This document shows positions 1-64,000 of a stretch of 64,000 nucleotides of DNA, piece by piece (the first letter of the stretch is position 1; each line of letters starts with the position of its first letter). The notes under the pieces are model-generated. The model did not search any database. It saw only the letters and a program-made list of their open reading frames with translations, and was not told the DNA's origin. Both the position numbers and the translations under genes were made by a program. The DNA is from Mycobacterium sp. Marseille-P9652 (GTDB lineage: Bacteria; Actinomycetota; Actinomycetes; Mycobacteriales; Mycobacteriaceae): NCBI RefSeq assembly GCF_902652685.1, contig NZ_CACRUY010000004.1, positions 102,580 through 166,579 on the forward strand. Direction: 5' to 3'.

Positions 1-183
1 TTCGCCGGCCTGCTGACCGAAACCATCGAGCACGCAACGAGAATCACGGCCCGTGCGGAGATCGCCCAACAACTCGACGCGTTGAAGGTGCCCCGGCTGG
101 AGCTGCCGGCCATCTCCGACGGCGTCGACCTCGGCAGTCTCTACGAACTATCGGAAGCGCTTGCGCAACAGGGGGTTCGATGA
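1..183 (+). CDS. bagA: ArsA/GET3-like ATPase, C-terminal fragment (BagA/Rv3679-like)
   Basis: This is the last 60 codons of a gene that begins before the window; frame 1 is open from the first base to TGA at 181-183. The tail (ending [14 protein letters not shown]) resembles what I recall of M. tuberculosis Rv3679, an ArsA/GET3-family ATPase that pairs with Rv3680. The stop overlaps the start of the next gene in an ATGA, so the two are translationally coupled. No P-loop is visible because the N-terminus lies outside the window. The call rests on the tail and on the paired downstream ATPase. Confidence 0.8.
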
Positions 184-1337
184 GTGTCGCACCGCCGGCC
201 CTGGATATGGCCGCTATCCTCGCCGACACCACCAACCGCGTCGTCGTGTGCTGTGGCGCCGGCGGGGTGGGCAAGACCACCACGGCCGCCGCGATCGCCT
301 TGCGCGCGGCCGAATACGGGCGCAACGTGTGCGTTTTGACGATCGACCCCGCCAAGCGGCTGGCGCAGGCGCTGGGGGTGAACGACCTCGGTAACACCCC
401 GCAGCGCGTCCCGCTGGCGCCGGAGGTTTCGGGCGAGCTGCACGCGATGATGCTCGACATGCGCCGGACGTTCGACGAAATGGTGGTCCAGTACTCGGGT
501 GCCGGTCGGGCGCAAGCGATTTTGGACAACCAGTTCTATCAGACGGTCGCGAGTTCGCTTGCGGGCACGCAAGAGTACATGGCGATGGAAAAGCTGGGTC
601 AGCTGCTGGCCGAGGACCGCTGGGACCTCGTGGTGGTCGACACTCCCCCGTCGCGCAACGCGCTCGACTTCCTCGACGCCCCCAAACGCCTGGGCAGCTT
701 CATGGACAGCCGGCTGTGGCGCCTGTTGCTGGCGCCCGGCCGGGGCATCGGCCGGCTGGTGACCGGTGCGATGGGCCTGGCGATGAAGGCGATGTCGACC
801 GTGCTCGGGTCGCAGATGTTGAGCGATGCCGCGGCGTTCGTGCAGTCGCTGGACGCCACCTTCGGCGGCTTCCGCGAGAAGGCCGATCGCACGTACGCGC
901 TACTGAAGAGACGCGGCACGCAGTTCGTCGTGGTGTCGGCGGCCGAACCGGACGCCCTGCGGGAGGCGGCGTTCTTCGTCGACCGGCTCTCGCAGGAGGG
1001 GATGCCGCTGGCCGGCCTGGTCCTGAACCGCACGCATCCGCCGTTGTGTTCCCTGCCGGTGGAGCGGGCGATCGACGGCAGCGAGACGCTGGAGGCCCAG
1101 CAGGACTCGGAAGTGGCGGCTCTGGCCGCCGGGGTGCTGCGGATTCACGCCGACCGGGCGCAGACCGCCAAACGGGAGATCCGGCTGCTGTCGCGCTTCA
1201 CCGGCGCCCACCCGCACGTGCCGGTGGTCGGGGTCCCTTCGCTGCCGTTCGACGTTTCGGACCTCGAGGCGCTCCGAGCCCTCGCCGACCAGATCACGTC
1301 GGTCGGCGACGGGGCGGGCCGCTCGGCGGCCCGCTGA
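180..1337 (+). CDS. bagB: ArsA/GET3-like anion-transporting ATPase (BagB/Rv3680-like)
   Basis: This 385-aa cytoplasmic P-loop ATPase of the ArsA/GET3 family is about the length of Rv3680. The deviant Walker A motif GAGGVGKTT lies near residues 27-35, followed by the family segment [15 protein letters not shown] switch-type [16 protein letters not shown] segment lies near residue 155. The start ATG at 180 overlaps the previous stop in an ATGA, so the two ATPases are probably co-translated and may form a heterodimer. In M. tuberculosis the pair has been described as GET3 homologues (BagA/BagB) linked to stress tolerance; I recall this from the literature and it is not shown by the sequence. A perfect hairpin overlaps the end of the gene. 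Confidence 0.9.
1314..1334 (+). terminator. Candidate terminator hairpin at the end of bagB
   Basis: A perfect 9-bp inverted repeat (GCGGGCCGC / GCGGCCCGC) with a 3-nt loop ends just before the bagB stop. There is no U-tract after it, so it would be an I-shaped mycobacterial terminator. It could equally be a GC-rich coincidence inside coding sequence. Confidence 0.4.
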
Positions 1338-1600
1338 ACAACCCGGACTTCGCCCCAGCCCTTCGGGCCTTATTAGTCACGCGCCAGTTGTAGCCCAGGA
1401 AGCGCAAAAGGTAGCTGGCGAATTCTTAATGGACACAAGCGCGTTCGTATTCGACACGCGCAGAGGCGTTATTAGACACTATCGCTGATGCGTCGCCCGA
1501 GAGCCGTAACATTGACGTAATCACGAAAACTGCAATTTTCGTTACCGGGGCACACATCGCGGCGTCATCACCTGGAGACGCCCTACGGGGCGCGTACGCG

Positions 1601-1951
1601 TCAGCTGACGCCGCGGTTCCTTCTCTTGTCGAAGAAGTCGGACCACGAAACGACCTCGGGATGCTGCTTGAGCAGCGCCCGGCGCTGCCGCTCGGTCATG
1701 CCGCCCCATACGCCGAACTCGACCTTGTTGTCCAGAGCGTCGGCACCGCACTCCTGCATCACCGGGCAGTGGCGGCAGATCACGGCGGCCTTGCGCTGGG
1801 CGGCGCCCCGGACGAACAGCTCGTCGGGATCCGTGGTCCGGCACAACGCTTTTGAAACCCAGGCGATTCGTTCCTCGGCGTCAACGCTTCGGAGCACACC
1901 TTGTGCGGCCGCGATGTTCGTCCTACGCGCGGCAGGCCGTGATCCTGACAC
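1601..1951 (-). CDS. whiB4: WhiB-family Fe-S redox regulator WhiB4
   Basis: The protein is 116 aa from the GTG start at 1951. This start gives about the length of M. tuberculosis WhiB4 (118 aa) and has a GGAAGG-type Shine-Dalgarno about 10 nt upstream; the same frame stays open further upstream to about 2035. The four cluster cysteines are present as C-x21-C-x2-C-x5-C (LC..VICRHC..QEC), followed by the GVWGG turn and a basic C-terminal tail. WhiB proteins bind a [4Fe-4S] cluster and regulate transcription with sigma-A. WhiB4 is a known oxidative-stress regulator. The gene is divergent from ponA2 and lies opposite bagAB, exactly as Rv3681c does. Confidence 0.93.
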   Translation of the reverse strand: MSGSRPAARRTNIAAAQGVLRSVDAEERIAWVSKALCRTTDPDELFVRGAAQRKAAVICRHCPVMQECGADALDNKVEFGVWGGMTERQRRALLKQHPEVVSWSDFFDKRRNRGVS

Positions 1952-2321
1952 GAGCTGTTCCCTTCCTGTCGGCCGCTCGTCACGACCGGCTTCTTCGGGT
2001 GCAGACCCCTCCGCGATCCACGCCACACTGTGCACTTCGGTGTTATCTGAATCTCACCGTGTGTCTAAGTTAGGTGGTCAAGGGGGAATTGCGCAACAGT
2101 CTGATAACGCTTTTTTTGGGACGCGCGTGCAGTCTTGCCCCCGATCGGCACGTCTAGCCAAGCTCTGTCGGGCTACTTCCGAGCGTCCGTAGGGTTACGC
2201 GGGTGAAAATTTTGCCCAGAGCCAGGATAAATTCCCTGGTCACCGCGACGGAAGAGTTTTGCGCCGGTAGCCGTCGGCGGATGCGGCGGTGACGGTCCGG
2301 GGGACCGCTACCCTAGAACGC
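1952..2321. other. whiB4-ponA2 divergent intergenic region, 370 bp, no gene
   Basis: No convincing gene is present. The region is locally more AT-rich than its surroundings, with a run of T around 2110-2117. It must hold the whiB4 promoter on the minus strand and the ponA2 promoter on the plus strand. An open frame continues upstream of whiB4 here, but it has no conserved look and was not taken as coding. Confidence 0.7.
2309..2314 (+). promoter_or_regulatory. Candidate leaderless -10 box for ponA2 (TACCCT)
   Basis: TACCCT fits the mycobacterial TANNNT -10 element and lies 7 bp before the ponA2 ATG at 2322. Transcription would start at or next to the A of the start codon, giving a leaderless mRNA. 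No Shine-Dalgarno precedes that ATG, which agrees with this. Confidence 0.55.
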
Positions 2322-4748
2322 ATGTCCGACCGCCCGCCGGCAGCGCTCACGATTCTCAAGCTCGCCGGGTGCTGCCTGCTGGCGAGCGTCGTCGTCACCG
2401 CCCTGATGTTCCCCCTGGCAGGCGGGCTGGGCCTGATGTCGAACCGGGCGTCCGAGGTCGTCGCCAACGGGTCGGCGCAGCTGCTGCAGGGCGAGGTGCC
2501 CGCCGTGTCGACGATGGTCGACTCCAAAGGCAACGTCATCGCCTGGCTGTACTCCCAGCGGCGCTTCGAGGTGCCCAGCGACAAGATCGCCAACACGATG
2601 AAGCTCGCGATCGTGTCGATCGAGGACAAACGGTTCGCCGACCACAACGGCGTCGACTGGAAGGGCACCCTGACCGGCCTGGCCGGATACGCGCGCGGCG
2701 ACGTCGACACCCGCGGCGGGTCGACGATCGAGCAGCAGTACATCAAGAACTACCAGCTGCTGGTCACGGCGAAGACCGACGCCGAGAAGCGCGCGGCGGT
2801 GGAGACCACGCCGGCGCGCAAGCTGCGCGAGATCCGGATGGCGCTGACGCTGGACAAGACGTTCACCAAGCCGGAAATCCTGACCCGCTACCTGAACCTG
2901 GTCTCCTTCGGCAACGGCTCGTTTGGTGTGCAGGACGCCGCGCAGACCTATTTCGGCATCAACGCCTCCGACCTCAACTGGCAGCAGGCCGCCCTGCTGG
3001 CGGGCATGGTGCAGTCGACCACCGCGCTCAACCCCTACGTCAACCCCGACGGCGCCCTGGCCCGGCGCAACCTGGTGCTCGACACGATGATCGAGAACCT
3101 GCCGCAGGAGGCCGATGCGCTGCGGGCCGCCAAGGCCACCCCGCTGGGCGTGCTGCCGCAACCCAACGAGCTTCCGCGGGGCTGCATCGCCGCGGGCGAC
3201 CGGGCGTTCTTCTGCGACTACGTGCAGGAGTACCTCTCGCGCGCCGGGATCAGCAAGGAGCAGGTCGCAAGGGGCGGCTACCTGATCCGCACCACGCTGA
3301 ACCCCGACGTTCAGATCCCGGTCAAGGCGGCCATCGACAAGTTCGCCAGTCCGACCCTGCCCGGCATCTCGAGCGTGATGAGCGTGATCCAGCCCGGCAA
3401 GGACTCCCACAAGGTGATGGCCATGGCCAGCAACCGCACGTACGGCCTGAACACCGATGCCGGCGAGACGATGCGGCCCCAGCCGTTCTCGCTGGTGGGT
3501 GACGGCGCGGGGTCGATCTTCAAGCTCTTCACCACCGCCGCGGCGATGGACATGGGCATGGGCATCAACGCGACCCTGGAGGCGCCGCCCCGATTCCAGG
3601 CCAAGGGCTTCGGCAGCGGCGGCGCCAAGGGCTGCCCGAAGGAAACCTGGTGCGTGGTCAACGCCGGCAACTACCGGGGCTCGATGAGCGTCACCGACGC
3701 GCTGGCCACCTCACCCAACACCGCGTTCGCCAAGCTGATCACCCAGATCGGCGTGGCACGCGCCGTCGACATGGCGATCAAGCTCGGCCTGCGCTCCTAC
3801 GCCGACCCGGGCACCGCCCGCACGTACAACCCCGACAGCAACGAGAGCCTGGCCGACTTCGTCAAACGGCAGAACATCGGCTCGTTCACCCTCGGACCCA
3901 TCGAGGTCAACGCGCTCGAGCTGTCCAACGTCGCCGCGACGCTGGCCTCCGGCGGCGTGTGGTGCCCGCCCAACCCGATCGACAAGCTGATCGACCGCAA
4001 CGGCAACGAGGTCGCCGTCACCACCGAGACGTGCGATCAGGTGGTTCCCGAGGGGCTGGCGAACACCCTCGCCAACGCGATGAGCAAGGACGCGGTGGGC
4101 GGCGGCACGGCGGCCGGCTCGGCCGGCGCCGCCGGCTGGGACCTGCCGGTGTCGGGCAAGACGGGCACCACCGAGGCGCACCGGTCGTCGGGCTTCGTCG
4201 GATTCACCAGCCACTACGCCGCCGCGAACTACATCTACGACGACTCGACGAACCCCACGGACCTGTGCTCCGCCCCGCTGCGCCACTGCGGCGAGGGCGA
4301 CCTCTACGGCGGCAACGAGCCCGCCCGCACGTGGTTCACCGCCATGAAGCCGATCGCGACGACGTTCGGGCCGGTGGCGATGCCGCCGACCGACCCCCGC
4401 TACGTCGACGGCTCGCCGGCCTCGCGGGTGCCGAGCGTGGCCGGCCTCGAGGTGGAGACGGCGCGCCAGCGCCTCAAGGACGCCGGATTCCAGGTGGCCG
4501 ACCAGACCAACTCCGTCAACAGCAGCGCCAAGGCCGGCGAGGTGGTCGGAACATCACCCAGCGGCCAGACGATCCCGGGCTCGATCATCACCCTGCAGGT
4601 CAGCAACGGCATTCCGCCGGCACCGCCTCCGCCGCCGGAAGGCGTGCCGCCGCCGGTCGGGTCGCAGGTGGTCGAGATTCCGGGTCTGCCGCCGATCACC
4701 ATCCCGCTGCTGGCGCCCCCGCCGCCGCCGGGCCAGCCGCCGCCCTAG
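2322..4748 (+). CDS. ponA2: Bifunctional class A penicillin-binding protein PonA2 with PASTA domain
   Basis: This 808-aa bifunctional enzyme polymerises and cross-links peptidoglycan at the outer face of the membrane. A membrane anchor occupies about residues 8-35. The glycosyltransferase domain shows [10 protein letters not shown] near residue 97 and [10 protein letters not shown] near 135. In the transpeptidase domain the nucleophile is S398 in SIFK, SPN supplies the SxN element, and KTG starts at K613. One PASTA repeat (RVPSVAGL onward) precedes a Pro-rich tail. The start at MSDRPPAA was preferred over an ATG 11 codons upstream because it matches the remembered Rv3682 N-terminus and the leaderless promoter. 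Confidence 0.95.
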
Positions 4749-4807
4749 TCGGCGACGCGATCAGAAACTGTGGCGCGCGGAATGCGCTGCCAGTTCGCAA
4801 CCGGCAG

Positions 4808-4813
4808 TAGGCT
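4808..4813 (+). promoter_or_regulatory. Candidate leaderless -10 box (TAGGCT) for the metallophosphoesterase
   Basis: TAGGCT (TANNNT) ends 6 bp before the ATG at 4820, with no Shine-Dalgarno between. This is the usual geometry of a mycobacterial leaderless promoter. Confidence 0.5.
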
Positions 4814-4819
4814 TCCTGC

Positions 4820-5776
4820 ATGGCTGTCTTGCCCGTCCTGACACGCACCGGCGCCGCCGCGCTCGGCTCGGCCGTCGCCGGCATCGGTTACGCCTCGCTC
4901 GTCGAGCGCAACGCATTCACGCTGCGCGAGATCACCATGCCCGTGCTGACGCCGGGTTCGACGCCGCTGCGTGTGCTGCACATCAGCGACCTCCACATGA
5001 CGCCCAACCAGCGCCGCAAGCAGGCGTGGGTCCGCGAGCTGTCCGCCTGGGAGCCCGACCTGGTGGTCAACACCGGCGACAACCTGGCGCACCCCAAGGC
5101 GGTGCCGGCGGTGATCCAGGCGCTCGGGGACCTGCTCGCGCGGCCGGGTGTGTTCGTCTTCGGCAGCAACGACTACTTCGGACCGACCCTGAAGAACCCG
5201 CTGCACTACGTGACCAATCCCGCGCGCCGCGTCCGCGGCGAGGCGCTGCCCTGGCAGGACCTGCGCGCGGCGTTCACCGAACGGGGCTGGCTCGACCTCA
5301 CCCACACCCGGCGCGAGTTCGAGGTGGCCGGGCTGCACGTGGCCGCCGCCGGCGTGGACGACCCGCACATCGACCGCGACCGGTACGACACGATCGCCGG
5401 CCCCGCGAACGCCGCCGCCAACCTGCGGCTGGGGCTGACCCACTCGCCGGAGCCGCGCGTGCTGGACCGCTTCGCCGCCGACGGCTACCAGCTTGTGATG
5501 GCGGGGCACACCCACGGCGGTCAGCTCTGCCTGCCGTTCTACGGCGCCCTGGTGACCAACTGCGGCCTCGACCGTTCCCGGGCCAAGGGACCGTCCCGCT
5601 GGGGCGCGCGCATGCAGCTGCATGTGTCCGCCGGGCTGGGCACCTCCCCGTACGCGCCGGTGCGCTTCTGCTGCAGGCCCGAGGCGACCCTGCTCACGCT
5701 GATCGCCAGCCCGATGGGCGGGCGGGACGCGACCAGCGACCTGAGCCGGTCGCAGCCCACCGCCTCGGTGCGGTGA
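4820..5776 (+). CDS. Calcineurin-like metallophosphoesterase (Rv3683-like)
   Basis: This 318-aa member of the YkuE-type metallophosphoesterase family carries the five metal-binding blocks: HISDLHM near residue 54, VNTGDNL near 84, GSND (a variant of GNHD) near 115, THSPEP near 207 and AGHTHGGQ near 230. The N-terminal stretch is hydrophobic and may be a membrane anchor or signal. The substrate is unknown; relatives act on UDP-diacylglucosamine-type lipids or phosphodiesters. The stop overlaps the GTG start of cds1 (GTGA), so the two genes are translationally coupled, as Rv3683-Rv3684 are. Confidence 0.9.
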
Positions 5777-6897
5777 CCGAGGCGACTCCGACCGCCACCC
5801 GTACCCCGCCGCGCCGCTGGACGGACAACGCGGTCCGGCTCATCCAGGCCGACGCCCGGCGCAGCGCCGACACGCACCTGCTCCGGTATCCGCTGCCGTC
5901 GGCGTGGTCCTCTAACGGGTCCGACGGACCGGGCGCCCACGTCGCGCTGTACCTGAAGGACGAGTCGACGCACATCACCGGCAGCCTCAAGCACCGCCTG
6001 GCGCGCTCGCTGTTCCTCTACGGCCTGTGCAACGGCTGGATCCGCGAGGGCACCACGGTGGTCGAGGCGTCATCGGGGTCGACGGCCGTGTCGGAGGCCT
6101 ACTTCGCTGCGCTCCTGGGCCTGCCGTTCGTCGCCGTCATGCCGGCCACGACCAGTCCGGCCAAGGTGGCGCTGATCGAGGCGCAGGGCGGCCGTTGCCA
6201 CTTCGTCACGGATTCCAGCCAGGTGTACGCCGAGGCCCAGCGCGTCGCCGACGAGACCGGCGGGCACTACCTCGACCAGTTCACCAACGCCGAGCGCGCC
6301 ACCGACTGGCGGGGCAACAACAACATCGCCGAGTCGATCTACGAGCAGATGCGCGACGAGCGGTACCCGATCCCCGAGTGGATCGTGGTGGGCGCGGGCA
6401 CCGGCGGGACCAGCGCGACGATCGGCCGCTACATCCGCTACCGGCGGCACGCGACCCGGTTGTGCGTCGTCGACCCGGAGAATTCGGCGTTCTTCCCCGC
6501 CTACGTCGAGGGACGCTACGACATCGTGATGCCGGTGTCGTCGCGGATCGAGGGCATCGGCCGGCCGCGGGTGGAACCGTCGTTCCTGCCGGGCGTGGTC
6601 GACCGCATGATGACCGTCCCCGATGCGGCCTCGATCGCCGCCACCCGCCACGCAAGCGCCGTCCTGGGCCGTCGGGTGGGCCCGTCGACGGGCACCAACC
6701 TGTGGGGCGCCTTCGGCCTGCTCGCCGAGATGGTCGCCGACGGGCGCAGCGGCTCGGTGGTGACCCTGCTCGCCGACAGCGGCGACCGCTACGTCGACAC
6801 CTACTTCAACGACGACTGGGTGACCGCCCAGGGGCTCGACCCGAGCGGCCATGCCGAGGCGCTGCTCGAATTCGAGCGCTCCTGCGTCTGGGCGTGA
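5773..6897 (+). CDS. cds1: PLP-dependent cysteine desulfhydrase / cysteine synthase-like lyase (Cds1)
   Basis: This 374-aa enzyme has the fold-type II PLP pattern of cysteine synthase. The Schiff-base lysine lies in GSLKHRLA near residue 73, followed by the [12 protein letters not shown] substrate loop and the glycine-rich phosphate-binding [13 protein letters not shown]. The M. tuberculosis homologue Rv3684 has been reported as Cds1, which releases H2S and pyruvate from cysteine; that is from memory. The GTG start overlaps the upstream stop in a GTGA. This N-terminus would be somewhat longer than the 346 aa I recall for Rv3684, so a later start is possible. Confidence 0.83.
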
Positions 6898-6940
6898 CCG
6901 CCGCGACGCCGCGATTTGGTGGGCCGGCGGGCGGGTGCGA

Positions 6941-6946
6941 TAGGCT
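6941..6946 (+). promoter_or_regulatory. Candidate -10 box of the tRNA-Pro gene
   Basis: TAGGCT lies 14 bp before the mature tRNA 5' end, which suits a promoter for the tRNA. No clear -35 element is visible. Confidence 0.4.
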
Positions 6947-6960
6947 GTCGGAGCTTCAAG

Positions 6961-7035
<75 letters not shown>

Positions 7036-7068
7036 TCTTATTCAAGGGCCTGACCAGCAGCAAACACT

Positions 7069-7091
7069 GTCAGTGCTGCTCGGCATCAGGA
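7069..7091 (+). repeat. Extended repeat downstream of attL
   Basis: This 23-bp block matches 13528-13550 at 22 of 23 positions. It extends the similarity between the two island ends well past the tRNA, although the bases in between are diverged. Confidence 0.6.
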
Positions 7092-7102
7092 ACTCGCTTG
7101 GG

Positions 7103-7128
7103 CATCCGTCCGCAGCGCGTCCGCAGTA
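7103..7128 (+). repeat. Possible integrase arm-type repeat, left end
   Basis: Two GTCCGCA words lie in tandem (CATCCGTCCGCAGCGCGTCC and onward to AGTA) and correspond to a near copy at 13330-13355. The position just inside the att site suits an arm-type integrase or directionality-factor site. This is an inference from pattern only. Confidence 0.35.
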
Positions 7129-7272
7129 CTTTTGCGCAACGCCAGCACTGCGGCGTCCAGTCATCTGGGAACAGGTCGGCAACGAGAAGAAGGCTCTCTG
7201 GCGCAGCGGATGAACGCAAGCGGTGAATCGGCGAGCACGCCGCTCTCGCGTTGGACACGCGACACACGCAAC

Positions 7273-9933
7273 TCAACCAGGGTGTTTGAGTTCTGTTCGG
7301 GCCTGGTCGATTTGGTCGTAGGCGTAGGTCACCATTTCGGCGGTGGGCATAGTTTCGCCCTTGCGGGCGAGTGACTCGTACGTCTGGTCGCCGAGGACCT
7401 GGCGGAGGTGGGTGATCGCGGTGGTGATTTCGGGGACCGCCGACGCAGAGAAAGGGCTGAGCGCGAACCCGGCGATGGTGGCCGCCGGTTCGTAATGTCC
7501 GAGCCGGTCGAGAAGTGCGGCGAGGACGGCCAGCGGGGCGCGCACCGCGGTGGCGTTGCCCGCATTGTGGAGGTCGCGGATTGCCAGAGTGAGGTGATCG
7601 AATGCGGATAAGGTCTCGGCGCGTTCGGCCTCGAGTCGTGCCAGAAATATAGCCAGGATTGACACGTTGGCGCGGTTGCCGCTGTCTTGAGCGATCACCA
7701 GACCCCGGCCGAGCGCGTGCAGCGCCCCGATGGGATCTGCGTCACGAAAAGCGGCACCGTAGGCACCGAGGGCGAACGCGAGCTCGGACGGGTTGCCTGT
7801 TGTCTCCGCATCCTCGATGAGGCCATCCGCGCAATCCCTCGCCTCCGCGCCGGACCCGGCCAACGCAAGGGCGCCGACCAGCCATGACCGGATGTGGACA
7901 TGGGTATCGCGGCGGCGTGCGAGCTGGGCGCGGCACAACTCGGCCAACCGCTCCGGCTGCCCGATGATTTGATATACCGATCCAAGCCAGGCTTCGATGC
8001 CGTGCAGCAGCGCGTCGCGGCTTCTGCCGAGAAAGATCTGCCCGGCCTCGCTGTAGCCGACGGCCGCCTCAATCCGTCCGGTCGCGTAGCAGCACGACGC
8101 AATCGGGTACAGGAACGCCAGCCGCGGGTGATCGACTGCGCGGGCGGGCTCGATCAGCTCTTCAGCCCAGGCTATCGGCTCAAAGGTTGCGGCACCTATG
8201 CCGAGAAACCCCCCATAGGCGGCGATGGTGGCGGCCTCATCGAGGTCGCCCTGGTCGGCGGCCCACCGAAACGCGGTGCGCAGGTTGGCCAGCTCAATGG
8301 CGAACCAGTCGTATGCCTCGCGTTGGCGCGGGCTGTCCCACAGGGCCAGGATCTCGGCTTCGCGTCCGGCGAAGTACCGCGAGTGGGCGGCCCGCGCCTC
8401 GGCGGCTTCTCCGTGGGCGGCGAGTTGTTCCTCGGCGAACTGGCGGATCGTTTCGAGCATCGAAAACCGGGTCCGCCCCGAAGACCGGTCAGCCACCAGC
8501 AGCGACTTGCGCACCAAGGCATCGAGCAGATCCAGGGTGGCCAAGTCATCATCGGAACCCATTACGGCACAGGCGCTTTGGAGGTCGAATCCGCCGGCGA
8601 ACACCGAACACCGCTCTAGCAGCGGTTTCTCCGCATCGTCGAGGTGGTCATAGGACCACGCCACCGCATGGCGCAGGGTTTGGTGGCGTGACAGGCCGCG
8701 TCGGGATCCGACCAGCAGCCGGAACCGCTGATCGAGACGATCACGCACTTCCCTTGCGCTCATCGACGCCATCCGCGACGCGGCCAACTCGATGGCCAAC
8801 GGGATGCCGTCCAAGCGGCGGCAAATCTCCACCACAGCGTCCGCCTCGCCGGATTGAGCCATCACGAAGTCCGACACCACACTTTGCGCACGGTCCAGGA
8901 AAAGGTTCACGGCAGCGGATTCGGTTCCGGCGTTCACGTCGAGCGACGGGACGCGCCATAACTGTTCTTCGCTGATCCCCAAGCCCTCCCGACTGGTCGC
9001 CAAGATTGTGACGGTTGCCGATGCAGCGAGGATCGCCTCGACCAGATCCGCGACACTGTCGACCACGTGCTCGCAGTTATCGAACACCAGCAGCCGGATC
9101 CTCCCTTCCAACGCGGCCGCGACACTGTCAGCCACGCTCTTGCCGGGCTGCTGGATGATGCCCAACACCGCCGCGACGGCGTCGGGAACCGCGGCCGGAT
9201 CCGTGACCGCGGCCAAGTCGAAAAACCAAGTCCCGTCGGGGAATTCGTCAGCCAACCGGGCCGCCACTTCCGACGCGAGACGCGTCTTACCGACCCCACC
9301 CACTCCGGTCAGGGTCATCAACCGATGCGCCTTCACCGCGGCTTGCAACTCGGCGACCTCCGCCTCGCGCCCGATGAAGCTGGTGACCGCAGGACGCAGA
9401 TTTCCCGGACTCGCGTCAAGCGCGCGTAACGGCGGAAAGTCCGTGCGCAGGCCCACCGCACGGACCTGAAACACCTGAACCGGAGTAGGAAGATCCCGCA
9501 ACCGCCGCGGTCCCAGATCGATGAGATCAACCCCACTGAGCAGACCGGCCGTCGACTCGGCCAGCAGGATTTGTCCGCCATGGCCGGAGGCCATCAGGCG
9601 TGCTGCTCGATTCAAAACCGTCCCGAAGTAATCACCCTCACGCAGCTCGGCTTCGCCGGTGGCAAGCCCCATCCGCACCGGCAACTCCAGCTTTCGCTGC
9701 GCGGCTACCGCAGCATTGACTGCGGAGTTTGGCGAGGCGAAGGCCGCACACACTCCATCGCCGGTGTGCTTGAACAACCAGCCGCCCTGATCATCGACCG
9801 CCGAACGCAACACGCCGTCGTGGGCAGCCAGCGCCGCCCGCATGTCATCGGCGTCCGCTTCCCACCGACGGGTCGAACCCTCCACGTCAGTGAACAGAAA
9901 CGTCACCACGCCCGAAGGGGCAGCCGCCGTCAT
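7273..9933 (-). CDS. Class III nucleotide cyclase - STAND ATPase - helical-repeat signalling protein
   Basis: This 886-aa protein has a class III cyclase domain at about residues 8-165. All expected residues are present: metal ligands D16 and D59, substrate residues K55 and D101, transition-state N108 and R112. It should therefore be able to make cAMP. A STAND/NB-ARC-like ATPase follows, with Walker A GVGGVGKT at 210-217, then a long alpha-helical TPR-like C-terminus. Mycobacterial relatives such as Rv0386 end in a LuxR helix-turn-helix; none is seen here, so direct transcription control is unlikely. The start ATG overlaps the upstream stop in an ATGA, making it the second gene of a two-gene operon. 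Confidence 0.85.
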   Translation of the reverse strand: MTAAAPSGVVTFLFTDVEGSTRRWEADADDMRAALAAHDGVLRSAVDDQGGWLFKHTGDGVCAAFASPNSAVNAAVAAQRKLELPVRMGLATGEAELREGDYFGTVLNRAARLMASGHGGQILLAESTAGLLSGVDLIDLGPRRLRDLPTPVQVFQVRAVGLRTDFPPLRALDASPGNLRPAVTSFIGREAEVAELQAAVKAHRLMTLTGVGGVGKTRLASEVAARLADEFPDGTWFFDLAAVTDPAAVPDAVAAVLGIIQQPGKSVADSVAAALEGRIRLLVFDNCEHVVDSVADLVEAILAASATVTILATSREGLGISEEQLWRVPSLDVNAGTESAAVNLFLDRAQSVVSDFVMAQSGEADAVVEICRRLDGIPLAIELAASRMASMSAREVRDRLDQRFRLLVGSRRGLSRHQTLRHAVAWSYDHLDDAEKPLLERCSVFAGGFDLQSACAVMGSDDDLATLDLLDALVRKSLLVADRSSGRTRFSMLETIRQFAEEQLAAHGEAAEARAAHSRYFAGREAEILALWDSPRQREAYDWFAIELANLRTAFRWAADQGDLDEAATIAAYGGFLGIGAATFEPIAWAEELIEPARAVDHPRLAFLYPIASCCYATGRIEAAVGYSEAGQIFLGRSRDALLHGIEAWLGSVYQIIGQPERLAELCRAQLARRRDTHVHIRSWLVGALALAGSGAEARDCADGLIEDAETTGNPSELAFALGAYGAAFRDADPIGALHALGRGLVIAQDSGNRANVSILAIFLARLEAERAETLSAFDHLTLAIRDLHNAGNATAVRAPLAVLAALLDRLGHYEPAATIAGFALSPFSASAVPEITTAITHLRQVLGDQTYESLARKGETMPTAEMVTYAYDQIDQARTELKHPG

Positions 9934-12900
9934 GGCATCGCCTCGGCCCAGGCGATATGGCCCTCGAAGCCTAGCGCTTTTGCCAGGTCGCGGTAGCGAT
10001 CCCGCAAGTGGGTGTAGGTCGCGGCATCGCCGTGCGCCCGCGCCAGTAGAGCCCGCAGCCGCAGCAGCCAGACATCGCGTATCACCAGACCCTCTTGGGC
10101 TGGCGCGGCCGCTAATCGCTCGAGCGCGGCCTCGGCTTCGGCCGCATCTCCCTCGGCCCAGCGGTCAAGCAGTGTCTCCACCACAACACCCGTCGCTGGA
10201 ATGCCCCATGCCAGCAGATGTTCCTCGCGGAACAGATGGTCAGCGTTGGCGCGCATGAGCCGTATGGCGTCATCGCGATCTCCACGGCGAGCGTTCTCCC
10301 GTGCCACGTACACGTTGACGAGCGGCAACTCGCCCAGATTGTGTCCCCGGCGTACGAACACGTCGCTGACTTCGGCCAGCAGCTTCTCTCCGCGATCACG
10401 CTCCGCGGCCGTGTCGCGGTGTACCAGCGAGCAAGGCCCAGCGTCATCCGGGCGAAAGTCAACATCTGGTTATCACCCGATCGTTCGGCAACCCGCAGGG
10501 CAGCCTCGATCTCGCGCATCGCGGAATCGTCGGGCCTTAGAACGCCATTCGTTATTACGCCGTAGATGTAGGTGACCGCCAGGGTGTAGGACGCAGGGTC
10601 GGCAGCACGGGCCAGAGCCAGCCCCTGCTGTTGGTCACCACGCCATCCCGGACGACCCAGACAGCACCGGGCAATAGCCCGCATCGCAAAGGCGACCGCT
10701 AATGGGGACCCGAATAGGAAGTTGCCCATGGAAGGATCGCCGTGGGCCAAGTCGATGACCCTTTGTGACCACTGCAGCACGTCACAATACTCAGCGCACT
10801 CAATCTTGGCGTAGATGGCCGCAGTGGACAGCCCCACGGTCAAGGTTGGATCGCCGATCGACTCGATGAGGGCCATAGCTTCCGATGCCAGCTCTGACGC
10901 CTCGCGCATCCGGTCCTGATATACGTGATCCACTACCAGCCCCGCCATGGCGATGGTCAGTGATGCCTTGTCGCCGGCGGCGGTGCATAATTGTCGCAGT
11001 TCGTCGAAGCGGGCACCGGCAACATGTTCATGGACTCGCCAGGCAATCCCGCAAAGCATGGTGCGCGGGGCGATGCGCATGGCTGCCTGGTTAGGGTCAT
11101 CGGCAGGTACCGTGTCGGCGATCTTTTGTGCGCGTTCCCAGCTCAGTCGCGCCGCATTGATGTCACGGTTGGTCGCCCAGGTGGCGGTGCGCATGTGCCA
11201 GCCGTACGCCGTGTGGAGGTCACCAGCGGCCTCTAGATGCTCGGCGATCAGCGCCGCCTTCTCCTCCGCCATCGTGGGATCGCGTGATTCGATGGCGGCT
11301 GCCACCCGCCGGTGCAGCTCCGCGCGATCCGCTTTGAGTTGGGATTCGTAGGCCACGGTGCGGATCAGCGGGTGGTGGAACACATACTCGGGGTGTCCGG
11401 TGAAGGTGATCTGGTCAATCAGCTCGCCCGCCAGCAAGTCTTCCAGGGCGGGATCAATCCCCAGCGTTTCCAGCAAGCCCCGGCTGAAGCGTGAACCGAT
11501 TACCGCCGCCGCGCTCAGCGTGCGCTTGGCTGCCGGATCGAGCCGGTCAATGCGCGCGGCGATGGTGGCCTGCAAGGTCGCGGGGACGTTCACCTCGCTA
11601 ACCTCTATCGCCGAGCTGTAAGCGCCTGGCTCACCCAGCAATACGCCGCGCTCGGCCAGGTCGCGCACGATCTCCTCGGCGAAAAACGGATTCCCGAGAG
11701 ACCTCTCGGCGATCTTCTCGCCCAGTGCACCCATCGAGGGGTCCCGGCCGAGCATCCCGGTGACCAACGCTGCGGTCTCTGAATCACTCAGCGGTGCAAG
11801 GGCGAGGGTTTGAGCACCGTGCACCCGGGCCAGCGCGCCTTCGTATTCCGGCCGGCAGCTGACCAGCACGAGCGAGGGCGTCTGCGGGATCACCCGCACA
11901 AAGTCGGCGAGCATCGACTCGCTGACCTCGTCGATCCAGTGGGCATCCTCGATGACGTAAACCCGCGGGCTTTCGCGAGCCAACGAGGCGGCGTTCACCA
12001 GCGCGGTCAACCGCCGCCGCCGCGCATCGGGGTCGATCTTGGGCAGCTCCACCTCGGGGTCGGCGACGGCCAGCAGATCGTCGAAGAGCGCCAAGTCCTC
12101 GGGATCGCCAGGGAACTGCGCCCGTATCCGCGCTCGTGCGGCCAGCGGGTCAAGGCCCGTGATGCCCGTGATCGCCCGCAGCAGCCGTGCCACCGCATGG
12201 AAGGGGACCTGGCTGGTGTGCGACTCGCAAAAGACGCTGAACACCTCCACACGCCGGGAGGCCGCCATCACCGCCACCTCGCGCACCAGACGACTCTTGC
12301 CAATCCCCGGCGGCCCGACCACACCGACCACCGCGCCGCGCCCGTCAATGGCACGTTCCAACAGGCCCTCGAGGGCCGACATTTCCCAGCGCCGACCCAC
12401 CAGGTGCGACTCCGCACGCTCGGCAGTGCGATGTCCGTCGTCCATGGCCAGCAGCCGACGGGCAGGCACCCGCTCGTTGGCACCCTTGATTGCAACCAGC
12501 TCGGATTCGCCGAGAGTCGCAGCGCCCCGCACCAGTCGTGCCGTGGACGCGCTGAGCATCACCCCACCTGGGGGTGCCACCGATTCCATCCGCTGGGCCA
12601 ACCCGACCTGCTCGCCGACCGCGGTGTAACCGAACGGACCCGAGCCGATCTCACCGGCGATCACCTCACCGGAGTTCAGCCCGACCCGTAGTTGCAGCTC
12701 CACTCCGTCGCGCTTGTAGACATCGACCGCGAGCCGTTTCGCCGCCTCCTGAATCCCCAAAGCCGCAAGGCAGGCCCGGAGAGCATGGTCCTCCAAGGCC
12801 ACCGGTGCTCCGAAGACCGCCATGATCCCGTCGCCGGTGAACTTATCCACGGTCCCGCCGTACCGCTGCACCACCACTGCGCACCGGTCGGCGAGGTCGG

Positions 12901-13099
12901 TCATGATCTCGCGCAGGCGCTCTGGTCCGACGATTCCGGCGATGTCCATGGAATGCACCACGTCGGCGAACAGGACGGTTACCTGCTTGTACTCCGCATG
13001 GGCCTCATATTTGGTGACTGGTGCGCCGCAGCCGTCACAGAATCGCGCACCCACGCGCGGCTCAGTGCCACATGTGCGGCACCCGGTCGCTGCGGTCAT
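9930..13099 (-). pseudogene. Frameshifted zinc-ribbon/cyclase/AAA ATPase/TPR signalling gene
   Basis: The main frame runs from ATG 13099, which has a GGAGGG Shine-Dalgarno upstream. It begins with a zinc ribbon (C7-x2-C10, C21-x2-C24), then a class III cyclase domain with D46, K86 and D90. An AAA ATPase follows with Walker A GPPGIGKS at 262-269, then helical repeats. Near 10405-10425 the frame is lost: family-like sequence (AERDRGEKLLAEVSDVFVRR) continues in another frame to a stop at 9930, while the original frame runs on as nonsense to 10112. Restoring one base would give about 1,056 aa. The transition-state Asn of the cyclase is Gly166, so catalysis would be weak or absent. A sequencing error cannot be excluded. 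Confidence 0.75.
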
Positions 13100-13329
13100 C
13101 CGACCCTCCGCCGCTTCCGGCCCCCGAGGTCCCGGTTCACCAGCATAGGACGCTAGGTGTTGGCGGAACAGGTCTGAACAGTTCATGCTCAGCGGCACGT
13201 CTTCGCACGTTAAGGGGACGTATCGTTGCTGCCGGCCTCTTCGGCGAGCAGGCTACGGGCCGGCCGGATGCTCGTCGGAACTCGCATGCTCATGCTGGCG
13301 GCACCTAAGCGACTGCAATGGTGTCAGCC

Positions 13330-13355
13330 CACCCGTCCGCACAGCGTCCGCAGTA
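13330..13355 (+). repeat. Possible integrase arm-type repeat, right end
   Basis: The motif with two GTCCGCA words is a near copy of 7103-7128, in the same orientation and ending in the same CGTCCGCAGTA. It sits about 100 bp inside attR. Confidence 0.35.
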
Positions 13356-13457
13356 GTTTCGTCAAGTCACGCCATCCACCAACAGCTCGAACGCTCTGAC
13401 ATGCGATTTAGTGGTTCAGCCAACGCGGTCAACAGCTACAAACGCCCACTACGCAGA

Positions 13458-13501
13458 GTTCGGGACGAAGAGGCCGTGGGTTCGAATCCCGCCACCCCGA
13501 C
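13458..13501 (+). repeat. Right att-like direct repeat (tRNA-Pro 3' fragment)
   Basis: This exact 44-bp copy of 6992-7035 contains half of the anticodon arm, the variable loop, the T arm and the 3' acceptor strand. The 5' half of a tRNA is missing upstream, so it is not a functional tRNA. It marks the right boundary (attR) of the insertion. Confidence 0.8.
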
Positions 13502-13527
13502 CAATGTGTCTGACCCGCAGTAACAAG

Positions 13528-13550
13528 GTCAGTGCTTCTCGGCATCAGGA
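13528..13550 (+). repeat. Extended repeat downstream of attR
   Basis: This block is 22/23 identical to 7069-7091. It lies outside the element on a simple one-insertion model, which makes a tandem-insertion history worth considering. Confidence 0.6.
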
Positions 13551-13639
13551 CTTGGATGGCGCGACCGGCGCCTACCGCCGTCGTCAGCTTCGAGGAACCC
13601 TGCGCCCGCGGGACCAGCCGCGGTAGGCGAGGTAGCCCA

Positions 13640-13774
13640 TCACCGCGGCGCTGCACCGGTGCCGATCAAGCCCAGCGTCGTGCCGTGGGTGAACACGTTC
13701 AGCACGAACAGCGCCAGGAACAACACCGACATCGCCGTGAAGAAGACGGGGCCGTACAGGGAGTTGGTCTGCAC
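13640..13774 (-). CDS. Small single-pass membrane protein (44 aa), unknown
   Basis: GTG 13774 has AAAGGAG 7-8 nt upstream. The 44-residue product has one strongly hydrophobic segment (FFTAMSVLFLALFVLNVF, about residues 11-28) and short polar ends. I do not recognise it. It stands alone between attR and the ABC transporter, in the opposite orientation to the transporter. A good ribosome site plus a clean transmembrane helix make it a plausible small gene, but with no homologue in hand it may be chance. Confidence 0.45.
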   Translation of the reverse strand: MQTNSLYGPVFFTAMSVLFLALFVLNVFTHGTTLGLIGTGAAPR

Positions 13775-14101
13775 AGGCGTGCTCCTTTCGCCGCGCCCGC
13801 CCGGGCGGCGCGGGGCCTGCCGGCGGGATGCCGTTGCATACGCGATTCTCCTTGGATGCGGCTCCCTGGTCGACCCCAACGCTGGGGCCGCCTCCTTGCC
13901 GGGGCGCGTGAATGCTTGCTAGTCAACGCCATTCGATCGCCACCCGAACGGCTGGTCCGCCATGGCGTTGCCCCGGGCGCGACGCGGGTGTTTAGATCGG
14001 GCCTGTGGCCGTGGGTGTCGAGATGCTACGAAGACCGACACGATGCGTTCGATGGTTTGACCGCCCCGCCCGTTCCCTCTGTGCCGAGCCATAGCGACGC
14101 A
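13775..14101. other. Upstream region of the drrABC-like operon, 327 bp, no gene
   Basis: I see no supported gene. The reading frame of the ABC ATPase is open through this stretch, but its translation is low-complexity and the conserved ATPase fold begins only at about 14120. The promoter for the transporter should lie here; no clear -10/-35 pair was identified. Confidence 0.6.
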
Positions 14102-15097
14102 ATGCCGGGCCCGGGAAAAGGCATTGAGGTCGAAGGCATCTGCAAGTCGTTCGGTTCGGTCACTGCGCTGCATGACGTCTCCTTCGACGTGGGCCGCGGC
14201 GAGGTCGTCGCTCTGCTCGGCCCCAACGGGGCCGGCAAGACGATCACCGTGGAGATCCTGGCGACGCTGACCAAGCCGGACCGGGGGCGCGCACGGGTGG
14301 CCGGCCACGACGTCGTCGCCGAACCGGCGATGGTGCGCCGCTCCATCATGCTGACCGGTCAGCACGTCTCGCTCGACGAGATACTCACCGGCTACGAGAA
14401 CCTGATGATGTTCGGCCGTCTGCACGGCCTGGACAAGGCAGCGGCCGGGGCCAGGGCCCGCGAACTGCTGCGGGACTTCGGCCTCGAGGACGCAGCCGAC
14501 CGCCGAGTGGCCACCTACTCGGGCGGCATGCGCCGCCGTGTGGACATCGCCTGCGGGCTGGTGGTCCGGCCCGAGGTGGTGTTGCTGGACGAGCCGACCG
14601 CCGGGCTGGATCCACGCAGCCGGCGGGCCATTTGGGAATTGATCGCCACGCTGAAGGGCGCGGGCATCGCGACGCTGTTGACCACCCAGTACCTCGAGGA
14701 GGCCGACGCGCTGAGCGACCGGGTCGTCGTGCTCGACGGCGGCAGGATCGTCGCGCAGGGCACCGCGGAGGACCTCAAGGAGCGCATCGGCGGGACCTTC
14801 TGCGAGTTCGTGCCCAAGAATCCCGCTGACGTCGGCGCCATCGCCCAAGCCCTGGGCCCGCTGCTGCCGGAGACCAGCCGGGCCGCGGTCACCCCGGAGT
14901 CCGACCGCGTGGTCATGCCCGCCCCGGACGGTGCGGACACGCTGGCCGTCGCCTTGACGCGAATCCACTCCGCGAGCATTGACTTGGCCGAAATCGCCCT
15001 GCGCAGGCCCTCACTCGATGACGTGTTCCTCTCGTTGACCGGACATGCCGAGGGCGGCGGTGCCCGAGCGGCCGACGCGGACGGGGCCGCCTTGTGA
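14102..15097 (+). CDS. Daunorubicin-resistance-type ABC transporter ATP-binding protein (DrrA-like)
   Basis: This 331-aa ABC ATPase has Walker A GPNGAGKTI at residues 40-48, signature YSGGMRRRVD, Walker B VVLLDEPTAGLDP and a C-terminal extension ending in RRPSLDDVFLSLTG, typical of the DrrA/CcmA drug and lipid exporter family. The closest remembered mycobacterial relative is DrrA of PDIM export. It powers the two membrane subunits encoded next, with which it overlaps (GTGA at 15094). The ATG at 14102 was chosen because the ABC domain begins directly after it; an in-frame GTG at 14081 is an alternative. It faces the biosynthetic operon and probably exports its product. Confidence 0.88.
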   Translation: MPGPGKGIEVEGICKSFGSVTALHDVSFDVGRGEVVALLGPNGAGKTITVEILATLTKPDRGRARVAGHDVVAEPAMVRRSIMLTGQHVSLDEILTGYENLMMFGRLHGLDKAAAGARARELLRDFGLEDAADRRVATYSGGMRRRVDIACGLVVRPEVVLLDEPTAGLDPRSRRAIWELIATLKGAGIATLLTTQYLEEADALSDRVVVLDGGRIVAQGTAEDLKERIGGTFCEFVPKNPADVGAIAQALGPLLPETSRAAVTPESDRVVMPAPDGADTLAVALTRIHSASIDLAEIALRRPSLDDVFLSLTGHAEGGGARAADADGAAL

Positions 15098-15903
15098 CCG
15101 GCGTGACCCTGACCCATCCGAAGCCGTCCGGCATGCGGCAGTGGTGGGTGTTGACCGTGCGGCTGATCGCGCCGACCCTGCGCAACGGCGAGGTGGCGGT
15201 GGGCGTGGCCGTCACGGTCGCCGTGACGGCGAGCATCTACATCCCCTTGCACCGGCTCATGGATGGGCCCGACCTGGGGATGAGCAGTTACGCGCAGTTC
15301 CTGCTGCCCCTGATCGCTTTGCAGGCCATCTCATTCGCGTCGATCTCCACCGCCTTCCGGGCCGCGACCGACTCCGTCGAGGGGATCAATCGGCGCTTCC
15401 GGTCACTGCCGGTGCCGGTGCTGACGCCGCTGGCCGCCCGGATCACCGCCAGCATCTATCGCTGCGCTCTCGGGCTGGCCGTGGCGCTGGCATGCGGACA
15501 CGTGATCGGCTTCCGCTTTCATCGCGGACCGGTCGACGCCGGGGCGTTCTGCCTGCTGGCGCTGCTCACCGGACTCGCTCTCGCCCTGCTCGGCGACACC
15601 CTCGGCACGCGATCGCGCGATCCCGGCGCGATGTCGCAGTGGTTATTGTTGCCCCAGTTGATATTCGGGTTTCTTTCGGTCGGAATCCAGCCGCTGCAAC
15701 GGTTTCCGCGCTGGATTGCGCCGATTGTCCGCAACCAACCCGTCTCCCGGATCGTCGAGGCCCTACGGGCGCTTGCCGGTGACTCCGCCGGCGGGGTGGC
15801 CCCGGTCAGCTGGTCCGTGATCGGACCGGCCCTGGCCTGGGTGGTGGGGCTCATGGCACTGACGCTGCCCTGGGCGTTCGTGGTCTACCGGAGGAGGGCC
15901 TGA
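15094..15903 (+). CDS. ABC-2 type permease (DrrB-like)
   Basis: This 269-aa integral membrane protein has about six hydrophobic segments and the ABC-2 pattern of drug/lipid exporters, including the IQPLQRFPRWIAPIVRNQP segment shared with DrrB/DrrC. It overlaps the ATPase gene by 4 bp (GTGA) and the next permease by 1 bp, so the three subunits are made together. The substrate is not readable from the sequence; the facing biosynthetic operon is the natural candidate. Confidence 0.83.
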   Translation: MTGVTLTHPKPSGMRQWWVLTVRLIAPTLRNGEVAVGVAVTVAVTASIYIPLHRLMDGPDLGMSSYAQFLLPLIALQAISFASISTAFRAATDSVEGINRRFRSLPVPVLTPLAARITASIYRCALGLAVALACGHVIGFRFHRGPVDAGAFCLLALLTGLALALLGDTLGTRSRDPGAMSQWLLLPQLIFGFLSVGIQPLQRFPRWIAPIVRNQPVSRIVEALRALAGDSAGGVAPVSWSVIGPALAWVVGLMALTLPWAFVVYRRRA

Positions 15904-16721
15904 TGACGGCACTCGCCGACGCGCTGCCCGGCGCCGAGCCACCCTCTCGAAACCCGCTGACCGAACTCATCTTTCAAACCCGGGTGCTCACCTGGAGGCT
16001 GCTCCTCCGCGCGGCCCGGACCCCCATGACGCTGGTCCACGGCGTGCTGTTGCCCGCATCGTTTCTGCTCATGCTCAAGGTCGTCTTCGGCAACTCCATC
16101 ACCGCGATCACCGGCCAGGATTCGATATACCGCAGCGTCGCGCTGGTGGCCCTGCTGTCGGCGATGTCGGGCTCCTCGACAGGCATGGTCGGCATCAACA
16201 CCGAGCGTCTCGGCGGGTTCCTCGGCCGGTTGTGGGCGCTGCCCATCCACCGCGCCGCGGGTCTGCTCGCCCGGTTGGGGGGCGAAACGGTGCGGCTGCT
16301 GTTCACCACGCTGGTCATCCTGGGTGTCGGTGTCGCCCTGGGGTTTCGCTTCCATCGCGCGGTGGGCGGCGCGGCGCTGTGGGTGGCGCTTCCGGTGGTC
16401 TTCGGGGTGGCGTTCGCGGCGCTGTCCACCACCGCAGCCCTCTACTGGCCCAGGGCCATCATGGTGGAGGCGACGCAGCCGGTGATCGTCCTCGGCGTTA
16501 CGTTCTGCACGGGATTCGTGCCGGCGAACATGTACCCCGACTGGGTTCAGCCGATGGTTCGGAACCAACCGATGTCGCTTGCCGACGATGCGATGCGCGG
16601 ACTGTCCGCGGGCGGCCCGGTGTGGACGCCGGCAACGGAATTCCTGCTGTGGTGCGGCGGCATCATCCTGGCGTGTCTGTGGCCGATCATGGTGGGCTAC
16701 CGCAGGGCCAGCACCAGATGA
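15903..16721 (+). CDS. ABC-2 type permease (DrrC-like)
   Basis: This 272-aa second membrane subunit, paralogous to the preceding one, has the same closing pattern (MYPDWVQPMVRNQPMSLADD) and six predicted membrane segments. It starts at an ATG that shares one base with the previous stop. Its own stop lies inside a hairpin shared with the convergent UbiA gene, only 13 bp away. The DrrA-DrrB-DrrC order is that of polyketide and complex-lipid exporters. Confidence 0.83.
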   Translation: MTALADALPGAEPPSRNPLTELIFQTRVLTWRLLLRAARTPMTLVHGVLLPASFLLMLKVVFGNSITAITGQDSIYRSVALVALLSAMSGSSTGMVGINTERLGGFLGRLWALPIHRAAGLLARLGGETVRLLFTTLVILGVGVALGFRFHRAVGGAALWVALPVVFGVAFAALSTTAALYWPRAIMVEATQPVIVLGVTFCTGFVPANMYPDWVQPMVRNQPMSLADDAMRGLSAGGPVWTPATEFLLWCGGIILACLWPIMVGYRRASTR

Positions 16722-16742
16722 GCGCGACACCAGCTCATCTGG
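16714..16742. terminator. Bidirectional terminator hairpin between convergent operons
   Basis: A perfect 10-bp inverted repeat (CCAGATGAGC at 16714-16723, GCTCATCTGG at 16733-16742) with a 9-nt loop contains both stop codons: TGA of drrC-like on plus and TGA of the UbiA gene on minus. There is no T-run. It is placed to stop transcription from both sides. Confidence 0.6.
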
Positions 16743-17655
16743 CGAGACCCTGGCCGACGATGCTCAGATAGAAGACGACGACGAAGAGGGTCGGCAACAC
16801 CTTGGGATGATCGCGTGCCCGGGCGTGCAGGAAACTCCACGCTGACACCAGCGGCAGGGCCGCGGTCGAAAGTGGCAGCCACGCCAGCGGCCACCGCGGC
16901 CCGGCCCATGACCACGGCATGGACACCAGGATCTCCGCGACCACCGCGAAAAGTCCGGCGCCGCAGGCCAGTAACGCACTGGCGGTGACCCCGAGCAACT
17001 CCGAGTAGGAATGCGGGTCGTCCCCCACCGCGCCCGCACCGGCCGCCCGCGCGATCTTCCTGGCGAATTCCGCATGCAGCAGTGCGCCGGTGAACACCAA
17101 CGGCACGCCGGCGAGCCGCCACCACGGCGCCTCACCGATCCCGGGACAGCCGGTCATCGCGAACCCCGTGGCCAGGAACTGCGCCGGGCAGACCGCGACC
17201 AGGTTGACGATTGCGTTGTCCCGCAGGAGGTTCCACTTGGTCTCCAGCCACCACACCGCCAGGCTGTACGCCAGGGTGGCGGCGAGCAGTGCGACGGCCC
17301 AGCGCGACACCGCGACGGCCAGGGCCAGCGCGGCGGCGGCCGCCGGAACCATCGCCGCGCGAAGTTCACCCGTGGTGATCCGGCCCTGCACCAGCGGTCG
17401 CGTCGGGTGGTGAAGCGTGTCGTAGTCGAGATCCTTCTGATCGTCGACCATCCGCATGAAGGCGCCGGCCGCCATCAGCGCCAGCGCCTTCGTAGCGGTA
17501 CCCCACGACGGTCGCCACGGGCCGGCCGATCCCGCGATGACGACGGTGAGGCTCTCGGCCGCAACCACCCACAGCGCCAGATAAACCGGGTAGACGGGGA
17601 GGCATCGCTCGACGAGGAAGGCTCCGATGCGCCCGGCGCGCGCGGAAACCGTCAT
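16735..17655 (-). CDS. UbiA-family prenyltransferase
   Basis: This 306-aa polytopic membrane protein is the last gene of the seven-gene operon. The first UbiA motif is clear: DDQKDLDYD at residues 71-79 followed by HPTRPLVQGRIT, matching the ND-x2-D-x3-D...RPL.SG.I pattern that binds Mg-prenyl diphosphate. The second Asp-rich motif is less clear (GDDPHSYSELLG). It is expected to move a prenyl or other lipid chain onto an acceptor in the membrane. It starts at ATG 17655, overlapping the AfsA-like stop (ATGA). The acceptor is unknown; here it would act on the product made by the soluble enzymes of the operon. Confidence 0.82.
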   Translation of the reverse strand: MTVSARAGRIGAFLVERCLPVYPVYLALWVVAAESLTVVIAGSAGPWRPSWGTATKALALMAAGAFMRMVDDQKDLDYDTLHHPTRPLVQGRITTGELRAAMVPAAAAALALAVAVSRWAVALLAATLAYSLAVWWLETKWNLLRDNAIVNLVAVCPAQFLATGFAMTGCPGIGEAPWWRLAGVPLVFTGALLHAEFARKIARAAGAGAVGDDPHSYSELLGVTASALLACGAGLFAVVAEILVSMPWSWAGPRWPLAWLPLSTAALPLVSAWSFLHARARDHPKVLPTLFVVVFYLSIVGQGLAR

Positions 17656-18599
17656 CGCGGGGGATCTGCTCCACCGGGGTCGTCCGCGGCGACGAAAGCC
17701 AACTCCACCGTGGCCCTCGTGTGACCGGACTGGTGCACCTCTCCGCGGAAAGCCAGCGCGTCGTCGGCGGGTGTCAGCGCGACGCTGCTCACCGCATCCA
17801 GTTCCGCGAACGAGTGGAAGTCGCATCGGAGCCGGGTCGGTCCAACGGTGGTCGCGGCCCGCGGCCCCAGCCCGGCTAGCGAAAGTTGCCGGAACGCCTC
17901 GAGAATCAGGCCGCCGGGCAGGTGGTCGAGCGGGTGGTCGAAGAACGTCGGATTGTGGATGTCCACCACGACGGGCGCACAAACCGAGCCGTCGGCGCCG
18001 ACGCGAACCGGCTCGCCGATCACCACGTTGGCCGGGCGCGTCCGGCCCACGGTCGGCGGATCGGTCGGCGACGGTTGCGCCACCGGTTCCCAGCTCGATC
18101 CGGCGCGCATGCGCAGCCAGGACTCCTCGGAAACCCAACCGAATGCGCCGGACAGCTCCATCGCCTTCGTCCCGCCCCAAGTCGCTGTCGCGGCGACGTC
18201 CAGACCATGGATCCGGCCGTGCTCGGATCGCCGAAACTCCTTTCGGACAACGGTATCGAACTCGACGTCGAGGTGTTCCGGCCCGGCACCGAGCGCGGCC
18301 AGGTCCAGAACGGAGAACTCGTAGTAACGGACCGTGTGGTGGAAACCGAGAGGCACGTCGTACAGGAGATGGCTGGCGGCGATGCACCCCTGGCGCAGAC
18401 CCTCGAGCAGGAGAAGGGGATCGTAGTAGCCCGATCGGCGGCCGGCGCAATCCGCGTGGAAGCCGTGCCGGCCGGGCAGCCGGGCGTGCGCTGTCCACCC
18501 GTTCGCGTCGGCGACCACGGAGCTGACGAAGGCTTCGGCGGGCGCATGCTTGTGCGTCAGCCGCGGCGCGACCGCGTGAAATCCGTTCTCCTCGTTCAC
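17652..18599 (-). CDS. AfsA/ScbA-type A-factor biosynthesis protein (double hotdog)
   Basis: The 315-aa protein has two hotdog repeats of the A-factor biosynthesis family. Repeat 1 carries LLLLEGLRQGCIAASH with E66; repeat 2 carries DHPLDHLPGGLILEAFRQ with E234. The spacing of these two Glu residues resembles the pair I recall as important in Streptomyces ScbA. AfsA enzymes join a beta-ketoacyl thioester to a glycerol-derived triose phosphate, the first step to gamma-butyrolactones. The ACP and acyl-AMP ligase in the same operon could supply the acyl thioester. No gamma-butyrolactone receptor gene (ArpA-like TetR) is next to it, unlike in Streptomyces. It could instead be a general acyltransferase or condensing hotdog enzyme. 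Confidence 0.8.
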   Translation of the reverse strand: MNEENGFHAVAPRLTHKHAPAEAFVSSVVADANGWTAHARLPGRHGFHADCAGRRSGYYDPLLLLEGLRQGCIAASHLLYDVPLGFHHTVRYYEFSVLDLAALGAGPEHLDVEFDTVVRKEFRRSEHGRIHGLDVAATATWGGTKAMELSGAFGWVSEESWLRMRAGSSWEPVAQPSPTDPPTVGRTRPANVVIGEPVRVGADGSVCAPVVVDIHNPTFFDHPLDHLPGGLILEAFRQLSLAGLGPRAATTVGPTRLRCDFHSFAELDAVSSVALTPADDALAFRGEVHQSGHTRATVELAFVAADDPGGADPPR

Positions 18600-18612
18600 C
18601 TTCGTCTCGCTC

Positions 18613-19416
18613 TCATCGTCGATGCATCGGCAAGTAGGACGCCTCGATCACGGTGCTGAACCAGGGATCGAGGCGAACACCACGCCGGCTCGCCTCGTCC
18701 AGGGCGCCCAACCACTCGCCCCCGGAGCGCGGGCGTTCCGTGATGCCAATTCGCGTCAGTTCGGCGCAGATCGCGTCCTGCGCTGCCGCGAGGTCACCGC
18801 TGCGGCGGTCCAGGCCCGACTCGATGCGGTCGACTATTCTGAACGCCTCGGCTGAGGCGTCCGCACCGGTCGCACACTCCGAAAGGACCTCGCTGAGCAG
18901 GGGTTCGGCGAAATAGATGCTGAGCTCGCGCAGAACATCGTCGGGGTTGTCGGGCGTGTGGATCAGATTGAGCAGGTACGTTCCGGCGCCCAGTTCATGC
19001 CGCAGCTGACCCGGTTCCCTGCGCGCCGGGTCGGCGGGCCCCTTGTCGGCGGTCAAGCGGACGGAGACGGGCTGAGCATCGTCGGGATGGGTGACGACCA
19101 GGACCACGGCCGGCGACAGGCCCGCGAGCCGGTCGGCAAGCCGTCGCCGCTCGCGGGTGGCGTCGTGCCAGTTGAAGTACCAGAGGGCGCGGATGTGCAA
19201 CCCCGTGAACCGCACGGGGTAAGCGCCGACGATTCGGTATCCATGGTCGAGAAGCCACGTGACGGCGGGCCGCATCGCGCCGGTGATGGCGGCATCGGGC
19301 TTCAGGAGCAGCAGGGCGTTCCGGCGAGCGAACGCGTCGCGGTCAATCTGCAGCGCGGCCAGGGCGTCGCACGTCTCCAGGAAGTAGGTGTCGCGGTCAT
19401 ACCGTCGGTCGGTCAT
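18613..19416 (-). CDS. Nucleoside-diphosphate-kinase-like protein
   Basis: The 267-aa protein has an NDK fold signature: ALLLLKPDA (K39) near the start and NLIHTPDNPDDVLRELSIYF with H153, matching the NxxH(G)SDS...EI..WF block around the phosphohistidine of NDK. It is much longer than NDK (about 140 aa); the extra C-terminal 100 residues are of unknown type. The catalytic His is kept but the usual GSD is TPD, so it is a divergent NDK domain that may phosphorylate a pathway metabolite rather than NDPs. It overlaps the SDR gene upstream (ATGA) and lies 13 bp before the AfsA-like gene. Confidence 0.72.
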   Translation of the reverse strand: MTDRRYDRDTYFLETCDALAALQIDRDAFARRNALLLLKPDAAITGAMRPAVTWLLDHGYRIVGAYPVRFTGLHIRALWYFNWHDATRERRRLADRLAGLSPAVVLVVTHPDDAQPVSVRLTADKGPADPARREPGQLRHELGAGTYLLNLIHTPDNPDDVLRELSIYFAEPLLSEVLSECATGADASAEAFRIVDRIESGLDRRSGDLAAAQDAICAELTRIGITERPRSGGEWLGALDEASRRGVRLDPWFSTVIEASYLPMHRR

Positions 19417-20489
19417 CGACCGCTCCTCATCAGTTGCAGCTCGGCCAGCACGTCGGCCACCGTGGGCTCCGCGCTACCCAGATAGCCTGTCTGCAAGCAG
19501 GAATCGAGGACGCGCCGCATGTATCCGGCCCCTATCGGCGGAGGCACCACGCCGAGCCGCTCGCGGGCGTTCGTGCTGTCGAAGTGTGGGCGGCGACGCA
19601 GATACGTCGTGTACAGCGACCCGACCTTGTGGAAGTACGCACGTTCGATGTCGTCCAGATCGTCGGGGCTGAAGGTGCTCGGGGGCACCAGATCGACCAT
19701 CCGGAGGCTGGGATATTCGGCGAGCACGTCACTCATCGACCGCAGGGAAACCTCGTTCGCGCCCACCGCGTGAAAGGTGTGGCCGACGTTGTCCCCGAAC
19801 CGCTCCACGGCGCTGACGACGGTGTCCGCGACATGTCCGATCGGGGACAGCGCCAGGGTGGCCGCATAGTTGCCGGGCAGTGTTCGCATCTTGCCTTCGG
19901 CGATCAGCTTCAGCACCGGGTAGATGTGCTTGTGCACACGGCTGTGACCGGTGCGGTACTCGCCCGACACGATCCCGGGCCGCACGACGGCCCACCGCTG
20001 CGGGGCCGCCCGCACGAGCTGCTCGGCCCGGAATTTGCTTCGCTCATAGTCGTTTCCGAAAGGCTGACCGATGTCGAGTTCATCCTCCCGGAACGTCCCG
20101 TCGAATTCACCGCACACGTAGGCCGTGCTGACGTAGATGATTCCGGCGTCCCAGCTCCTCGCCACCTCGAGCGCGTTCGCCGTCCCGTCGACGTTCAGCT
20201 CGGTGTACCGGCTCTCGGACAGACCGAATTCGGTCAGCGCGGCGCAATGGACAATCAGCCCGACCCGGTCGACCAGCCACGAGAACAGCTTGCGATCGAG
20301 TCCGAAACCCGGACTGCGGACATCTCCGCGCAGCACCTGCGCCGGATGTGCGGGACGGCCGTTGTTGGCGATGATGCGGACTTCGTCGTGCACCAGGGCG
20401 ACGACGTCGTGACCGCGCCCGGTCAGGCGGTGGACCACCTCGGCGCCGACGTGTCCGGCGGCTCCCGTCACGAGCACCGCCGTCTTCAC
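19413..20489 (-). CDS. NAD(P)-dependent SDR, thioester-reductase/epimerase type
   Basis: This 358-aa extended short-chain dehydrogenase has the TGAAGHVG nucleotide-binding loop at residues 8-15, catalytic Y148 and K152 (YERSK), and STAYVCG for the active-site Ser. The pattern is closest to the NAD_binding_4/thioester-reductase and epimerase groups. It follows the ACP gene with an ATGA overlap and may reduce an ACP-bound acyl thioester or the ketone of an AfsA product. The exact reaction cannot be read from the sequence. Confidence 0.8.
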   Translation of the reverse strand: MKTAVLVTGAAGHVGAEVVHRLTGRGHDVVALVHDEVRIIANNGRPAHPAQVLRGDVRSPGFGLDRKLFSWLVDRVGLIVHCAALTEFGLSESRYTELNVDGTANALEVARSWDAGIIYVSTAYVCGEFDGTFREDELDIGQPFGNDYERSKFRAEQLVRAAPQRWAVVRPGIVSGEYRTGHSRVHKHIYPVLKLIAEGKMRTLPGNYAATLALSPIGHVADTVVSAVERFGDNVGHTFHAVGANEVSLRSMSDVLAEYPSLRMVDLVPPSTFSPDDLDDIERAYFHKVGSLYTTYLRRRPHFDSTNARERLGVVPPPIGAGYMRRVLDSCLQTGYLGSAEPTVADVLAELQLMRSGR

Positions 20490-20728
20490 GACGAACCCCG
20501 TTGCGACCGAACAAGATCGACGAGATCGCCGACGGTGGACACACCGGCAAGCGATTCGGGGGTGAGCGGCGGCAGGCCGAACGCGCGCTCGAGGGCGATC
20601 GACAGCTCGAGGAAACGCAGCGAGGTGTACCCGAGGTCGTCCATGAAGGTGTCCTGAAGGTGAGCATCATCGGCGGCTGGGGCCATGGCGGCGACCAGGG
20701 CGAGCACCTCCTTCTCGGTGACGCTCAC
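20486..20728 (-). CDS. Acyl carrier protein
   Basis: This 80-aa carrier protein has the phosphopantetheine-attachment Ser as S36 in DDLGYTSLRFLEL; Thr precedes it where most ACPs have Asp. It starts at GTG 20728, overlapping the stop of the FAAL-nucleotidyltransferase gene (GTGA), and ends in an ATGA overlap with the SDR gene. The acidic helices and length are normal for a stand-alone ACP. It most likely receives an acyl group from the adjacent ligase and presents it to the SDR or AfsA-like enzyme. Confidence 0.87.
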   Translation of the reverse strand: MSVTEKEVLALVAAMAPAADDAHLQDTFMDDLGYTSLRFLELSIALERAFGLPPLTPESLAGVSTVGDLVDLVRSQRGSS

Positions 20729-23700
20729 CGCCGCTCCCCCGGTTGGGCGCCGCCACTGGCCAACAGATCCCGCGTTTCGTCGAGTTCGACGTCGGCGTCG
20801 AGATATGCCCCCATCCGCAGCCACTGGTACCCGCGGCGCAGCGTCCGCTGCCACTCTTCCCGCGACGCGAATGACGCGGGGAACGCCTCTCCCCCGGTGG
20901 CCTGCCGCACCCGCGCGACGAATGTGTCGAGTTCCGATTGGGCGCGGAGGGCTCCATCGCGATCCCGGATCGGCAGGTGCACCAGATCGCGCGCGGTCCG
21001 GGCCAGGTCGCGATGTCCGGGCACGAGCTGCTCGAGGGTGTCGAACAGCACCGGGTCGCCCGGCAGGGGGGTGATTCCCCACGCGCTGGCGAGGATGCGG
21101 ACCGCCATGACTGCTATGCGGCGCGCGCACAGCGACGTCACGCGCCATTGTTCGTCCTTGACCGCGCCGTCGAAGTCCTCGCGTGCGTTCTCCAGCACCA
21201 TGTTGGCCAGCATCAACGCACCCGCGCATTCGGCGAACGCCCTCGCGCGCAACGGGGATCGCGCGATGTCGCCGTCGGTGGGGGCGCCGTCGATCGTGAT
21301 CACCGGCCGTCGCGTCGACGGCAACGGGGTCAGGGGTCGGTCGGGCTCGCACATCGCGGCCGCCGGCCGGATCAGCCCGGCGCCGCGCCACGCCAGGGCG
21401 ATGAGCCCGTGCCGGGCGAACAGCCGGACGTGCCGGCTCGCCGCCTTGGTGGAGGCGAGCGTCTGGCCGAACACCACGCGCCGCCAGGAGTCGGCGCACG
21501 CGGCGGACAACACGAACACGTCTTCGTCCCGCACAACGTGCGTGGTGGCCCCTATCGGCCACGTCGTCACCCCGGGGACGCGCCTGAGGATGACGTTGGC
21601 GGGATCGAACGTGACCGTCGGGGCGCCGAGCCGCGCCGCCAGGTCGTGCAGCCGCGCGGTCAACTCCCGGCGGCCGCCCGCCGCGGTGGGCGCGTAGTCG
21701 AGGGCCTCGTACTCGTCGAGCAGTTCGGTGGTGGCGCGGTCGGCTTGCCTTCGCAGCCGGGCGATCTGTTGCGGGAGCCACTTGATCTCGAGGTAACCCT
21801 CGCCGTGTTCGGCGAGGAAGGCTTTCATGGCCTGCGCCAACCCTTCCCGGGCCCAGCTGGCCGCCTCGTCCTCGTGGTCGAGGGCGACGAGGGCGGCGCT
21901 GTGGCGCAGGCAGTGGGCCGACCGCTTGCGCCACCACGTGGCGGTGAGCCCCGTCGCCTCCCGATAGGAGACGATGTCCAGGAGTTCCCCGTATTGTGGC
22001 CCGACGCGCAGGGGCACGCCCCGAAGGAATCGCTGGACGCGGTTGAGCAGATCCTCCGTGACGCCCTTCAGCGAGCCGCTGTCGATCGCTGTCCTGACCC
22101 GCAGCAGCCGCTTGCGCGCCTGATCGTGTGACTGGGCGCGGATCTCGACCCGGTGGCCGTCGACGAACAACACGGTCGGCATGACCGCGTGCTTGGCCGA
22201 TCCCGGAACCAGCAGCAGGAAGTCGATGTCGGAGCAAGCATTTCCGAATCCCTCGGCCAGCGAGCCCTCGAAATGGACCGTGGCGTCGTCGGGCACCACC
22301 GCCATTGCACGCGCGCGGTCGAACAGCGCGCGCACCTGGTCGAGCTCGCGCGACGGGTGGCGGGGATCCCGGACCGCCAGCAGTTCCGACCCGGTGAGCC
22401 GCCCCGACCGCCATTGCTGCCAGAGGTATGACCGGCGGGGCTTGCCGCTCGACGTTCTCAGCAGTCCGCCGCGGGGAACGCTGATGAACCACAGTGGCGT
22501 GTCGTCACCGGCGTGCGCGCGCACGGCCGTGATTCCCGCGCGCACCGCGCCGGCGGGCATGGGCGCTGAGGACCTTTCGAACACCACCGCGACACCTGGC
22601 ACGTCACCGTCGTTGACGGCGACGGTGACGAGCCGGCCCGGGCGCAGGGCCATGGCCTCGGTCGCGGCGACATCGAGGTCCTCGGCGAACACGGTGCGCC
22701 CGTTGACTTTCAGGCTTGTTCCCATCCGGCCGAGCACATGCAGCTGCCCGTCCAGCAGGAAGCCGGCGTCGCCGGTGCGGAGGTCACCGCGCTCGAACCG
22801 TGTCGCGCCAGCCGGGTCGCCGCGGTAGCCCTCCGCCACGCACGGTCCGGAGAGGACGATTTCACCGAGAGCACCCTCGGACGCTGCGGCCCCGGACTCA
22901 TCGACGATGCGGACGGCGTGGCCGGGTATCGGCCGGCCGACGGAGACGATCCAGTCGGGTGACGGTTCGGCAGCCAGCCCGTCGTCGGTGCGCCCGAGCA
23001 CCTGGACAGGCCGTCCGGGCCGAAGCGCCGTTCGGTCGATGCGGGTCATCCGGATGGGCTCGCCGAGACGCTGGCCGGTGGCGATCAAGGTCATCTCCGC
23101 CAGTCCGTACGACGGGAGGAAGGCTGACGGTGAAAAGCCGTGGCCGGCAGTCAACTCGGTGAACGCCCGCAGGTGAGCGGGATTGATCCGGTCGGCGCCG
23201 ACCACCATCGTGCGCAGGCCGGACAGGTCGAGGTCACCGAGATCCTGTGGTGTGAGCCGGCGGCTCACGTACTCCAGGCCAAATGACGGCGAGACGGTGT
23301 GCTCCGCGAGGGCCGCCGCCTGCAGCCATCGAAGGGGGTCGCGGATGAACTGGTCCGGACGAAGCAGGCGCACCTCGTACTGGCCGGGAACGGACAGGAA
23401 CATCCCTCCGATCAGGCCCATGTCGTGATACAGGGGCAGCCACGAGGCACCGCGTTCGCCGGGCTTCGTGTCGCACATCGCATGGATGGCGCCCAGGTTC
23501 GCGACGAGATTGCGCCAGCTGACGCAGACTCCGCGGGGAGCTGCCGTCGATCCGGACGTCATCTGCAGCAGCACGAGCGGCCCGGGCTCGGCCAGCTCGT
23601 CCAGGGGAGCGACGTCCGGAACCTGGCCCAGCACAGACACATTGGGTGGCTCGGCCATGCCGGACATCGCCTTGTGCACCGTCTCGGCAAAGGCCGGTGA

Positions 23701-24060
23701 ACTGACCACGACCCGCGCCTCGGAGGCTCTCAGGATGCCGCGCAGGCGATCCGCGTAGCGGTCGGGATCCTCGAATTGCGGCGGCGTGATAGGCGTCAGG
23801 GTCCCACCCGCGGCGAGGACGCCGAACATGGTCGCCACACAGAGGCGAGACGTGGGTATCAGAACCCCCACCGTCGTGCCGGAACCGACGCCGTCGGCAA
23901 CGAGCGATCGCGCGATACGCCGCGCGTCATCCGCGAGTGCGGCATACGGGACAAAATCCCATCCGCCGTCATCGGTGGCCAGGTGGATTCCGGTGTCGGA
24001 CCGCGGCGACATCATCCACTCCCGCAGGGTGGCGGCGTCGTTCGTCCTCAGGCCCGGCAT
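20725..24060 (-). CDS. Fatty acyl-AMP ligase fused to a nucleotidyltransferase-domain protein
   Basis: The 1,111-aa protein is a fusion. Residues 1 to about 560 form a FAAL/acyl-CoA-synthetase-type adenylation domain: TSGST at 168-172, SYGLAEMTL, RTGDAGF and the C-terminal catalytic Lys in LLRTSSGK. From about 590 a polymerase-beta-like nucleotidyltransferase motif appears: G599-S600, ten residues, then D611-x-D613, with VEIR later in the place of the third acidic residue. The remaining 450 residues are helical and unrecognised. FAALs activate fatty acids and pass them to an ACP; the ACP gene is next. The start ATG at 24060 overlaps the previous gene by 13 bp. One uninterrupted frame supports a true fusion. 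Confidence 0.82.
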   Translation of the reverse strand: MPGLRTNDAATLREWMMSPRSDTGIHLATDDGGWDFVPYAALADDARRIARSLVADGVGSGTTVGVLIPTSRLCVATMFGVLAAGGTLTPITPPQFEDPDRYADRLRGILRASEARVVVSSPAFAETVHKAMSGMAEPPNVSVLGQVPDVAPLDELAEPGPLVLLQMTSGSTAAPRGVCVSWRNLVANLGAIHAMCDTKPGERGASWLPLYHDMGLIGGMFLSVPGQYEVRLLRPDQFIRDPLRWLQAAALAEHTVSPSFGLEYVSRRLTPQDLGDLDLSGLRTMVVGADRINPAHLRAFTELTAGHGFSPSAFLPSYGLAEMTLIATGQRLGEPIRMTRIDRTALRPGRPVQVLGRTDDGLAAEPSPDWIVSVGRPIPGHAVRIVDESGAAASEGALGEIVLSGPCVAEGYRGDPAGATRFERGDLRTGDAGFLLDGQLHVLGRMGTSLKVNGRTVFAEDLDVAATEAMALRPGRLVTVAVNDGDVPGVAVVFERSSAPMPAGAVRAGITAVRAHAGDDTPLWFISVPRGGLLRTSSGKPRRSYLWQQWRSGRLTGSELLAVRDPRHPSRELDQVRALFDRARAMAVVPDDATVHFEGSLAEGFGNACSDIDFLLLVPGSAKHAVMPTVLFVDGHRVEIRAQSHDQARKRLLRVRTAIDSGSLKGVTEDLLNRVQRFLRGVPLRVGPQYGELLDIVSYREATGLTATWWRKRSAHCLRHSAALVALDHEDEAASWAREGLAQAMKAFLAEHGEGYLEIKWLPQQIARLRRQADRATTELLDEYEALDYAPTAAGGRRELTARLHDLAARLGAPTVTFDPANVILRRVPGVTTWPIGATTHVVRDEDVFVLSAACADSWRRVVFGQTLASTKAASRHVRLFARHGLIALAWRGAGLIRPAAAMCEPDRPLTPLPSTRRPVITIDGAPTDGDIARSPLRARAFAECAGALMLANMVLENAREDFDGAVKDEQWRVTSLCARRIAVMAVRILASAWGITPLPGDPVLFDTLEQLVPGHRDLARTARDLVHLPIRDRDGALRAQSELDTFVARVRQATGGEAFPASFASREEWQRTLRRGYQWLRMGAYLDADVELDETRDLLASGGAQPGERR

Positions 24061-26765
24061 GACTGCTGCCCTTCGAGAACCACGACGCGACCGGTCGCAC
24101 CGTCCACGCTGACCGTCATGCCGGTGCTGAGGGCTTTGGTCAGGCCGTCGATCTGCACGACGGTGGGTATGCCGAGTTCGCGCGCGATGATCGCCACGTG
24201 GGTGAGGGGCGACGCGCGTTCGATGAGCAGCGCCGAGGCGAAGGGAAGTGCCGCCGCCCAACTCGGCTCGGTCCGGTACGCCACCAGAACGCCGCCGGAG
24301 AACTCCTCGGGCTTCTCGACGACCTCCACCCGGCCGATCACCATTCCGGGACTCGACGGTGTGCCGGTGAGGACCGCACCGGTGGGCAGGTACTCCGGAT
24401 CCGTGCGCTGGCGCCAGCCGGCCAGTTCCAGCTCCCTGCGCGTATAGCGCGATCCGCTCGTGGTGAAACGGACGGGCGCCGCAAAACGCCGGTAGCTCCC
24501 CTCGAGGGCCTTGCGTTTGGCGACCACGGTTCGCGCCTGTTCACAGTTCATGGCGCCCTCGTACACTCCGAAGAGTTCGTCGAGACGCAATTGGAAGATG
24601 TCGGTGCGGCTGTCGATGATGCCGCGCTGTTCGAGGTCGCGCCCCATTACCGCGGCAAGCGATTTGATGATTCCGAAGCCGCGCGTGCGGCAGAACCGAA
24701 GGTGCTCGCGGTGCGTCGCCGCCCGCTGGATTTTCTTGCGCAGCGCATCGAAAACCTTGCGGCGCGGCCCGTGCAGGTGGGAGTCGAGGTAGTCCTCAGC
24801 CTGCTCGTTCACCCGTCGGTTGTCGTCGGCGGTCTGGACCCTCAGCATCTGGAAGAGGCCCGCCGGGTCGTGGCGCAAGTCCGGCGCTTCGAGCTTGAGT
24901 TCGTCGCGGCAGCGATAGCCGAAGTCATCGATGTAGTCGTCGATCTTCTGGAGCAGCCGGTGCCATTCCGGAGCGTCCGATGTCTTCGCTTGCTCGACGA
25001 GGCGGGGGTAGGCAAGCGCCGGGTCGACCGAGTCGACGAAATTCCGCAAGGCCGGAACGGTGTCCACGTATTCCGTGATGGCGACCAGCGCCCGGGCGGG
25101 TTCGACGGATTCGATGTCGACTCCGGGATTGAGCAGGGCGAATCCGACCCACTCGGGTGCCCTGGGCAGGAAGACCTTCATAAGGCCGGCTAGCAGGCCG
25201 ACCGACGTCAACAGGATGGCGTCGAGGACCATCATCGGGCCCCAGATGTCGGCCACCTCGGTGTGTGTCCGCCGGAAGTGCCGGTACGCGCGGGCCCCGT
25301 CGAGGCTGGAGACGTCCGACAGGCCTTGGCGCGCGATGAATTCCGCAAAGGTCGTGTCGAAGTCGCGAACCATCGAATCGATCGAGACGAACCGCCGGGC
25401 ATAGGTGAGCGCCGTGCGCGTCCGCGAGACCAGCCGGGCGGCAGGTGACCGGAATACGAATGGGCGCAGTCGGTTTGCCACCACCCGGTCGAGCGGTTCG
25501 CTGACGCCCAGCGCTATTTCGAGCACACGCCGATTCAGCGTGTATCCCGGCGCGATGCCCACCATGCGGTACCAGTGCAGGAGGTTGTAATAGACGTGGC
25601 CATAGAACTGGCCGAGCATCACCGGCAACCACGACTCCATCTGCTCGAGTTGGGCACGCGGCACTTTCAGGCTGCGGGCGTAGGACCGGTAGACGTCGCC
25701 GTAGAGCTGACGCGCCACGGTGAACGTCAAGGGCGACGTGACCCCGGAGAAGCTTTCGATGATGTTCGAGTTGTCCCAGATACGCAGCTCACCGGGGCCG
25801 ACCGCCTCACCGAGATGCTCTGCGGCCAAACCGATCTCTTGGCTGAGGGTGGTGATCGGACGGGTCTGCAGCAACCACGTGGTGGACCCGTCGTAGGCCC
25901 ATTCCACGTCTTGTGGACCACCGAGATGCCGCTCGAGGCGCGGCGCCAGCTCGACGAGTGCCTCCCTGAGCGCCGGCCCGACGGCCGATTCCCGTTGCCG
26001 CTCTTCGGGAACGGCTTTCGTGCCGACGCCGCCCGACGCGTTGGTGGTGACCATGAAGGGCTTGGTGACCACCGTTTCGTCGAGCACCTGATGCGTTCTC
26101 TTGTCGACCACAACGGAGTCGGCATCGACGATTCCGCGAACCAGGCCCTCGCCGAGGCCGAGCACCCCGTTGACCAGGATGTGGTCCGATGAGCCCCCGA
26201 CCGGGTCGACGGTGAACATCACCCCGCTGCTCACGGGTTCCACGAATTCCTGGACGATCACGGCGAGGGCAACGTCGCCGAAGCCGAGCCCGCGGACGTG
26301 GCGGTAGTGGGTCACCCGCGGCGAGAACGCCGACGCCCAGCACATCCGGACGGCGTTCTCGACAGCCTCGATTCCGCTGAGGTTCAGAAAGCTGTCGAAC
26401 AGCCCGGCGTAGGAATGGCGGGACTCGTCGTCGTGCCGGGGCGACGAGCGGACGGCCACCCGCGGCGCGCCCACATGATCTACGGCGGCGGCAATGTCCT
26501 CTTTGATCGCGGCCGCGATGGGCGACTCGCGCAGGACCGACTCGGCGTGGGCCGCCTCCCGCAGGCGTTCGGCCAAAGTCATGGGTGCCGCGCTGGCGCA
26601 CACGCCAGAAGCGGCCAATGCGGCTTCGAACGCATCCGTTCCGAGGATCGCCCACCGTGGCACCGCAAAGCCGGCCGCGCTCAGCCGGTAGAGGCTGCGA
26701 CCCTTGACACCCGCAAGCGCGCTGCTTCGGTCGTCCGTGACCCTCTCGCCGGTGAGGACGGTCAT
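24048..26765 (-). CDS. PEP-synthase / rifampicin-phosphotransferase-like ATP-dependent dikinase
   Basis: The 905-aa protein is the first gene of the operon. The N-terminal ATP-grasp domain (about 15-310) shows AVRSSPRHDDES, AGLFDSFLN, SSGVMFTVDP and DVEWAYD..LLQTRPIT. A long helical middle is not conserved with PEP synthase. The C-terminal swivelling domain has the phosphohistidine H856 in SPLTHVAIIARELGIP. There is no PEP-binding barrel, so the layout is that of rifampicin phosphotransferase (about 865 aa): ATP to phospho-His to a small hydroxyl substrate. It may phosphorylate a pathway intermediate or the antibiotic; operon context favours the former. About 286 bp upstream (26766-27051) carry no gene and must hold the operon promoter. 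The frame is open further upstream; ATG 26765 was chosen where similarity begins. Confidence 0.78.
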   Translation of the reverse strand: MTVLTGERVTDDRSSALAGVKGRSLYRLSAAGFAVPRWAILGTDAFEAALAASGVCASAAPMTLAERLREAAHAESVLRESPIAAAIKEDIAAAVDHVGAPRVAVRSSPRHDDESRHSYAGLFDSFLNLSGIEAVENAVRMCWASAFSPRVTHYRHVRGLGFGDVALAVIVQEFVEPVSSGVMFTVDPVGGSSDHILVNGVLGLGEGLVRGIVDADSVVVDKRTHQVLDETVVTKPFMVTTNASGGVGTKAVPEERQRESAVGPALREALVELAPRLERHLGGPQDVEWAYDGSTTWLLQTRPITTLSQEIGLAAEHLGEAVGPGELRIWDNSNIIESFSGVTSPLTFTVARQLYGDVYRSYARSLKVPRAQLEQMESWLPVMLGQFYGHVYYNLLHWYRMVGIAPGYTLNRRVLEIALGVSEPLDRVVANRLRPFVFRSPAARLVSRTRTALTYARRFVSIDSMVRDFDTTFAEFIARQGLSDVSSLDGARAYRHFRRTHTEVADIWGPMMVLDAILLTSVGLLAGLMKVFLPRAPEWVGFALLNPGVDIESVEPARALVAITEYVDTVPALRNFVDSVDPALAYPRLVEQAKTSDAPEWHRLLQKIDDYIDDFGYRCRDELKLEAPDLRHDPAGLFQMLRVQTADDNRRVNEQAEDYLDSHLHGPRRKVFDALRKKIQRAATHREHLRFCRTRGFGIIKSLAAVMGRDLEQRGIIDSRTDIFQLRLDELFGVYEGAMNCEQARTVVAKRKALEGSYRRFAAPVRFTTSGSRYTRRELELAGWRQRTDPEYLPTGAVLTGTPSSPGMVIGRVEVVEKPEEFSGGVLVAYRTEPSWAAALPFASALLIERASPLTHVAIIARELGIPTVVQIDGLTKALSTGMTVSVDGATGRVVVLEGQQSCRA

Positions 26766-27051
26766 TCCCGGCACCGCAACGCCGGTGACTCCCCCGTCTC
26801 GAGACGCCGACGGAAAGCGTGGAGCCCTTCCCGGCGCGAGTCGCTGATCGACCACCGCGAGCGATGGCCGACCACCCCGACATCGGGCGACCCGAGAACA
26901 GTCAACACTGACTACCACCCCACAGCGATTTGGTTGCCGATGCTCCGACGGTACGACCGGGTGGTGGTCGAAACGAGTGGCTAAAGTCCCTCGCGCCGCG
27001 GCGATTGGCACGACCGCATTTCCGGCGGCCGACGCGGCACTGCCGCGTTTT

Positions 27052-27654
27052 CTACGCTTCCGGCCCCGGCAGTAACCGCCGCTCACGCACGGGCTCGGCG
27101 AGGAGCCAGATGTGCAGCTGTTCCCGCCCGACCAGGCGGCAACGGTGCGTGCTCGCCAATTGCCTGGCGGCCTTGGTGAATCCGCCGTTCGTCACCACCA
27201 CGGTCTGCTGGCAGCGGTGGTGGGCCGCGCCGGACACCACCTGCTGGACGGCGGCGACGCCGACCGCCCTGGCGAACCGCTTGCATTGCACCGCCATGCG
27301 GATGCCGTCCCTGGCGGCGATCAGGTCCACCCCGTAATCGCCCGTGCTGGCGGTGTGGGTGACGCTCCAGCCCCTGGTCCGCAGCTGCGCGGCGACGAAT
27401 TCCTCGAACTGCAGGCCCGACATCTCGTCTACGGCGGCCAGGCCGGAGTCGGCAAGCTTCCGGTCGCGCCTCCGCTGTCGCCCGGCCCGGTATCGGTCCC
27501 GCCGCACCGAGAGCCACACCAGGAGGACGACGGCCAACATGAGGCCGCCCAGTCCGGCCGCGAATCCGGTGAACACGCCGCCGGTGGCCCGCTGCGTGAA
27601 ATACCAAGGGAGAGCGAGCCCCACCACCAGCAATGACCCGAGAGCCTTCTCCAC
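27052..27654 (-). CDS. Membrane-anchored Mrr-type restriction endonuclease-like protein
   Basis: The 200-aa protein starts at GTG 27654. Two transmembrane helices (LLVVGLALPWYF and LMLAVVLLVWLSV) come first, then a basic linker and an Mrr_cat nuclease domain. The D..QxK core is seen as DYGVDLIA followed by VQCKR, with the family helix VAAVQQVVSGA and the NGGFTKAAR segment. Such membrane-tethered Mrr-like proteins are common in actinobacteria; some Mrr enzymes cut modified DNA, but a defence role is not shown here. It lies between the biosynthetic operon and the P450 gene, same strand. Confidence 0.78.
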   Translation of the reverse strand: MEKALGSLLVVGLALPWYFTQRATGGVFTGFAAGLGGLMLAVVLLVWLSVRRDRYRAGRQRRRDRKLADSGLAAVDEMSGLQFEEFVAAQLRTRGWSVTHTASTGDYGVDLIAARDGIRMAVQCKRFARAVGVAAVQQVVSGAAHHRCQQTVVVTNGGFTKAARQLASTHRCRLVGREQLHIWLLAEPVRERRLLPGPEA

Positions 27655-27691
27655 GCCGCCGAAACTACCGCAGCGGTATGACAAACGGGCG

Positions 27692-29128
27692 CTAGAGCGA
27701 CGGGCTGAGCGGGCGGAAACGCACCCTGGTGCCGCGGCGGGGCGCGAGCATGATCGACTTGCGGACGATCCTCTCGGGGTCGCGGTCGACGGCGCTGAAC
27801 TCGCCCTCACGCAGCAGGGTGTGGAGCACGGTGATCAACTCCTGCATGGAGAAGCTCGCCCCCAGGCAGCGTTTGACGCCGCCGCCGAACGGGACCCAGG
27901 CGTAGGTCTGCGGCCGGACGCCGAGAAATCGCTCGGGCCGAAACTCGTTGGGGCGGTCGTAGGTCTTCGGGTTGCGGTTGATGGCGATGATGTGGATGAC
28001 GATCCGGGTGCCCGGGTCGACCCGGTAGCCGCCGATCGGAAACGGTTGCGCCGCAATGCGGGCCGTCAGCGGCGCGGGTGGGCGCACGCGGAGCGTCTCG
28101 TTGATCACCGCGGTGGTGAAGCTGTCGTCGCCGTCCATCGCTTCGCACTGCACGCGCCGCATCGCATCGGGATGATGCAGGAGCAGGTCGAAAACCCATG
28201 CCAGCGTCGTGGCGGTGGTTTCGTGGCCCGCGAGCATCAGGGTGATCACGTCGTCGCGAATCTCGCTGTCGGACAGCGCTTCCCCGTTTTCGCCCCGGGC
28301 GCTCATCAGCAGCGACAGGATGTCGGTGCGCTGCCCGAGGCGGGGGTCGTCGCGCCGGCGGGTGATGAGCGGCAGCACGACGCCGTCGATCTCCCTGTTG
28401 GCCCTGGCGCGCTGGGGCCAGACCCGCAGTGTCCCCGCGCGGCGCAGCGCGTAGCGCACGGTCAGCTGTTCGGAGACACCGAGATTCAGCAGGCGCTCGA
28501 ACGGCCTGCCCAACCGGCACACTTCGTCGGGATCGTCGACGCCGAACATGACCCGGACGATGACGTCGAGGGTGAGCGCGCGCGCCGCCTTGAGCATCTC
28601 GAACGGACGGTCCACCGGCCAACTGTGCATCGCCGCTCGCGCGCAGTTCTCCATGATCGGCACGTAGCTGCTCAGCGCGGCCCCGTGCAATGGGGGGGTC
28701 AGCAGCTTGCGCCGCCGCAGGTGTTCGGGTTCCTCCTGCACGAACATCGATCCCGACCCGTAGATCGCCGCCGCGGGTCCCACCCCCTCGCCGCCCAGCA
28801 GAACGTCCGGTGGCGCGGTGAACACCTGCTTCGCCAGCTCGGGGTCCGAGACGATCGCCACGTCCCCGAGGCTGAGGACGGGCATCGTCATGATGGGCCC
28901 GTACCGCCGGATCAGCCGCAGCATCCGGCGCTCGCCGCCCACGAGATAGGCGGCCGCGTACGCGGCGGCGAAGGCGGAACGGAGCGGGCGTGGGGCGGGC
29001 AGGCCCGGCGGGCGGCTCAGGGCATCCGTCCGATCCGCGGGGCGAATGGCGGATTCTCCCACGCAGACGACAGAAACACGGCGGGTGTGGTTGGTCAAGC
29101 GCGACGGACCGCGCGGCGTCATGGCCAC
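27692..29128 (-). CDS. Cytochrome P450 (CYP137-like by synteny)
   Basis: The 478-aa P450 has I-helix AGHETT, the ExxR motif in NETLRVRPP, the PERF segment and the heme loop FGGGVKRCLGA with the cysteine ligand. Its place beyond cds1 (after the inserted block) and its length match M. tuberculosis cyp137 (Rv3685c, about 476 aa), though CYP135/138-type relatives cannot be excluded without an alignment. It starts 39 bp after the DUF4193 gene. The N-terminal 40 residues are low-complexity, so a later start is possible. Redox partners are not encoded nearby and the substrate is unknown. Confidence 0.85.
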   Translation of the reverse strand: MAMTPRGPSRLTNHTRRVSVVCVGESAIRPADRTDALSRPPGLPAPRPLRSAFAAAYAAAYLVGGERRMLRLIRRYGPIMTMPVLSLGDVAIVSDPELAKQVFTAPPDVLLGGEGVGPAAAIYGSGSMFVQEEPEHLRRRKLLTPPLHGAALSSYVPIMENCARAAMHSWPVDRPFEMLKAARALTLDVIVRVMFGVDDPDEVCRLGRPFERLLNLGVSEQLTVRYALRRAGTLRVWPQRARANREIDGVVLPLITRRRDDPRLGQRTDILSLLMSARGENGEALSDSEIRDDVITLMLAGHETTATTLAWVFDLLLHHPDAMRRVQCEAMDGDDSFTTAVINETLRVRPPAPLTARIAAQPFPIGGYRVDPGTRIVIHIIAINRNPKTYDRPNEFRPERFLGVRPQTYAWVPFGGGVKRCLGASFSMQELITVLHTLLREGEFSAVDRDPERIVRKSIMLAPRRGTRVRFRPLSPSL

Positions 29129-29167
29129 GTGGCGCCGCGGCCCGCGGTCACACGGGCGGCGGGGCCG

Positions 29168-29470
29168 TTACGCGCAGTCGGCGCAGACGAGGGGGCCGGA
29201 GCCCGAGCTGCGCAGCCTGCTGCGGTGCTGAACCAGGAAGCAGCTCGAGCAGGTGAACTCGTCGGCCCGCTGGGGAATCACCGTCACCGAGAGCTCCTCG
29301 CCGGACAGGTCCGCGCCGGGGAGCTCGAAGAAGGCGACATCGTTGGGGTCCTCGTCGACCACCGCGGTCGCCGAGGCGGGCAGGGTGGTCGTCAGCTCGC
29401 GCAGCGACGACCTGTCCTGGCTCTCGATGTCGGATACACGGCGGGCGTCATAGTCATTTGCGGTCGCCAT
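29168..29470 (-). CDS. DUF4193 zinc-ribbon-like protein
   Basis: The 100-aa protein starts at MATANDYD, with GGAAGGACC as ribosome site. The acidic N-terminus and a C-terminal CSSC...CADC pair typify DUF4193 proteins of actinobacteria, which probably bind zinc. The function is unknown. The upstream open frame (12 more codons) was rejected because it lacks a ribosome site and exceeds the family length. Confidence 0.82.
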   Translation of the reverse strand: MATANDYDARRVSDIESQDRSSLRELTTTLPASATAVVDEDPNDVAFFELPGADLSGEELSVTVIPQRADEFTCSSCFLVQHRSRLRSSGSGPLVCADCA

Positions 29471-29534
29471 GGTGGGTCCTTCCTGCCAAGTCGCGGGTTC
29501 ACGCACTTCCCTGTACTCACCCGTGGCGCAGGCA

Positions 29535-29560
29535 GTACCCCGTTCGGAACGCCGTTACAC
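29535..29560 (-). promoter_or_regulatory. Candidate SigF-type promoter for the DUF4193 gene
   Basis: On the minus strand GTGT (29560-29557) and GGGTAC (29540-29535) are 16 bp apart, resembling the mycobacterial SigF pattern GTTT-N15-17-GGGTA(T/C). It would start transcription about 55 bp before ATG 29470. The -35 match is partial, so this is tentative. Confidence 0.3.
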
Positions 29561-29654
29561 CGGAAAATCCCTAAGAAATTCCACACACGCCAGCGCGGGG
29601 CAGTCTCCGCGCAGCGGAGAAGATCTCGAGAACGCGCCGGCTCGTCAGTCGTGC

Positions 29655-29939
29655 TCAGTCGTGGGCTGGGAGCGCGATGTTGTAGGCGCCGCGCTGGGTG
29701 TGCGACACCCAGGCCAATCCGAACCACGGCGCCAGCACGGCCGCGCCCAGCGCGACGGCCGCAACCCAAGCGTGTCCGGTCAGGAAGGAAACCACACCGA
29801 TCACCAGGCCGACCGCCCACATCACCGCGGCCACTAACCCGGGAAGGCGGAAGTCCGCCTCCGGGCCGGCGGCGGCCATCAGACGGCGGGCGTCGACGGG
29901 GTCATCCGCCAAACCCAGCGCACCGGTTGTGTCGAGCAT
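29655..29939 (-). CDS. Small two-helix membrane protein, unknown
   Basis: This 94-aa protein has two adjacent transmembrane helices (about residues 34-52 and 57-76) and short soluble ends. I do not recognise a named family; it sits where Rv3686c lies in M. tuberculosis and could be its counterpart. It is on the same strand as the UsfY-like gene (start 29991) and may share its transcript. Confidence 0.6.
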   Translation of the reverse strand: MLDTTGALGLADDPVDARRLMAAAGPEADFRLPGLVAAVMWAVGLVIGVVSFLTGHAWVAAVALGAAVLAPWFGLAWVSHTQRGAYNIALPAHD

Positions 29940-29990
29940 GTCCCGGGCATTACCCGGCGCCGTTCGCGGTCAAACGCAGGTGTGACCGGG

Positions 29991-30302
29991 TCAACTGGCC
30001 GGCGGCGGGGCGGGCTCGTCGGAGTGCTCTTCGTGCCACCGCAACTCGGCGTCGCGGACCTTGTGGTGGCTGTGCAGAAGCCAGGCGGCGCTCACCGCGC
30101 CGAGCGCCGTGGCCACCACCACCGCCACGCAGCCGGCGACCGGGTGGCCGGTCGCGAAGGCAGACAGACCGAGGACCAGCGCCGCCGCGGCCGCCAGCAC
30201 CCCGTACACGCCGGGCGCGTGCGGGGCGTGCGTGACGGTTTCGCCGGCGTGCCGGCGAAACGTGCGCGCGTGGTCGACCGGGTCGCTTTTCGAGCGTTCC
30301 AC
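29991..30302 (-). CDS. UsfY-like two-helix membrane protein
   Basis: The roughly 104-aa protein has two transmembrane helices and N-terminal SDPVDHARTFRRHAGETVTH, similar to what I recall of UsfY encoded near sigF in mycobacteria (SDPVDHxRTxRPxAGE). Start choice: GAGGAG lies 5 nt before GTG 30302 but only 2 nt before ATG 30305, so the GTG has the better spacing. UsfY proteins belong to the SigF stress regulon; the rsfB and stressosome genes nearby fit this. The molecular role is unknown. Confidence 0.7.
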   Translation of the reverse strand: MERSKSDPVDHARTFRRHAGETVTHAPHAPGVYGVLAAAAALVLGLSAFATGHPVAGCVAVVVATALGAVSAAWLLHSHHKVRDAELRWHEEHSDEPAPPPAS

Positions 30303-30399
30303 CATCACTCCTCAGACGTTGTCTGCCAAAGTCTTTCGTGTCGAAATCTCGGGCTCGAAGGCCGTCTACCCGCCGCCCGCGAGGCCAAACAGCGCACAC

Positions 30400-30428
30400 G
30401 TTGTGTCAGCCTCGGCGGACGTGGGTAT
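30400..30428 (+). promoter_or_regulatory. Candidate SigF-type promoter for the HAD hydrolase
   Basis: GTTGTG (30400-30405), a 17-bp gap and GGGTAT (30423-30428) resemble the SigF -35/-10 pattern. It lies just before the possible TTG/CTG starts of the HAD gene. The -35 is imperfect. Confidence 0.3.
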
Positions 30429-30445
30429 GCCGCGCAGATGATCGC

Positions 30446-31162
30446 TTGCCTCCGCACGCATGTCGGGAGCGTCCGCTGAACGCCCGGCGCGGCGCCCCCG
30501 CCGTCCTGTTCGACGTCGACGGAACGCTGGTCGACTCCAACTACCTTCACGTCTACGCGTGGCAGCGCGCCTTCGACGCCGAGGGCTTCCCCGTGGCCGC
30601 CTGGGAGGTGCACCGCGGCATAGGTATGGACGGATCCAGCTTGGTGAGAAAGCTCACCGGTGACGCCCCGGCCGACGTCCAGGAGCGGCTCAGCGACGGG
30701 CACAGCCGGTACTACCAAGAGGTCATGCCCATGCTGACTCCCTTGCCGGGCGCCCGCGAGCTGCTGCACCGCGTCGCCGAGCTGGGGCTGCAGGTGGTGC
30801 TGGCCAGCTCGGCACCCGAGGACGAGCTCGAGGTGCTGCGCAAGGCGCTCGACTGCGACGACGTCATCTCCGAGACCACCTCGTCGCGTGATGTCGACAC
30901 GGCCAAGCCCGAGCCCGGCATCGTCCAGGTCGCCCTCGACCGGGCCGGCGTGGACGCCGAGCACGCGGTGTTCGTCGGCGACGCCATCTGGGATGCGAAG
31001 GCCTCAGCCGGCGCGGGCTTGCCGTGCATCGGGGTGCTGAGCGGCGGCATCTCGCGGGCGGAGTTGCAGGAGGCCGGCGCGTCGCCCATCTTCGCCGATC
31101 CGCAGGACCTCCTCGAGCACCTGGCGTCCACCCGCATCGCGGCGCTGGCGCCCGGCCGCTGA
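30446..31162 (+). CDS. HAD-superfamily hydrolase (phosphoglycolate/beta-phosphoglucomutase-like)
   Basis: Sequence of about 238 aa with all four HAD motifs: FDVDGTLVD (catalytic Asp), LASSAP, the Lys in AKPEPGIV, and FVGDAIWDAKA. An alpha-helical cap follows motif I, as in subfamily I phosphatases such as phosphoglycolate phosphatase. The conserved part begins near 30500. The start is unclear: TTG 30446 or CTG 30476 lie in frame, while the only nearby ATG (30460) is in another frame ahead of a C-rich run, so a small frameshift near 30490-30500 is possible. The substrate is unknown. Confidence 0.8.
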   Translation: MPPHACRERPLNARRGAPAVLFDVDGTLVDSNYLHVYAWQRAFDAEGFPVAAWEVHRGIGMDGSSLVRKLTGDAPADVQERLSDGHSRYYQEVMPMLTPLPGARELLHRVAELGLQVVLASSAPEDELEVLRKALDCDDVISETTSSRDVDTAKPEPGIVQVALDRAGVDAEHAVFVGDAIWDAKASAGAGLPCIGVLSGGISRAELQEAGASPIFADPQDLLEHLASTRIAALAPGR

Positions 31163-31191
31163 CGCCGCACCGAAGTCGCCGGGCCGCCGAA

Positions 31192-31704
31192 TCACATACC
31201 GCGCGTGCGCAAGATCAGCGGCAGTACCCACCAAAAGAACGTAAACAGCCCAAGCGCACAGGTTCCCGCTATCAAACCGGCGGTACTTCCGGACACGGAG
31301 TCGAAAACCACGATGGTGACACCCGTTAACGCGGCGCCCAGTAACGCGAGACCCGCGTACGCGCAGCGATGCGCGGCCGACACCAGCACCTGAAGGCGGT
31401 GCCGCCTGAACAGCAGGCGGTGGATGCTGACTGGCGCGACGAGCAAAACCGTTGCGCCCACGGACAATCCGACCGTGGTCAGGTAGACGTACCGCATGGG
31501 GCCGGCCAGAACGCTGAAGCGCTGCTGGAACGGCAGCGTCAGCAGGAACCGGGTCAGCAGCTGCACCCCCGTCTGCACCACGCGCAGTTCCTGCAGCAGG
31601 CTGTTCCAATTGCGGTCCAGCCGTTCGATTTCGGATTCCCCGCGCGCGCGGCTATCCCAGCGCTGGTCGTCTTCAGGGTGGTCGACGTCCATACTGGTGA
31701 TCAT
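31192..31704 (-). CDS. DUF6328-type four-helix membrane protein
   Basis: The 170-aa protein has a charged N-terminus (acidic, with a coiled segment) and four transmembrane helices. The RWDSRARGESEIERLDRNWN opening and the LLQELRVVQTGVQ segment are those of the DUF6328 family, common and uncharacterised in actinobacteria. Either M1 or M5 could be the start; no strong ribosome site separates them. It is convergent with the HAD gene and on the same strand as rsfB. Confidence 0.72.
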   Translation of the reverse strand: MITSMDVDHPEDDQRWDSRARGESEIERLDRNWNSLLQELRVVQTGVQLLTRFLLTLPFQQRFSVLAGPMRYVYLTTVGLSVGATVLLVAPVSIHRLLFRRHRLQVLVSAAHRCAYAGLALLGAALTGVTIVVFDSVSGSTAGLIAGTCALGLFTFFWWVLPLILRTRGM

Positions 31705-31744
31705 CGCACCGCGCGTCGACGCGCCGGCCGGTCACCCGGCGGAC

Positions 31745-32113
31745 TCAGCCGCCGGAGGCGCCGTCCCGCACACCCGTCAACGCGTCGTCGAGCGTCGAGT
31801 ACAACGGGAACGTCTTGTCCAAGCCGGTCAGGTGAATGGGGCGCCGGGTCGCCGGACCCCGCGCGACCACACCGAATTGCGTTGTGTTACCGAGCTTTTC
31901 GTAGGTCGCCGCGAGGATCTTCAGGCCCACCGAGCCGAGGAACTCGACCGCAGACAGGTCGATGACGAGCGCCGTCGGACTCTCCCCCACCACGGCGGCA
32001 ATGGCTTGTTCGAGGGCCGGAGCGGTGACCAAGTCGATTTCGCCGCTGACCCGGACCACCGACACGCCGTCGTGGTCCTCAACCAACGTGGTGATCGAAT
32101 CAGGTGCTGACAA
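31745..32113 (-). CDS. rsfB: STAS-domain anti-sigma factor antagonist RsfB
   Basis: The 122-aa single STAS domain has the phosphorylatable Ser in VEFLGSVGLKIL. Start choice: TTG 32113 with GAAGGA 8 nt upstream gives exactly the 122-aa length recalled for M. tuberculosis RsfB (Rv3687c), beginning (M)SAPDSIT. RsfB binds the anti-sigma factor UsfX/RsbW and frees SigF; phosphorylation of the Ser switches this off. It is divergent from the rsbRSTXU module with 161 bp between, so the two may be co-regulated. Confidence 0.9.
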   Translation of the reverse strand: MSAPDSITTLVEDHDGVSVVRVSGEIDLVTAPALEQAIAAVVGESPTALVIDLSAVEFLGSVGLKILAATYEKLGNTTQFGVVARGPATRRPIHLTGLDKTFPLYSTLDDALTGVRDGASGG

Positions 32114-32274
32114 TGGCGATCCTTCGTCCCGGGCGGAAGCGTGGTGCAAGCCTAGCCTGCCGCGCGAACTGCGGGAAGAATAAGCCCTCAGCACCTGCCT
32201 TGCGACAGCCCAGGCTAGTCTCGCCTCTAGGACTTGCGCACTGCGGGGACGCGACGCGGCACTCGGGAGGCCAG

Positions 32275-33177
32275 ATGTCAGATTCGCCGTCGGATTTCAG
32301 CAGTACCGCGACAGCCGCGCAGCCGCCCGGCATCTCCAGCGAGGGGCTGCTGCCACAACTCGTCCAGCACCTGCGGCAGAACAGGACCATCCTGCGCGAG
32401 GAGTGGGCCCGCAGGATCACCGAGGCGGAGTTGCTCACCGCGATGACCCCCGAGGAGCTCTTCTCGGAGGCGACCGCCGTCTACGACAACTATGTGGAGG
32501 TGCTCGAGACCGGGAGCGTGGAGGCCCTGCAGGCCTACGCGCGCGACCTGTCGGAACGCATCATCCCGCGAGGCGTCGAGACCGACGAGGTCGTCGGCAT
32601 CGTGCTGCTGCTGCGCGACGTGCTGGCCCGTTCGCTGTTCGAGAAGTACCAGGCCGAGTTCGGGATGCTGAACCGGGTGCTCGACGCCTACGAGCCGGCG
32701 GCCAACCGCATCGCCAACACCGTGGCCGTCAGCTTCGTGCAGGAACGCGAGCGCATCATCCGCCAGCAGCAGGAGGCCATCCGCGAGCTGTCGACGCCCG
32801 TGCTCCAGGTGCGCGAGCAGCTCCTGATCCTGCCGATCATCGGCGTGCTGGACTCCCAGCGCGCCCGCCAGGTCACCGAGCAGTTGCTGCGGGCCATTCG
32901 CGCGAACCGCGCGAAAGTGGTGGTCATCGACATCACCGGTGTGCCCACCATCGACTCCACGGTGGCCAACCACCTCGTGCAGACGGTCGACGCGTCGGGC
33001 CTGATGGGGGCGAGCGTGATCATCACCGGGCTGTCCTCGGAGATCGCCCTGACGCTGGTGACGATCGGGCTGGACCTGTCGAAGATGAACGCCGTCGGCG
33101 ACCTGCAGGGCGGCATCGAGGAAGCCGAGCGCCTGCTGGGATACGAAGTGACCCGCACCGGCGAGCAGACCGGGTGA
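32275..33177 (+). CDS. rsbR: Stressosome sensor RsbR (STAS)
   Basis: The 300-aa protein has an N-terminal sensor domain (about 25-160, helical, non-heme globin type) and a C-terminal STAS domain (about 170-290). The two control sites known from B. subtilis RsbR have counterparts: T174 in ELSTPV and S228 in GVPTIDST. GGGAGG ends 5 nt before ATG 32275, fixing the start. RsbR builds the stressosome core together with RsbS, encoded next, and senses stress through the variable N-terminal domain. Confidence 0.87.
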   Translation: MSDSPSDFSSTATAAQPPGISSEGLLPQLVQHLRQNRTILREEWARRITEAELLTAMTPEELFSEATAVYDNYVEVLETGSVEALQAYARDLSERIIPRGVETDEVVGIVLLLRDVLARSLFEKYQAEFGMLNRVLDAYEPAANRIANTVAVSFVQERERIIRQQQEAIRELSTPVLQVREQLLILPIIGVLDSQRARQVTEQLLRAIRANRAKVVVIDITGVPTIDSTVANHLVQTVDASGLMGASVIITGLSSEIALTLVTIGLDLSKMNAVGDLQGGIEEAERLLGYEVTRTGEQTG

Positions 33178-33199
33178 CCACGACCACCTCGAGCGCGTC

Positions 33200-33589
33200 A
33201 TGCCAGTCCCGATCCTGAAGCAGGGCGCCTTCCTGATCGCCTCGGTGCAGGCCGCGCTGACCGACTCCGACACCGAGCGGCTGCGCTACGACCTGATGGA
33301 GCGCGTCAGCCGCTTCCGCGCGCAGGGGATCATCGTCGACGTCACGGCCATCGACGTCATGGATTCGTTCGCGGCCCGCTCGCTGCGCACGATCGCGCAC
33401 ATGACCCGGCTGCGCGGCGCGGAGACCGTGATCGTGGGGCTGCAGCCGGAGGTGGCCTTCGCGATGGTGCAACTCGGGCTGGCGTTCGACGACATGAACA
33501 CCGCGCTGGACCTCGAAGAGGGCGTGGCGCTGCTGAATCGTCAACTGGGACGGCGGAAATCGACGATCGGGCGCGACGGTGGCGGATGA
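33200..33589 (+). CDS. rsbS: Stressosome scaffold RsbS (STAS)
   Basis: This 129-aa single STAS domain has S56 in DVMDSFAARSL, the site phosphorylated by RsbT in B. subtilis RsbS. It begins 22 bp after rsbR and its end overlaps rsbT by 11 bp. In the family RsbS holds RsbT inactive in the stressosome until phosphorylated. Confidence 0.86.
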   Translation: MPVPILKQGAFLIASVQAALTDSDTERLRYDLMERVSRFRAQGIIVDVTAIDVMDSFAARSLRTIAHMTRLRGAETVIVGLQPEVAFAMVQLGLAFDDMNTALDLEEGVALLNRQLGRRKSTIGRDGGG

Positions 33590-33998
33590 GCCGGACGAAG
33601 TCGTCGTCGAGATCGACAAGCCGGACGACATCGTCGCGGCCCGCAAGGCCGGCCACACGCTGGCCCTCGAACTCGGGTTCTCGCTGACCGACGTCACGAT
33701 GATCGCCACGGCGATCTCCGAGGTCGCCCGCAACATCACCAGCTACGCGGGTCGCGGCGTGGTCCGCGTCGGGGTGGCCGACCGGGAGGGGCGCAAGGCC
33801 CTGCTGGTGCGGGCCGAGGACAACGGGCCGGGCATCGCCGACATCTCGCGGGCAATGGAGGACGGCTACTCGACCGGGCGTGGCCTGGGGTTGGGGTTGC
33901 CGGGGGCCCGCCGGCTGATGGACCGGTTGGTGGTGGAATCCGCGCTGGGCCGGGGGACGGTGGTCGAGATGTGGAAATGGGTGCCGCCCCGTGCATGA
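33579..33998 (+). CDS. rsbT: Stressosome switch kinase RsbT (HATPase)
   Basis: The 139-aa GHKL-type serine/threonine kinase has N-box AISEVARNI, G1 box EDNGPGI and a second glycine box RGLGLGLPGAR. GTG start at 33579 inside the rsbS end (11-bp overlap). RsbT phosphorylates RsbR and RsbS and, once released, activates an RsbU-type phosphatase, which is encoded two genes on. Confidence 0.87.
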   Translation: MADEPDEVVVEIDKPDDIVAARKAGHTLALELGFSLTDVTMIATAISEVARNITSYAGRGVVRVGVADREGRKALLVRAEDNGPGIADISRAMEDGYSTGRGLGLGLPGARRLMDRLVVESALGRGTVVEMWKWVPPRA

Positions 33999-34629
33999 CA
34001 GGCTGAGCTTTGGGGGGCGGTTCGGGCCGATCGAGTGGGCCACCGCCGGGCGGCCGCTGCCGGGTGAGCTCGTCTCCGGCGACCAGCCCATCGCGGTCAG
34101 CATCGACGACGACGCCGCCCTGTTCGGCGTGGCCGACGGCCTCGGGCACGGCACCCCCGCCGCGGCGGCCGCGGTGCGGGCCGTCGACGCGCTGAAGACC
34201 GCTCCCAACGAGCGGCTCGAAAACCTCGTCCAGCTGTGTCACCGGGTGCTCGCCGGAAGCCGCGGCGTGGCGATGACGCTGGCACGGGTCGACTTCTCCG
34301 CCGGGACCCTGTCGTGGACCGGGGTGGGCAACGTCGCCGCCGACCTCGTCGTCAAGGCCGCGACCGGTCCCCGGCTCCGAGCCAGCGCGCGCCTCTCCGC
34401 GGGGATCGTGGGCTACCGGATACCGGAGATCGGTCCGGCGCAGGTGGTTCCGATCCGGGCCGGCGACCTGATCATCATCTCGACGGACGGCATCGCCGAG
34501 GACCATCTTGAGCACATCGACTTCGCCGCCCCGGCGCCGGTGATCGCCAAGGAACTCTTGAGCAGGCATGCCAAGGAGACGGACGATGCAATGGTGCTGA
34601 CGGCCCGTCACCGGGGGGTTTCGATATGA
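33991..34629 (+). CDS. RsbX-like PP2C-type phosphatase
   Basis: The 212-aa phosphatase of the PP2C/SpoIIE fold shows ALFGVADGLGHGTPAAAAA (metal-binding Asp), GVGNV and the C-terminal STDGIAED and ETDDAMVL metal sites. In gene order and size it corresponds to RsbX, which resets the stressosome by dephosphorylating RsbR and RsbS. It starts at GTG 33991, overlapping rsbT by 8 bp, and ends in an ATGA overlap with the next gene. Confidence 0.8.
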   Translation: MHDRLSFGGRFGPIEWATAGRPLPGELVSGDQPIAVSIDDDAALFGVADGLGHGTPAAAAAVRAVDALKTAPNERLENLVQLCHRVLAGSRGVAMTLARVDFSAGTLSWTGVGNVAADLVVKAATGPRLRASARLSAGIVGYRIPEIGPAQVVPIRAGDLIIISTDGIAEDHLEHIDFAAPAPVIAKELLSRHAKETDDAMVLTARHRGVSI

Positions 34630-36848
34630 GCGGAAGAGGCGACTCCGAAGCCGACTTTCACGCCCGCTACGAGGCGGCCCTGCGCGCCTTCCTGCGGGCC
34701 CGCGGCGAGGACGACCTGGCGGTCGGGCACGAGCTGGGGCGCCGCGCGCTGCAGGAGCGCATCAGCGTGCTCGAGATCGTCGAACACCACGTACGGCTGG
34801 TCCTCGAGGTTTCCAAGGACTATCGGGTCGACGCGCCGATCGCCCTGGAATTCCTGTTGCAGACCCTGGTCCCGCTCGACGTCGCGACGCGGGGGTTCCT
34901 CGACGGCACCAGGCGCTACGAGGAGCAGCGGGCCCGGGCCGAGGGGCTCGCCGACCGCGACAAGTTCCGCACCGCGCTGGTCAACTCGCTGCAGGAAGGG
35001 TTCTTCGTCTCCGACCACGAGGGCTCCGTCGTCGAGATGAACGACGCACTGATCGACATCCTCGGTTACCCGGCGGAGGGGTTGCCGTACCGGTGGCCGC
35101 ACCCCTGGCTGGTCGACAAGCGGGGCGCCCATCAACAGCAATCGCGCGTCCGCAGCCACGGCACCACCTCCTATGAGACGCCGATCCGGCATCGGGACGG
35201 TCACCTCGCGTGGGTGGCGGTGAGCATCAACGCCGTCAAGGAGGCCGGCAGCGACCGGGACGTGTACGTGGGCACGATCCGCGACGTCACGGCCGAGCGG
35301 GCCTTCGCCGCCCGCGAGAGCGCGGTGCTGCGCCTGGCCACGGCGGTGGCGGTCGCCAAGAGCGTGGACGAACTGCTCGCGATCGCTCTCGACGAGTGCC
35401 GCGCGGCGATCGACGTCCAGCGGGTGGTCGCGGTGTCGTGGCCGGGCGGGGGCGGGGATCCGTCGGTCCAGGTGGCCGGCGAGCCCACCGCGTCGAGCTG
35501 GCGGGAGCTGGACCCCTGGTTGCGCCACACGTTCGCCGACGCCCGGCACCAGCTGCCGCTGACGGCCACGACCGTCGACCGGCCCGACCACCCCGGCAAG
35601 GCGGCGGGACTCGTCGCGGTGCTCTCGGGCGCGGGTGACCTGGCGCTGTGGCTGGAGCTCCGCACGCCGCGCTGGGTCAGCGCCGAGGACCGGCTGTTGA
35701 TCACGGTCCTCATCGGCCACCTCAGCCTGGCGATGCAGCACGTCCGGCAATTCGAGAACGCGCGGGAGACGTCGCTGACCCTGCAGCGCGCGATGCTGCC
35801 GCCGGTGCAGCCGCCGCCGGGCTTCGTGGTGCGCTACGAACCCGCGGTGCCGCCGCTGGAGATCGGCGGGGACTGGTACGACGTGCTGCCCATCGGCGAC
35901 GACCGCATCGGCATCGTGGTCGGCGACTGCGTCGGCCGGGGCCTGCCCGCGGCCGCGATCATGGGCCAGCTGCGCAGCTCGGCGCGCGCGCTGCTGATCA
36001 ACGGCGCCGAGCCGGCGTTGCTGCTCGAGCAGCTCGACTCGGCCGCCTCGCTGATCCCGAACGCCTACTGCACCACCGTTTTCCTGGCGATCCTCGACAC
36101 CAGGACGGGCGTCCTCCAGTACAGCAACGCGGGCCACATGCCCGCCGTCCTCGCCGGACCGGGGCCGGGCGCGACGACGATGCTGACCGACGCCGCGTCC
36201 GTCCCGCTCGCGGTCCGCCGCGACGAACCGCGGCCCCAGGCGACCCGCGTGCTCCCACACGGCTCTACGCTGATGCTCTACACCGACGGGCTCGTCGAGC
36301 GCAAACACGAGTCCATCGATGACGGAATAGGCCGCGCCGCAGACGTTTTGGTGAACACCAAGAACCTGCCGCTGAACGCCGTCGCGGACGCGGTGCTGCG
36401 CGAACTGTCGCCGGCGGCGGGATACGACGACGACGTGGCGATGGTGATCTACCGCCACGGGCACGCCCCCCTGCAGATCGAAAGCCCCGCCGTCGCAGAC
36501 CAATTGGCCGGCATCCGGCGCCGGTTGGCCGAGTGGCTGCGGGCCGCCGAGGTTCCCGACGACGTCGCCTCGGACATCATCCTGGTTGCCAGCGAGGCGT
36601 GCACCAACTGCGTCGAACACGCGTACCGCGGCGGCGGGGTCGGGACGATGTCGCTCGAGGCCGACCTCGTCGACGGCGAAGTCCGCGCGCGGGTCGCCGA
36701 CTCGGGAACGTGGAAGACTCCCGCCGCCAACCCGGGCAACAGCGGGCGGGGGCTGGTCCTGATGAGGGCCCTCAGCGGCGCCCTGGAGTTCGACCGCACG
36801 CCCACCGGCACCACGGTCGACCTCGCGTTCCCGCTGCCGGCGGGCTGA
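34626..36848 (+). CDS. RsbU-type PP2C phosphatase with PAS, GAF and C-terminal HATPase domains
   Basis: The 740-aa multidomain regulator has four parts: an N-terminal helical domain (about 10-105, RsbRD/RsbU-like), PAS (about 115-225), GAF (about 235-385), and SpoIIE/PP2C phosphatase (about 400-600, with GGDWYDVLP, GDCVGRGLPAA, SNAGHMP and YTDGLVER). A GHKL HATPase follows (about 615-738, SEACTNCVEHAY and DSGTW...GRGLVLMRAL). It therefore joins a phosphatase for the antagonist with an RsbW-like kinase, like M. tuberculosis Rv1364c but without the C-terminal STAS. It is the expected output of RsbT. Confidence 0.84.
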   Translation: MSGRGDSEADFHARYEAALRAFLRARGEDDLAVGHELGRRALQERISVLEIVEHHVRLVLEVSKDYRVDAPIALEFLLQTLVPLDVATRGFLDGTRRYEEQRARAEGLADRDKFRTALVNSLQEGFFVSDHEGSVVEMNDALIDILGYPAEGLPYRWPHPWLVDKRGAHQQQSRVRSHGTTSYETPIRHRDGHLAWVAVSINAVKEAGSDRDVYVGTIRDVTAERAFAARESAVLRLATAVAVAKSVDELLAIALDECRAAIDVQRVVAVSWPGGGGDPSVQVAGEPTASSWRELDPWLRHTFADARHQLPLTATTVDRPDHPGKAAGLVAVLSGAGDLALWLELRTPRWVSAEDRLLITVLIGHLSLAMQHVRQFENARETSLTLQRAMLPPVQPPPGFVVRYEPAVPPLEIGGDWYDVLPIGDDRIGIVVGDCVGRGLPAAAIMGQLRSSARALLINGAEPALLLEQLDSAASLIPNAYCTTVFLAILDTRTGVLQYSNAGHMPAVLAGPGPGATTMLTDAASVPLAVRRDEPRPQATRVLPHGSTLMLYTDGLVERKHESIDDGIGRAADVLVNTKNLPLNAVADAVLRELSPAAGYDDDVAMVIYRHGHAPLQIESPAVADQLAGIRRRLAEWLRAAEVPDDVASDIILVASEACTNCVEHAYRGGGVGTMSLEADLVDGEVRARVADSGTWKTPAANPGNSGRGLVLMRALSGALEFDRTPTGTTVDLAFPLPAG

Positions 36849-36890
36849 CCGGCACCGTTTGCCGGCCCCCGCATCCGGGTAGACATCGGC

Positions 36891-37910
36891 GTGACCCGCG
36901 CATCGACCATGCTGGAGCCGGCGCTGCCGGCCGCGCACGGACCACTGTCGACGGCGGTCCGCCGCGCGCTGGCCGGGCCGCCCGGCCGCGACCCGCTGAC
37001 CCGCATCGGGGCCTCCGTTCGCGACTCCGACCCCTACGGCCTGGACCTGCAGCTGGCGCTGAGCATGTGCTATGAGCTGCACTACCGCGGATTCGCCGGG
37101 GTGGATCCCGCCTGGGAATGGAATCCGGCATTACTGCAGCTCCGCGCCGAGCTGGAGCGGGAGTTCCTTGCCGGCGTGCGCCGCGACGTCGGGGTCATCG
37201 AGCCGGACGCCACCGCGGCCGCCGAGATGGAGGCCATCGCGGCCGAGCCGGCCGACGGCACGGGCCCGTCATACTTCCTGCGCGACCACGGAACGTGGGA
37301 GCAGATGTGCGAATACTTCGTGCACCGCTCGGTGTACCACCTCAAGGAGGGTGACCCGCACGCGTGGGCGATCCCCCGGCTGATGGGCCGCGCCAAGGCG
37401 GGGTTCGTCGCGGTGGAGTTCGACGAGTACGGCGCCGGACAGGCCGCCCGCCTGCATCAGCAGCTGTTCGCCGATCTTCTCGAGGCGGCCGGCCTGGATT
37501 CGGACTACCTCGGCTACATCGACGCGGTGCCCGCGGAATCGCTGGCGGCGGTGAACCTGATGTCGATGTTCGGGTTGCACCGTTCGCTGCGCGGCGCGGC
37601 CATCGGGCACTTCGCGTCCACCGAAATCACCTCGCCGCCGGGATCACGGCGCATGGTGCGGGCACTGCAGCGGTTGCAGGCGCCGCCCGCGTGCGTCGAG
37701 TTCTACAGCGAGCACGTTGAGGCGGACGCGGTGCACGAACACGTGGTCCGCATCGACGTGGTCGGCGATCTCGTCGCCCGTGAACCCGAGCTGGACCCCG
37801 ACGTCGTGTTCGGGATCCGCGCGCACGCGGCGGTCGAGGATCGGCTGGCCGACCGGCTTATGACGTCGTGGGAGCGGGGCCAGACGTCGCTGCGGACGCC
37901 TCTGACCTAG
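36891..37910 (+). CDS. Iron-containing redox enzyme (heme-oxygenase-like diiron family)
   Basis: The 339-aa protein starts at GTG 36891. It resembles the all-helical heme-oxygenase-like diiron oxidase family annotated as iron-containing redox enzymes: helices with Glu/His ligands are seen in YELHYRGFAG, MCEYFVHRSVYHLKEGDPH, VEFDEYGAG and FYSEHVEADAVHEH. The substrate is unknown. Its 3' end overlaps the convergent CDGSH gene by 53 bp. Association with a CDGSH protein and a HemK-like methyltransferase suggests a common redox or modification task. Confidence 0.75.
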   Translation: MTRASTMLEPALPAAHGPLSTAVRRALAGPPGRDPLTRIGASVRDSDPYGLDLQLALSMCYELHYRGFAGVDPAWEWNPALLQLRAELEREFLAGVRRDVGVIEPDATAAAEMEAIAAEPADGTGPSYFLRDHGTWEQMCEYFVHRSVYHLKEGDPHAWAIPRLMGRAKAGFVAVEFDEYGAGQAARLHQQLFADLLEAAGLDSDYLGYIDAVPAESLAAVNLMSMFGLHRSLRGAAIGHFASTEITSPPGSRRMVRALQRLQAPPACVEFYSEHVEADAVHEHVVRIDVVGDLVAREPELDPDVVFGIRAHAAVEDRLADRLMTSWERGQTSLRTPLT

Positions 37911-38121
37911 CGGCTTCGCGTTCAGTGTTGCCGCCCTTGAGGTTTCGGCACCGGCGGTGGCTGGTGTCGCAGAGGGGATAATCCTCGCTGCGCCGGCACG
38001 TGCACACGGCCACCATGAACCGGTCCGACTCCACGACGGCGCCGTTGGGCATTTCGATCCGCGCGGGACCCGACACCAGGACGGGCCCGCCCGGCACGAC
38101 TTGCACACGGGTGGCGGTCAT
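37858..38121 (-). CDS. CDGSH iron-sulfur domain protein
   Basis: The 87-aa protein has a perfect CDGSH motif: C40-T-C42, then PLC51-D52-T-S-H55, the three Cys and one His that hold a labile [2Fe-2S] cluster. No transmembrane anchor is present, so it is soluble, probably an electron carrier or Fe-S donor. It starts in an ATGA overlap with the methyltransferase stop and ends inside the convergent redox-enzyme gene. Confidence 0.85.
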   Translation of the reverse strand: MTATRVQVVPGGPVLVSGPARIEMPNGAVVESDRFMVAVCTCRRSEDYPLCDTSHRRCRNLKGGNTEREAARSEASAATSGPAPTTS

Positions 38122-38807
38122 CGCTTGTCCGCCCGGATCACGACCAGCTCCTCTTGCCGGCGCCCGCGGGGAATCTGCCCGCCGTCCTCGAGCCACTTCG
38201 CCCGTGCCGTCATCACCGGACCAAAGGGAATCCATTTGGTGGCAACGACTTCGGCGTCCATGCCGGACGACTTGAGCGCCTTCAGCGACTCCTGGACCCC
38301 GGAGAGGGCGGAGTGCACGAGCAACAGGGTCCCTCCGTCGCGCAACAGATCGGGAACCGATTCGCACAACGGGTCGAGGATCATCCGGCCATCCGTTCCG
38401 GCGTTCCACGCCCACGACGGCCCCGCGCCAAGGGGAATCACCTCGGTGTCGCCGCCCGGTGGGGTCGGCACATAGGGCGGGTTGGACACGACGACGTCGA
38501 ACGGTCCGCTGTCCATAGCACCCAGCCAGGTTCCTTCCCGGACATCCACTTCCACGCCCGCCAGCGCCGCATTTCCCCGCGAACAGCGCACCGCGTGCGG
38601 GCAGATGTCGAACGCCGTGACGCTGGCGCAACCCAGTTCGGCCGCCGCGATCGCGACGAACCCGCTGCCGGTGCACAGGTCGAGTACGCGGCGCCCCGGA
38701 ATGAGCGCGCTCTGGTGCATGGCGTCCACGAGCAACCGGGAGTCGTCCTGCGGCTGATACACGTTGTAGTCGGCCGAGACGGCGGGATCGGGGTAAGTGG
38801 TTGTCAA
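38118..38807 (-). CDS. HemK/PrmC-like class I SAM methyltransferase
   Basis: The 229-aa enzyme has SAM-binding VLDLCTGSGFVAIAAAE and the catalytic NPPY motif (VVSNPPYVPTP), typical of N5-glutamine methyltransferases of release factors (HemK/Mtq2) but shared with other N-methyltransferases. The N-terminal recognition domain of PrmC is absent, as in Mtq2-type proteins. It is translationally coupled to the CDGSH gene. It is not likely to be the housekeeping prmC, which lies elsewhere in mycobacteria. Confidence 0.78.
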   Translation of the reverse strand: MTTTYPDPAVSADYNVYQPQDDSRLLVDAMHQSALIPGRRVLDLCTGSGFVAIAAAELGCASVTAFDICPHAVRCSRGNAALAGVEVDVREGTWLGAMDSGPFDVVVSNPPYVPTPPGGDTEVIPLGAGPSWAWNAGTDGRMILDPLCESVPDLLRDGGTLLLVHSALSGVQESLKALKSSGMDAEVVATKWIPFGPVMTARAKWLEDGGQIPRGRRQEELVVIRADKR

Positions 38808-38935
38808 GGTAGGCCTTTCGAGAACCCACGCGGCCCACCCTGAAAGGGGCCGCCGCGGAGACGGTGACGGCTTGCCTCGTGTCTATGCCCGCAAACTTGG
38901 GGGTTCAAACGGAGCAAATCCGGTAGCGGTATCGC

Positions 38936-39490
38936 CTAACCCGCAGGCGCGTGGGCGAATTGCTGGACGATCGTCGCGCAGAAGGCCGGGAGGTCCTTGG
39001 GCGACCGGCTCGTCGTCAGGTTGCCGTCCACGACGACCTCCTCGTCGACCACGTTGGCGCCCGCGTTGCGCAGGTCGGTGCGGATGCTCGGATACGACGT
39101 CAGCGTCCGCCCGGCCGCCACCCCGGCCTCGAGCAGGGTCCAGGGTCCGTGACAGATTGCGGCGACGGGCTTTCCGGACTCGACGAAGTCGCGGACGAAG
39201 CCCACCGCCGTGGAGTCCATGCGCAGCTTGTCCGGGTTCACGGTGCCGCCCGGCAGCACCAGGGCGTCGAACTCGTCGACCGTCGCGTCGCCCACCGCGC
39301 GGTCGACCGGGAAGGTTCCGGCCGGCTCGAGATCGTGGTTGCGGGCCTGGATCTCACCGGTTTTCAGCGACAGCAGCTCGACCTGGGCGCCGGCTTCCTC
39401 GACCGCCGCGCGGGGCTGCTCGAGTTCCACCTTCTCGACGCCGTCGGCCGCCAGGAACGCGACCTTCTTGCCTTGCAACTTATTTGACAT
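38936..39490 (-). CDS. DJ-1/PfpI-family protein
   Basis: This 184-aa DJ-1/PfpI fold protein has the nucleophile elbow AAICHGPW (Cys), an early Glu (GVEKVELEQP) and His/Asp positions normal for the PfpI branch. Members act as glyoxalases, deglycases or proteases. It lies 34 bp after the alcohol dehydrogenase gene on the same strand, suggesting a role in aldehyde or carbonyl stress. Confidence 0.85.
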   Translation of the reverse strand: MSNKLQGKKVAFLAADGVEKVELEQPRAAVEEAGAQVELLSLKTGEIQARNHDLEPAGTFPVDRAVGDATVDEFDALVLPGGTVNPDKLRMDSTAVGFVRDFVESGKPVAAICHGPWTLLEAGVAAGRTLTSYPSIRTDLRNAGANVVDEEVVVDGNLTTSRSPKDLPAFCATIVQQFAHAPAG

Positions 39491-39524
39491 CTGGGGTTCT
39501 CCTTGGGCGAATGTCGATTTTCCG

Positions 39525-40694
39525 TCAGGGCTTGAGGATGACCTTGGTGCACCGGTCCTGCTTGTGCTTGAAGATCTCGTAGCCGTGGGCGGCCTGGTCG
39601 AGCGACAGGTGGTGGGTGATGATGATCGTGGGGTCGATGTCGCCGCTCCGGATGCGTTCCAGCAGCGGCCGCATGTACCGCTGCACGTGGCACTGGCCGG
39701 TTTTGACGGTCAGCGACCGGTTCATCACCGCACCGATCGGGAACTTGTCCATCATTCCGCCGTACACGCCGATGATCGAGATCGTGCCGCCGTTGCGGCA
39801 ACTCAGGGCCGCTTCCCGAAGGGCATGCGGCCGTTCGGTTTCCAGCCGCATCGCCTGCTTGGCGCGATCGTAGGCGTCCACCAGGGCCGTGCCGTTGCGG
39901 GCCTCCATGCCGACCGCGTCGATGCAGTGGTCGGGGCCGCGCCCGGCGGTGATGTCCTGAAGCGTCGCGAGCACCGGCGACTCCTCGAAGTTGACCGCCG
40001 TCGCACCGATCTTCTGGGCCAGCTCGAGCCGGTATGGCACGCGGTCGATAGCAACCACTTTCGACGCGCCCAGCAAATACGCGCTCATCATCGCGAAGAG
40101 GCCGACCGGCCCGGCGCCCCAGACCGCGACCACGTCCCCGGGCTTGATGTCGCACATCTCCGCGCCCATGTACCCGGTCGGCAGGATGTCGGACAGGAAC
40201 AGCACCTGCTCGTCGGTGAGGTCGTCGGAGATCTTCAGCGGGCCCACGTCGGCGAAGGGCACCCGGGCGTATTCGGCCTGGCCGCCGGCGAAGCCGCCGA
40301 GCATGTGGGAGTAGCCGAAGAGGCCGGCCGGTGAGTGGCCCATGAACTTCTCGGCGATTCCGGCGTTGGGATTGGAGTTTTCACACAGCGAGAACAGGTC
40401 GCGCTCGCAGGCGGCACACGCCCCGCAGGCGATCGGGAACGGGACCACCACCCGGTCGCCCACGGCGAGGTTGCGCACCGCCTTGCCGACGTCGACGACC
40501 TCGCCCATGAACTCGTGCCCCAACACGTCGCCGCGCTTGACGGTGGGGATGTAGCCGTCGTACAGGTGCAGGTCCGAACCGCAGATCGCCGTGGACGTGA
40601 TCTTGACGATCGCGTCGCGGTCGTTGAGGATCTTCGGGTCCGGAACCGTCTGCACCTCAACGCTGTTGCGGCCCGCCCATACTGTCGCCCTCAT
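39525..40694 (-). CDS. Zinc-dependent alcohol/formaldehyde dehydrogenase
   Basis: This 389-aa medium-chain dehydrogenase has [11 protein letters not shown] and [12 protein letters not shown] for the catalytic zinc, [15 protein letters not shown] for the structural zinc, and [12 protein letters not shown] for NAD binding. The length and C-terminal insertion fit the glutathione-independent formaldehyde-dehydrogenase-like branch. ATG 40694 overlaps the stop of the SRPBCC gene (ATGA), and the DJ-1 gene follows, so the three form one operon. Confidence 0.87.
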
Positions 40695-41626
40695 GCCCTT
40701 GCTCCCTCTCCGGTGGGTTGACCGGGTCGCTGCTTCAGTTGCGCCTTGGCGGTGGTGCCCTCGGGCGAGCCGTCGGACCGCATCACCTGCCCGGTCTCGA
40801 GGATTTGCTTGAAGCGCCGAAGGTCGTCGTTGACCTGCTGGTCGGGTGATTCGCCGAACAGCGTCGCGGCAGCCTTGCCCAGCGCCCCGCCGGGCAGGTG
40901 ATAGCCGATCGTCACGCGAACCTCGGTGCTCGCGCCGTCGGGCGTCGGCGTGAACTCGACACTGCCGCCGTTGTCGACCGACGCGCCCGGCAGCGACTGC
41001 CACGCGATTCGCCTGCCGGGTTCGTCCTCGGTGATCTGGGCGTTCCACTCCACCGACCGCCCGGCCGGCGCGCTCGCGACCCAGTGGGAGCGCCCGTCGC
41101 CGTCGGCGGTGACGGATTTCAGGTGATACATGAAGGCCGGCAGATTCGCCACGTCGCGCCAGAAGGCGTACACCTCGTCCGGCGAACGCCGGACGGTGAC
41201 CGCGGCGCGCACCGCGCGATGCCCCGAGCCGCCGGCGTGGCGGCCGCGGTCGTCGGCGGAGGCGCGCACCGCCGCGTACAGGTCGAGCACCCCTATCCCG
41301 GAAAGCGCCACGGCGGTGATCACGCCCCGCCGGCGCCGGCCCGGGCCGCGGGCGGCGACCCCCGCCAGCAGCAGCGCCGTGTCCAGGACGTCGCCGGCCA
41401 CCCGCGTCCATACCAGCCGCTCCGGGCCGGCCAAAAGGGCGGCGCCGTGCCCACATTCACGCGCGCCGAGCGCGCGGATGACGGCCCTTGAGCGGGGCGT
41501 CTCGTCCACCCCCGCGACGTCGGCTATCTTGCCGGGTGCCAGCAGTTCGCCCAGGCCGAGGCCGAAACTCGCGGCGGCCAGCGCCTTCACCAAAGTTCCC
41601 GTGCCATTCCCGGATTCGTCAGTCAT
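40691..41626 (-). CDS. Membrane-anchored SRPBCC (polyketide cyclase/START-like) protein
   Basis: The roughly 311-aa protein has an N-terminal hydrophobic region with three or four short membrane helices (about 10-120) and a SRPBCC domain (about 130-275; [24 protein letters not shown] and the [16 protein letters not shown] segment). Such domains bind hydrophobic ligands. It is translationally coupled to the zinc dehydrogenase. The start was set at MTDESGNG; ten further codons upstream are open. Confidence 0.78.
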
Positions 41627-41785
41627 CGCCTGCTCCCCCTGCCCCGCCGGATGCAATCAGTGCTCAAATCCGATGCGAGACAACGGGTCACACTATTTCC
41701 GGGCGTCGGTCGTTGGTGGTGCCTCGAGCCGCGCGGCTCGCACCATGGCAGCGAGTACCCTGGCCCGATTCGGCCAAACGTCCGA

Positions 41786-42772
41786 TCAGCGCGACGCGTC
41801 GCGCAGGGCCTCGAGCAACGGCTCGGCGGCTTCCTTGAGGAACCTCTCCTGCGTTTCGCCGCCGATCTGCACCAGCGCGATGTCGGTGAACCCCGCCTCC
41901 CAGTACGGTTTGACCGCCTCGACGATCGCGTCCAGGTCGGGCCCGCAGGGGATGCTCTCGGCGACGTCTTCGGGTCGCACGAACTGGGTCGCCCCGGCGA
42001 AACCGGCCGGAGTGGGCAGGTCGGCGTTCACCTTCCAGCCGCCGGCGAACCAGCGGAACTGGTCGTGCGCGCGTTGGACGGCGGCGTCGCGGTCGGGATC
42101 CCAGGACACCGGTATCTGCCCGACCACGCGGCCGGGAGGGGCGCCGTTGGCGGCCTGGCGCGCGGCGTGCCACGCGTCAACCAGTTCCTTGTCGGGTTCG
42201 ACCGCGACGAAATGGTCGGCGAGCTTGACGAACTTGTCGACGGCCTTTTCACCGCCCACGGCGACCGCGATGCCGACCGGCACGTCGGGGGTGTCCCACA
42301 GCCGCGCCGAGTCCACCTGGAAGTACTCCCCACGCCAGTTGACCAGCTCACCGCCGAACAACTCGCGGATGATCTTGATCGCCTCGCGCAGCATGTCCTG
42401 GCGGCGCTCGACGGTGGGCCAGCCCTTGCCGACCACGTGCTCGTTGAGGTTCTCGCCGCTGCCCAGGCCGAGGGTGAACCGGCCGTCGGACAGGATCTGC
42501 ACCGTGGCGGCCTGCTGCGCGACGATGGCCGGGTGATACCGCATCGTCGGGCAGGTCACGTAGGTGTAGAGGTCGACCCGCTCGGTCGCGTGCGCGACGG
42601 CGCCCAGCACGGTCCAGGCGTTGGGCGCGTGGCCCTGCGACACCAGCCACGGCGAGAAGTGGTCGCTGCACACCTCGAAGTCGAAGCCGCGCTCCTCGGC
42701 CGAAATGGCATAGTGGACAAGGTCTTTGGGCCCACTCTGCTCGGTCATGAGAGTGTAGCCGAAATTCGTCAT
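41786..42772 (-). CDS. F420-dependent LLM-class oxidoreductase
   Basis: The 328-aa luciferase-like TIM-barrel protein of the F420-dependent branch begins MTNFGYTLMTEQ, with the SDHFSPW, RFTLGLGSGENLNEHVVG and AVGGEKAV segments of glucose-6-phosphate-dehydrogenase (FGD)-like enzymes. It should use coenzyme F420 rather than FMN. The substrate is not known; it is shorter and more divergent than Fgd1. It stands 159 bp upstream of the SRPBCC gene, same strand. Confidence 0.84.
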   Translation of the reverse strand: MTNFGYTLMTEQSGPKDLVHYAISAEERGFDFEVCSDHFSPWLVSQGHAPNAWTVLGAVAHATERVDLYTYVTCPTMRYHPAIVAQQAATVQILSDGRFTLGLGSGENLNEHVVGKGWPTVERRQDMLREAIKIIRELFGGELVNWRGEYFQVDSARLWDTPDVPVGIAVAVGGEKAVDKFVKLADHFVAVEPDKELVDAWHAARQAANGAPPGRVVGQIPVSWDPDRDAAVQRAHDQFRWFAGGWKVNADLPTPAGFAGATQFVRPEDVAESIPCGPDLDAIVEAVKPYWEAGFTDIALVQIGGETQERFLKEAAEPLLEALRDASR

Positions 42773-42846
42773 GACAAGCTATTACCCGCTTGCCCGGCAG
42801 GAGTAACGCCGGGGCGGAAAATCGCCGTGGCGTTGCGCGCGCGCCG

Positions 42847-43917
42847 CTAGCCCGCGGTGGTGATCGAGTCGCCGGCGATGCCGGCCGCCCGCCGGGCCGC
42901 GAGCCGGCGCTTCTGGGGGTCGATCGTGTAGCGCGGATCGCGGGTCGACGCCAGGCCCGCCTCGAAGAAGCCGAACCGCAGCATCGCCGACGCCGCCAGC
43001 AGCGTCAGGCCGGACAGGGCGGCGACGCCGCGGTTGCCCCCGCCGAGCAGCGCGCCGAGCCCGCCCGCAGCGGCGAGCCGTTCGCTCCAGGACAGCAGGC
43101 GGCCGGGCCTGCCCTGGTGGAGCGGTTCCCTGGTGACCGGGTCCATCCGGTATTCGGTGAACCGCGCGGAGATCAGGTCGCCGACCGCGCCGATGACGGC
43201 CAGCGTGCGCGCGGGCCCCGCCTCGGACACCGGGGTGGTGATCATCGCCAAACCGCCCGCCGCCAGGCTCGCCGAACTGACGAACACGAACGGCAGGTCG
43301 CGGTAGGCGGCGTTCCAGGTCGGCGTCGCGGTGTCGGTGAGCAGCACCGCGGTGTAGACGGCGAGCGGCGGCGAGAAGAGCGCGGCCTCGAGTCCCGCCG
43401 GCCCCTCCATGGCGCGCAGCACGGACCGCAACGGGCCCAACGGGATCCGCTCGCCGGTCATCCGGTCGACCTCCGCCACCGCGGCGACCCCGATGCCGGC
43501 GCCGAAGAAGCTGAGGATCCACGAGCCGATACTCATCGGCGAGGTCAGCTTGACCGTCCGCAGCATGTTGACGAACCGCGCGGGCTTGCCGAGGTCCTTC
43601 ACCAGCGCGGCCGCCCCGAGCATCACCGCGATCAGGGCGGAAAGCCTGGAGTTGCGGCGCAACGTGTTCCGGCCGGTGAGCTGGGCCCCTGCCGCCAGCA
43701 GGCCGGACCCGCCCGCCACACCGCCCAGGAACAGGTACGCCGCCACCTCGGGTCCCCACGGCGCGGGCTTGACCACGGGACGCCCGTAGTACGAGGTGAA
43801 TTCGGCGTCGGGCACCATCACCGACTCGTCGCGGCGCCGGCGCCGGCGGCCGGACCTTTCGCGTTTCCGGCCCGGCGTATCCGGCGGGCGGAGGCTGTCG
43901 AATTCCGACGTGCTCAT
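42847..43917 (-). CDS. NrfD/PsrC-type membrane subunit of formate dehydrogenase
   Basis: The 356-aa polytopic protein has eight or so membrane helices. The start WGPEVAAYLFLGGVAGGSGL and the LVKDLGKPARFVNMLRTVKLTSPMS segment are the quinone-binding face of NrfD/PsrC-like subunits. It follows the iron-sulfur subunit by 7 bp and completes a three-subunit, quinone-reducing formate dehydrogenase. ATG 43917 was chosen over upstream open frame that overlaps fdhB deeply. Confidence 0.84.
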   Translation of the reverse strand: MSTSEFDSLRPPDTPGRKRERSGRRRRRRDESVMVPDAEFTSYYGRPVVKPAPWGPEVAAYLFLGGVAGGSGLLAAGAQLTGRNTLRRNSRLSALIAVMLGAAALVKDLGKPARFVNMLRTVKLTSPMSIGSWILSFFGAGIGVAAVAEVDRMTGERIPLGPLRSVLRAMEGPAGLEAALFSPPLAVYTAVLLTDTATPTWNAAYRDLPFVFVSSASLAAGGLAMITTPVSEAGPARTLAVIGAVGDLISARFTEYRMDPVTREPLHQGRPGRLLSWSERLAAAGGLGALLGGGNRGVAALSGLTLLAASAMLRFGFFEAGLASTRDPRYTIDPQKRRLAARRAAGIAGDSITTAG

Positions 43918-43924
43918 GCGGTTT

Positions 43925-44896
43925 TCACCGGCCTTTCCAGAAGGCCAGCGCCGCGGCGGCGAACATGCCCGCCGCCGCCGCCCCCGCCCTTCTGGCCATC
44001 TGGGGCAGGTCCGCGGTACACACCCGCGGGTCGGGCGGTAGGCCGTAGACCTCGGGCTCGTCGAGCAACAGGAAGATCGACCCGATGCCACCCACGCCGT
44101 CGTCCTCGTTCGCCCCGTACAGGCGGGCCTCGGTGCGCCCCTCGGCGTGCAGCGCGGCGACCCGCTCCCGCGCCGTGACGACCAGATCGTCGTGGTCCCC
44201 GTACTTGATCGACGTGGTGGGGCAGGCCTTGGCGCACGCCGGTGTCTGGTCCTCGACCATGCGGTCGTAGCAGAGCGTGCACTTCTGGGCGACCCCGGTG
44301 ACGAACTTCTCGGCGGGACCGTCGGGCCGCTCGGCCGGCGTCGCGTAGGTTCCGTCGCTGCGGCGCTCGACCACCCCGAAGGGGCAGCCGGCCACGCAGG
44401 TGCCGCAGCCGTTGCAGACGTCGGCCTGAACGACGACGGTGCCGAACTCCGTGCGGAACAGCGCGCCCGTCGGGCAGACGTCCAGGCACCCGGCGTGCGT
44501 GCAGTGTTTGCAGACGTCCGACGACATCAGCCAGCGGAACTCCGGGGTGTCGGGCGGCGAGAAGTCCTGGTTGTCCGCCGCTTTCGGCACGGTCGGCATC
44601 CCCAATCCGATGAGCTTGCGCCCGGACTCGCGCGCCCGGTCGATGCGGTCGCGGTCCTGCTCGATGAACGCCACATGCCGCCACGTGCTCGCGCCCAGCG
44701 CGCCGGTGTTGTCGTAGGACGACCCCAGCAGTTCCAGGTTGCCGTCGCGCGGGTTGCGGTTCCATTCCTTGCACGCGACCTCGCACGCCTTGCACCCGAT
44801 GCAGATCGAGGTGTCGGTGAAGAATCCCTTGCGGGGCTTGGGTTCCGCCCAGCCGGCGTCAACGGTCGGGTCGGTCGGTCCGCTCAGCTTGCCCAT
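43925..44896 (-). CDS. Formate dehydrogenase iron-sulfur subunit
   Basis: The 323-aa ferredoxin-type electron-transfer subunit has four 4Fe-4S cysteine groups: CIGCKACEVAC, CKHCTHAGCLDVCP, CNGCGTCVAGCP and CTLCYDRM...ACAKACP. A C-terminal hydrophobic segment (about 295-318) could anchor it in the membrane like FdnH. Its 5' end overlaps the end of the catalytic subunit gene by 38 bp. It passes electrons from the Mo/W-selenoprotein to the NrfD-type subunit. Confidence 0.9.
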   Translation of the reverse strand: MGKLSGPTDPTVDAGWAEPKPRKGFFTDTSICIGCKACEVACKEWNRNPRDGNLELLGSSYDNTGALGASTWRHVAFIEQDRDRIDRARESGRKLIGLGMPTVPKAADNQDFSPPDTPEFRWLMSSDVCKHCTHAGCLDVCPTGALFRTEFGTVVVQADVCNGCGTCVAGCPFGVVERRSDGTYATPAERPDGPAEKFVTGVAQKCTLCYDRMVEDQTPACAKACPTTSIKYGDHDDLVVTARERVAALHAEGRTEARLYGANEDDGVGGIGSIFLLLDEPEVYGLPPDPRVCTADLPQMARRAGAAAAGMFAAAALAFWKGR

Positions 44897-47800
44897 CGCC
44901 TCCCCCTTCCCATACGCCGTCGCTCACTGGTGAATTGCCGGTTTCGGCGGTGGCGCCGGACCGCGATTGATATTCGGCGATCAGCCGGAGCAGCTCCTCG
45001 CCCTGTGGGCGGCGGCCCGGCCGGATGTCGCACGACCCCGCCTTGGATTCCTGGATCTGCACGTTGGGGTCCAGCGTGATGCCGAGCAGGTCGTTGGCCG
45101 CGTCTCCCTGGACCACCGCGTCGCTCCCGACGCCCCAGTGGTAGGGCAACCCGATCTGGTGCACGGTGTGGCCCGCGACCACCAGCGGGGTCATCCGCTC
45201 GGTGACCAGCACGCGCGCCTCGATGGCCGCGCGCGGCGAGACGATGGTGGCCCACCCGTAGGGCTCGAGGCCGCGCTCGGCGGCCAGCTCCGGGGACACC
45301 TCGCAGAACATCTCCGGTTGCAGTTCGGACAGGTAGGGCAGCCAGCGGCTCATGCCGCCGGCGGTGTGGTGCTCGGTGAGCCGGTAGGTGGTGAAGACGT
45401 ACGGGTAGACGTCGGCCCCGGGCTCCCCGGCGCTGGGCGCGCTCAGATTGTCCTTGCGCGCGAAGGTGATTCGCGCGGGATTGCGCCGCTGGGGGTAGAG
45501 CGGGTTCGCGACCGGCGATTCCTGCGGCTCGTAGTGGGTGGGCAGCGGCCCGTCGACCACGCCCTTCGGGGCGAACAGCCACCCCTTGCCGTCGGCCTGC
45601 ATGACGAACGGGTCGTCCCCGGCGAGCGCGTCGGGCCCGCCGACGTCCGGGTCGGGCCGGGCGCCGGGCGCCCGGTCGACGACGAAGTCGGGCACGTCGT
45701 GTCCGACCCAGCGCCCTTGGTCGGCGTCCCACCAGACGTAGCGCTTGCGTTCGCTCCACGGCTTGCCCCGGGGATCGGCGGAGGCGCGGTTGTAGAGGAT
45801 TCGCCGGTCGGCGGGCCACGCCCAGCCCCACTCGTGCTGGCTCGGCCCTCCACCGCCCTGCGGCACCCGCCGCGCGGCCTGGTTGACGCCGTCGGCGTAG
45901 ACCCCGGTGTAGATCCAGCAACCGCCCGCCGTCGACCCGTCGGCGCGCATCTCGGTGTACGACGACAGCGGATTGCCCTGCGCCACTTGGTAACCGTTGA
46001 TCTCGGCCAGCACCGCCTCACCGTCGGGCTCGCCGTCCTCGTCGGTCGGGTAGTCCCAGGTCAGGTCCAGCAGCGGACGGTCGCGCTCGTCGGTCGAGCC
46101 GGCCAACCGCTGCCTGATGCGCTTGCCGAGCTCGAAGAAGAACTGCAGCTCGCTCTGGCACTCCCCCGGCGGGTCGACGGCTTTGTGGCGCCACTGCACC
46201 AGCCGTTGCGTTTGGGTGAACGACCCGGCCTTCTCCACGTGGCTGGCGGCGGGCAGGAAGAAGACCTCGGTCTCGATGTCCTCGGTTTTCAGTTCGCCCG
46301 AGGCGATTTCGGGTCCGTCCTTCCACCACGTGGCCGACTCGATGAGGTTGAGGTCGCGGACCACCAGCCACTTGAGGTGCGACATGCCGAGGCGCTGCAT
46401 GCGGCCGTGCGCCGAGCCGACCGCGGGGTTCTGACCCAGCAGGAAGTAGCCGTCCACCTCGTCGTCGAGCATCGCCGTCACGGTCTGGTAGGTGCCGTGC
46501 GGGCCCGACAGCCGCGGCAAATAGTCGTAAGCCCAGTCGTTGTCCTCGGTGGCCGCGTCGCCCCACCACGCCTTGAGCAGGCTCACCATGTAGGCGTCGG
46601 CGTTGGCCCAGAAGCCTTTCTGCTTCTTGGACCCGACGGCGTCGAGGTAGTCCTCGAGGGTGTCGTGCATGCCGGCCTTCGGCATCGCCAGGTAGCCCGG
46701 CAGCAGGTTGAACAGCGTCGGGATGTCGGTCGAGCCCTGGATGGTGGCGTGGCCGCGCAGCGCCATGATGCCGCTGCCCGGCCGGCCCACGTTGCCCAGC
46801 AGCAGCTGCAAAATGGTTGCGGTGCGGATGAATTGGGTGCCCAGCGTGTGCTGCGTCCACCCGACGGCGTAGGCGAAGCAGGTGGTGTGCTCGCGCCCGG
46901 AGTTCTCGACGATGGACCGGGCGAGGTAGTCGAAGTCCGCGCGGCTGATGCCGCAGACCTGGGTGACCATCTCCGGGGTGTAGCGGGCGTAGTGCCGCTT
47001 GAGGATCTGGAACACCGTCCGCGGGTGCTGCAGCGTCTCGTCGCGTTTGATGTTCGCGTGCGCCAGCGGTGGGCCGCCGCTGCCCTGCTCGTGACCGGAC
47101 GCTGTCTGCGCGGCGGTGTCACCGTGCGAGTGGCCCCCGCCGGGTGACTCCACGTTGCCGTTGCTCGCCTGCTCGTACGACCACGTCGACGTGTCGTACT
47201 GCCCGGTCTCGGGGTCGAAGCCGGAGAACAGCCCGCCGAGATCCTCGGTGTCCCGATAGCTTTCGTTGATCAGGCTGGCGGCGTTGGTGTAGGCGACGAC
47301 GTACTCGCGGAACCATAGGTCGTTGGCGATGACGTGGTTGATCAGCGCGCCGAGCAGAACGACGTCCGACCCGGCGCGGATCGCGATGTGCTTGTCCGCC
47401 ACCGCCGACGTGCGGGTGAACCGCGGGTCGACGTGGATGACCCGGGCGCCGCGCGCCCGCGCCTCCTCGACCCACTGGAAGCCGACCGGGTGGCACTCGG
47501 CCATGTTGGAGCCCTGGATGACGATGCAGTCGGCGTTGGCCATGTCTTGCAGTGTTTGGGTGGCGCCGCCGCGCCCGAAGGAGGCTCCCAGACCGGGAAC
47601 CGTGGCGGAGTGTCAAATACGGGCTTGGTTCTCGATCTGGATCGCGCCCGCGGCGGTGAAGAGCTTCTTGATCAGATAGTTCTCTTCGTTGTCCAGGGTC
47701 GCGCCGCCCAGCGCCGCGATCCCCATCGTGCGGCGCAGCGGGTGGCCCTTCTTGTCGATGTCCTGCCAGGTGTGGCGGCGGGACTCCACGAAGCGGTCGG

Positions 47801-48182
47801 CGATCATGTCGATCGCGGTGTCGAGTTCCAGCCGCTGCCACTCGGTCGCCCGCGGCGCACGGTAAAGCACGTGCAGCTGGCGGCCGGGCGAGTTGACCAG
47901 CTGCTCGCTGGCGGAACCCTTGGGGCACAAGCGCCCCCGCGAGATCGGCGATCCCGGGTCGCCCTCGATCTGGACGACCTTCTCGTCCTTGACGTACACG
48001 AGCTGGCCGCAGCCGACGGCGCAGTAGGGACAGATGCTCTCGACCACCCGGTCGGCCGTCGTCGTGCGGGGCTCCGCGGCGCGGGTCTGCTTGGACGTGA
48101 CGGCCGTCCCGCGGCCGAGCTTGTCGGCGGAACGCAGCTGACGGACGACGGGCCATTCCAGGAAGAGCTTGCGCATAGCCAT
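44859..48182 (-). CDS. Selenocysteine-containing formate dehydrogenase catalytic subunit
   Basis: This gene of 1,107 residues is read through an in-frame TGA at 47613-47615, which encodes residue 190. The site is NQARI-U-HSATVPGLG, the conserved selenocysteine site of FdhF/FdnG, and the frame stays coding on both sides. The N-terminal 4Fe-4S motif is C51-x2-C54-x3-C58...C86, followed by molybdopterin-bis-MGD binding domains. A SECIS hairpin starts 11 nt after the UGA, and selA, selB, selD and tRNA-Sec lie next to it. Ordinary gene callers would split it into 189- and 894-codon pieces. The enzyme oxidises formate to CO2. Confidence 0.93.
47583..47615 (-). promoter_or_regulatory. UGA codon and bacterial SECIS element of formate dehydrogenase
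   Basis: On the minus strand the UGA (47615-47613) is followed after 11 nt by a 7-bp stem, GGTTCCC / GGGAGCC (one G-U pair), closed by the loop GGTCT. The E. coli fdhF SECIS also shows a GGUCU apical loop at nearly the same distance from its UGA, which is the part SelB recognises. The match in position and loop makes selenocysteine insertion very likely. Confidence 0.85.
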
Positions 48183-48218
48183 GGCATCTACCCTAGTGCG
48201 CGCGGCTCAAACCCCGGC

Positions 48219-49211
48219 TCAACGAACCACGATCGTGTGCTCGCCGCGGGGCACCAGTTCCCCGATGACGGGGGCGCCCGGGATCTCGCCGGCGATCAGC
48301 AGGCCGCCGGAGGTCTGCGCGTCGGCCAGCAGGAGGGCCTCGTCCTCGCCGACGCCGGACAGGTCGGCGTGGGGGGCCACCCAGTCGAGGTTGCGCCGCG
48401 TCCCTCCGCTGACGTGGCCGGCGGCCAGCGCCTCGCGCGCGCCGTCGAGGTAGGGCACCGCCGCCGAGTCGATCACCGCCGTGACCCCGCTGGCCCGCGC
48501 CAGCTTGTGCAGGTGTCCTAGCAGGCCGAAACCCGTGACGTCCGTGGCACATTCGACGCCGGCCGCCAGCGCGGCCGCGGCCGCGTCGGCGTTGAGCGTG
48601 GTCATCACCGCGATCGCCTGCTCGAAGCGTTCGCCGGTGGCCTTGTGCCTGGAATTCAGCACGCCGACGCCGAGCGGCTTGGTCAGGGAAAGGGGCGTGC
48701 CCGGTTTGCCGGAGTCGTTGCGCAGCAATCGTTTTGGGTCGGCGACTCCGGTCACCGCCAGGCCGTACTTGGGCTCGGGATCGTCGACGCTGTGCCCGCC
48801 GGCCAGGTGGCAGCCGGCCAGGCCGCAGACGTCGAGCCCGCCGCGCAGCGTCTCGGCCGCCAGCTCGAAGGGCAACACGTCGCGCGGCCAGCCCAGCAGG
48901 TTCACCGCAACCACCGGGCGCCCGCCCATCGCGTACACGTCGGAGAGCGCATTGGTGGCCGCGATGCGGCCCCAGTCGTAGGCGTCGTCGACCACCGGGG
49001 TGAAGAAGTCCGTCGTCGCGATCAGCGCGGTGCCACCGTCGATGCGCACCGCGGCGGCGTCGTCGCCGCTGTCCAGCCCGACGAGCAGCTCGCCGACGGG
49101 ATCGCGCGGGGCGGTCGCCGTCAGCCCGCGGACGATGTCCTCCAGTTCACCGGGCGGGATCTTGCACGCGCAGCCGCCGCCGTGGGCGTACTGGGTGAGT
49201 CGGTAGGTCAC
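48219..49211 (-). CDS. selD: Selenide, water dikinase SelD
   Basis: The 330-aa enzyme makes selenophosphate from selenide and ATP for SelA. The catalytic site is the GGGCACK loop with C14 and K17, the Cys version of a residue that is Sec in some species. TATTDFFTPVVDD and GGHSVDDPEPKYG supply metal and ATP binding. GTG 49211 is preferred to further upstream frame, which runs into the tRNA-Sec gene. It is only 36 bp from fdhA on the same strand and divergent from tRNA-Sec-selA-selB. Confidence 0.92.
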   Translation of the reverse strand: MTYRLTQYAHGGGCACKIPPGELEDIVRGLTATAPRDPVGELLVGLDSGDDAAAVRIDGGTALIATTDFFTPVVDDAYDWGRIAATNALSDVYAMGGRPVVAVNLLGWPRDVLPFELAAETLRGGLDVCGLAGCHLAGGHSVDDPEPKYGLAVTGVADPKRLLRNDSGKPGTPLSLTKPLGVGVLNSRHKATGERFEQAIAVMTTLNADAAAAALAAGVECATDVTGFGLLGHLHKLARASGVTAVIDSAAVPYLDGAREALAAGHVSGGTRRNLDWVAPHADLSGVGEDEALLLADAQTSGGLLIAGEIPGAPVIGELVPRGEHTIVVR

Positions 49212-49238
49212 CCGTCCATAATTGACCGCATGGTCCAG

Positions 49239-49333
49239 GGAGGCGTGTCCGGTCTGGTGACCGGCGCGGTCTTCAAAACCGTCGAACGGCAGACGCTGCC
49301 GCTGGCGGGTTCGATTCCCGTCCGCCTCCGCCA
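49239..49333 (+). tRNA. selC: tRNA-Sec (selenocysteine, anticodon UCA)
   Basis: The 95-nt gene has acceptor GGAGGCG pairing with CGCCTCC, discriminator G and an encoded CCA (49331-49333). The anticodon loop CTTCAAA gives UCA, reading UGA. A long variable arm (CGGCAG-ACG-CTGCCG) and T arm CGGG-TTCGATT-CCCG are as in bacterial tRNA-Sec. It lies between selD and selA. Confidence 0.95.
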
Positions 49334-49351
49334 TGCTCCCTCGGGCCTGAC

Positions 49352-50632
49352 ATGACCGACCCGCGCCGGCGGATACCCGGCACCGACGTCCTGCTCGCCG
49401 ACCCCCGGCTGGCCGAGGCGCAGCGGGTGCTGGGCCGCGCGCTGGTGAAGTCGGTGATCGCCGACGCCCAGAAGCTGGCGCGCGCGGGTGAGATCGAGCC
49501 CGAGCGGGTCGCCGAGCACGCCGTCGCCACGCTGCCCACCACCGCGTCGAGCCTGCGGCCCGTGGTCAACGCCACGGGCGTCGTCGTCCACACCAACCTC
49601 GGCCGCGCGCCGCTCTCCCGCGCCGCGCTCGACGCCGTCGTCGCCGCCGGCGGGACGACCGACGTGGAGTTCGACCTGGCCACCGGCCGGCGGGCGCGCC
49701 GCGGCCGGGGCGCGCTGGCGGCGCTGGCCCGGGCGGTGCCCACGGCCGGTGGGGTGCACGTCGTCAACAACAACGCCGCCGCGCTGCTGCTCACCGCGCT
49801 GACGCTGGCCCCGGGCAGGGAGATCGTGATCAGCCGCGGCGAGCTCGTCGAGATCGGCGACGGCTTCCGCATCCCCGAACTGCTGGCGTCGACGGGATCG
49901 CGGCTGCGCGAGGTCGGGACCACCAACCGCACCAGCCTGAGGGACTACGCCGAGGCGATCGGGCAGGACACCGGGTTCGTCCTGAAGGTGCACCCGTCCA
50001 ACTTCCACGTCACCGGATTCACCTCCGCGGTCGGCGTCCCGGAACTGGCCCAGCTGGAGGTGCCGCTCGTCGTCGACATCGGCTCGGGGCTGCTGGCGCC
50101 GCACCCGGTGCTGCCCGACGAGCCCGACGCCACGACGACCCTGCGCGACGGCGCGGACCTGGTGACCGCGAGCGGCGACAAGCTGCTCGGCGGCCCCCAG
50201 GCCGGCCTGCTGCTCGGCCGTCAGGAGCTGATCGAGCGGCTGCGCCGCCACCCGGCGGCCCGCGCCCTGCGCGTCGACAAGCTGACCCTCGCCGCGCTCG
50301 AGGCCACCCTGACCGGCCCCCCGCCGCCCGTCGCCCAAGCCCTGGTGGCCGACGTGGCGGGCCTGCGGGCCCGCGCCGAAACGCTTGCGGCGCAACTGCC
50401 CGACGCGACGGCGGTCGTCTGCGTGGCCGCCGTCGGCGGCGGCGGCGCGCCGGGCGTGCGCCTGCCCAGCGCGGCCGTCAGCCTGCCCGCGGCCTACGCG
50501 GCCGCGCTGCGCGCCGGCGACCCGCCCGTCGTGGGCCGCCTCGAGGCCGGCCGGTGCCTGCTCGACCTGCGCACGGTGCCGCCCGAGGACGACGAGCTGC
50601 TGGTCCAGGCGGTGCGGGCGTGTTCGTCCTAG
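49352..50632 (+). CDS. selA: L-seryl-tRNA(Sec) selenium transferase SelA
   Basis: This 426-aa PLP enzyme converts seryl-tRNA-Sec to selenocysteyl-tRNA-Sec. ATGVVVHTNLGRAPLS and NNNAAALLL are family blocks; the PLP lysine is K277 in SGDKLLGGPQAG. It starts 18 bp after the tRNA-Sec gene and its end overlaps selB by 13 bp. Confidence 0.93.
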   Translation: MTDPRRRIPGTDVLLADPRLAEAQRVLGRALVKSVIADAQKLARAGEIEPERVAEHAVATLPTTASSLRPVVNATGVVVHTNLGRAPLSRAALDAVVAAGGTTDVEFDLATGRRARRGRGALAALARAVPTAGGVHVVNNNAAALLLTALTLAPGREIVISRGELVEIGDGFRIPELLASTGSRLREVGTTNRTSLRDYAEAIGQDTGFVLKVHPSNFHVTGFTSAVGVPELAQLEVPLVVDIGSGLLAPHPVLPDEPDATTTLRDGADLVTASGDKLLGGPQAGLLLGRQELIERLRRHPAARALRVDKLTLAALEATLTGPPPPVAQALVADVAGLRARAETLAAQLPDATAVVCVAAVGGGGAPGVRLPSAAVSLPAAYAAALRAGDPPVVGRLEAGRCLLDLRTVPPEDDELLVQAVRACSS

Positions 50633-52326
50633 CCACCGCGGGGCACGTCGACCACGGCAAGTCCACCCTGCTGCAGCGGCTGACCGGTATGTGGCCCGAC
50701 CGGCTGGCCGAGGAACAGCGGCGGGGCCTGACCATCGACCTCGGGTTCGCCTGGACCGAGCTCGACGGCCGCGAGGTCGCCTTCGTCGACGTGCCGGGCC
50801 ACGAGCGGTTCGTGGCGAACATGCTGGCGGGGGTGGGCGCCGTCCCGGCGGTGCTGTTCGTCGTGGCCGCCACCGAGGGCTGGATGCCGCAGTCCGAGGA
50901 GCACCTGGCCGCGCTCGACGCGCTCGGGGTGCGCCATGGGCTGGTGGTGATCACCAAGGCGGACCTGGCCGACCCGGCGCCGGCCGCCGCGCAGGTGTCC
51001 GAGCGGCTCGCGGGCACCACGCTCGCCGGTGCCCCGATCGCGATCGGCGCCGACCTGGATCGGGTGCGCGCGGAGCTGTTGGCGCTCACCGACCGGCTGC
51101 CGGCCCCGGACCCCGAGGCCGACGTGCGGCTGTGGGTGGACCGCGGGTTCACGGTGCGGGGCGCGGGCACGGTCGTGACCGGCACGCTGGCCGCCGGCAC
51201 GGTCCGGGTCGGCGACGAGCTGGAACACGCCGGGCGGCGGGTCACCGTCCGGGGGCTGCAGTCGCTGGGCCGAAGCCGGACCTCCGTCGGCCCGGTGGCC
51301 CGCGTCGCGCTCAACCTGAGGGGGCTGGACCGTCACGACACGGGCCGGGGCAACGCCGTCCGGACGCCGGGCGCGTGGCTGGACACCGCGGAGATCGACG
51401 TCGCGCTGCGCTCGGCGGGCGCCCTGCACCGCCAGCTCGTCCTGCACGTCGGCTCGGCGGCGGTGCCGGTGCAGGTGCGCCCGCTGGGGCCCGCGGCGGC
51501 CCGGCTGCGGCTCGGCACCCCGCTGCCGTTGCGGGTCGGCGACGTCGGCCTGCTGCGGGATCCCGGGGAGCACCGGATCGCGGCGGGGATCACGGTGCTC
51601 GACGTGCGGCCGCCCGGGCTGCGCCGCCGGGGCGCGGCGCGGGCCCGTGCCGCCGAGCTGGCGTCGGCGCTGGTGACCGGCCATCTCCGTTCGCCCGACT
51701 GCGCCCGGGTCGACGAGCTGCGCGCCATGGGCCTGCCGGCGCGCGGTCAGCGGGTGGGTGACTGGGTGATCGACCCTGTGTGGTGGGCGGCGCGGCGCGA
51801 GCAGGCGACCGCGGCGGTGCGCGGTTGGGCGCAGGAGCACGACGTCGCCGCCGGCATGCCGCTGGAAGCCGTGCGGCAGCGCGCCGGGTTGCCCGCGGCG
51901 GACCTGGTGCCCAGGCTGCTCGAGGGCACCGGCCTCGAGATCGTCGACGGGCTGGTGCGCGCGCCCGGGGCGGGCCTGCCGGCCCGCGTCGACAAGGCGG
52001 TGCGCACCATCGAGGACTGGCTGGCCGCCGAGCCGTTCCGGGCGCCGGAGGCCGACGAGCTGGCCGAGCTGAGCCTCGGCCCGCGCGAACTGGCCGCGGC
52101 CGTGCGCACCGGCCGGCTGTCCCGGATCGCGGACGCAATCGTGTTGGGGCCCGACGCTTTCGATCGGGCAGCGCAGATCCTGGCCGCGCTGCCGCAGCCG
52201 TTCACCGTCAGCGAGGCCCGGCGCGCGCTCGGCACCACCCGCCGGGTCGCCGTGCCCCTGCTCGAACAGCTCGACGCCCGCCGCGTCACGCAGCGCGGCG
52301 ATGACGGCACCCGGACGGTCGTCTGA
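50620..52326 (+). CDS. selB: Selenocysteine-specific elongation factor SelB
   Basis: The 568-aa GTPase begins at GTG 50620 with FVLATAGHVDHGKSTLL (P-loop), followed by the G2/G3 pattern GLTIDLGFAW and DVPGHERFVANML and ITKAD for guanine. The C-terminal half contains the winged-helix domains that bind the SECIS RNA. It delivers selenocysteyl-tRNA to the UGA of fdhA, the only obvious selenoprotein in the window. The short overlap with selA means coupled translation. Confidence 0.92.
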   Translation: MFVLATAGHVDHGKSTLLQRLTGMWPDRLAEEQRRGLTIDLGFAWTELDGREVAFVDVPGHERFVANMLAGVGAVPAVLFVVAATEGWMPQSEEHLAALDALGVRHGLVVITKADLADPAPAAAQVSERLAGTTLAGAPIAIGADLDRVRAELLALTDRLPAPDPEADVRLWVDRGFTVRGAGTVVTGTLAAGTVRVGDELEHAGRRVTVRGLQSLGRSRTSVGPVARVALNLRGLDRHDTGRGNAVRTPGAWLDTAEIDVALRSAGALHRQLVLHVGSAAVPVQVRPLGPAAARLRLGTPLPLRVGDVGLLRDPGEHRIAAGITVLDVRPPGLRRRGAARARAAELASALVTGHLRSPDCARVDELRAMGLPARGQRVGDWVIDPVWWAARREQATAAVRGWAQEHDVAAGMPLEAVRQRAGLPAADLVPRLLEGTGLEIVDGLVRAPGAGLPARVDKAVRTIEDWLAAEPFRAPEADELAELSLGPRELAAAVRTGRLSRIADAIVLGPDAFDRAAQILAALPQPFTVSEARRALGTTRRVAVPLLEQLDARRVTQRGDDGTRTVV

Positions 52327-52332
52327 GGCCGC

Positions 52333-54513
52333 TCAGCGCTCGACCGGATCCTTGCCCGCGGCGGCGGCCTCGGACGCCGCCGCCAGCACCAGCTCGAGCT
52401 GCGCGAGGTTGGCGGCGACCGCGACGAGCGGCTGAGCCACCTCCACCTCGTCCACCTGGGCGCACGCCTCTGCCCGCAAAGCGCGCACGAACTCTCCGGC
52501 CATCGGCCGGCCCGGGCCGTCGCCGGCCCCGGTGAGGTGCGTCGTGACGAACTCCAGGTGGCGCTCCAGGACGGCGCGGGTGGCCGGGCACGCGTCGGCC
52601 TCCGGGCGCCTCTTGAGGTCGGCGATCACGTCGGCCGTCAAGCGCACCCAGGTGGCGCGGTTGGCCGCCAGCACCACCGGGGTCCGCGAGTTGGCCCCGT
52701 TGCCGGTCTCGGAAAGGTACTGGCGCACCGCGTCGTCCACCCGTCGGCTGCCCACGACGGCGTCATGACTCAGGGCCTCGAGGTCCGCCTCGTCCTTCCC
52801 GGACGGCCCTCGGGTGACCCGCAGGACGGCCGCCCGAAGGTAGCGGACGTTGACCGCGAGCGCGGCGTCGATCAGGGCGGCCACCGCCGCCGTCGCGCCC
52901 CGCGGCCACAGCAGCAGCGAGACCCCCAGGCCCACCGCCGCGCCGACCGCGATGTCCTCGATGCGCAGCAGACCGACGCGCCACCCCGTGGGCAGGGTGA
53001 GGCTGAGGATGGTCAGCAGGTTCACCGTGCCGATGGCCTGCGCGGTGGCGAACGAGACGAACCGCGGCAGGTACGTCGACGTGAACACCGTGACGGGCAC
53101 CAGCAGCCACTGGACGAGGGGCGTCACGCCGACGGCCGCCACTAGCAAGCCGCCGAGGACGATGCCGACGGTGGTGCCCGTCACCGCCTGCACCACCCTC
53201 GTCCTGGTGGCCAGGGCGCTGCTGCTGAGCACCAGCATGGTGCCCACCACCACCCAGAAGCCGCGGTCGAAGAGGTGCAGGTGCGTGAGGGCGACGGCCA
53301 GCGCCAGCCCGACGCCCATGCGGAGCCCGTTGCGCGACGCCACGGAACGCGCGGTGAGGAACGCACTGACGATGGTCGTGCCGGCGACCGTCTCCGGCGT
53401 CAGCCGGTCGGCGAACCCGGTTGGCCGCAGCCCTACCCCCAGGGCCCGCGCCCAGACCGGTCTGGCGTCGGCGGCCGCCGCGGCGGCGACGATCCGGCCG
53501 GTCAGGGTGACCGTCGACTGGATCACCCGGCATTCCAGCAACCGCCGGCCGATCGCCACCGCCGCCGCGTCGTCCGGCGCCTCGAGGATCAGCCGGACGT
53601 TCTCGCGGTAGGCCTCGCGCGCCGACGACCGCAGGACGGGAAGCGCCCGGTCGAGCGCGTCGCGTCCGGCGAGGCAGCGCGGTCCCTGGGGGGCGGCCAG
53701 CGACGCGTCGAGCACCCCGGTGCACAGGCGCAGGACGTCGACCGCGTGGCTTCTGACGGCGCCCAGCGTCGCGCCGGCGTGTTCGCCGACGAGGTCGCCG
53801 GCCAGTTCGAGAAAGTCGACGAGGCGGACCAGTGCGCGGCTGCCGGCGCTCAGGCCGACGGGCCGGTAGCTGGCGGCCAGGAAGTTCGCCCGCAGCGAGT
53901 CCATTGCCTCGGTGACCGCTGCGGCCGACCCGCTCCCCTCGATCCGGTCGGCCAGCGCCCCGCACACGCGGGCGGCCCGGCGCCGCAATTCGTCGTAATG
54001 CCGCGGGGGCAGCAGGTAAAGCGCCGCGGGCACGCACATCACCAGGGCGATCAGCCAACCGAGCAGCCGCTCGCCGATCGGCCCAACCGGCGTGCAGACC
54101 GGCCAGACGTAGAACAACAACGTGGCGCGCAGACCGGCCGACATCGTCGCGCTGAGCATCCCCGCGAGGGTGACCGCGACGCCCAGCGCGAGCATCAGCA
54201 CGACCGACAGCCAGACGTACGGAGCCACCAGGGTGCCGAGGGCGATCAGGGCGAAGCCGTTCGCGGCGAGGCCGAGGTATGCCACCGCCCGCTGCTGCCG
54301 GTTGCCGGGAAAGTCGGTCACGACCAGCAGCCAGAACGCGCCGAGCAACGCGTAGAGCGGCACCACCTTGCCGCCCACGACCAAGAAGGCCAACCCGGTC
54401 GTCAGTGGCACCATGACCGCCGCGCGGACGGCGCGCCGCAGCGCGTCGCGCTCAGGGTCCTTGGTGCGCAGCACCTGCAGCGTGTGCCGGATCGACGGGA
54501 TCCGGATCGGCAT
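52333..54513 (-). CDS. FUSC-family membrane protein (aromatic acid exporter-like)
   Basis: The 726-aa protein has two blocks of about six transmembrane helices (about 25-170 and 390-550) separated and followed by soluble helical regions, the FUSC/YccS plan. Family members export hydroxylated aromatic acids or similar compounds; the substrate is unknown. It converges on selB with only 6 bp between and no strong terminator. Confidence 0.82.
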   Translation of the reverse strand: MPIRIPSIRHTLQVLRTKDPERDALRRAVRAAVMVPLTTGLAFLVVGGKVVPLYALLGAFWLLVVTDFPGNRQQRAVAYLGLAANGFALIALGTLVAPYVWLSVVLMLALGVAVTLAGMLSATMSAGLRATLLFYVWPVCTPVGPIGERLLGWLIALVMCVPAALYLLPPRHYDELRRRAARVCGALADRIEGSGSAAAVTEAMDSLRANFLAASYRPVGLSAGSRALVRLVDFLELAGDLVGEHAGATLGAVRSHAVDVLRLCTGVLDASLAAPQGPRCLAGRDALDRALPVLRSSAREAYRENVRLILEAPDDAAAVAIGRRLLECRVIQSTVTLTGRIVAAAAAADARPVWARALGVGLRPTGFADRLTPETVAGTTIVSAFLTARSVASRNGLRMGVGLALAVALTHLHLFDRGFWVVVGTMLVLSSSALATRTRVVQAVTGTTVGIVLGGLLVAAVGVTPLVQWLLVPVTVFTSTYLPRFVSFATAQAIGTVNLLTILSLTLPTGWRVGLLRIEDIAVGAAVGLGVSLLLWPRGATAAVAALIDAALAVNVRYLRAAVLRVTRGPSGKDEADLEALSHDAVVGSRRVDDAVRQYLSETGNGANSRTPVVLAANRATWVRLTADVIADLKRRPEADACPATRAVLERHLEFVTTHLTGAGDGPGRPMAGEFVRALRAEACAQVDEVEVAQPLVAVAANLAQLELVLAAASEAAAAGKDPVER

Positions 54514-54587
54514 GAATGGATGATAAAGCGGACGGGGATTACGGGCGTGCGGCGCCGGTCGGCGGCTATCCGGCTCTCACGGTGCGC

Positions 54588-55052
54588 TCAGAGGCGCTCT
54601 TTGACCGCCGCCGACAGGCGTGCGCCGTCGGCCTTCCCGGCCGCGATCGCCGTCGCCGCTTTCATCACCATGCCCATCTGCTTCATCGTGGGGCGCTCGC
54701 CGATCTCCTCGGCCACCTGGGCGATGGCGGTGTCGGCGACGTCGGCGAGCTCGGCCTCGTTGAGCGGCGTGGGCAGGTATTCGTCGATGATGCGCGCCTC
54801 GGCGTGCTCGTTGGCCGCGAGCTCGCCGCGACCGTTTTGGGTGTAGATCTCGGCCGCCTCGCCGCGCTTGCGGGATTCGCGCGCCAGCAACTTGATGACA
54901 TCGTCATCGGAGAGCTCCCTGGCCTCCTTACCCGAGACCTCCTCCGTCTGGATCGCGGCCAGGAGCATGCGCAGCGTCGCCGTGCGCAGCTTGTCCTGAC
55001 TCTTCATCGCCTGGGTCAGGTCCGCCCGCAGCCGTGCTTTGAGTTCCGCCAT
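54588..55052 (-). CDS. GatB/YqeY domain protein (Rv3688c-like)
   Basis: The 154-aa protein is the full-length YqeY family (LKARLRADLTQAMKSQDKLRTATLRML at the start). YqeY resembles the tail domain of GatB, suggesting tRNA or amidotransferase binding, but its role is unproven. It restores synteny with M. tuberculosis after the accessory block. Confidence 0.9.
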   Translation of the reverse strand: MAELKARLRADLTQAMKSQDKLRTATLRMLLAAIQTEEVSGKEARELSDDDVIKLLARESRKRGEAAEIYTQNGRGELAANEHAEARIIDEYLPTPLNEAELADVADTAIAQVAEEIGERPTMKQMGMVMKAATAIAAGKADGARLSAAVKERL

Positions 55053-55186
55053 GGCTGCGACGGTACCGCGCCACCCGGCGGTCGAGGTCGGTCAAGATTG
55101 AGAAATGCCCGGACCGCCGACAGGATGTACCCCATGACGAACGACGGGCCCACCCCCGGCGACACGACGACGGGGCGCGGACGGCG

Positions 55187-56467
55187 GTGAGCACCCCTCC
55201 GCCCGGCTATCCGGTTGGCCCGCCACCGGCTTACGGCCCCCCGCCTGCATACGGTCCACCGGCGTACGGTCCCCCGCCTGCGTATGAGCCGCCGCCAGGT
55301 TATGGCACCCCGCCGAGTTACGGTCCCCCGACCGGCTACGGTCCGCCGCCCGGTTACGGTCCCCCGCCCGGTTACGGCCCGCCGCCCGGTTACGGGCCCT
55401 CGCCCGGGTATGGACCGCCACCCGGCTACGGCCCGCCGACGGGCTACGGCGCGGCGCCCGGTCCCTACGGCGCGCCGACACCTGGTCCCTACGGCCAGGC
55501 GGTCAAACCCGGCATCATCCCGCTGCGGCCCCTCACCCTGAGCGAAATCTTCAACGGCGCAGTCGGTTACGTCCGGAGCAACCCGAAGGCGACGCTCGGG
55601 CTCACCACCATCGTGGTGGTCATCATCCACCTCGTCACGTTGATCGCCACCATGAGCCCGCTGGCCGCCTACGGCCGGTTCGGCGCGCAACGCGCCGACG
55701 AGATGTCCGCCGGCGTCGTGGGGGCCTGGCTAGCCTCGATGGGCGGCGGCATCCTGGTCAGCTGGCTGGGCGGCATGCTGCTGTCCGGCATGCTGACGGT
55801 GATCGTCGGCCGGGCCGTGTTCGGGTCGACGATCACGATGGGCGAAACCTGGGCCAAGATCCGCGGGCGGATCCTGCCCCTGTTGGGCCTCGCGTTGATC
55901 GAGGCCGCCGTGGTGGCCGCACTCGTCGGCGTCATGGTGGTGATCATCGCGGTGCTGGCGGCCGTCGGCAACGGCGCGGCCGCGGTGATCGTGGGCCTGC
56001 CGATGGCGCTCGTCGTGGGCGCGCTGCTGGTGTACCTCTACACCGTCGTGCTGTTCGCGCCGGTGCTCATCGTGCTTGAGCGGCTGCCCGTCGTCGACGC
56101 GATCACGCGGTCGTTCACGCTGGTGCGCAACGGCTTCTGGCGCGTGTTGGGGATCAGGGTGCTGGCTGCCCTGGTGGCCTCCGTCGTCGCCGGCGCCGTC
56201 GGCGCGCCATTCAACATCGTCGGCCAGGTGATCCTGGCCGGGGAGACCTCGACCGGGATCGTCCTGGTCAGCACCGCGATAGCATCGATCGGATCCGCGA
56301 TCGGGCAGATCATCACCGCCCCCTTCACCGCCGGAGTCGTCGTCCTGCTCTACACCGACCGCCGCATGCGCGCCGAGGCCTTCGACCTGGTGCTGCAGAC
56401 CGGCGCGGCCGGCGGCCCCTACGCGGGCGCCTCGACGGACCACCTCTGGCTAACCCGGCCCGCCTGA
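55187..56467 (+). CDS. Pro/Gly/Tyr-rich membrane protein (Rv3689-like)
   Basis: The 426-aa protein starts at GTG 55187. Residues 1-105 are a cytoplasmic-looking tail made of PPAYGPP- and GYGPPP-type tandem repeats; then about six transmembrane helices follow in the pattern of the glycerophosphoryl diester phosphodiesterase membrane domain / DUF7544 type. It is the first gene of the operon that continues with DUF4129, DUF4350, MoxR and DUF58 proteins. The molecular role is unknown. Confidence 0.84.
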   Translation: MSTPPPGYPVGPPPAYGPPPAYGPPAYGPPPAYEPPPGYGTPPSYGPPTGYGPPPGYGPPPGYGPPPGYGPSPGYGPPPGYGPPTGYGAAPGPYGAPTPGPYGQAVKPGIIPLRPLTLSEIFNGAVGYVRSNPKATLGLTTIVVVIIHLVTLIATMSPLAAYGRFGAQRADEMSAGVVGAWLASMGGGILVSWLGGMLLSGMLTVIVGRAVFGSTITMGETWAKIRGRILPLLGLALIEAAVVAALVGVMVVIIAVLAAVGNGAAAVIVGLPMALVVGALLVYLYTVVLFAPVLIVLERLPVVDAITRSFTLVRNGFWRVLGIRVLAALVASVVAGAVGAPFNIVGQVILAGETSTGIVLVSTAIASIGSAIGQIITAPFTAGVVVLLYTDRRMRAEAFDLVLQTGAAGGPYAGASTDHLWLTRPA

Positions 56468-56475
56468 GGACGACC

Positions 56476-57129
56476 GTGCCTTCCATCGACATCGATCGAG
56501 ATGCCGCGCACCAGGCCGCGCAGACCGAACTCGGCAAGCCCATCTACGGGAAATCCTCCGCCGGGCAGCAATTCGTCGATTGGCTCAACGAAGCGATCTA
56601 CCGTCTGCTGCAGAACATCTCCACGATGCCGGGCGGCTGGCTCACCAGCACGGTGCTCCTGATCCTCCTCGCGATCGCCGTCGCGGCCGCTATTCACATC
56701 GCGCGTCGCACCCTGCGGACCAACCGCGGGGGCGACTACGAACTGTTCGGGGCCGCCCAGCTCACCGCGGCCCAGCACCGTGCCACGGCGGAAGCCTATG
56801 CCGCGGAGGGTAATTGGGCCGCCGCAATCCGCCACCGGCTGCGCGCCGTCGCCCGGCAACTCGAGGAAACCGGCGTATTGGAGCCCGCCCCCGGCCGCAC
56901 CGCCAACGAGCTGGCCCGCGACGCCGGCGCCGCGCTGCCGCACCTGAGCAGCGAATTAACCTCAGCGGCAACGGCTTTCAATGACGTCACGTACGGCGAG
57001 CAGCCCGGCACACCCGCCGCCTACCAGACGGTGGCCGAGCTCGACGACCACCTGCGGTACCGGTCGCCGGGCCTCGCGCCCGCGCCCGGGCCCGCCGGCG
57101 CCGGCCAGCCCTGGGCGCAGGTGCGCTGA
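56476..57129 (+). CDS. DUF4129 protein (Rv3690-like)
   Basis: The 217-aa protein starts at GTG 56476, has one transmembrane helix (about 56-78) and a C-terminal DUF4129 domain (AAEGNWAAAIRHRLRAVARQLEE...GRTANELARDA). DUF4129 often accompanies MoxR/DUF58 systems and transglutaminase-like proteins. Shares one base with the next gene's ATG. Confidence 0.84.
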   Translation: MPSIDIDRDAAHQAAQTELGKPIYGKSSAGQQFVDWLNEAIYRLLQNISTMPGGWLTSTVLLILLAIAVAAAIHIARRTLRTNRGGDYELFGAAQLTAAQHRATAEAYAAEGNWAAAIRHRLRAVARQLEETGVLEPAPGRTANELARDAGAALPHLSSELTSAATAFNDVTYGEQPGTPAAYQTVAELDDHLRYRSPGLAPAPGPAGAGQPWAQVR

Positions 57130-58249
57130 TGACGACGATCTCGGGGATCGCGGCCCGCCGTCGCTCATGGCGCTGGGTCGTCGTGACGCTCACCGTCCTC
57201 GCCATTCTGGCGGGCATCGACGCCTACCTGACCGCCCCCCGCCCGGGCGCGCGGATGGACCCCGCATCGACAGGTCCCGACGGCGCCCACGCGCTGGTGG
57301 CGCTGCTGCGCGACGGGGGCGTCGACGTCGTCGTGGCCGATGGCATCGCCGACGTCGAGCAGGCGGCGCGTCCCGACACGCTGGTCCTCGTGGCCCAGAG
57401 TCAGTACCTCACCGACGCCGCCGTGGAGCGCCTCGCACGGGTCCCCGGTGACCTCTTGCTGGCCGAACCCACCGCGCGGACCCGCGAGGCGCTGATGCCC
57501 GGCTTCCGGATGTCGGGCACCGACGCGTTCGACAGCAAGCCCGATTGCTCGCTGCGCGAGGCCGACCGGGCCGGACCGGTCCGTTTCGGGCCCAGCGACA
57601 CCTACAAGGCGCCGAAGGGCCAGACAGTCACGAGCTGTTACGGCGGGGCGCTGGTTCGCTTCCGGGACCACGGGCGGACGGTCACCGCGGTCGGCAGCAG
57701 TGACTTCATGACGAACGGCAGCCTGCTGCAGGCCGGCAACGCCGCCCTGGCGATGAACCTGGCCGGCGACCGGCCGCGGCTCGTCTGGTACGCGCCCCAC
57801 CGCGTCGAGGGCGGGTCGTCGTCCTCGACGTCGCTGCTCGACCTGGTCCCCGACAACGTGACCTGGATCGTCATCCAGCTCGCGCTCGCCGTGCTCCTGG
57901 TGGCGCTGTGGCAGGGCCGCCGGCTCGGCCCGCTGGTGGCCGAGGAGCTGCCCGTCGTCGTGCGGGCGTCGGAGACCGTCGAGGGCCGCGGCCGCCTCTA
58001 CCGCTCCCGCCGGGCGCGCGACCGCGCCGCGGCGGCGCTGCGGACCGCCACCCTGCACCGGCTCCTGCCGCGGCTCGGCCTGGGACCGGACGCGCCGCCG
58101 CCCGCGGTCGTGACCACCGTGGCCCGGCGGTGCGGCGCCGACGCGGGATTCGTCTCCTACCACCTGTTCGGGCTGCCCCCGGCCACCGATCACGACCTGC
58201 TACAACTGGCCCGTGCGCTCGACGACATCGAAAGGCAGGTCACCCACAC

Positions 58250-58253
<4 letters not shown>
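57129..58253 (+). CDS. DUF4350 membrane protein (Rv3691-like)
   Basis: The 374-aa protein has an N-terminal transmembrane helix (about 17-35), an extracytoplasmic DUF4350 domain (SGPDGAHALVALLRDGGVDV-like GATase fold pattern) and a second helix near 245-262, then a cytoplasmic tail. Third gene of the MoxR operon; its stop overlaps the moxR GTG (GTGA). Confidence 0.84.
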
Positions 58254-59257
<1,004 letters not shown>

Positions 59258-60580
59258 ATGATCCTGACGGGACGCACGGGCCTGGTCGCGCTGCTGTGCG
59301 TCCTGCCGATCGCGTTGTCACCCTCTCCCCCAGAGACTTTCGTCGCGCTGCTGGTGGCGTTGGTGATCGCCGTGTGCGTCGACATCGCGCTGGCGGCCAG
59401 CCCGCGCCGCCTGCGCTACACCCGCGACCCCGATCGCTCGGCCCGGCTCACGCAACCGGTGGAGGTGGGCCTTTTCGTCCACAATGACGGGCCGCGCCGA
59501 TTCCGTGGTCAGGTCCGCGACGCCTGGCCCCCGAGCGCTCGCGCGGAGCCGCGCAGCCACCCCGTCTCCATCGCCGGCGGCCAGCAGCAACGGGTGGTCA
59601 CACAGCTGCGCCCGGTGCGCCGGGGCGACCAGCGGGCGGCCGCGGTCACCGCCCGCTCGATCGGCCCGCTCGGGCTGGCGGGACGCCAGGGCTCCCAGCG
59701 GGTGCCCGGCCAGGTGCGGGTGCTGCCGCCGTTCCTGTCGCGCAAGCACCTCCCGTCGCGGCTGGCGAAGCTGCGGGAGATCGACGGGCTGTTGCCGACG
59801 CTGATCCGCGGGCAGGGCACCGAATTCGACTCGCTGCGCGAATATGTCGTGGGTGACGACGTGCGCTCCATCGACTGGCGCGCCACCGCGCGGCGCGCCG
59901 ACGTCGTGGTGCGCACCTGGCGGCCCGAACGCGACCGCCGCGTCGTGATCGTGCTCGACACCGGGCGCACGGCCGCGGGCCGGGTCGGCGTCGACCCGAC
60001 GGCGACGGACCCCGCCGGGTGGCCCCGGCTCGACTGGTCGATGGACGCCGCCCTGCTGCTGGCGGCGCTCGCGTCGCGCGCCGGCGACCACGTTGACTTC
60101 CTCGCCCACGACCGCGTCAGCCGGGCCGCCGTCTTCGGGGCGTCGCGCACCGAGTTGCTCGCGCAGCTCGTGGATGCGATGGCCCCGCTACAGCCGACGC
60201 TGATCGAACCCGATTGGCGGGCAACGGTTTCGACGATCTTGCGGCGAACCCGCCGGCGGTCGCTGGTGGTGCTGCTGACCGATCTCAACGCCACCGCGCT
60301 CGACGAGGGACTGCTGCCGGTCCTGCCGCAGTTGTCCGCCCGCCACCACCTGCTCGTCGCGGCGGTCGCCGACCCCCGCGTCGACGACATGGCGGCCGGA
60401 CGGTCGGACCCGGCCGCCGTGTACGACGCGGCCGCCGCCGAGCGGTCCCGCAACGACCGCGCGGCGATCGCGACCCGACTGCGCCGCGCCGGGGTCGAGG
60501 TCGTCGACGCGCCGCCGAGCGAGATCGCCCCGGCGCTGGCCGACAGTTATCTGGCGATGAAAGCGACCGGGCGGCTGTGA
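59258..60580 (+). CDS. DUF58 domain protein (Rv3693-like)
   Basis: The 440-aa protein begins with two transmembrane helices, then a soluble domain with EFDSLREYVVGDDVRSIDWR, the DUF58 signature, and a VWA-like C-terminal half (VVIVLDTGR). It starts immediately after the moxR stop. DUF58 proteins are partners of MoxR ATPases, here presumably at the membrane. Confidence 0.88.
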   Translation: MILTGRTGLVALLCVLPIALSPSPPETFVALLVALVIAVCVDIALAASPRRLRYTRDPDRSARLTQPVEVGLFVHNDGPRRFRGQVRDAWPPSARAEPRSHPVSIAGGQQQRVVTQLRPVRRGDQRAAAVTARSIGPLGLAGRQGSQRVPGQVRVLPPFLSRKHLPSRLAKLREIDGLLPTLIRGQGTEFDSLREYVVGDDVRSIDWRATARRADVVVRTWRPERDRRVVIVLDTGRTAAGRVGVDPTATDPAGWPRLDWSMDAALLLAALASRAGDHVDFLAHDRVSRAAVFGASRTELLAQLVDAMAPLQPTLIEPDWRATVSTILRRTRRRSLVVLLTDLNATALDEGLLPVLPQLSARHHLLVAAVADPRVDDMAAGRSDPAAVYDAAAAERSRNDRAAIATRLRRAGVEVVDAPPSEIAPALADSYLAMKATGRL

Positions 60581-60587
60581 GATTGCG

Positions 60588-61580
60588 CTAAAGCGTCGGC
60601 ACCACGTCGGGCGCGTCCTCCATGTCGCCCGTCTCGCCCGCCCTGACCGCGCGCCGCCCGAAGTACACCACGTACGCCAGGAATGCCGCCTCGGCGACGA
60701 CGCCGATCCCGACGCGGACGAACGTGGGCAACGGCGACGGCGTCACCAACGCCTCGATCAGGCCGGAGACCAGCAGCACCGCCACCAGCCCGACCGCGAC
60801 CGACACGACGGCCCGGCCCTGCTCGGCGAGCACCTGCCCACGAGGCCGGTCGCCGGGGGCGACCACCGACCACCCGAGCCGCATTCCCGTTGCGCCGGCG
60901 AGGAATACCGCCGTGAGCTCCAGCAATCCGTGGGGGAGCAGCAGTCCCAGCAGCAGGCCGCCCTTGCCGGCATGGAACATCAGCCCGGCGATCAGCCCCA
61001 GGTTGGCGGCGTTCTGGAACAGCACCACGGGTATCGGGATTCCGAGCACCACGGACAGGGCGATGCACTGCGCGGACACCCAGGAGTTGTTCACCCAGAT
61101 CTGCAGCGCGAAGGCGGCCGCGGGGTGGTCGCTGTAGTACGAGGCGACGTCGTGGTTCACCAATTGGTCGATGTCGCTTGGCGTTCCGATCGCCGACTGC
61201 ACCTCAGGGTTGCCGGCGACCCACGCCGCGATGACCACCACGACGGCGAAGAAGGTCGCCGCCGTGCCCAGCCACCACCGCCACGTGCGGAAGGCAGTCA
61301 CGGGGAAGGACACCGTCCAAAACCGGACGAACGTGCGGGACAGCGGCGCGTGCGCGCCCGTCACGGCCGAGCGGGCGCGGGCCACCAGGCTCGACAGCCG
61401 GCCGATGAGGACGGAGTCCGATGACGCCGACCGCAGGATCGACAGGTGGGTGGACACCCGCTGGTAGAGCTCGACCAGCTCGTCGACCTCGGCCCCCGTC
61501 AGCGACCGCCTCTTGGCGATCAACTCCTCCAGCCGGTCCCACGTGCCACGATGGGTCAGCACGAATGCGTCGACGTCCAC
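60588..61580 (-). CDS. Stage II sporulation protein M-like membrane protein (Rv3694c-like)
   Basis: The 330-aa protein starts at GTG 61580 (DVDAFVLTHRGTWDRLEELI), matching the remembered Rv3694c N-terminus. After a soluble helical start come about five transmembrane helices with the SpoIIM-type HGLLELTAVFLAGA segment. It is convergent with the DUF58 gene and divergent from the RDD gene. Confidence 0.87.
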   Translation of the reverse strand: MDVDAFVLTHRGTWDRLEELIAKRRSLTGAEVDELVELYQRVSTHLSILRSASSDSVLIGRLSSLVARARSAVTGAHAPLSRTFVRFWTVSFPVTAFRTWRWWLGTAATFFAVVVVIAAWVAGNPEVQSAIGTPSDIDQLVNHDVASYYSDHPAAAFALQIWVNNSWVSAQCIALSVVLGIPIPVVLFQNAANLGLIAGLMFHAGKGGLLLGLLLPHGLLELTAVFLAGATGMRLGWSVVAPGDRPRGQVLAEQGRAVVSVAVGLVAVLLVSGLIEALVTPSPLPTFVRVGIGVVAEAAFLAYVVYFGRRAVRAGETGDMEDAPDVVPTL

Positions 61581-61612
61581 CCTGGGCAGCCTAATCGCCC
61601 GGGCAAACCCTG

Positions 61613-61618
61613 TACCGT
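61613..61618 (+). promoter_or_regulatory. Candidate leaderless -10 box (TACCGT) for the RDD gene
   Basis: TACCGT (TANNNT) ends 8 bp before ATG 61627 and no Shine-Dalgarno intervenes, so this is probably a leaderless start. Confidence 0.45.
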
Positions 61619-61626
61619 TCCCAGTT

Positions 61627-62526
61627 ATGTCGGAGGTGGTGACAGGCGACGCCGTGGTGCTCGACGTGCAGATCGCCCAGTTGCCGGTGCGGGCGGTCAG
61701 CGCGCTGATCGACATCACGGTCATCCTGGTCTGCTACATCCTCGGCCTGATGTTGTGGGCGGCCACCCTGACCCAATTCGACAGTGCTTTGAGCACCGCG
61801 GTGCTGCTCATCTTCACGGTGCTGGTGGTGCTCGGCTATCCGCTGATCATGGAAACCACCACGCGCGGGCGATCGGTCGGCAAGATCGCGCTGGGCCTTC
61901 GCGTCGTCTCCGACGACGGCGGGCCAGAACGCTTCCGGCAGGCGCTGTTTCGCGCGCTGGCAGCCGTGGTGGAGATCTGGATGCTGCTCGGCAGCCCTGC
62001 GGTCATCTGCAGTCTGCTGTCACCGAAGGCCAAGCGCATCGGGGACATCTTCGCGGGCACCGTCGTGGTCAGCGAACGCGGGCCACGGTTGGCGCAGCCC
62101 CCGATGATGCCGCCGTCGCTGGCGTGGTGGGCGGCGTCGCTGCAGCTGTCCGGGCTGGACTCCGGCCAGGCCGAAGTAGCGCGCCAATTCCTCTCGCGGG
62201 CACCGCAACTCGATCGTCAGCTGCGCTATCAGATGGCCAACCGCATTGCCGGGGACGTGGTGTCGCGCATCGCGCCGCCGCCGCCGCCCGGCGCTCCCCC
62301 CGAGATGGTGCTGGCCGCCGTCCTGGCCGAGCGGCACCGGCGCGAGCTTGCGCGGCTGAGGTCGGTTGCGCCCTCTCCGCCGGCTGCGGGAAACTGGCCC
62401 GCGCCGCCACCGGCCGGCGTCGCACCGTGGCCGCAGCAGCAGCCGGTGCCATGGCCGGAGCCGGGAACACAGGTCGCGCCCTGGCCGCAGGACGGGCCGC
62501 CCGGCGGATTCGCCCCGCCCCGCTGA
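61627..62526 (+). CDS. RDD-family membrane protein (Rv3695-like)
   Basis: The 299-aa protein has three transmembrane helices in the RDD domain (about 20-145; RAVSALID and TRGRSVGKIALGLRV are typical) and a Pro-rich cytoplasmic tail. RDD proteins are of mostly unknown function, some linked to ion transport. It is the last gene of the block shared with M. tuberculosis. Confidence 0.88.
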   Translation: MSEVVTGDAVVLDVQIAQLPVRAVSALIDITVILVCYILGLMLWAATLTQFDSALSTAVLLIFTVLVVLGYPLIMETTTRGRSVGKIALGLRVVSDDGGPERFRQALFRALAAVVEIWMLLGSPAVICSLLSPKAKRIGDIFAGTVVVSERGPRLAQPPMMPPSLAWWAASLQLSGLDSGQAEVARQFLSRAPQLDRQLRYQMANRIAGDVVSRIAPPPPPGAPPEMVLAAVLAERHRRELARLRSVAPSPPAAGNWPAPPPAGVAPWPQQQPVPWPEPGTQVAPWPQDGPPGGFAPPR

Positions 62527-62529
62527 CCG

Positions 62530-62919
62530 TCAGCTGGAGACGGCGGCCGCCATCCAGGCGACGTCCGCGACCAGCAGTGCCCAGCCGATCAGGGGCACCA
62601 CGATGCCGCTGCGTCGCTTGGCGGTGAAAAACGACACAAGCAGGACGACCGCGGCCACGATGGGCGCGCCGTAGAAGGCGACGCCGAAGTCGATGCCCCC
62701 GCTGCCCAGGTTGGGGCAGTTGCGGTCGCTGCAGCCGTCGGTGCTCATCACCGCTCCCAGCGCGAACAGCATCACGATGGCCGCGGCGGGAACGGTCGCG
62801 AGCGCCAACCCCCAGTTCACCCACGGCCACACGTTGCGGTCGCGAGCGCCGCCGTAGGCCGGTTCCGCCGCGCCTGGGGATCCGCTTCCGATGGCCAGGT
62901 TGGAGTTCTTTGCGTCCAT
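62530..62919 (-). CDS. Small membrane protein, unknown
   Basis: The 129-aa protein starts at MDAKNSN. Three hydrophobic segments are seen (about 39-57, 80-98, 106-124), with a pair of cysteines (DGCSDRNCPN) in the loop between the first two that could form a disulfide outside the membrane. I do not recognise the family. It is convergent with the RDD gene (3 bp apart). Confidence 0.62.
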   Translation of the reverse strand: MDAKNSNLAIGSGSPGAAEPAYGGARDRNVWPWVNWGLALATVPAAAIVMLFALGAVMSTDGCSDRNCPNLGSGGIDFGVAFYGAPIVAAVVLLVSFFTAKRRSGIVVPLIGWALLVADVAWMAAAVSS

Positions 62920-63021
62920 TGCACAGGTCCTACCCGGCACCTTGCCGATGCAAACCGGCGTGCGCCGTTCGGATCGGCCGAGAGCCGATGATCGACTCGT
63001 CGCCGATCTGCCCGTTGCATC

Positions 63022-63047
63022 GCGATAGATTTCGATATATCGTTAGC
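63022..63047. promoter_or_regulatory. Candidate PadR operator
   Basis: An AT-rich dyad in GC-rich DNA: a perfect palindrome CGATATATCG (63033-63042) preceded by a half site CGATA (63023-63027). It lies about 57 bp before the PadR gene start, a natural place for autoregulation. Binding is an inference. Confidence 0.45.
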
Positions 63048-63098
63048 GGCAGGCGCATCGATCCCCGAGCGTCGACCCACAAACATTGAGGACAGAAC

Positions 63099-63818
63099 AT
63101 GAACCACCCATTCACTCCCCCCGGCGCGCCCTTCGGGGGCCGTCCGGGCATCGGCTTCGGCTTCGGCGCAGACCCGACGCTGGGGGTGCCACCCGTCCGC
63201 GGCGGACGGCGCGCTCTGCACGGAGCCAGGCGGCAGGCCCGCCAGGAGTTCTTCGAGCATCTCCGCGATCACGCCGGCGGCCACGAGGGCCCGTTCGGTT
63301 TCGGCCCCGGGTTCGGGCCGGGCTTCGGTCTCGGCTTCGGGCCGGGCGGCCGAGGCGGGTGGCGCCGCGGCGGCGGCGGGCGCGGGCGTCGCGGTGACGT
63401 CCGCGCGGCCATCCTGGCGCTGCTGGCCGAGCGACCGATGCACGGCTACGAGATGATCCAGCAGATCGCCGAACGCAGCAACGGCCTATGGAAGCCCAGC
63501 CCCGGGTCGGTGTACCCGACCCTGCAGTTGCTGGACGACGAGGGCCTCATCAGGGCCAGCGAGGCGGAAGGCAGCAAGAAGCTCTTCGAGCTCACCGATG
63601 ACGGGCGCGCGGAAGCCGCGAAGATTTCCACCCCGCCATGGGAGGAGATTGCGCAGGGCGCCGACCCCGGGCACATGAATCTACGGGCGGCCGTCGGGCA
63701 GTTGTTCGGCGCGGTCGCGCAGTCCGCGCACACCGCCAGCGCCGAGCAGCAGCAGCGCATCGTCGAGATTCTCAACAATGCGCGCCGCGAGATCTACGGC
63801 ATCCTCGGCGAGGACTGA
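63099..63818 (+). CDS. PadR-family transcriptional regulator with Gly/Phe-rich N-terminal extension
   Basis: The 239-aa protein has a winged helix (about 100-175: RAAILALLAERPMHGYEMIQ...PSPGSVYPTLQLLDDEGLI) and a C-terminal helical dimerisation part. Before it, about 95 residues are rich in Gly, Phe and Arg, including GFGPGFGPGFGLGFGPG, probably disordered. PadR proteins repress detoxification or stress genes on sensing small ligands. The upstream palindrome may be its operator. Confidence 0.88.
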   Translation: MNHPFTPPGAPFGGRPGIGFGFGADPTLGVPPVRGGRRALHGARRQARQEFFEHLRDHAGGHEGPFGFGPGFGPGFGLGFGPGGRGGWRRGGGGRGRRGDVRAAILALLAERPMHGYEMIQQIAERSNGLWKPSPGSVYPTLQLLDDEGLIRASEAEGSKKLFELTDDGRAEAAKISTPPWEEIAQGADPGHMNLRAAVGQLFGAVAQSAHTASAEQQQRIVEILNNARREIYGILGED

Positions 63819-64000
63819 CCCCTCGGTGCCGCGAGCGTGCGTAAAAGTACGCGCGGCACGGCGTGTCGTCGTACAAACACTCAGTGTCAGGGTGGCGTTG
63901 CCGCGTTTGCGGTGGTTGGGTCCAGATCACCCGGTGTCTGGCTCTTACAAACACTGCCGCCTTGAGGAGGTTGGCGTTCGTGCGTTGTGTCGGCATCGGG
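63819..64000. other. Window-edge region with a possible CDS start
   Basis: No complete gene. A 10-bp word TACAAACACT occurs at 63872-63881 and 63946-63955. GAGGAGG at 63964-63970 is followed 9 nt later by GTG 63980, open to the window end (VRCVGIG), so a plus-strand gene may begin here. Seven codons are too few to identify it. Confidence 0.3.

Follow-up and report, generated by a model that had tools for sequence, protein, structure and literature searches.

The locus lies within a 64,000-nucleotide stretch of a contig of Mycobacterium sp. Marseille-P9652 (hereafter the window) and comprises seven genes packed on the minus strand over positions 16735-26765. These encode, in gene order, a dikinase, a FAAL-nucleotidyltransferase fusion, an acyl carrier protein (ACP), an SDR, an NDK-like kinase, an AfsA-like protein and a UbiA-type membrane enzyme. 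Consecutive genes overlap by 13, 4, 4 and 4 bp, a 13-bp gap separates the NDK-like and AfsA-like genes, and a last overlap of 4 bp joins the latter to the UbiA gene. The string converges with the plus-strand genes of a DrrABC exporter (14102-16721), the end of DrrC lying 13 bp from the UbiA stop codon. Checked against open reading frames, start codons and coordinates, the layout proposed in the first-pass annotation of this DNA proved exact to the base (Table 1). Pfam agrees on the domains, with UbiA and the nucleotidyltransferase half as the two weak spots, and the active-site residues that could be checked are intact.

Table 1. Position, strand and supporting evidence of the genes of the cluster, its exporter and a candidate regulator
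Feature	Position	Strand	Evidence
Dikinase (PPDK_N and PEP-utiliser mobile domain)	24048..26765	-	Pfam, NCBIfam, swivel His
FAAL-type AMP ligase fused to a nucleotidyltransferase-like half	20725..24060	-	AMP-binding E 7.6e-48; GS-x9-SDxD
Acyl carrier protein	20486..20728	-	PF00550 34.1 bits (cut-off 20.8)
Extended SDR, thioester-reductase-like	19413..20489	-	NAD_binding_4 is the best Pfam match
NDK-like kinase, divergent, with C-terminal extension	18613..19416	-	PF00334 39.2 bits (cut-off 27)
AfsA-like gamma-butyrolactone synthase, two hotdog domains	17652..18599	-	PF03756 102.1 bits (gathering score 24), in two stretches
UbiA-superfamily membrane transferase	16735..17655	-	PF01040 31.4 bits (gathering score 34.2); first motif kept
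DrrA exporter ATPase	14102..15097	+	TIGR01188 365.5 (cut-off 312.45)
DrrB exporter membrane subunit	15094..15903	+	TIGR00025 177.1 (cut-off 146.9)
DrrC exporter membrane subunit	15903..16721	+	TIGR01248 139.7 (cut-off 165.65); 72% identical to G032 copy
Adenylate-cyclase/AAA protein, candidate regulator (uncertain)	10112..13198	-	Pfam; homologue adjoins 4 of 20 AfsA neighbourhoods

PPE-family matches, of which the genome has 36 and 14 control genomes none, mark it as mycobacterial. A close orthologue of the AfsA-like gene is present in 12 of 297 genomes of the same genus. Searched as a set, the seven proteins keep together in all 12 carriers, in identical order, which rules out an accidental gene string and supports the earlier view of one biosynthetic unit with the AfsA enzyme at its core. 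Four genomes from two other genera also hold the full set (three from the sister genus, one from another family), and a more distant genome, G755, presents six of the functions; FAAL and ACP were not found there. For seven gene parts, the distances across 45 pairs of genomes show correlations of 0.87-0.98, and the window and its nearest relative, G032, are sisters in seven of seven gene trees, although a shared species tree would give both results. One relative, 27% identical, was seen in Gordonia jinhuaensis during the contig search of genomes.

In G032, DrrABC lies upstream of the genes running from dikinase to UbiA, and the ten genes form a single co-directional run. The cluster-adjoining copies are 73% (DrrA) and 82% (DrrB) identical to those of the window. 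The exporter is thus linked to the cluster, staying with it through a rearrangement, and this arrangement argues against a chance neighbour. The notion of the cluster's own exporter holds as far as linkage goes, but not as a general rule: DrrABC adjoins the cluster in two of the 12 same-genus genomes, the other ten having a glycosyltransferase and a P450 instead. The window also has a P450 (27692-29128) and an Mrr-like gene (27052-27810) upstream of the dikinase. We rejected both as members of the cluster, since the 20-kb G032 contig yielded no tblastn match to either; this P450 is 22-29% identical to the P450s met in the neighbourhoods compared.

To place the gene set among other AfsA loci, we call the cluster of the window type I, and type II an AfsA-ICMT-dikinase-P450-UbiA-polyprenyl synthase cluster found in seven same-genus genomes, with similar sets in family f31 (possibly Micromonosporaceae). 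We compared 40 AfsA neighbourhoods, hand-chosen from 96 matches that excluded the type I loci already known; a number of them run into contig ends, and the AfsA model failed to re-find AfsA in L139. AfsA, dikinase and UbiA occur together in one of the 40, and there in a different cluster type. Among weak AfsA matches outside this sample, those of G938 and G992 belong to type II clusters and are accompanied by dikinase and UbiA; those of G864 and G1011 have neither nearby. The trio is found in three otherwise different cluster types, namely type I, type II and the L132 cluster (G677, genus g102, possibly Streptomyces), which suggests that the dikinase and UbiA probably work on the AfsA-derived lactone. 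Counting against the pathway that we prefer below, dikinase and NDK-like genes are paired without AfsA in G559 (L070) and G1169 (L191). Outside the genus, 14 of 20 NDK-like neighbourhoods lack the set, save stray SDR, nucleotidyltransferase or Drr matches.

The FAAL part takes up about the first 550 residues of the fusion protein. Its best NCBIfam model, of 81, is a fatty acyl-AMP ligase (NF006624, 298.3 bits, below the subfamily cut-off of 600). The nucleotidyltransferase half gives a sub-threshold Pfam match in the window protein (16.1 versus 21 bits); 16 of 16 homologues match this model at E<=0.1 (best 2.7e-5), and GS-x9-SDxD is invariant in all of them. With a profile of this half, the best PDB match reached only E 0.018, and an AlphaFold model from the single window sequence (mean pLDDT 41) was too poor for use. 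The carrier Ser of the ACP is kept in 10 of 10 aligned sequences. In the SDR, YxxxK is invariant in the 10 sequences aligned, and the protein scores best with thioester-reductase-like families, staying below the cut-off of the thioester reductase model TIGR01746 (111.5 versus 213.35). The best PDB matches are reductase domains; the first of them is 4u7w (MxaA), which we take to be a thioester reductase. The substrate of the SDR may therefore be the acyl chain loaded by FAAL and not the lactone, which modifies the reduction step proposed in the first-pass annotation. On the other hand, the SDR is kept in G755 where FAAL and ACP were not found, and the enzyme may work independently of a FAAL-loaded chain.

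Among the phosphate-handling enzymes, the dikinase just exceeds the cut-off of NF004881 (PRK06241.2-2; 884 versus 883 bits), and no PEP-binding domain was found in it. Its domain layout is presumably that of rifampin phosphotransferase and of PigC/RedH, and its swivel His (SPLTH) aligns with that of chain 5fbs, which we take to be an enzyme phosphorylating a hydroxyl. In the NDK-like protein, the Lys of KPDA and the His of NxxH are invariant in 12 sequences, and the latter aligns with the His of 8j07; the protein stays well below the NCBIfam NDK equivalog cut-off (29.8 versus 155).

Our preferred reading, which we put forward tentatively and at rather less than even chances, is a dedicated pathway to a lipid for export, with a gamma-butyrolactone core to which a phosphate and a second alkyl chain are attached, functionally closest to the salinipostins and cyclipostins. 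In the pathway that we infer, substrates, order of steps, final product and the role of UbiA are all conjectural. FAAL would activate a fatty acid and load it onto the ACP, and the SDR would release the bound chain reductively as an aldehyde or alcohol. AfsA would join a beta-ketoacyl chain to dihydroxyacetone phosphate, yielding a butenolide phosphate; as the cluster has no ketosynthase, this chain would come from ordinary fatty acid synthesis. The dikinase, the NDK-like kinase and the nucleotidyltransferase may act on an alcohol or phosphate group, phosphorylating or activating it, and the UbiA-type enzyme, with its diphosphate-binding motif kept, could join the two halves. DrrABC would export the product, and in sister species the glycosyltransferase and P450 may tailor it instead. 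Against this reading, the nucleotidyltransferase has no explained role in it, a non-allylic alkyl diphosphate would be a poor UbiA donor, and DrrABC does not adjoin ten of the 12 clusters. A bolder reading, very unlikely as it stands, is a fatty-alcohol analogue of prenyl salvage: FAAL, ACP and SDR would make a (possibly allylic) fatty alcohol, the dikinase and NDK-like kinase would convert it to an alkyl diphosphate. A UbiA subclass marked by E-x-x-R/K-K as its second motif would then transfer the alkyl group to a phosphate or hydroxyl of the AfsA-made butyrolactone, giving the first mycobacterial phospho-butyrolactone lipid.

Could the product be prenylated instead? UbiA would then be a true prenyltransferase placing a chain from primary metabolism on the AfsA product, a butyrolactone or furan, and the dikinase would activate a carbonyl for condensation, as PigC and RedH do, leaving no lasting phosphate. 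Two polyprenyl synthases accompany AfsA, dikinase and UbiA in seven of seven type II loci, the only PDB match of UbiA at E<=1 is a digeranylgeranylglyceryl phosphate synthase, and the dikinase scores higher with RedH (330 bits) and PigC (273) than with RPH (NF041857, 260.3). These scores are, however, far under the respective cut-offs of 1350, 1300 and 999, and FAAL, ACP, NDK and nucleotidyltransferase would be left roleless. UbiA prenyltransferases usually have two Asp-rich motifs. The window protein keeps the first (R..D...D...D...RP) and has ExARK...Y where the second is expected, with ExARK invariant in 13 aligned sequences; the single UbiA read from type II and the one from L132 resemble it at this site (E-F-G-K-K and E-L-G-R-K). 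Across 17 type I stretches, counting the full window, nothing related to the polyprenyl synthases of type II was found. Owing to the altered second motif and this negative result, the addition of a prenyl chain proposed in the first-pass annotation is weakened to something that UbiA may do, and we consider a prenylated product unlikely.

A classical gamma-butyrolactone signal, with the SDR as butenolide reductase, phosphate enzymes that only handle triose phosphate and a receptor reading the lactone from cell to cell, would fit the intact AfsA core (DHxxDH...EAxRQ) and the signal of this class that passages of PMC5735094 describe in Rhodococcus. The AfsA-like gene is the only one found in the genome, and a PDB search with its profile gave no match at E<=0.1. 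Its score with the ScbA/BarX synthase model (NF041195, 162.8 bits) is nevertheless under the equivalog cut-off of 200, and the window has no ScbR-type receptor gene at E<=0.001: none of 104 ScbR-model matches in the genome falls there, and the best are on another contig (C5; 136.5 bits versus a cut-off of 150). Since dikinase, UbiA, FAAL and NDK also exceed the needs of such a signal, we find it unlikely. Envelope lipids are a common task of FAALs and DrrABC in mycobacteria, and another DrrA (55% identical) is encoded elsewhere in the genome. The product might accordingly be a phospholipid-like outer-membrane lipid with an AfsA-derived backbone and not a secreted bioactive compound, a DrrABC paralogue exporting it in the manner of PDIM. 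This we regard as quite unlikely, as patchy presence (12 of 297 genomes) and the replacement of the exporter in ten of 12 look like specialised metabolism.

If the phosphate-bearing lactone is the product, certain mycobacteria are producers and exporters of a lipid in the general class of the cyclipostins, which, with their synthetic analogues, act against mycobacteria according to passages of PMC6681047 and PMC5603573. For mycobacteria, a review of actinobacterial quorum sensing from 2016 (PMC4748050) sees no clear evidence for such a mechanism, which would make an AfsA-type product in them immediately testable. For genome mining, the trio of AfsA, dikinase and UbiA also offers a way in to how such lactones may acquire phosphate and alkyl groups. 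That the cluster is undescribed, as first suggested, is unproven: we found no description of the seven-gene set in titles and the beginnings of abstracts, in a literature from which subscription papers were mostly outside scope.

The nearest known systems by function and product class are probably the salinipostins and cyclipostins/cyclophostin. In the salinipostin cluster of Salinispora (spt1-9), the AfsA homologue spt9 leads to a butyrolactone bearing both a phosphotriester and a long alkyl chain, and the seven-gene set may be that of salinipostin/cyclipostin-type clusters. The spt locus itself was not recognised in our searches: dikinase matches occur in 18 of 260 genomes of the family of G826 and 18 of 40 of the genus of G841, the latter mostly over the N-terminal third only, and no UbiA was found in 12 AfsA-bearing genomes, a set without positive control. 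Read by eye, the AfsA gene of G826 adjoins genes resembling ketosynthases. Known compounds include bicyclic enol-phosphate lactones with long alkyl esters, and a shared origin with A-factor has been suggested (PMC6681047); structures of this type and the suggested link to A-factor are treated in passages of PMC6681047 and PMC11095149.

The A-factor, SCB and RJB systems (AfsA, ScbA, GblA) share the synthase family and motifs of the window, which differs by the lack of a receptor gene, by six extra enzymes and by a score below the ScbA/BarX cut-off. The dikinase resembles rifampin phosphotransferase and PigC/RedH in domain layout and swivel His, and misses their curated cut-offs. Type II clusters have in common with the window AfsA, a dikinase (28-30% identical) and a UbiA (27-30%) with a similar second motif, but at E<=1e-4 they match neither FAAL and ACP nor SDR and NDK; they keep the dikinase with NDK-like and nucleotidyltransferase genes undetectable, which also counts against the preferred pathway. 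The L132 cluster shares AfsA, dikinase, UbiA and an ACP with the window, and there FAAL, SDR and NDK are replaced by two ketosynthases, a HAD protein, an aldo-keto reductase, a DUF6182 protein and a possible P-loop kinase.

The seven genes and the exporter lie where the first-pass annotation had placed them, as examination of ORF ends and start codons bore out. From the dikinase to UbiA, the genes of this string (the type I cluster) overlap by 13, 4, 4 and 4 bp, followed by a 13-bp gap and a last overlap of 4 bp. DrrA, DrrB and DrrC, whose ABC exporter domains were confirmed with Pfam, run convergently with the string and end 13 bp from the UbiA stop. The window's genome holds a single AfsA gene and 36 matches to PPE, a family that we take to be mycobacterial and that is absent from 14 control genomes. 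Judging from a tRNA-SeC gene, this host mycobacterium may use selenocysteine.

Features of the window and of the neighbourhood stretches (L numbers) retrieved from other genomes
Feature	Position	Strand	Basis or content
Dikinase	24048-26765	minus	start codon examined; Pfam
FAAL-nucleotidyltransferase	20725-24060	minus	start codon examined; Pfam for AMP ligase
ACP	20486-20728	minus	start codon examined; Pfam
SDR	19413-20489	minus	start codon examined; Pfam
NDK-like	18613-19416	minus	start codon examined; Pfam
AfsA-like	17652-18599	minus	start codon examined; Pfam
UbiA	16735-17655	minus	start codon examined; Pfam score just below cut-off
DrrABC	14102-16721	plus	
Adenylate-cyclase + AAA ATPase gene	10112-13198		adjoins exporter
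Mrr-type restriction endonuclease-like gene	27052-27810		just upstream of dikinase
tRNA-SeC gene	49239-49333		
Type II loci, same genus	L036-L042		AfsA, ICMT-like, dikinase, P450, UbiA-like, polyprenyl synthases, MmpL
Type II-like sets, family f31	L178-L190		
L132 cluster	2212-14852 of L132		third AfsA + dikinase + UbiA type
Dikinase and NDK-like pair	9561-13083 of L070		AfsA and UbiA absent
Dikinase and NDK-like pair	8835-14482 of L191		AfsA and UbiA absent
Group of three NDK-like genes of a single genome, less than 16 kb apart	304-15843 of L077		SDR-like and nucleotidyltransferase-like matches nearby

An AfsA match was present in 18 of the 297 same-genus genomes searched; in 12 of these (the window's included) it is a close orthologue that aligns over almost its full length at 53-100% identity. 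We retrieved the neighbourhoods of the 11 other close-orthologue genomes and of eight distant AfsA matches. When the seven genes were sought as a set, as the first-pass annotation had suggested, order and strand proved to be kept in all 11, with proteins 53-76% identical to those of the window. Between-genome distances are concordant across the seven gene parts (r 0.87-0.98; 45 pairs from ten of the twelve genomes, leaving out L032 and L033) and the window groups with its nearest relative, G032, in every gene tree, an agreement that would also be expected from a shared species tree.

Outside the genus, hits to an NDK-like profile came from 18 of 397 genomes at the level of the order and 8 of 394 at that of the class, with an overlap of five. 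Among 20 neighbourhoods from the 18 carriers outside the genus, four contain the complete set of seven; three of these belong to one sister genus and the fourth to another family, where AfsA is placed behind UbiA. One, in genome G755, has the set minus FAAL and ACP, neither of which was found in its 20-kb stretch by a relaxed search; one has only the dikinase and NDK genes, and in 14 the NDK-like gene is present but the set is not. As a control, AfsA, dikinase and UbiA occur together in just one (L132) of 40 other AfsA neighbourhoods, chosen out of 96 AfsA matches of the class; outside those 40, two weaker matches later turned out to be clusters of a second type (type II). Given their pairing in L070 and L191, the dikinase and the NDK-like kinase may constitute a separate module.

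Genome G032 carries the co-directional run DrrA-DrrB-DrrC-dikinase-FAAL-ACP-SDR-NDK-AfsA-UbiA, with 11 bases between the DrrC and dikinase matches and 73, 82 and 72% identity to the window's DrrA, DrrB and DrrC. The same exporter stands in the window at the opposite end of the string, facing it. Since it has been kept through this rearrangement, there is good evidence, from gene order, that DrrABC belongs to the cluster. No Drr match was found in the 20-kb stretches of the other ten same-genus clusters, in which UbiA is directly followed by a glycosyltransferase and the opposite strand carries a P450 (both identified with Pfam in L028 and traced by homology, among the matches listed, in the others). 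A sister-genus genome, G316, has a P450, a glycosyltransferase and an ABC-2 membrane protein.

Homologues (55-65%) of the cyclase-AAA protein accompany four clusters among 20 neighbourhoods: they lie near the type I clusters of L024 and L027, and immediately next to the type II clusters of L038 and L039. Because they accompany both kinds, the protein is a putative regulator of both, which is suggestive. In the window's own genome it is one of only three of its kind at E<=1e-60; its gene may have suffered an interruption, since the paralogue matches end near residue 925 of 1028.

Type II occurs in seven same-genus genomes, two of which (G286 and G289) also carry type I. It comprises AfsA, an ICMT-like methyltransferase, a dikinase, a P450, a UbiA-like protein and two polyprenyl synthases, with an MmpL gene in six of the seven, and looks like a prenylated-lactone pathway; gene names come from L036, the other loci being assigned by homology among the matches listed. 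In family f31, presumably Micromonosporaceae (a guess), a dikinase match was obtained in 18 of 260 genomes, and the 14 dikinase neighbourhoods retrieved include AfsA in 13, ICMT in 12 and UbiA in 10. The L132 cluster, which could be cyclipostin-like, combines a dikinase, UbiA, a possible P-loop kinase (sub-threshold), DUF6182, AfsA, two ketosynthases, an ACP, a HAD protein and an aldo-keto reductase. AfsA, dikinase and UbiA are the common part of three types, which is most simply explained if the targets of dikinase and UbiA are the AfsA-derived lactone or a group joined to it, the other genes supplying different partners.

The active-site residues examined are intact. The dikinase has ATP-binding and swivel domains, a layout shared with rifampin phosphotransferase and PigC/RedH, and its SPLTH histidine aligns with chain 5fbs, which we take to be rifampin phosphotransferase; a domain search found no PEP-binding domain. 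The KPDA lysine and NxxH histidine of the NDK-like protein, the DHxxDH...EAxRQ motif of the AfsA-like protein, the YxxxK of the SDR and the ACP carrier serine (10 of 10 aligned) are all kept. The top PDB matches of the SDR are MxaA and a polyketide synthase domain, with the AusA reductase domain lower. GS-x9-SDxD is invariant in 16 homologues of the nucleotidyltransferase half, the remainder of which is uncharacterised; in G755 the nucleotidyltransferase is a separate stand-alone protein. UbiA keeps R..D...D...D...RP and has E-x-A-R-K...Y in place of the second Asp-rich motif that would be expected, similar to E-F-G-K-K and E-L-G-R-K in the other two types (one UbiA read for each).

What could these enzymes make? 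The substrates of AfsA are DHAP and a beta-ketoacyl thioester, which the AfsA-like protein would condense. AfsA enzymes join a glycerol derivative to a fatty acid derivative (PMC5735094). There is no ketosynthase in the type I cluster, and therefore FAAL and ACP probably provide another acyl chain, a plain one, whose release as an alcohol could be the work of the thioester-reductase-like SDR. Phosphorylation or activation of that alcohol or of the lactone would fall to the dikinase, the NDK-like kinase and the nucleotidyltransferase, and the joining of the parts, within the membrane, to UbiA. We infer every substrate here, and the scheme has weak points: the SDR is kept without FAAL and ACP in G755, the nucleotidyltransferase has no explained role, and a non-allylic alkyl diphosphate is poor chemistry.

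The type I gene set may be that of the salinipostin (spt) cluster of Salinispora, and spt-like clusters are reportedly widespread in actinomycetes, according to salinipostin papers of 2020 and 2021. No spt locus was recognised among the genomes searched, and no report of the type I set in mycobacteria was found in the literature searched, which took in a minority of subscription papers. We therefore do not call the cluster categorically new. Salinipostins and cyclipostins combine a lactone with a phosphate and a long alkyl chain (PMC6681047), the same three parts that we propose, from the genes, for the product of the type I cluster.
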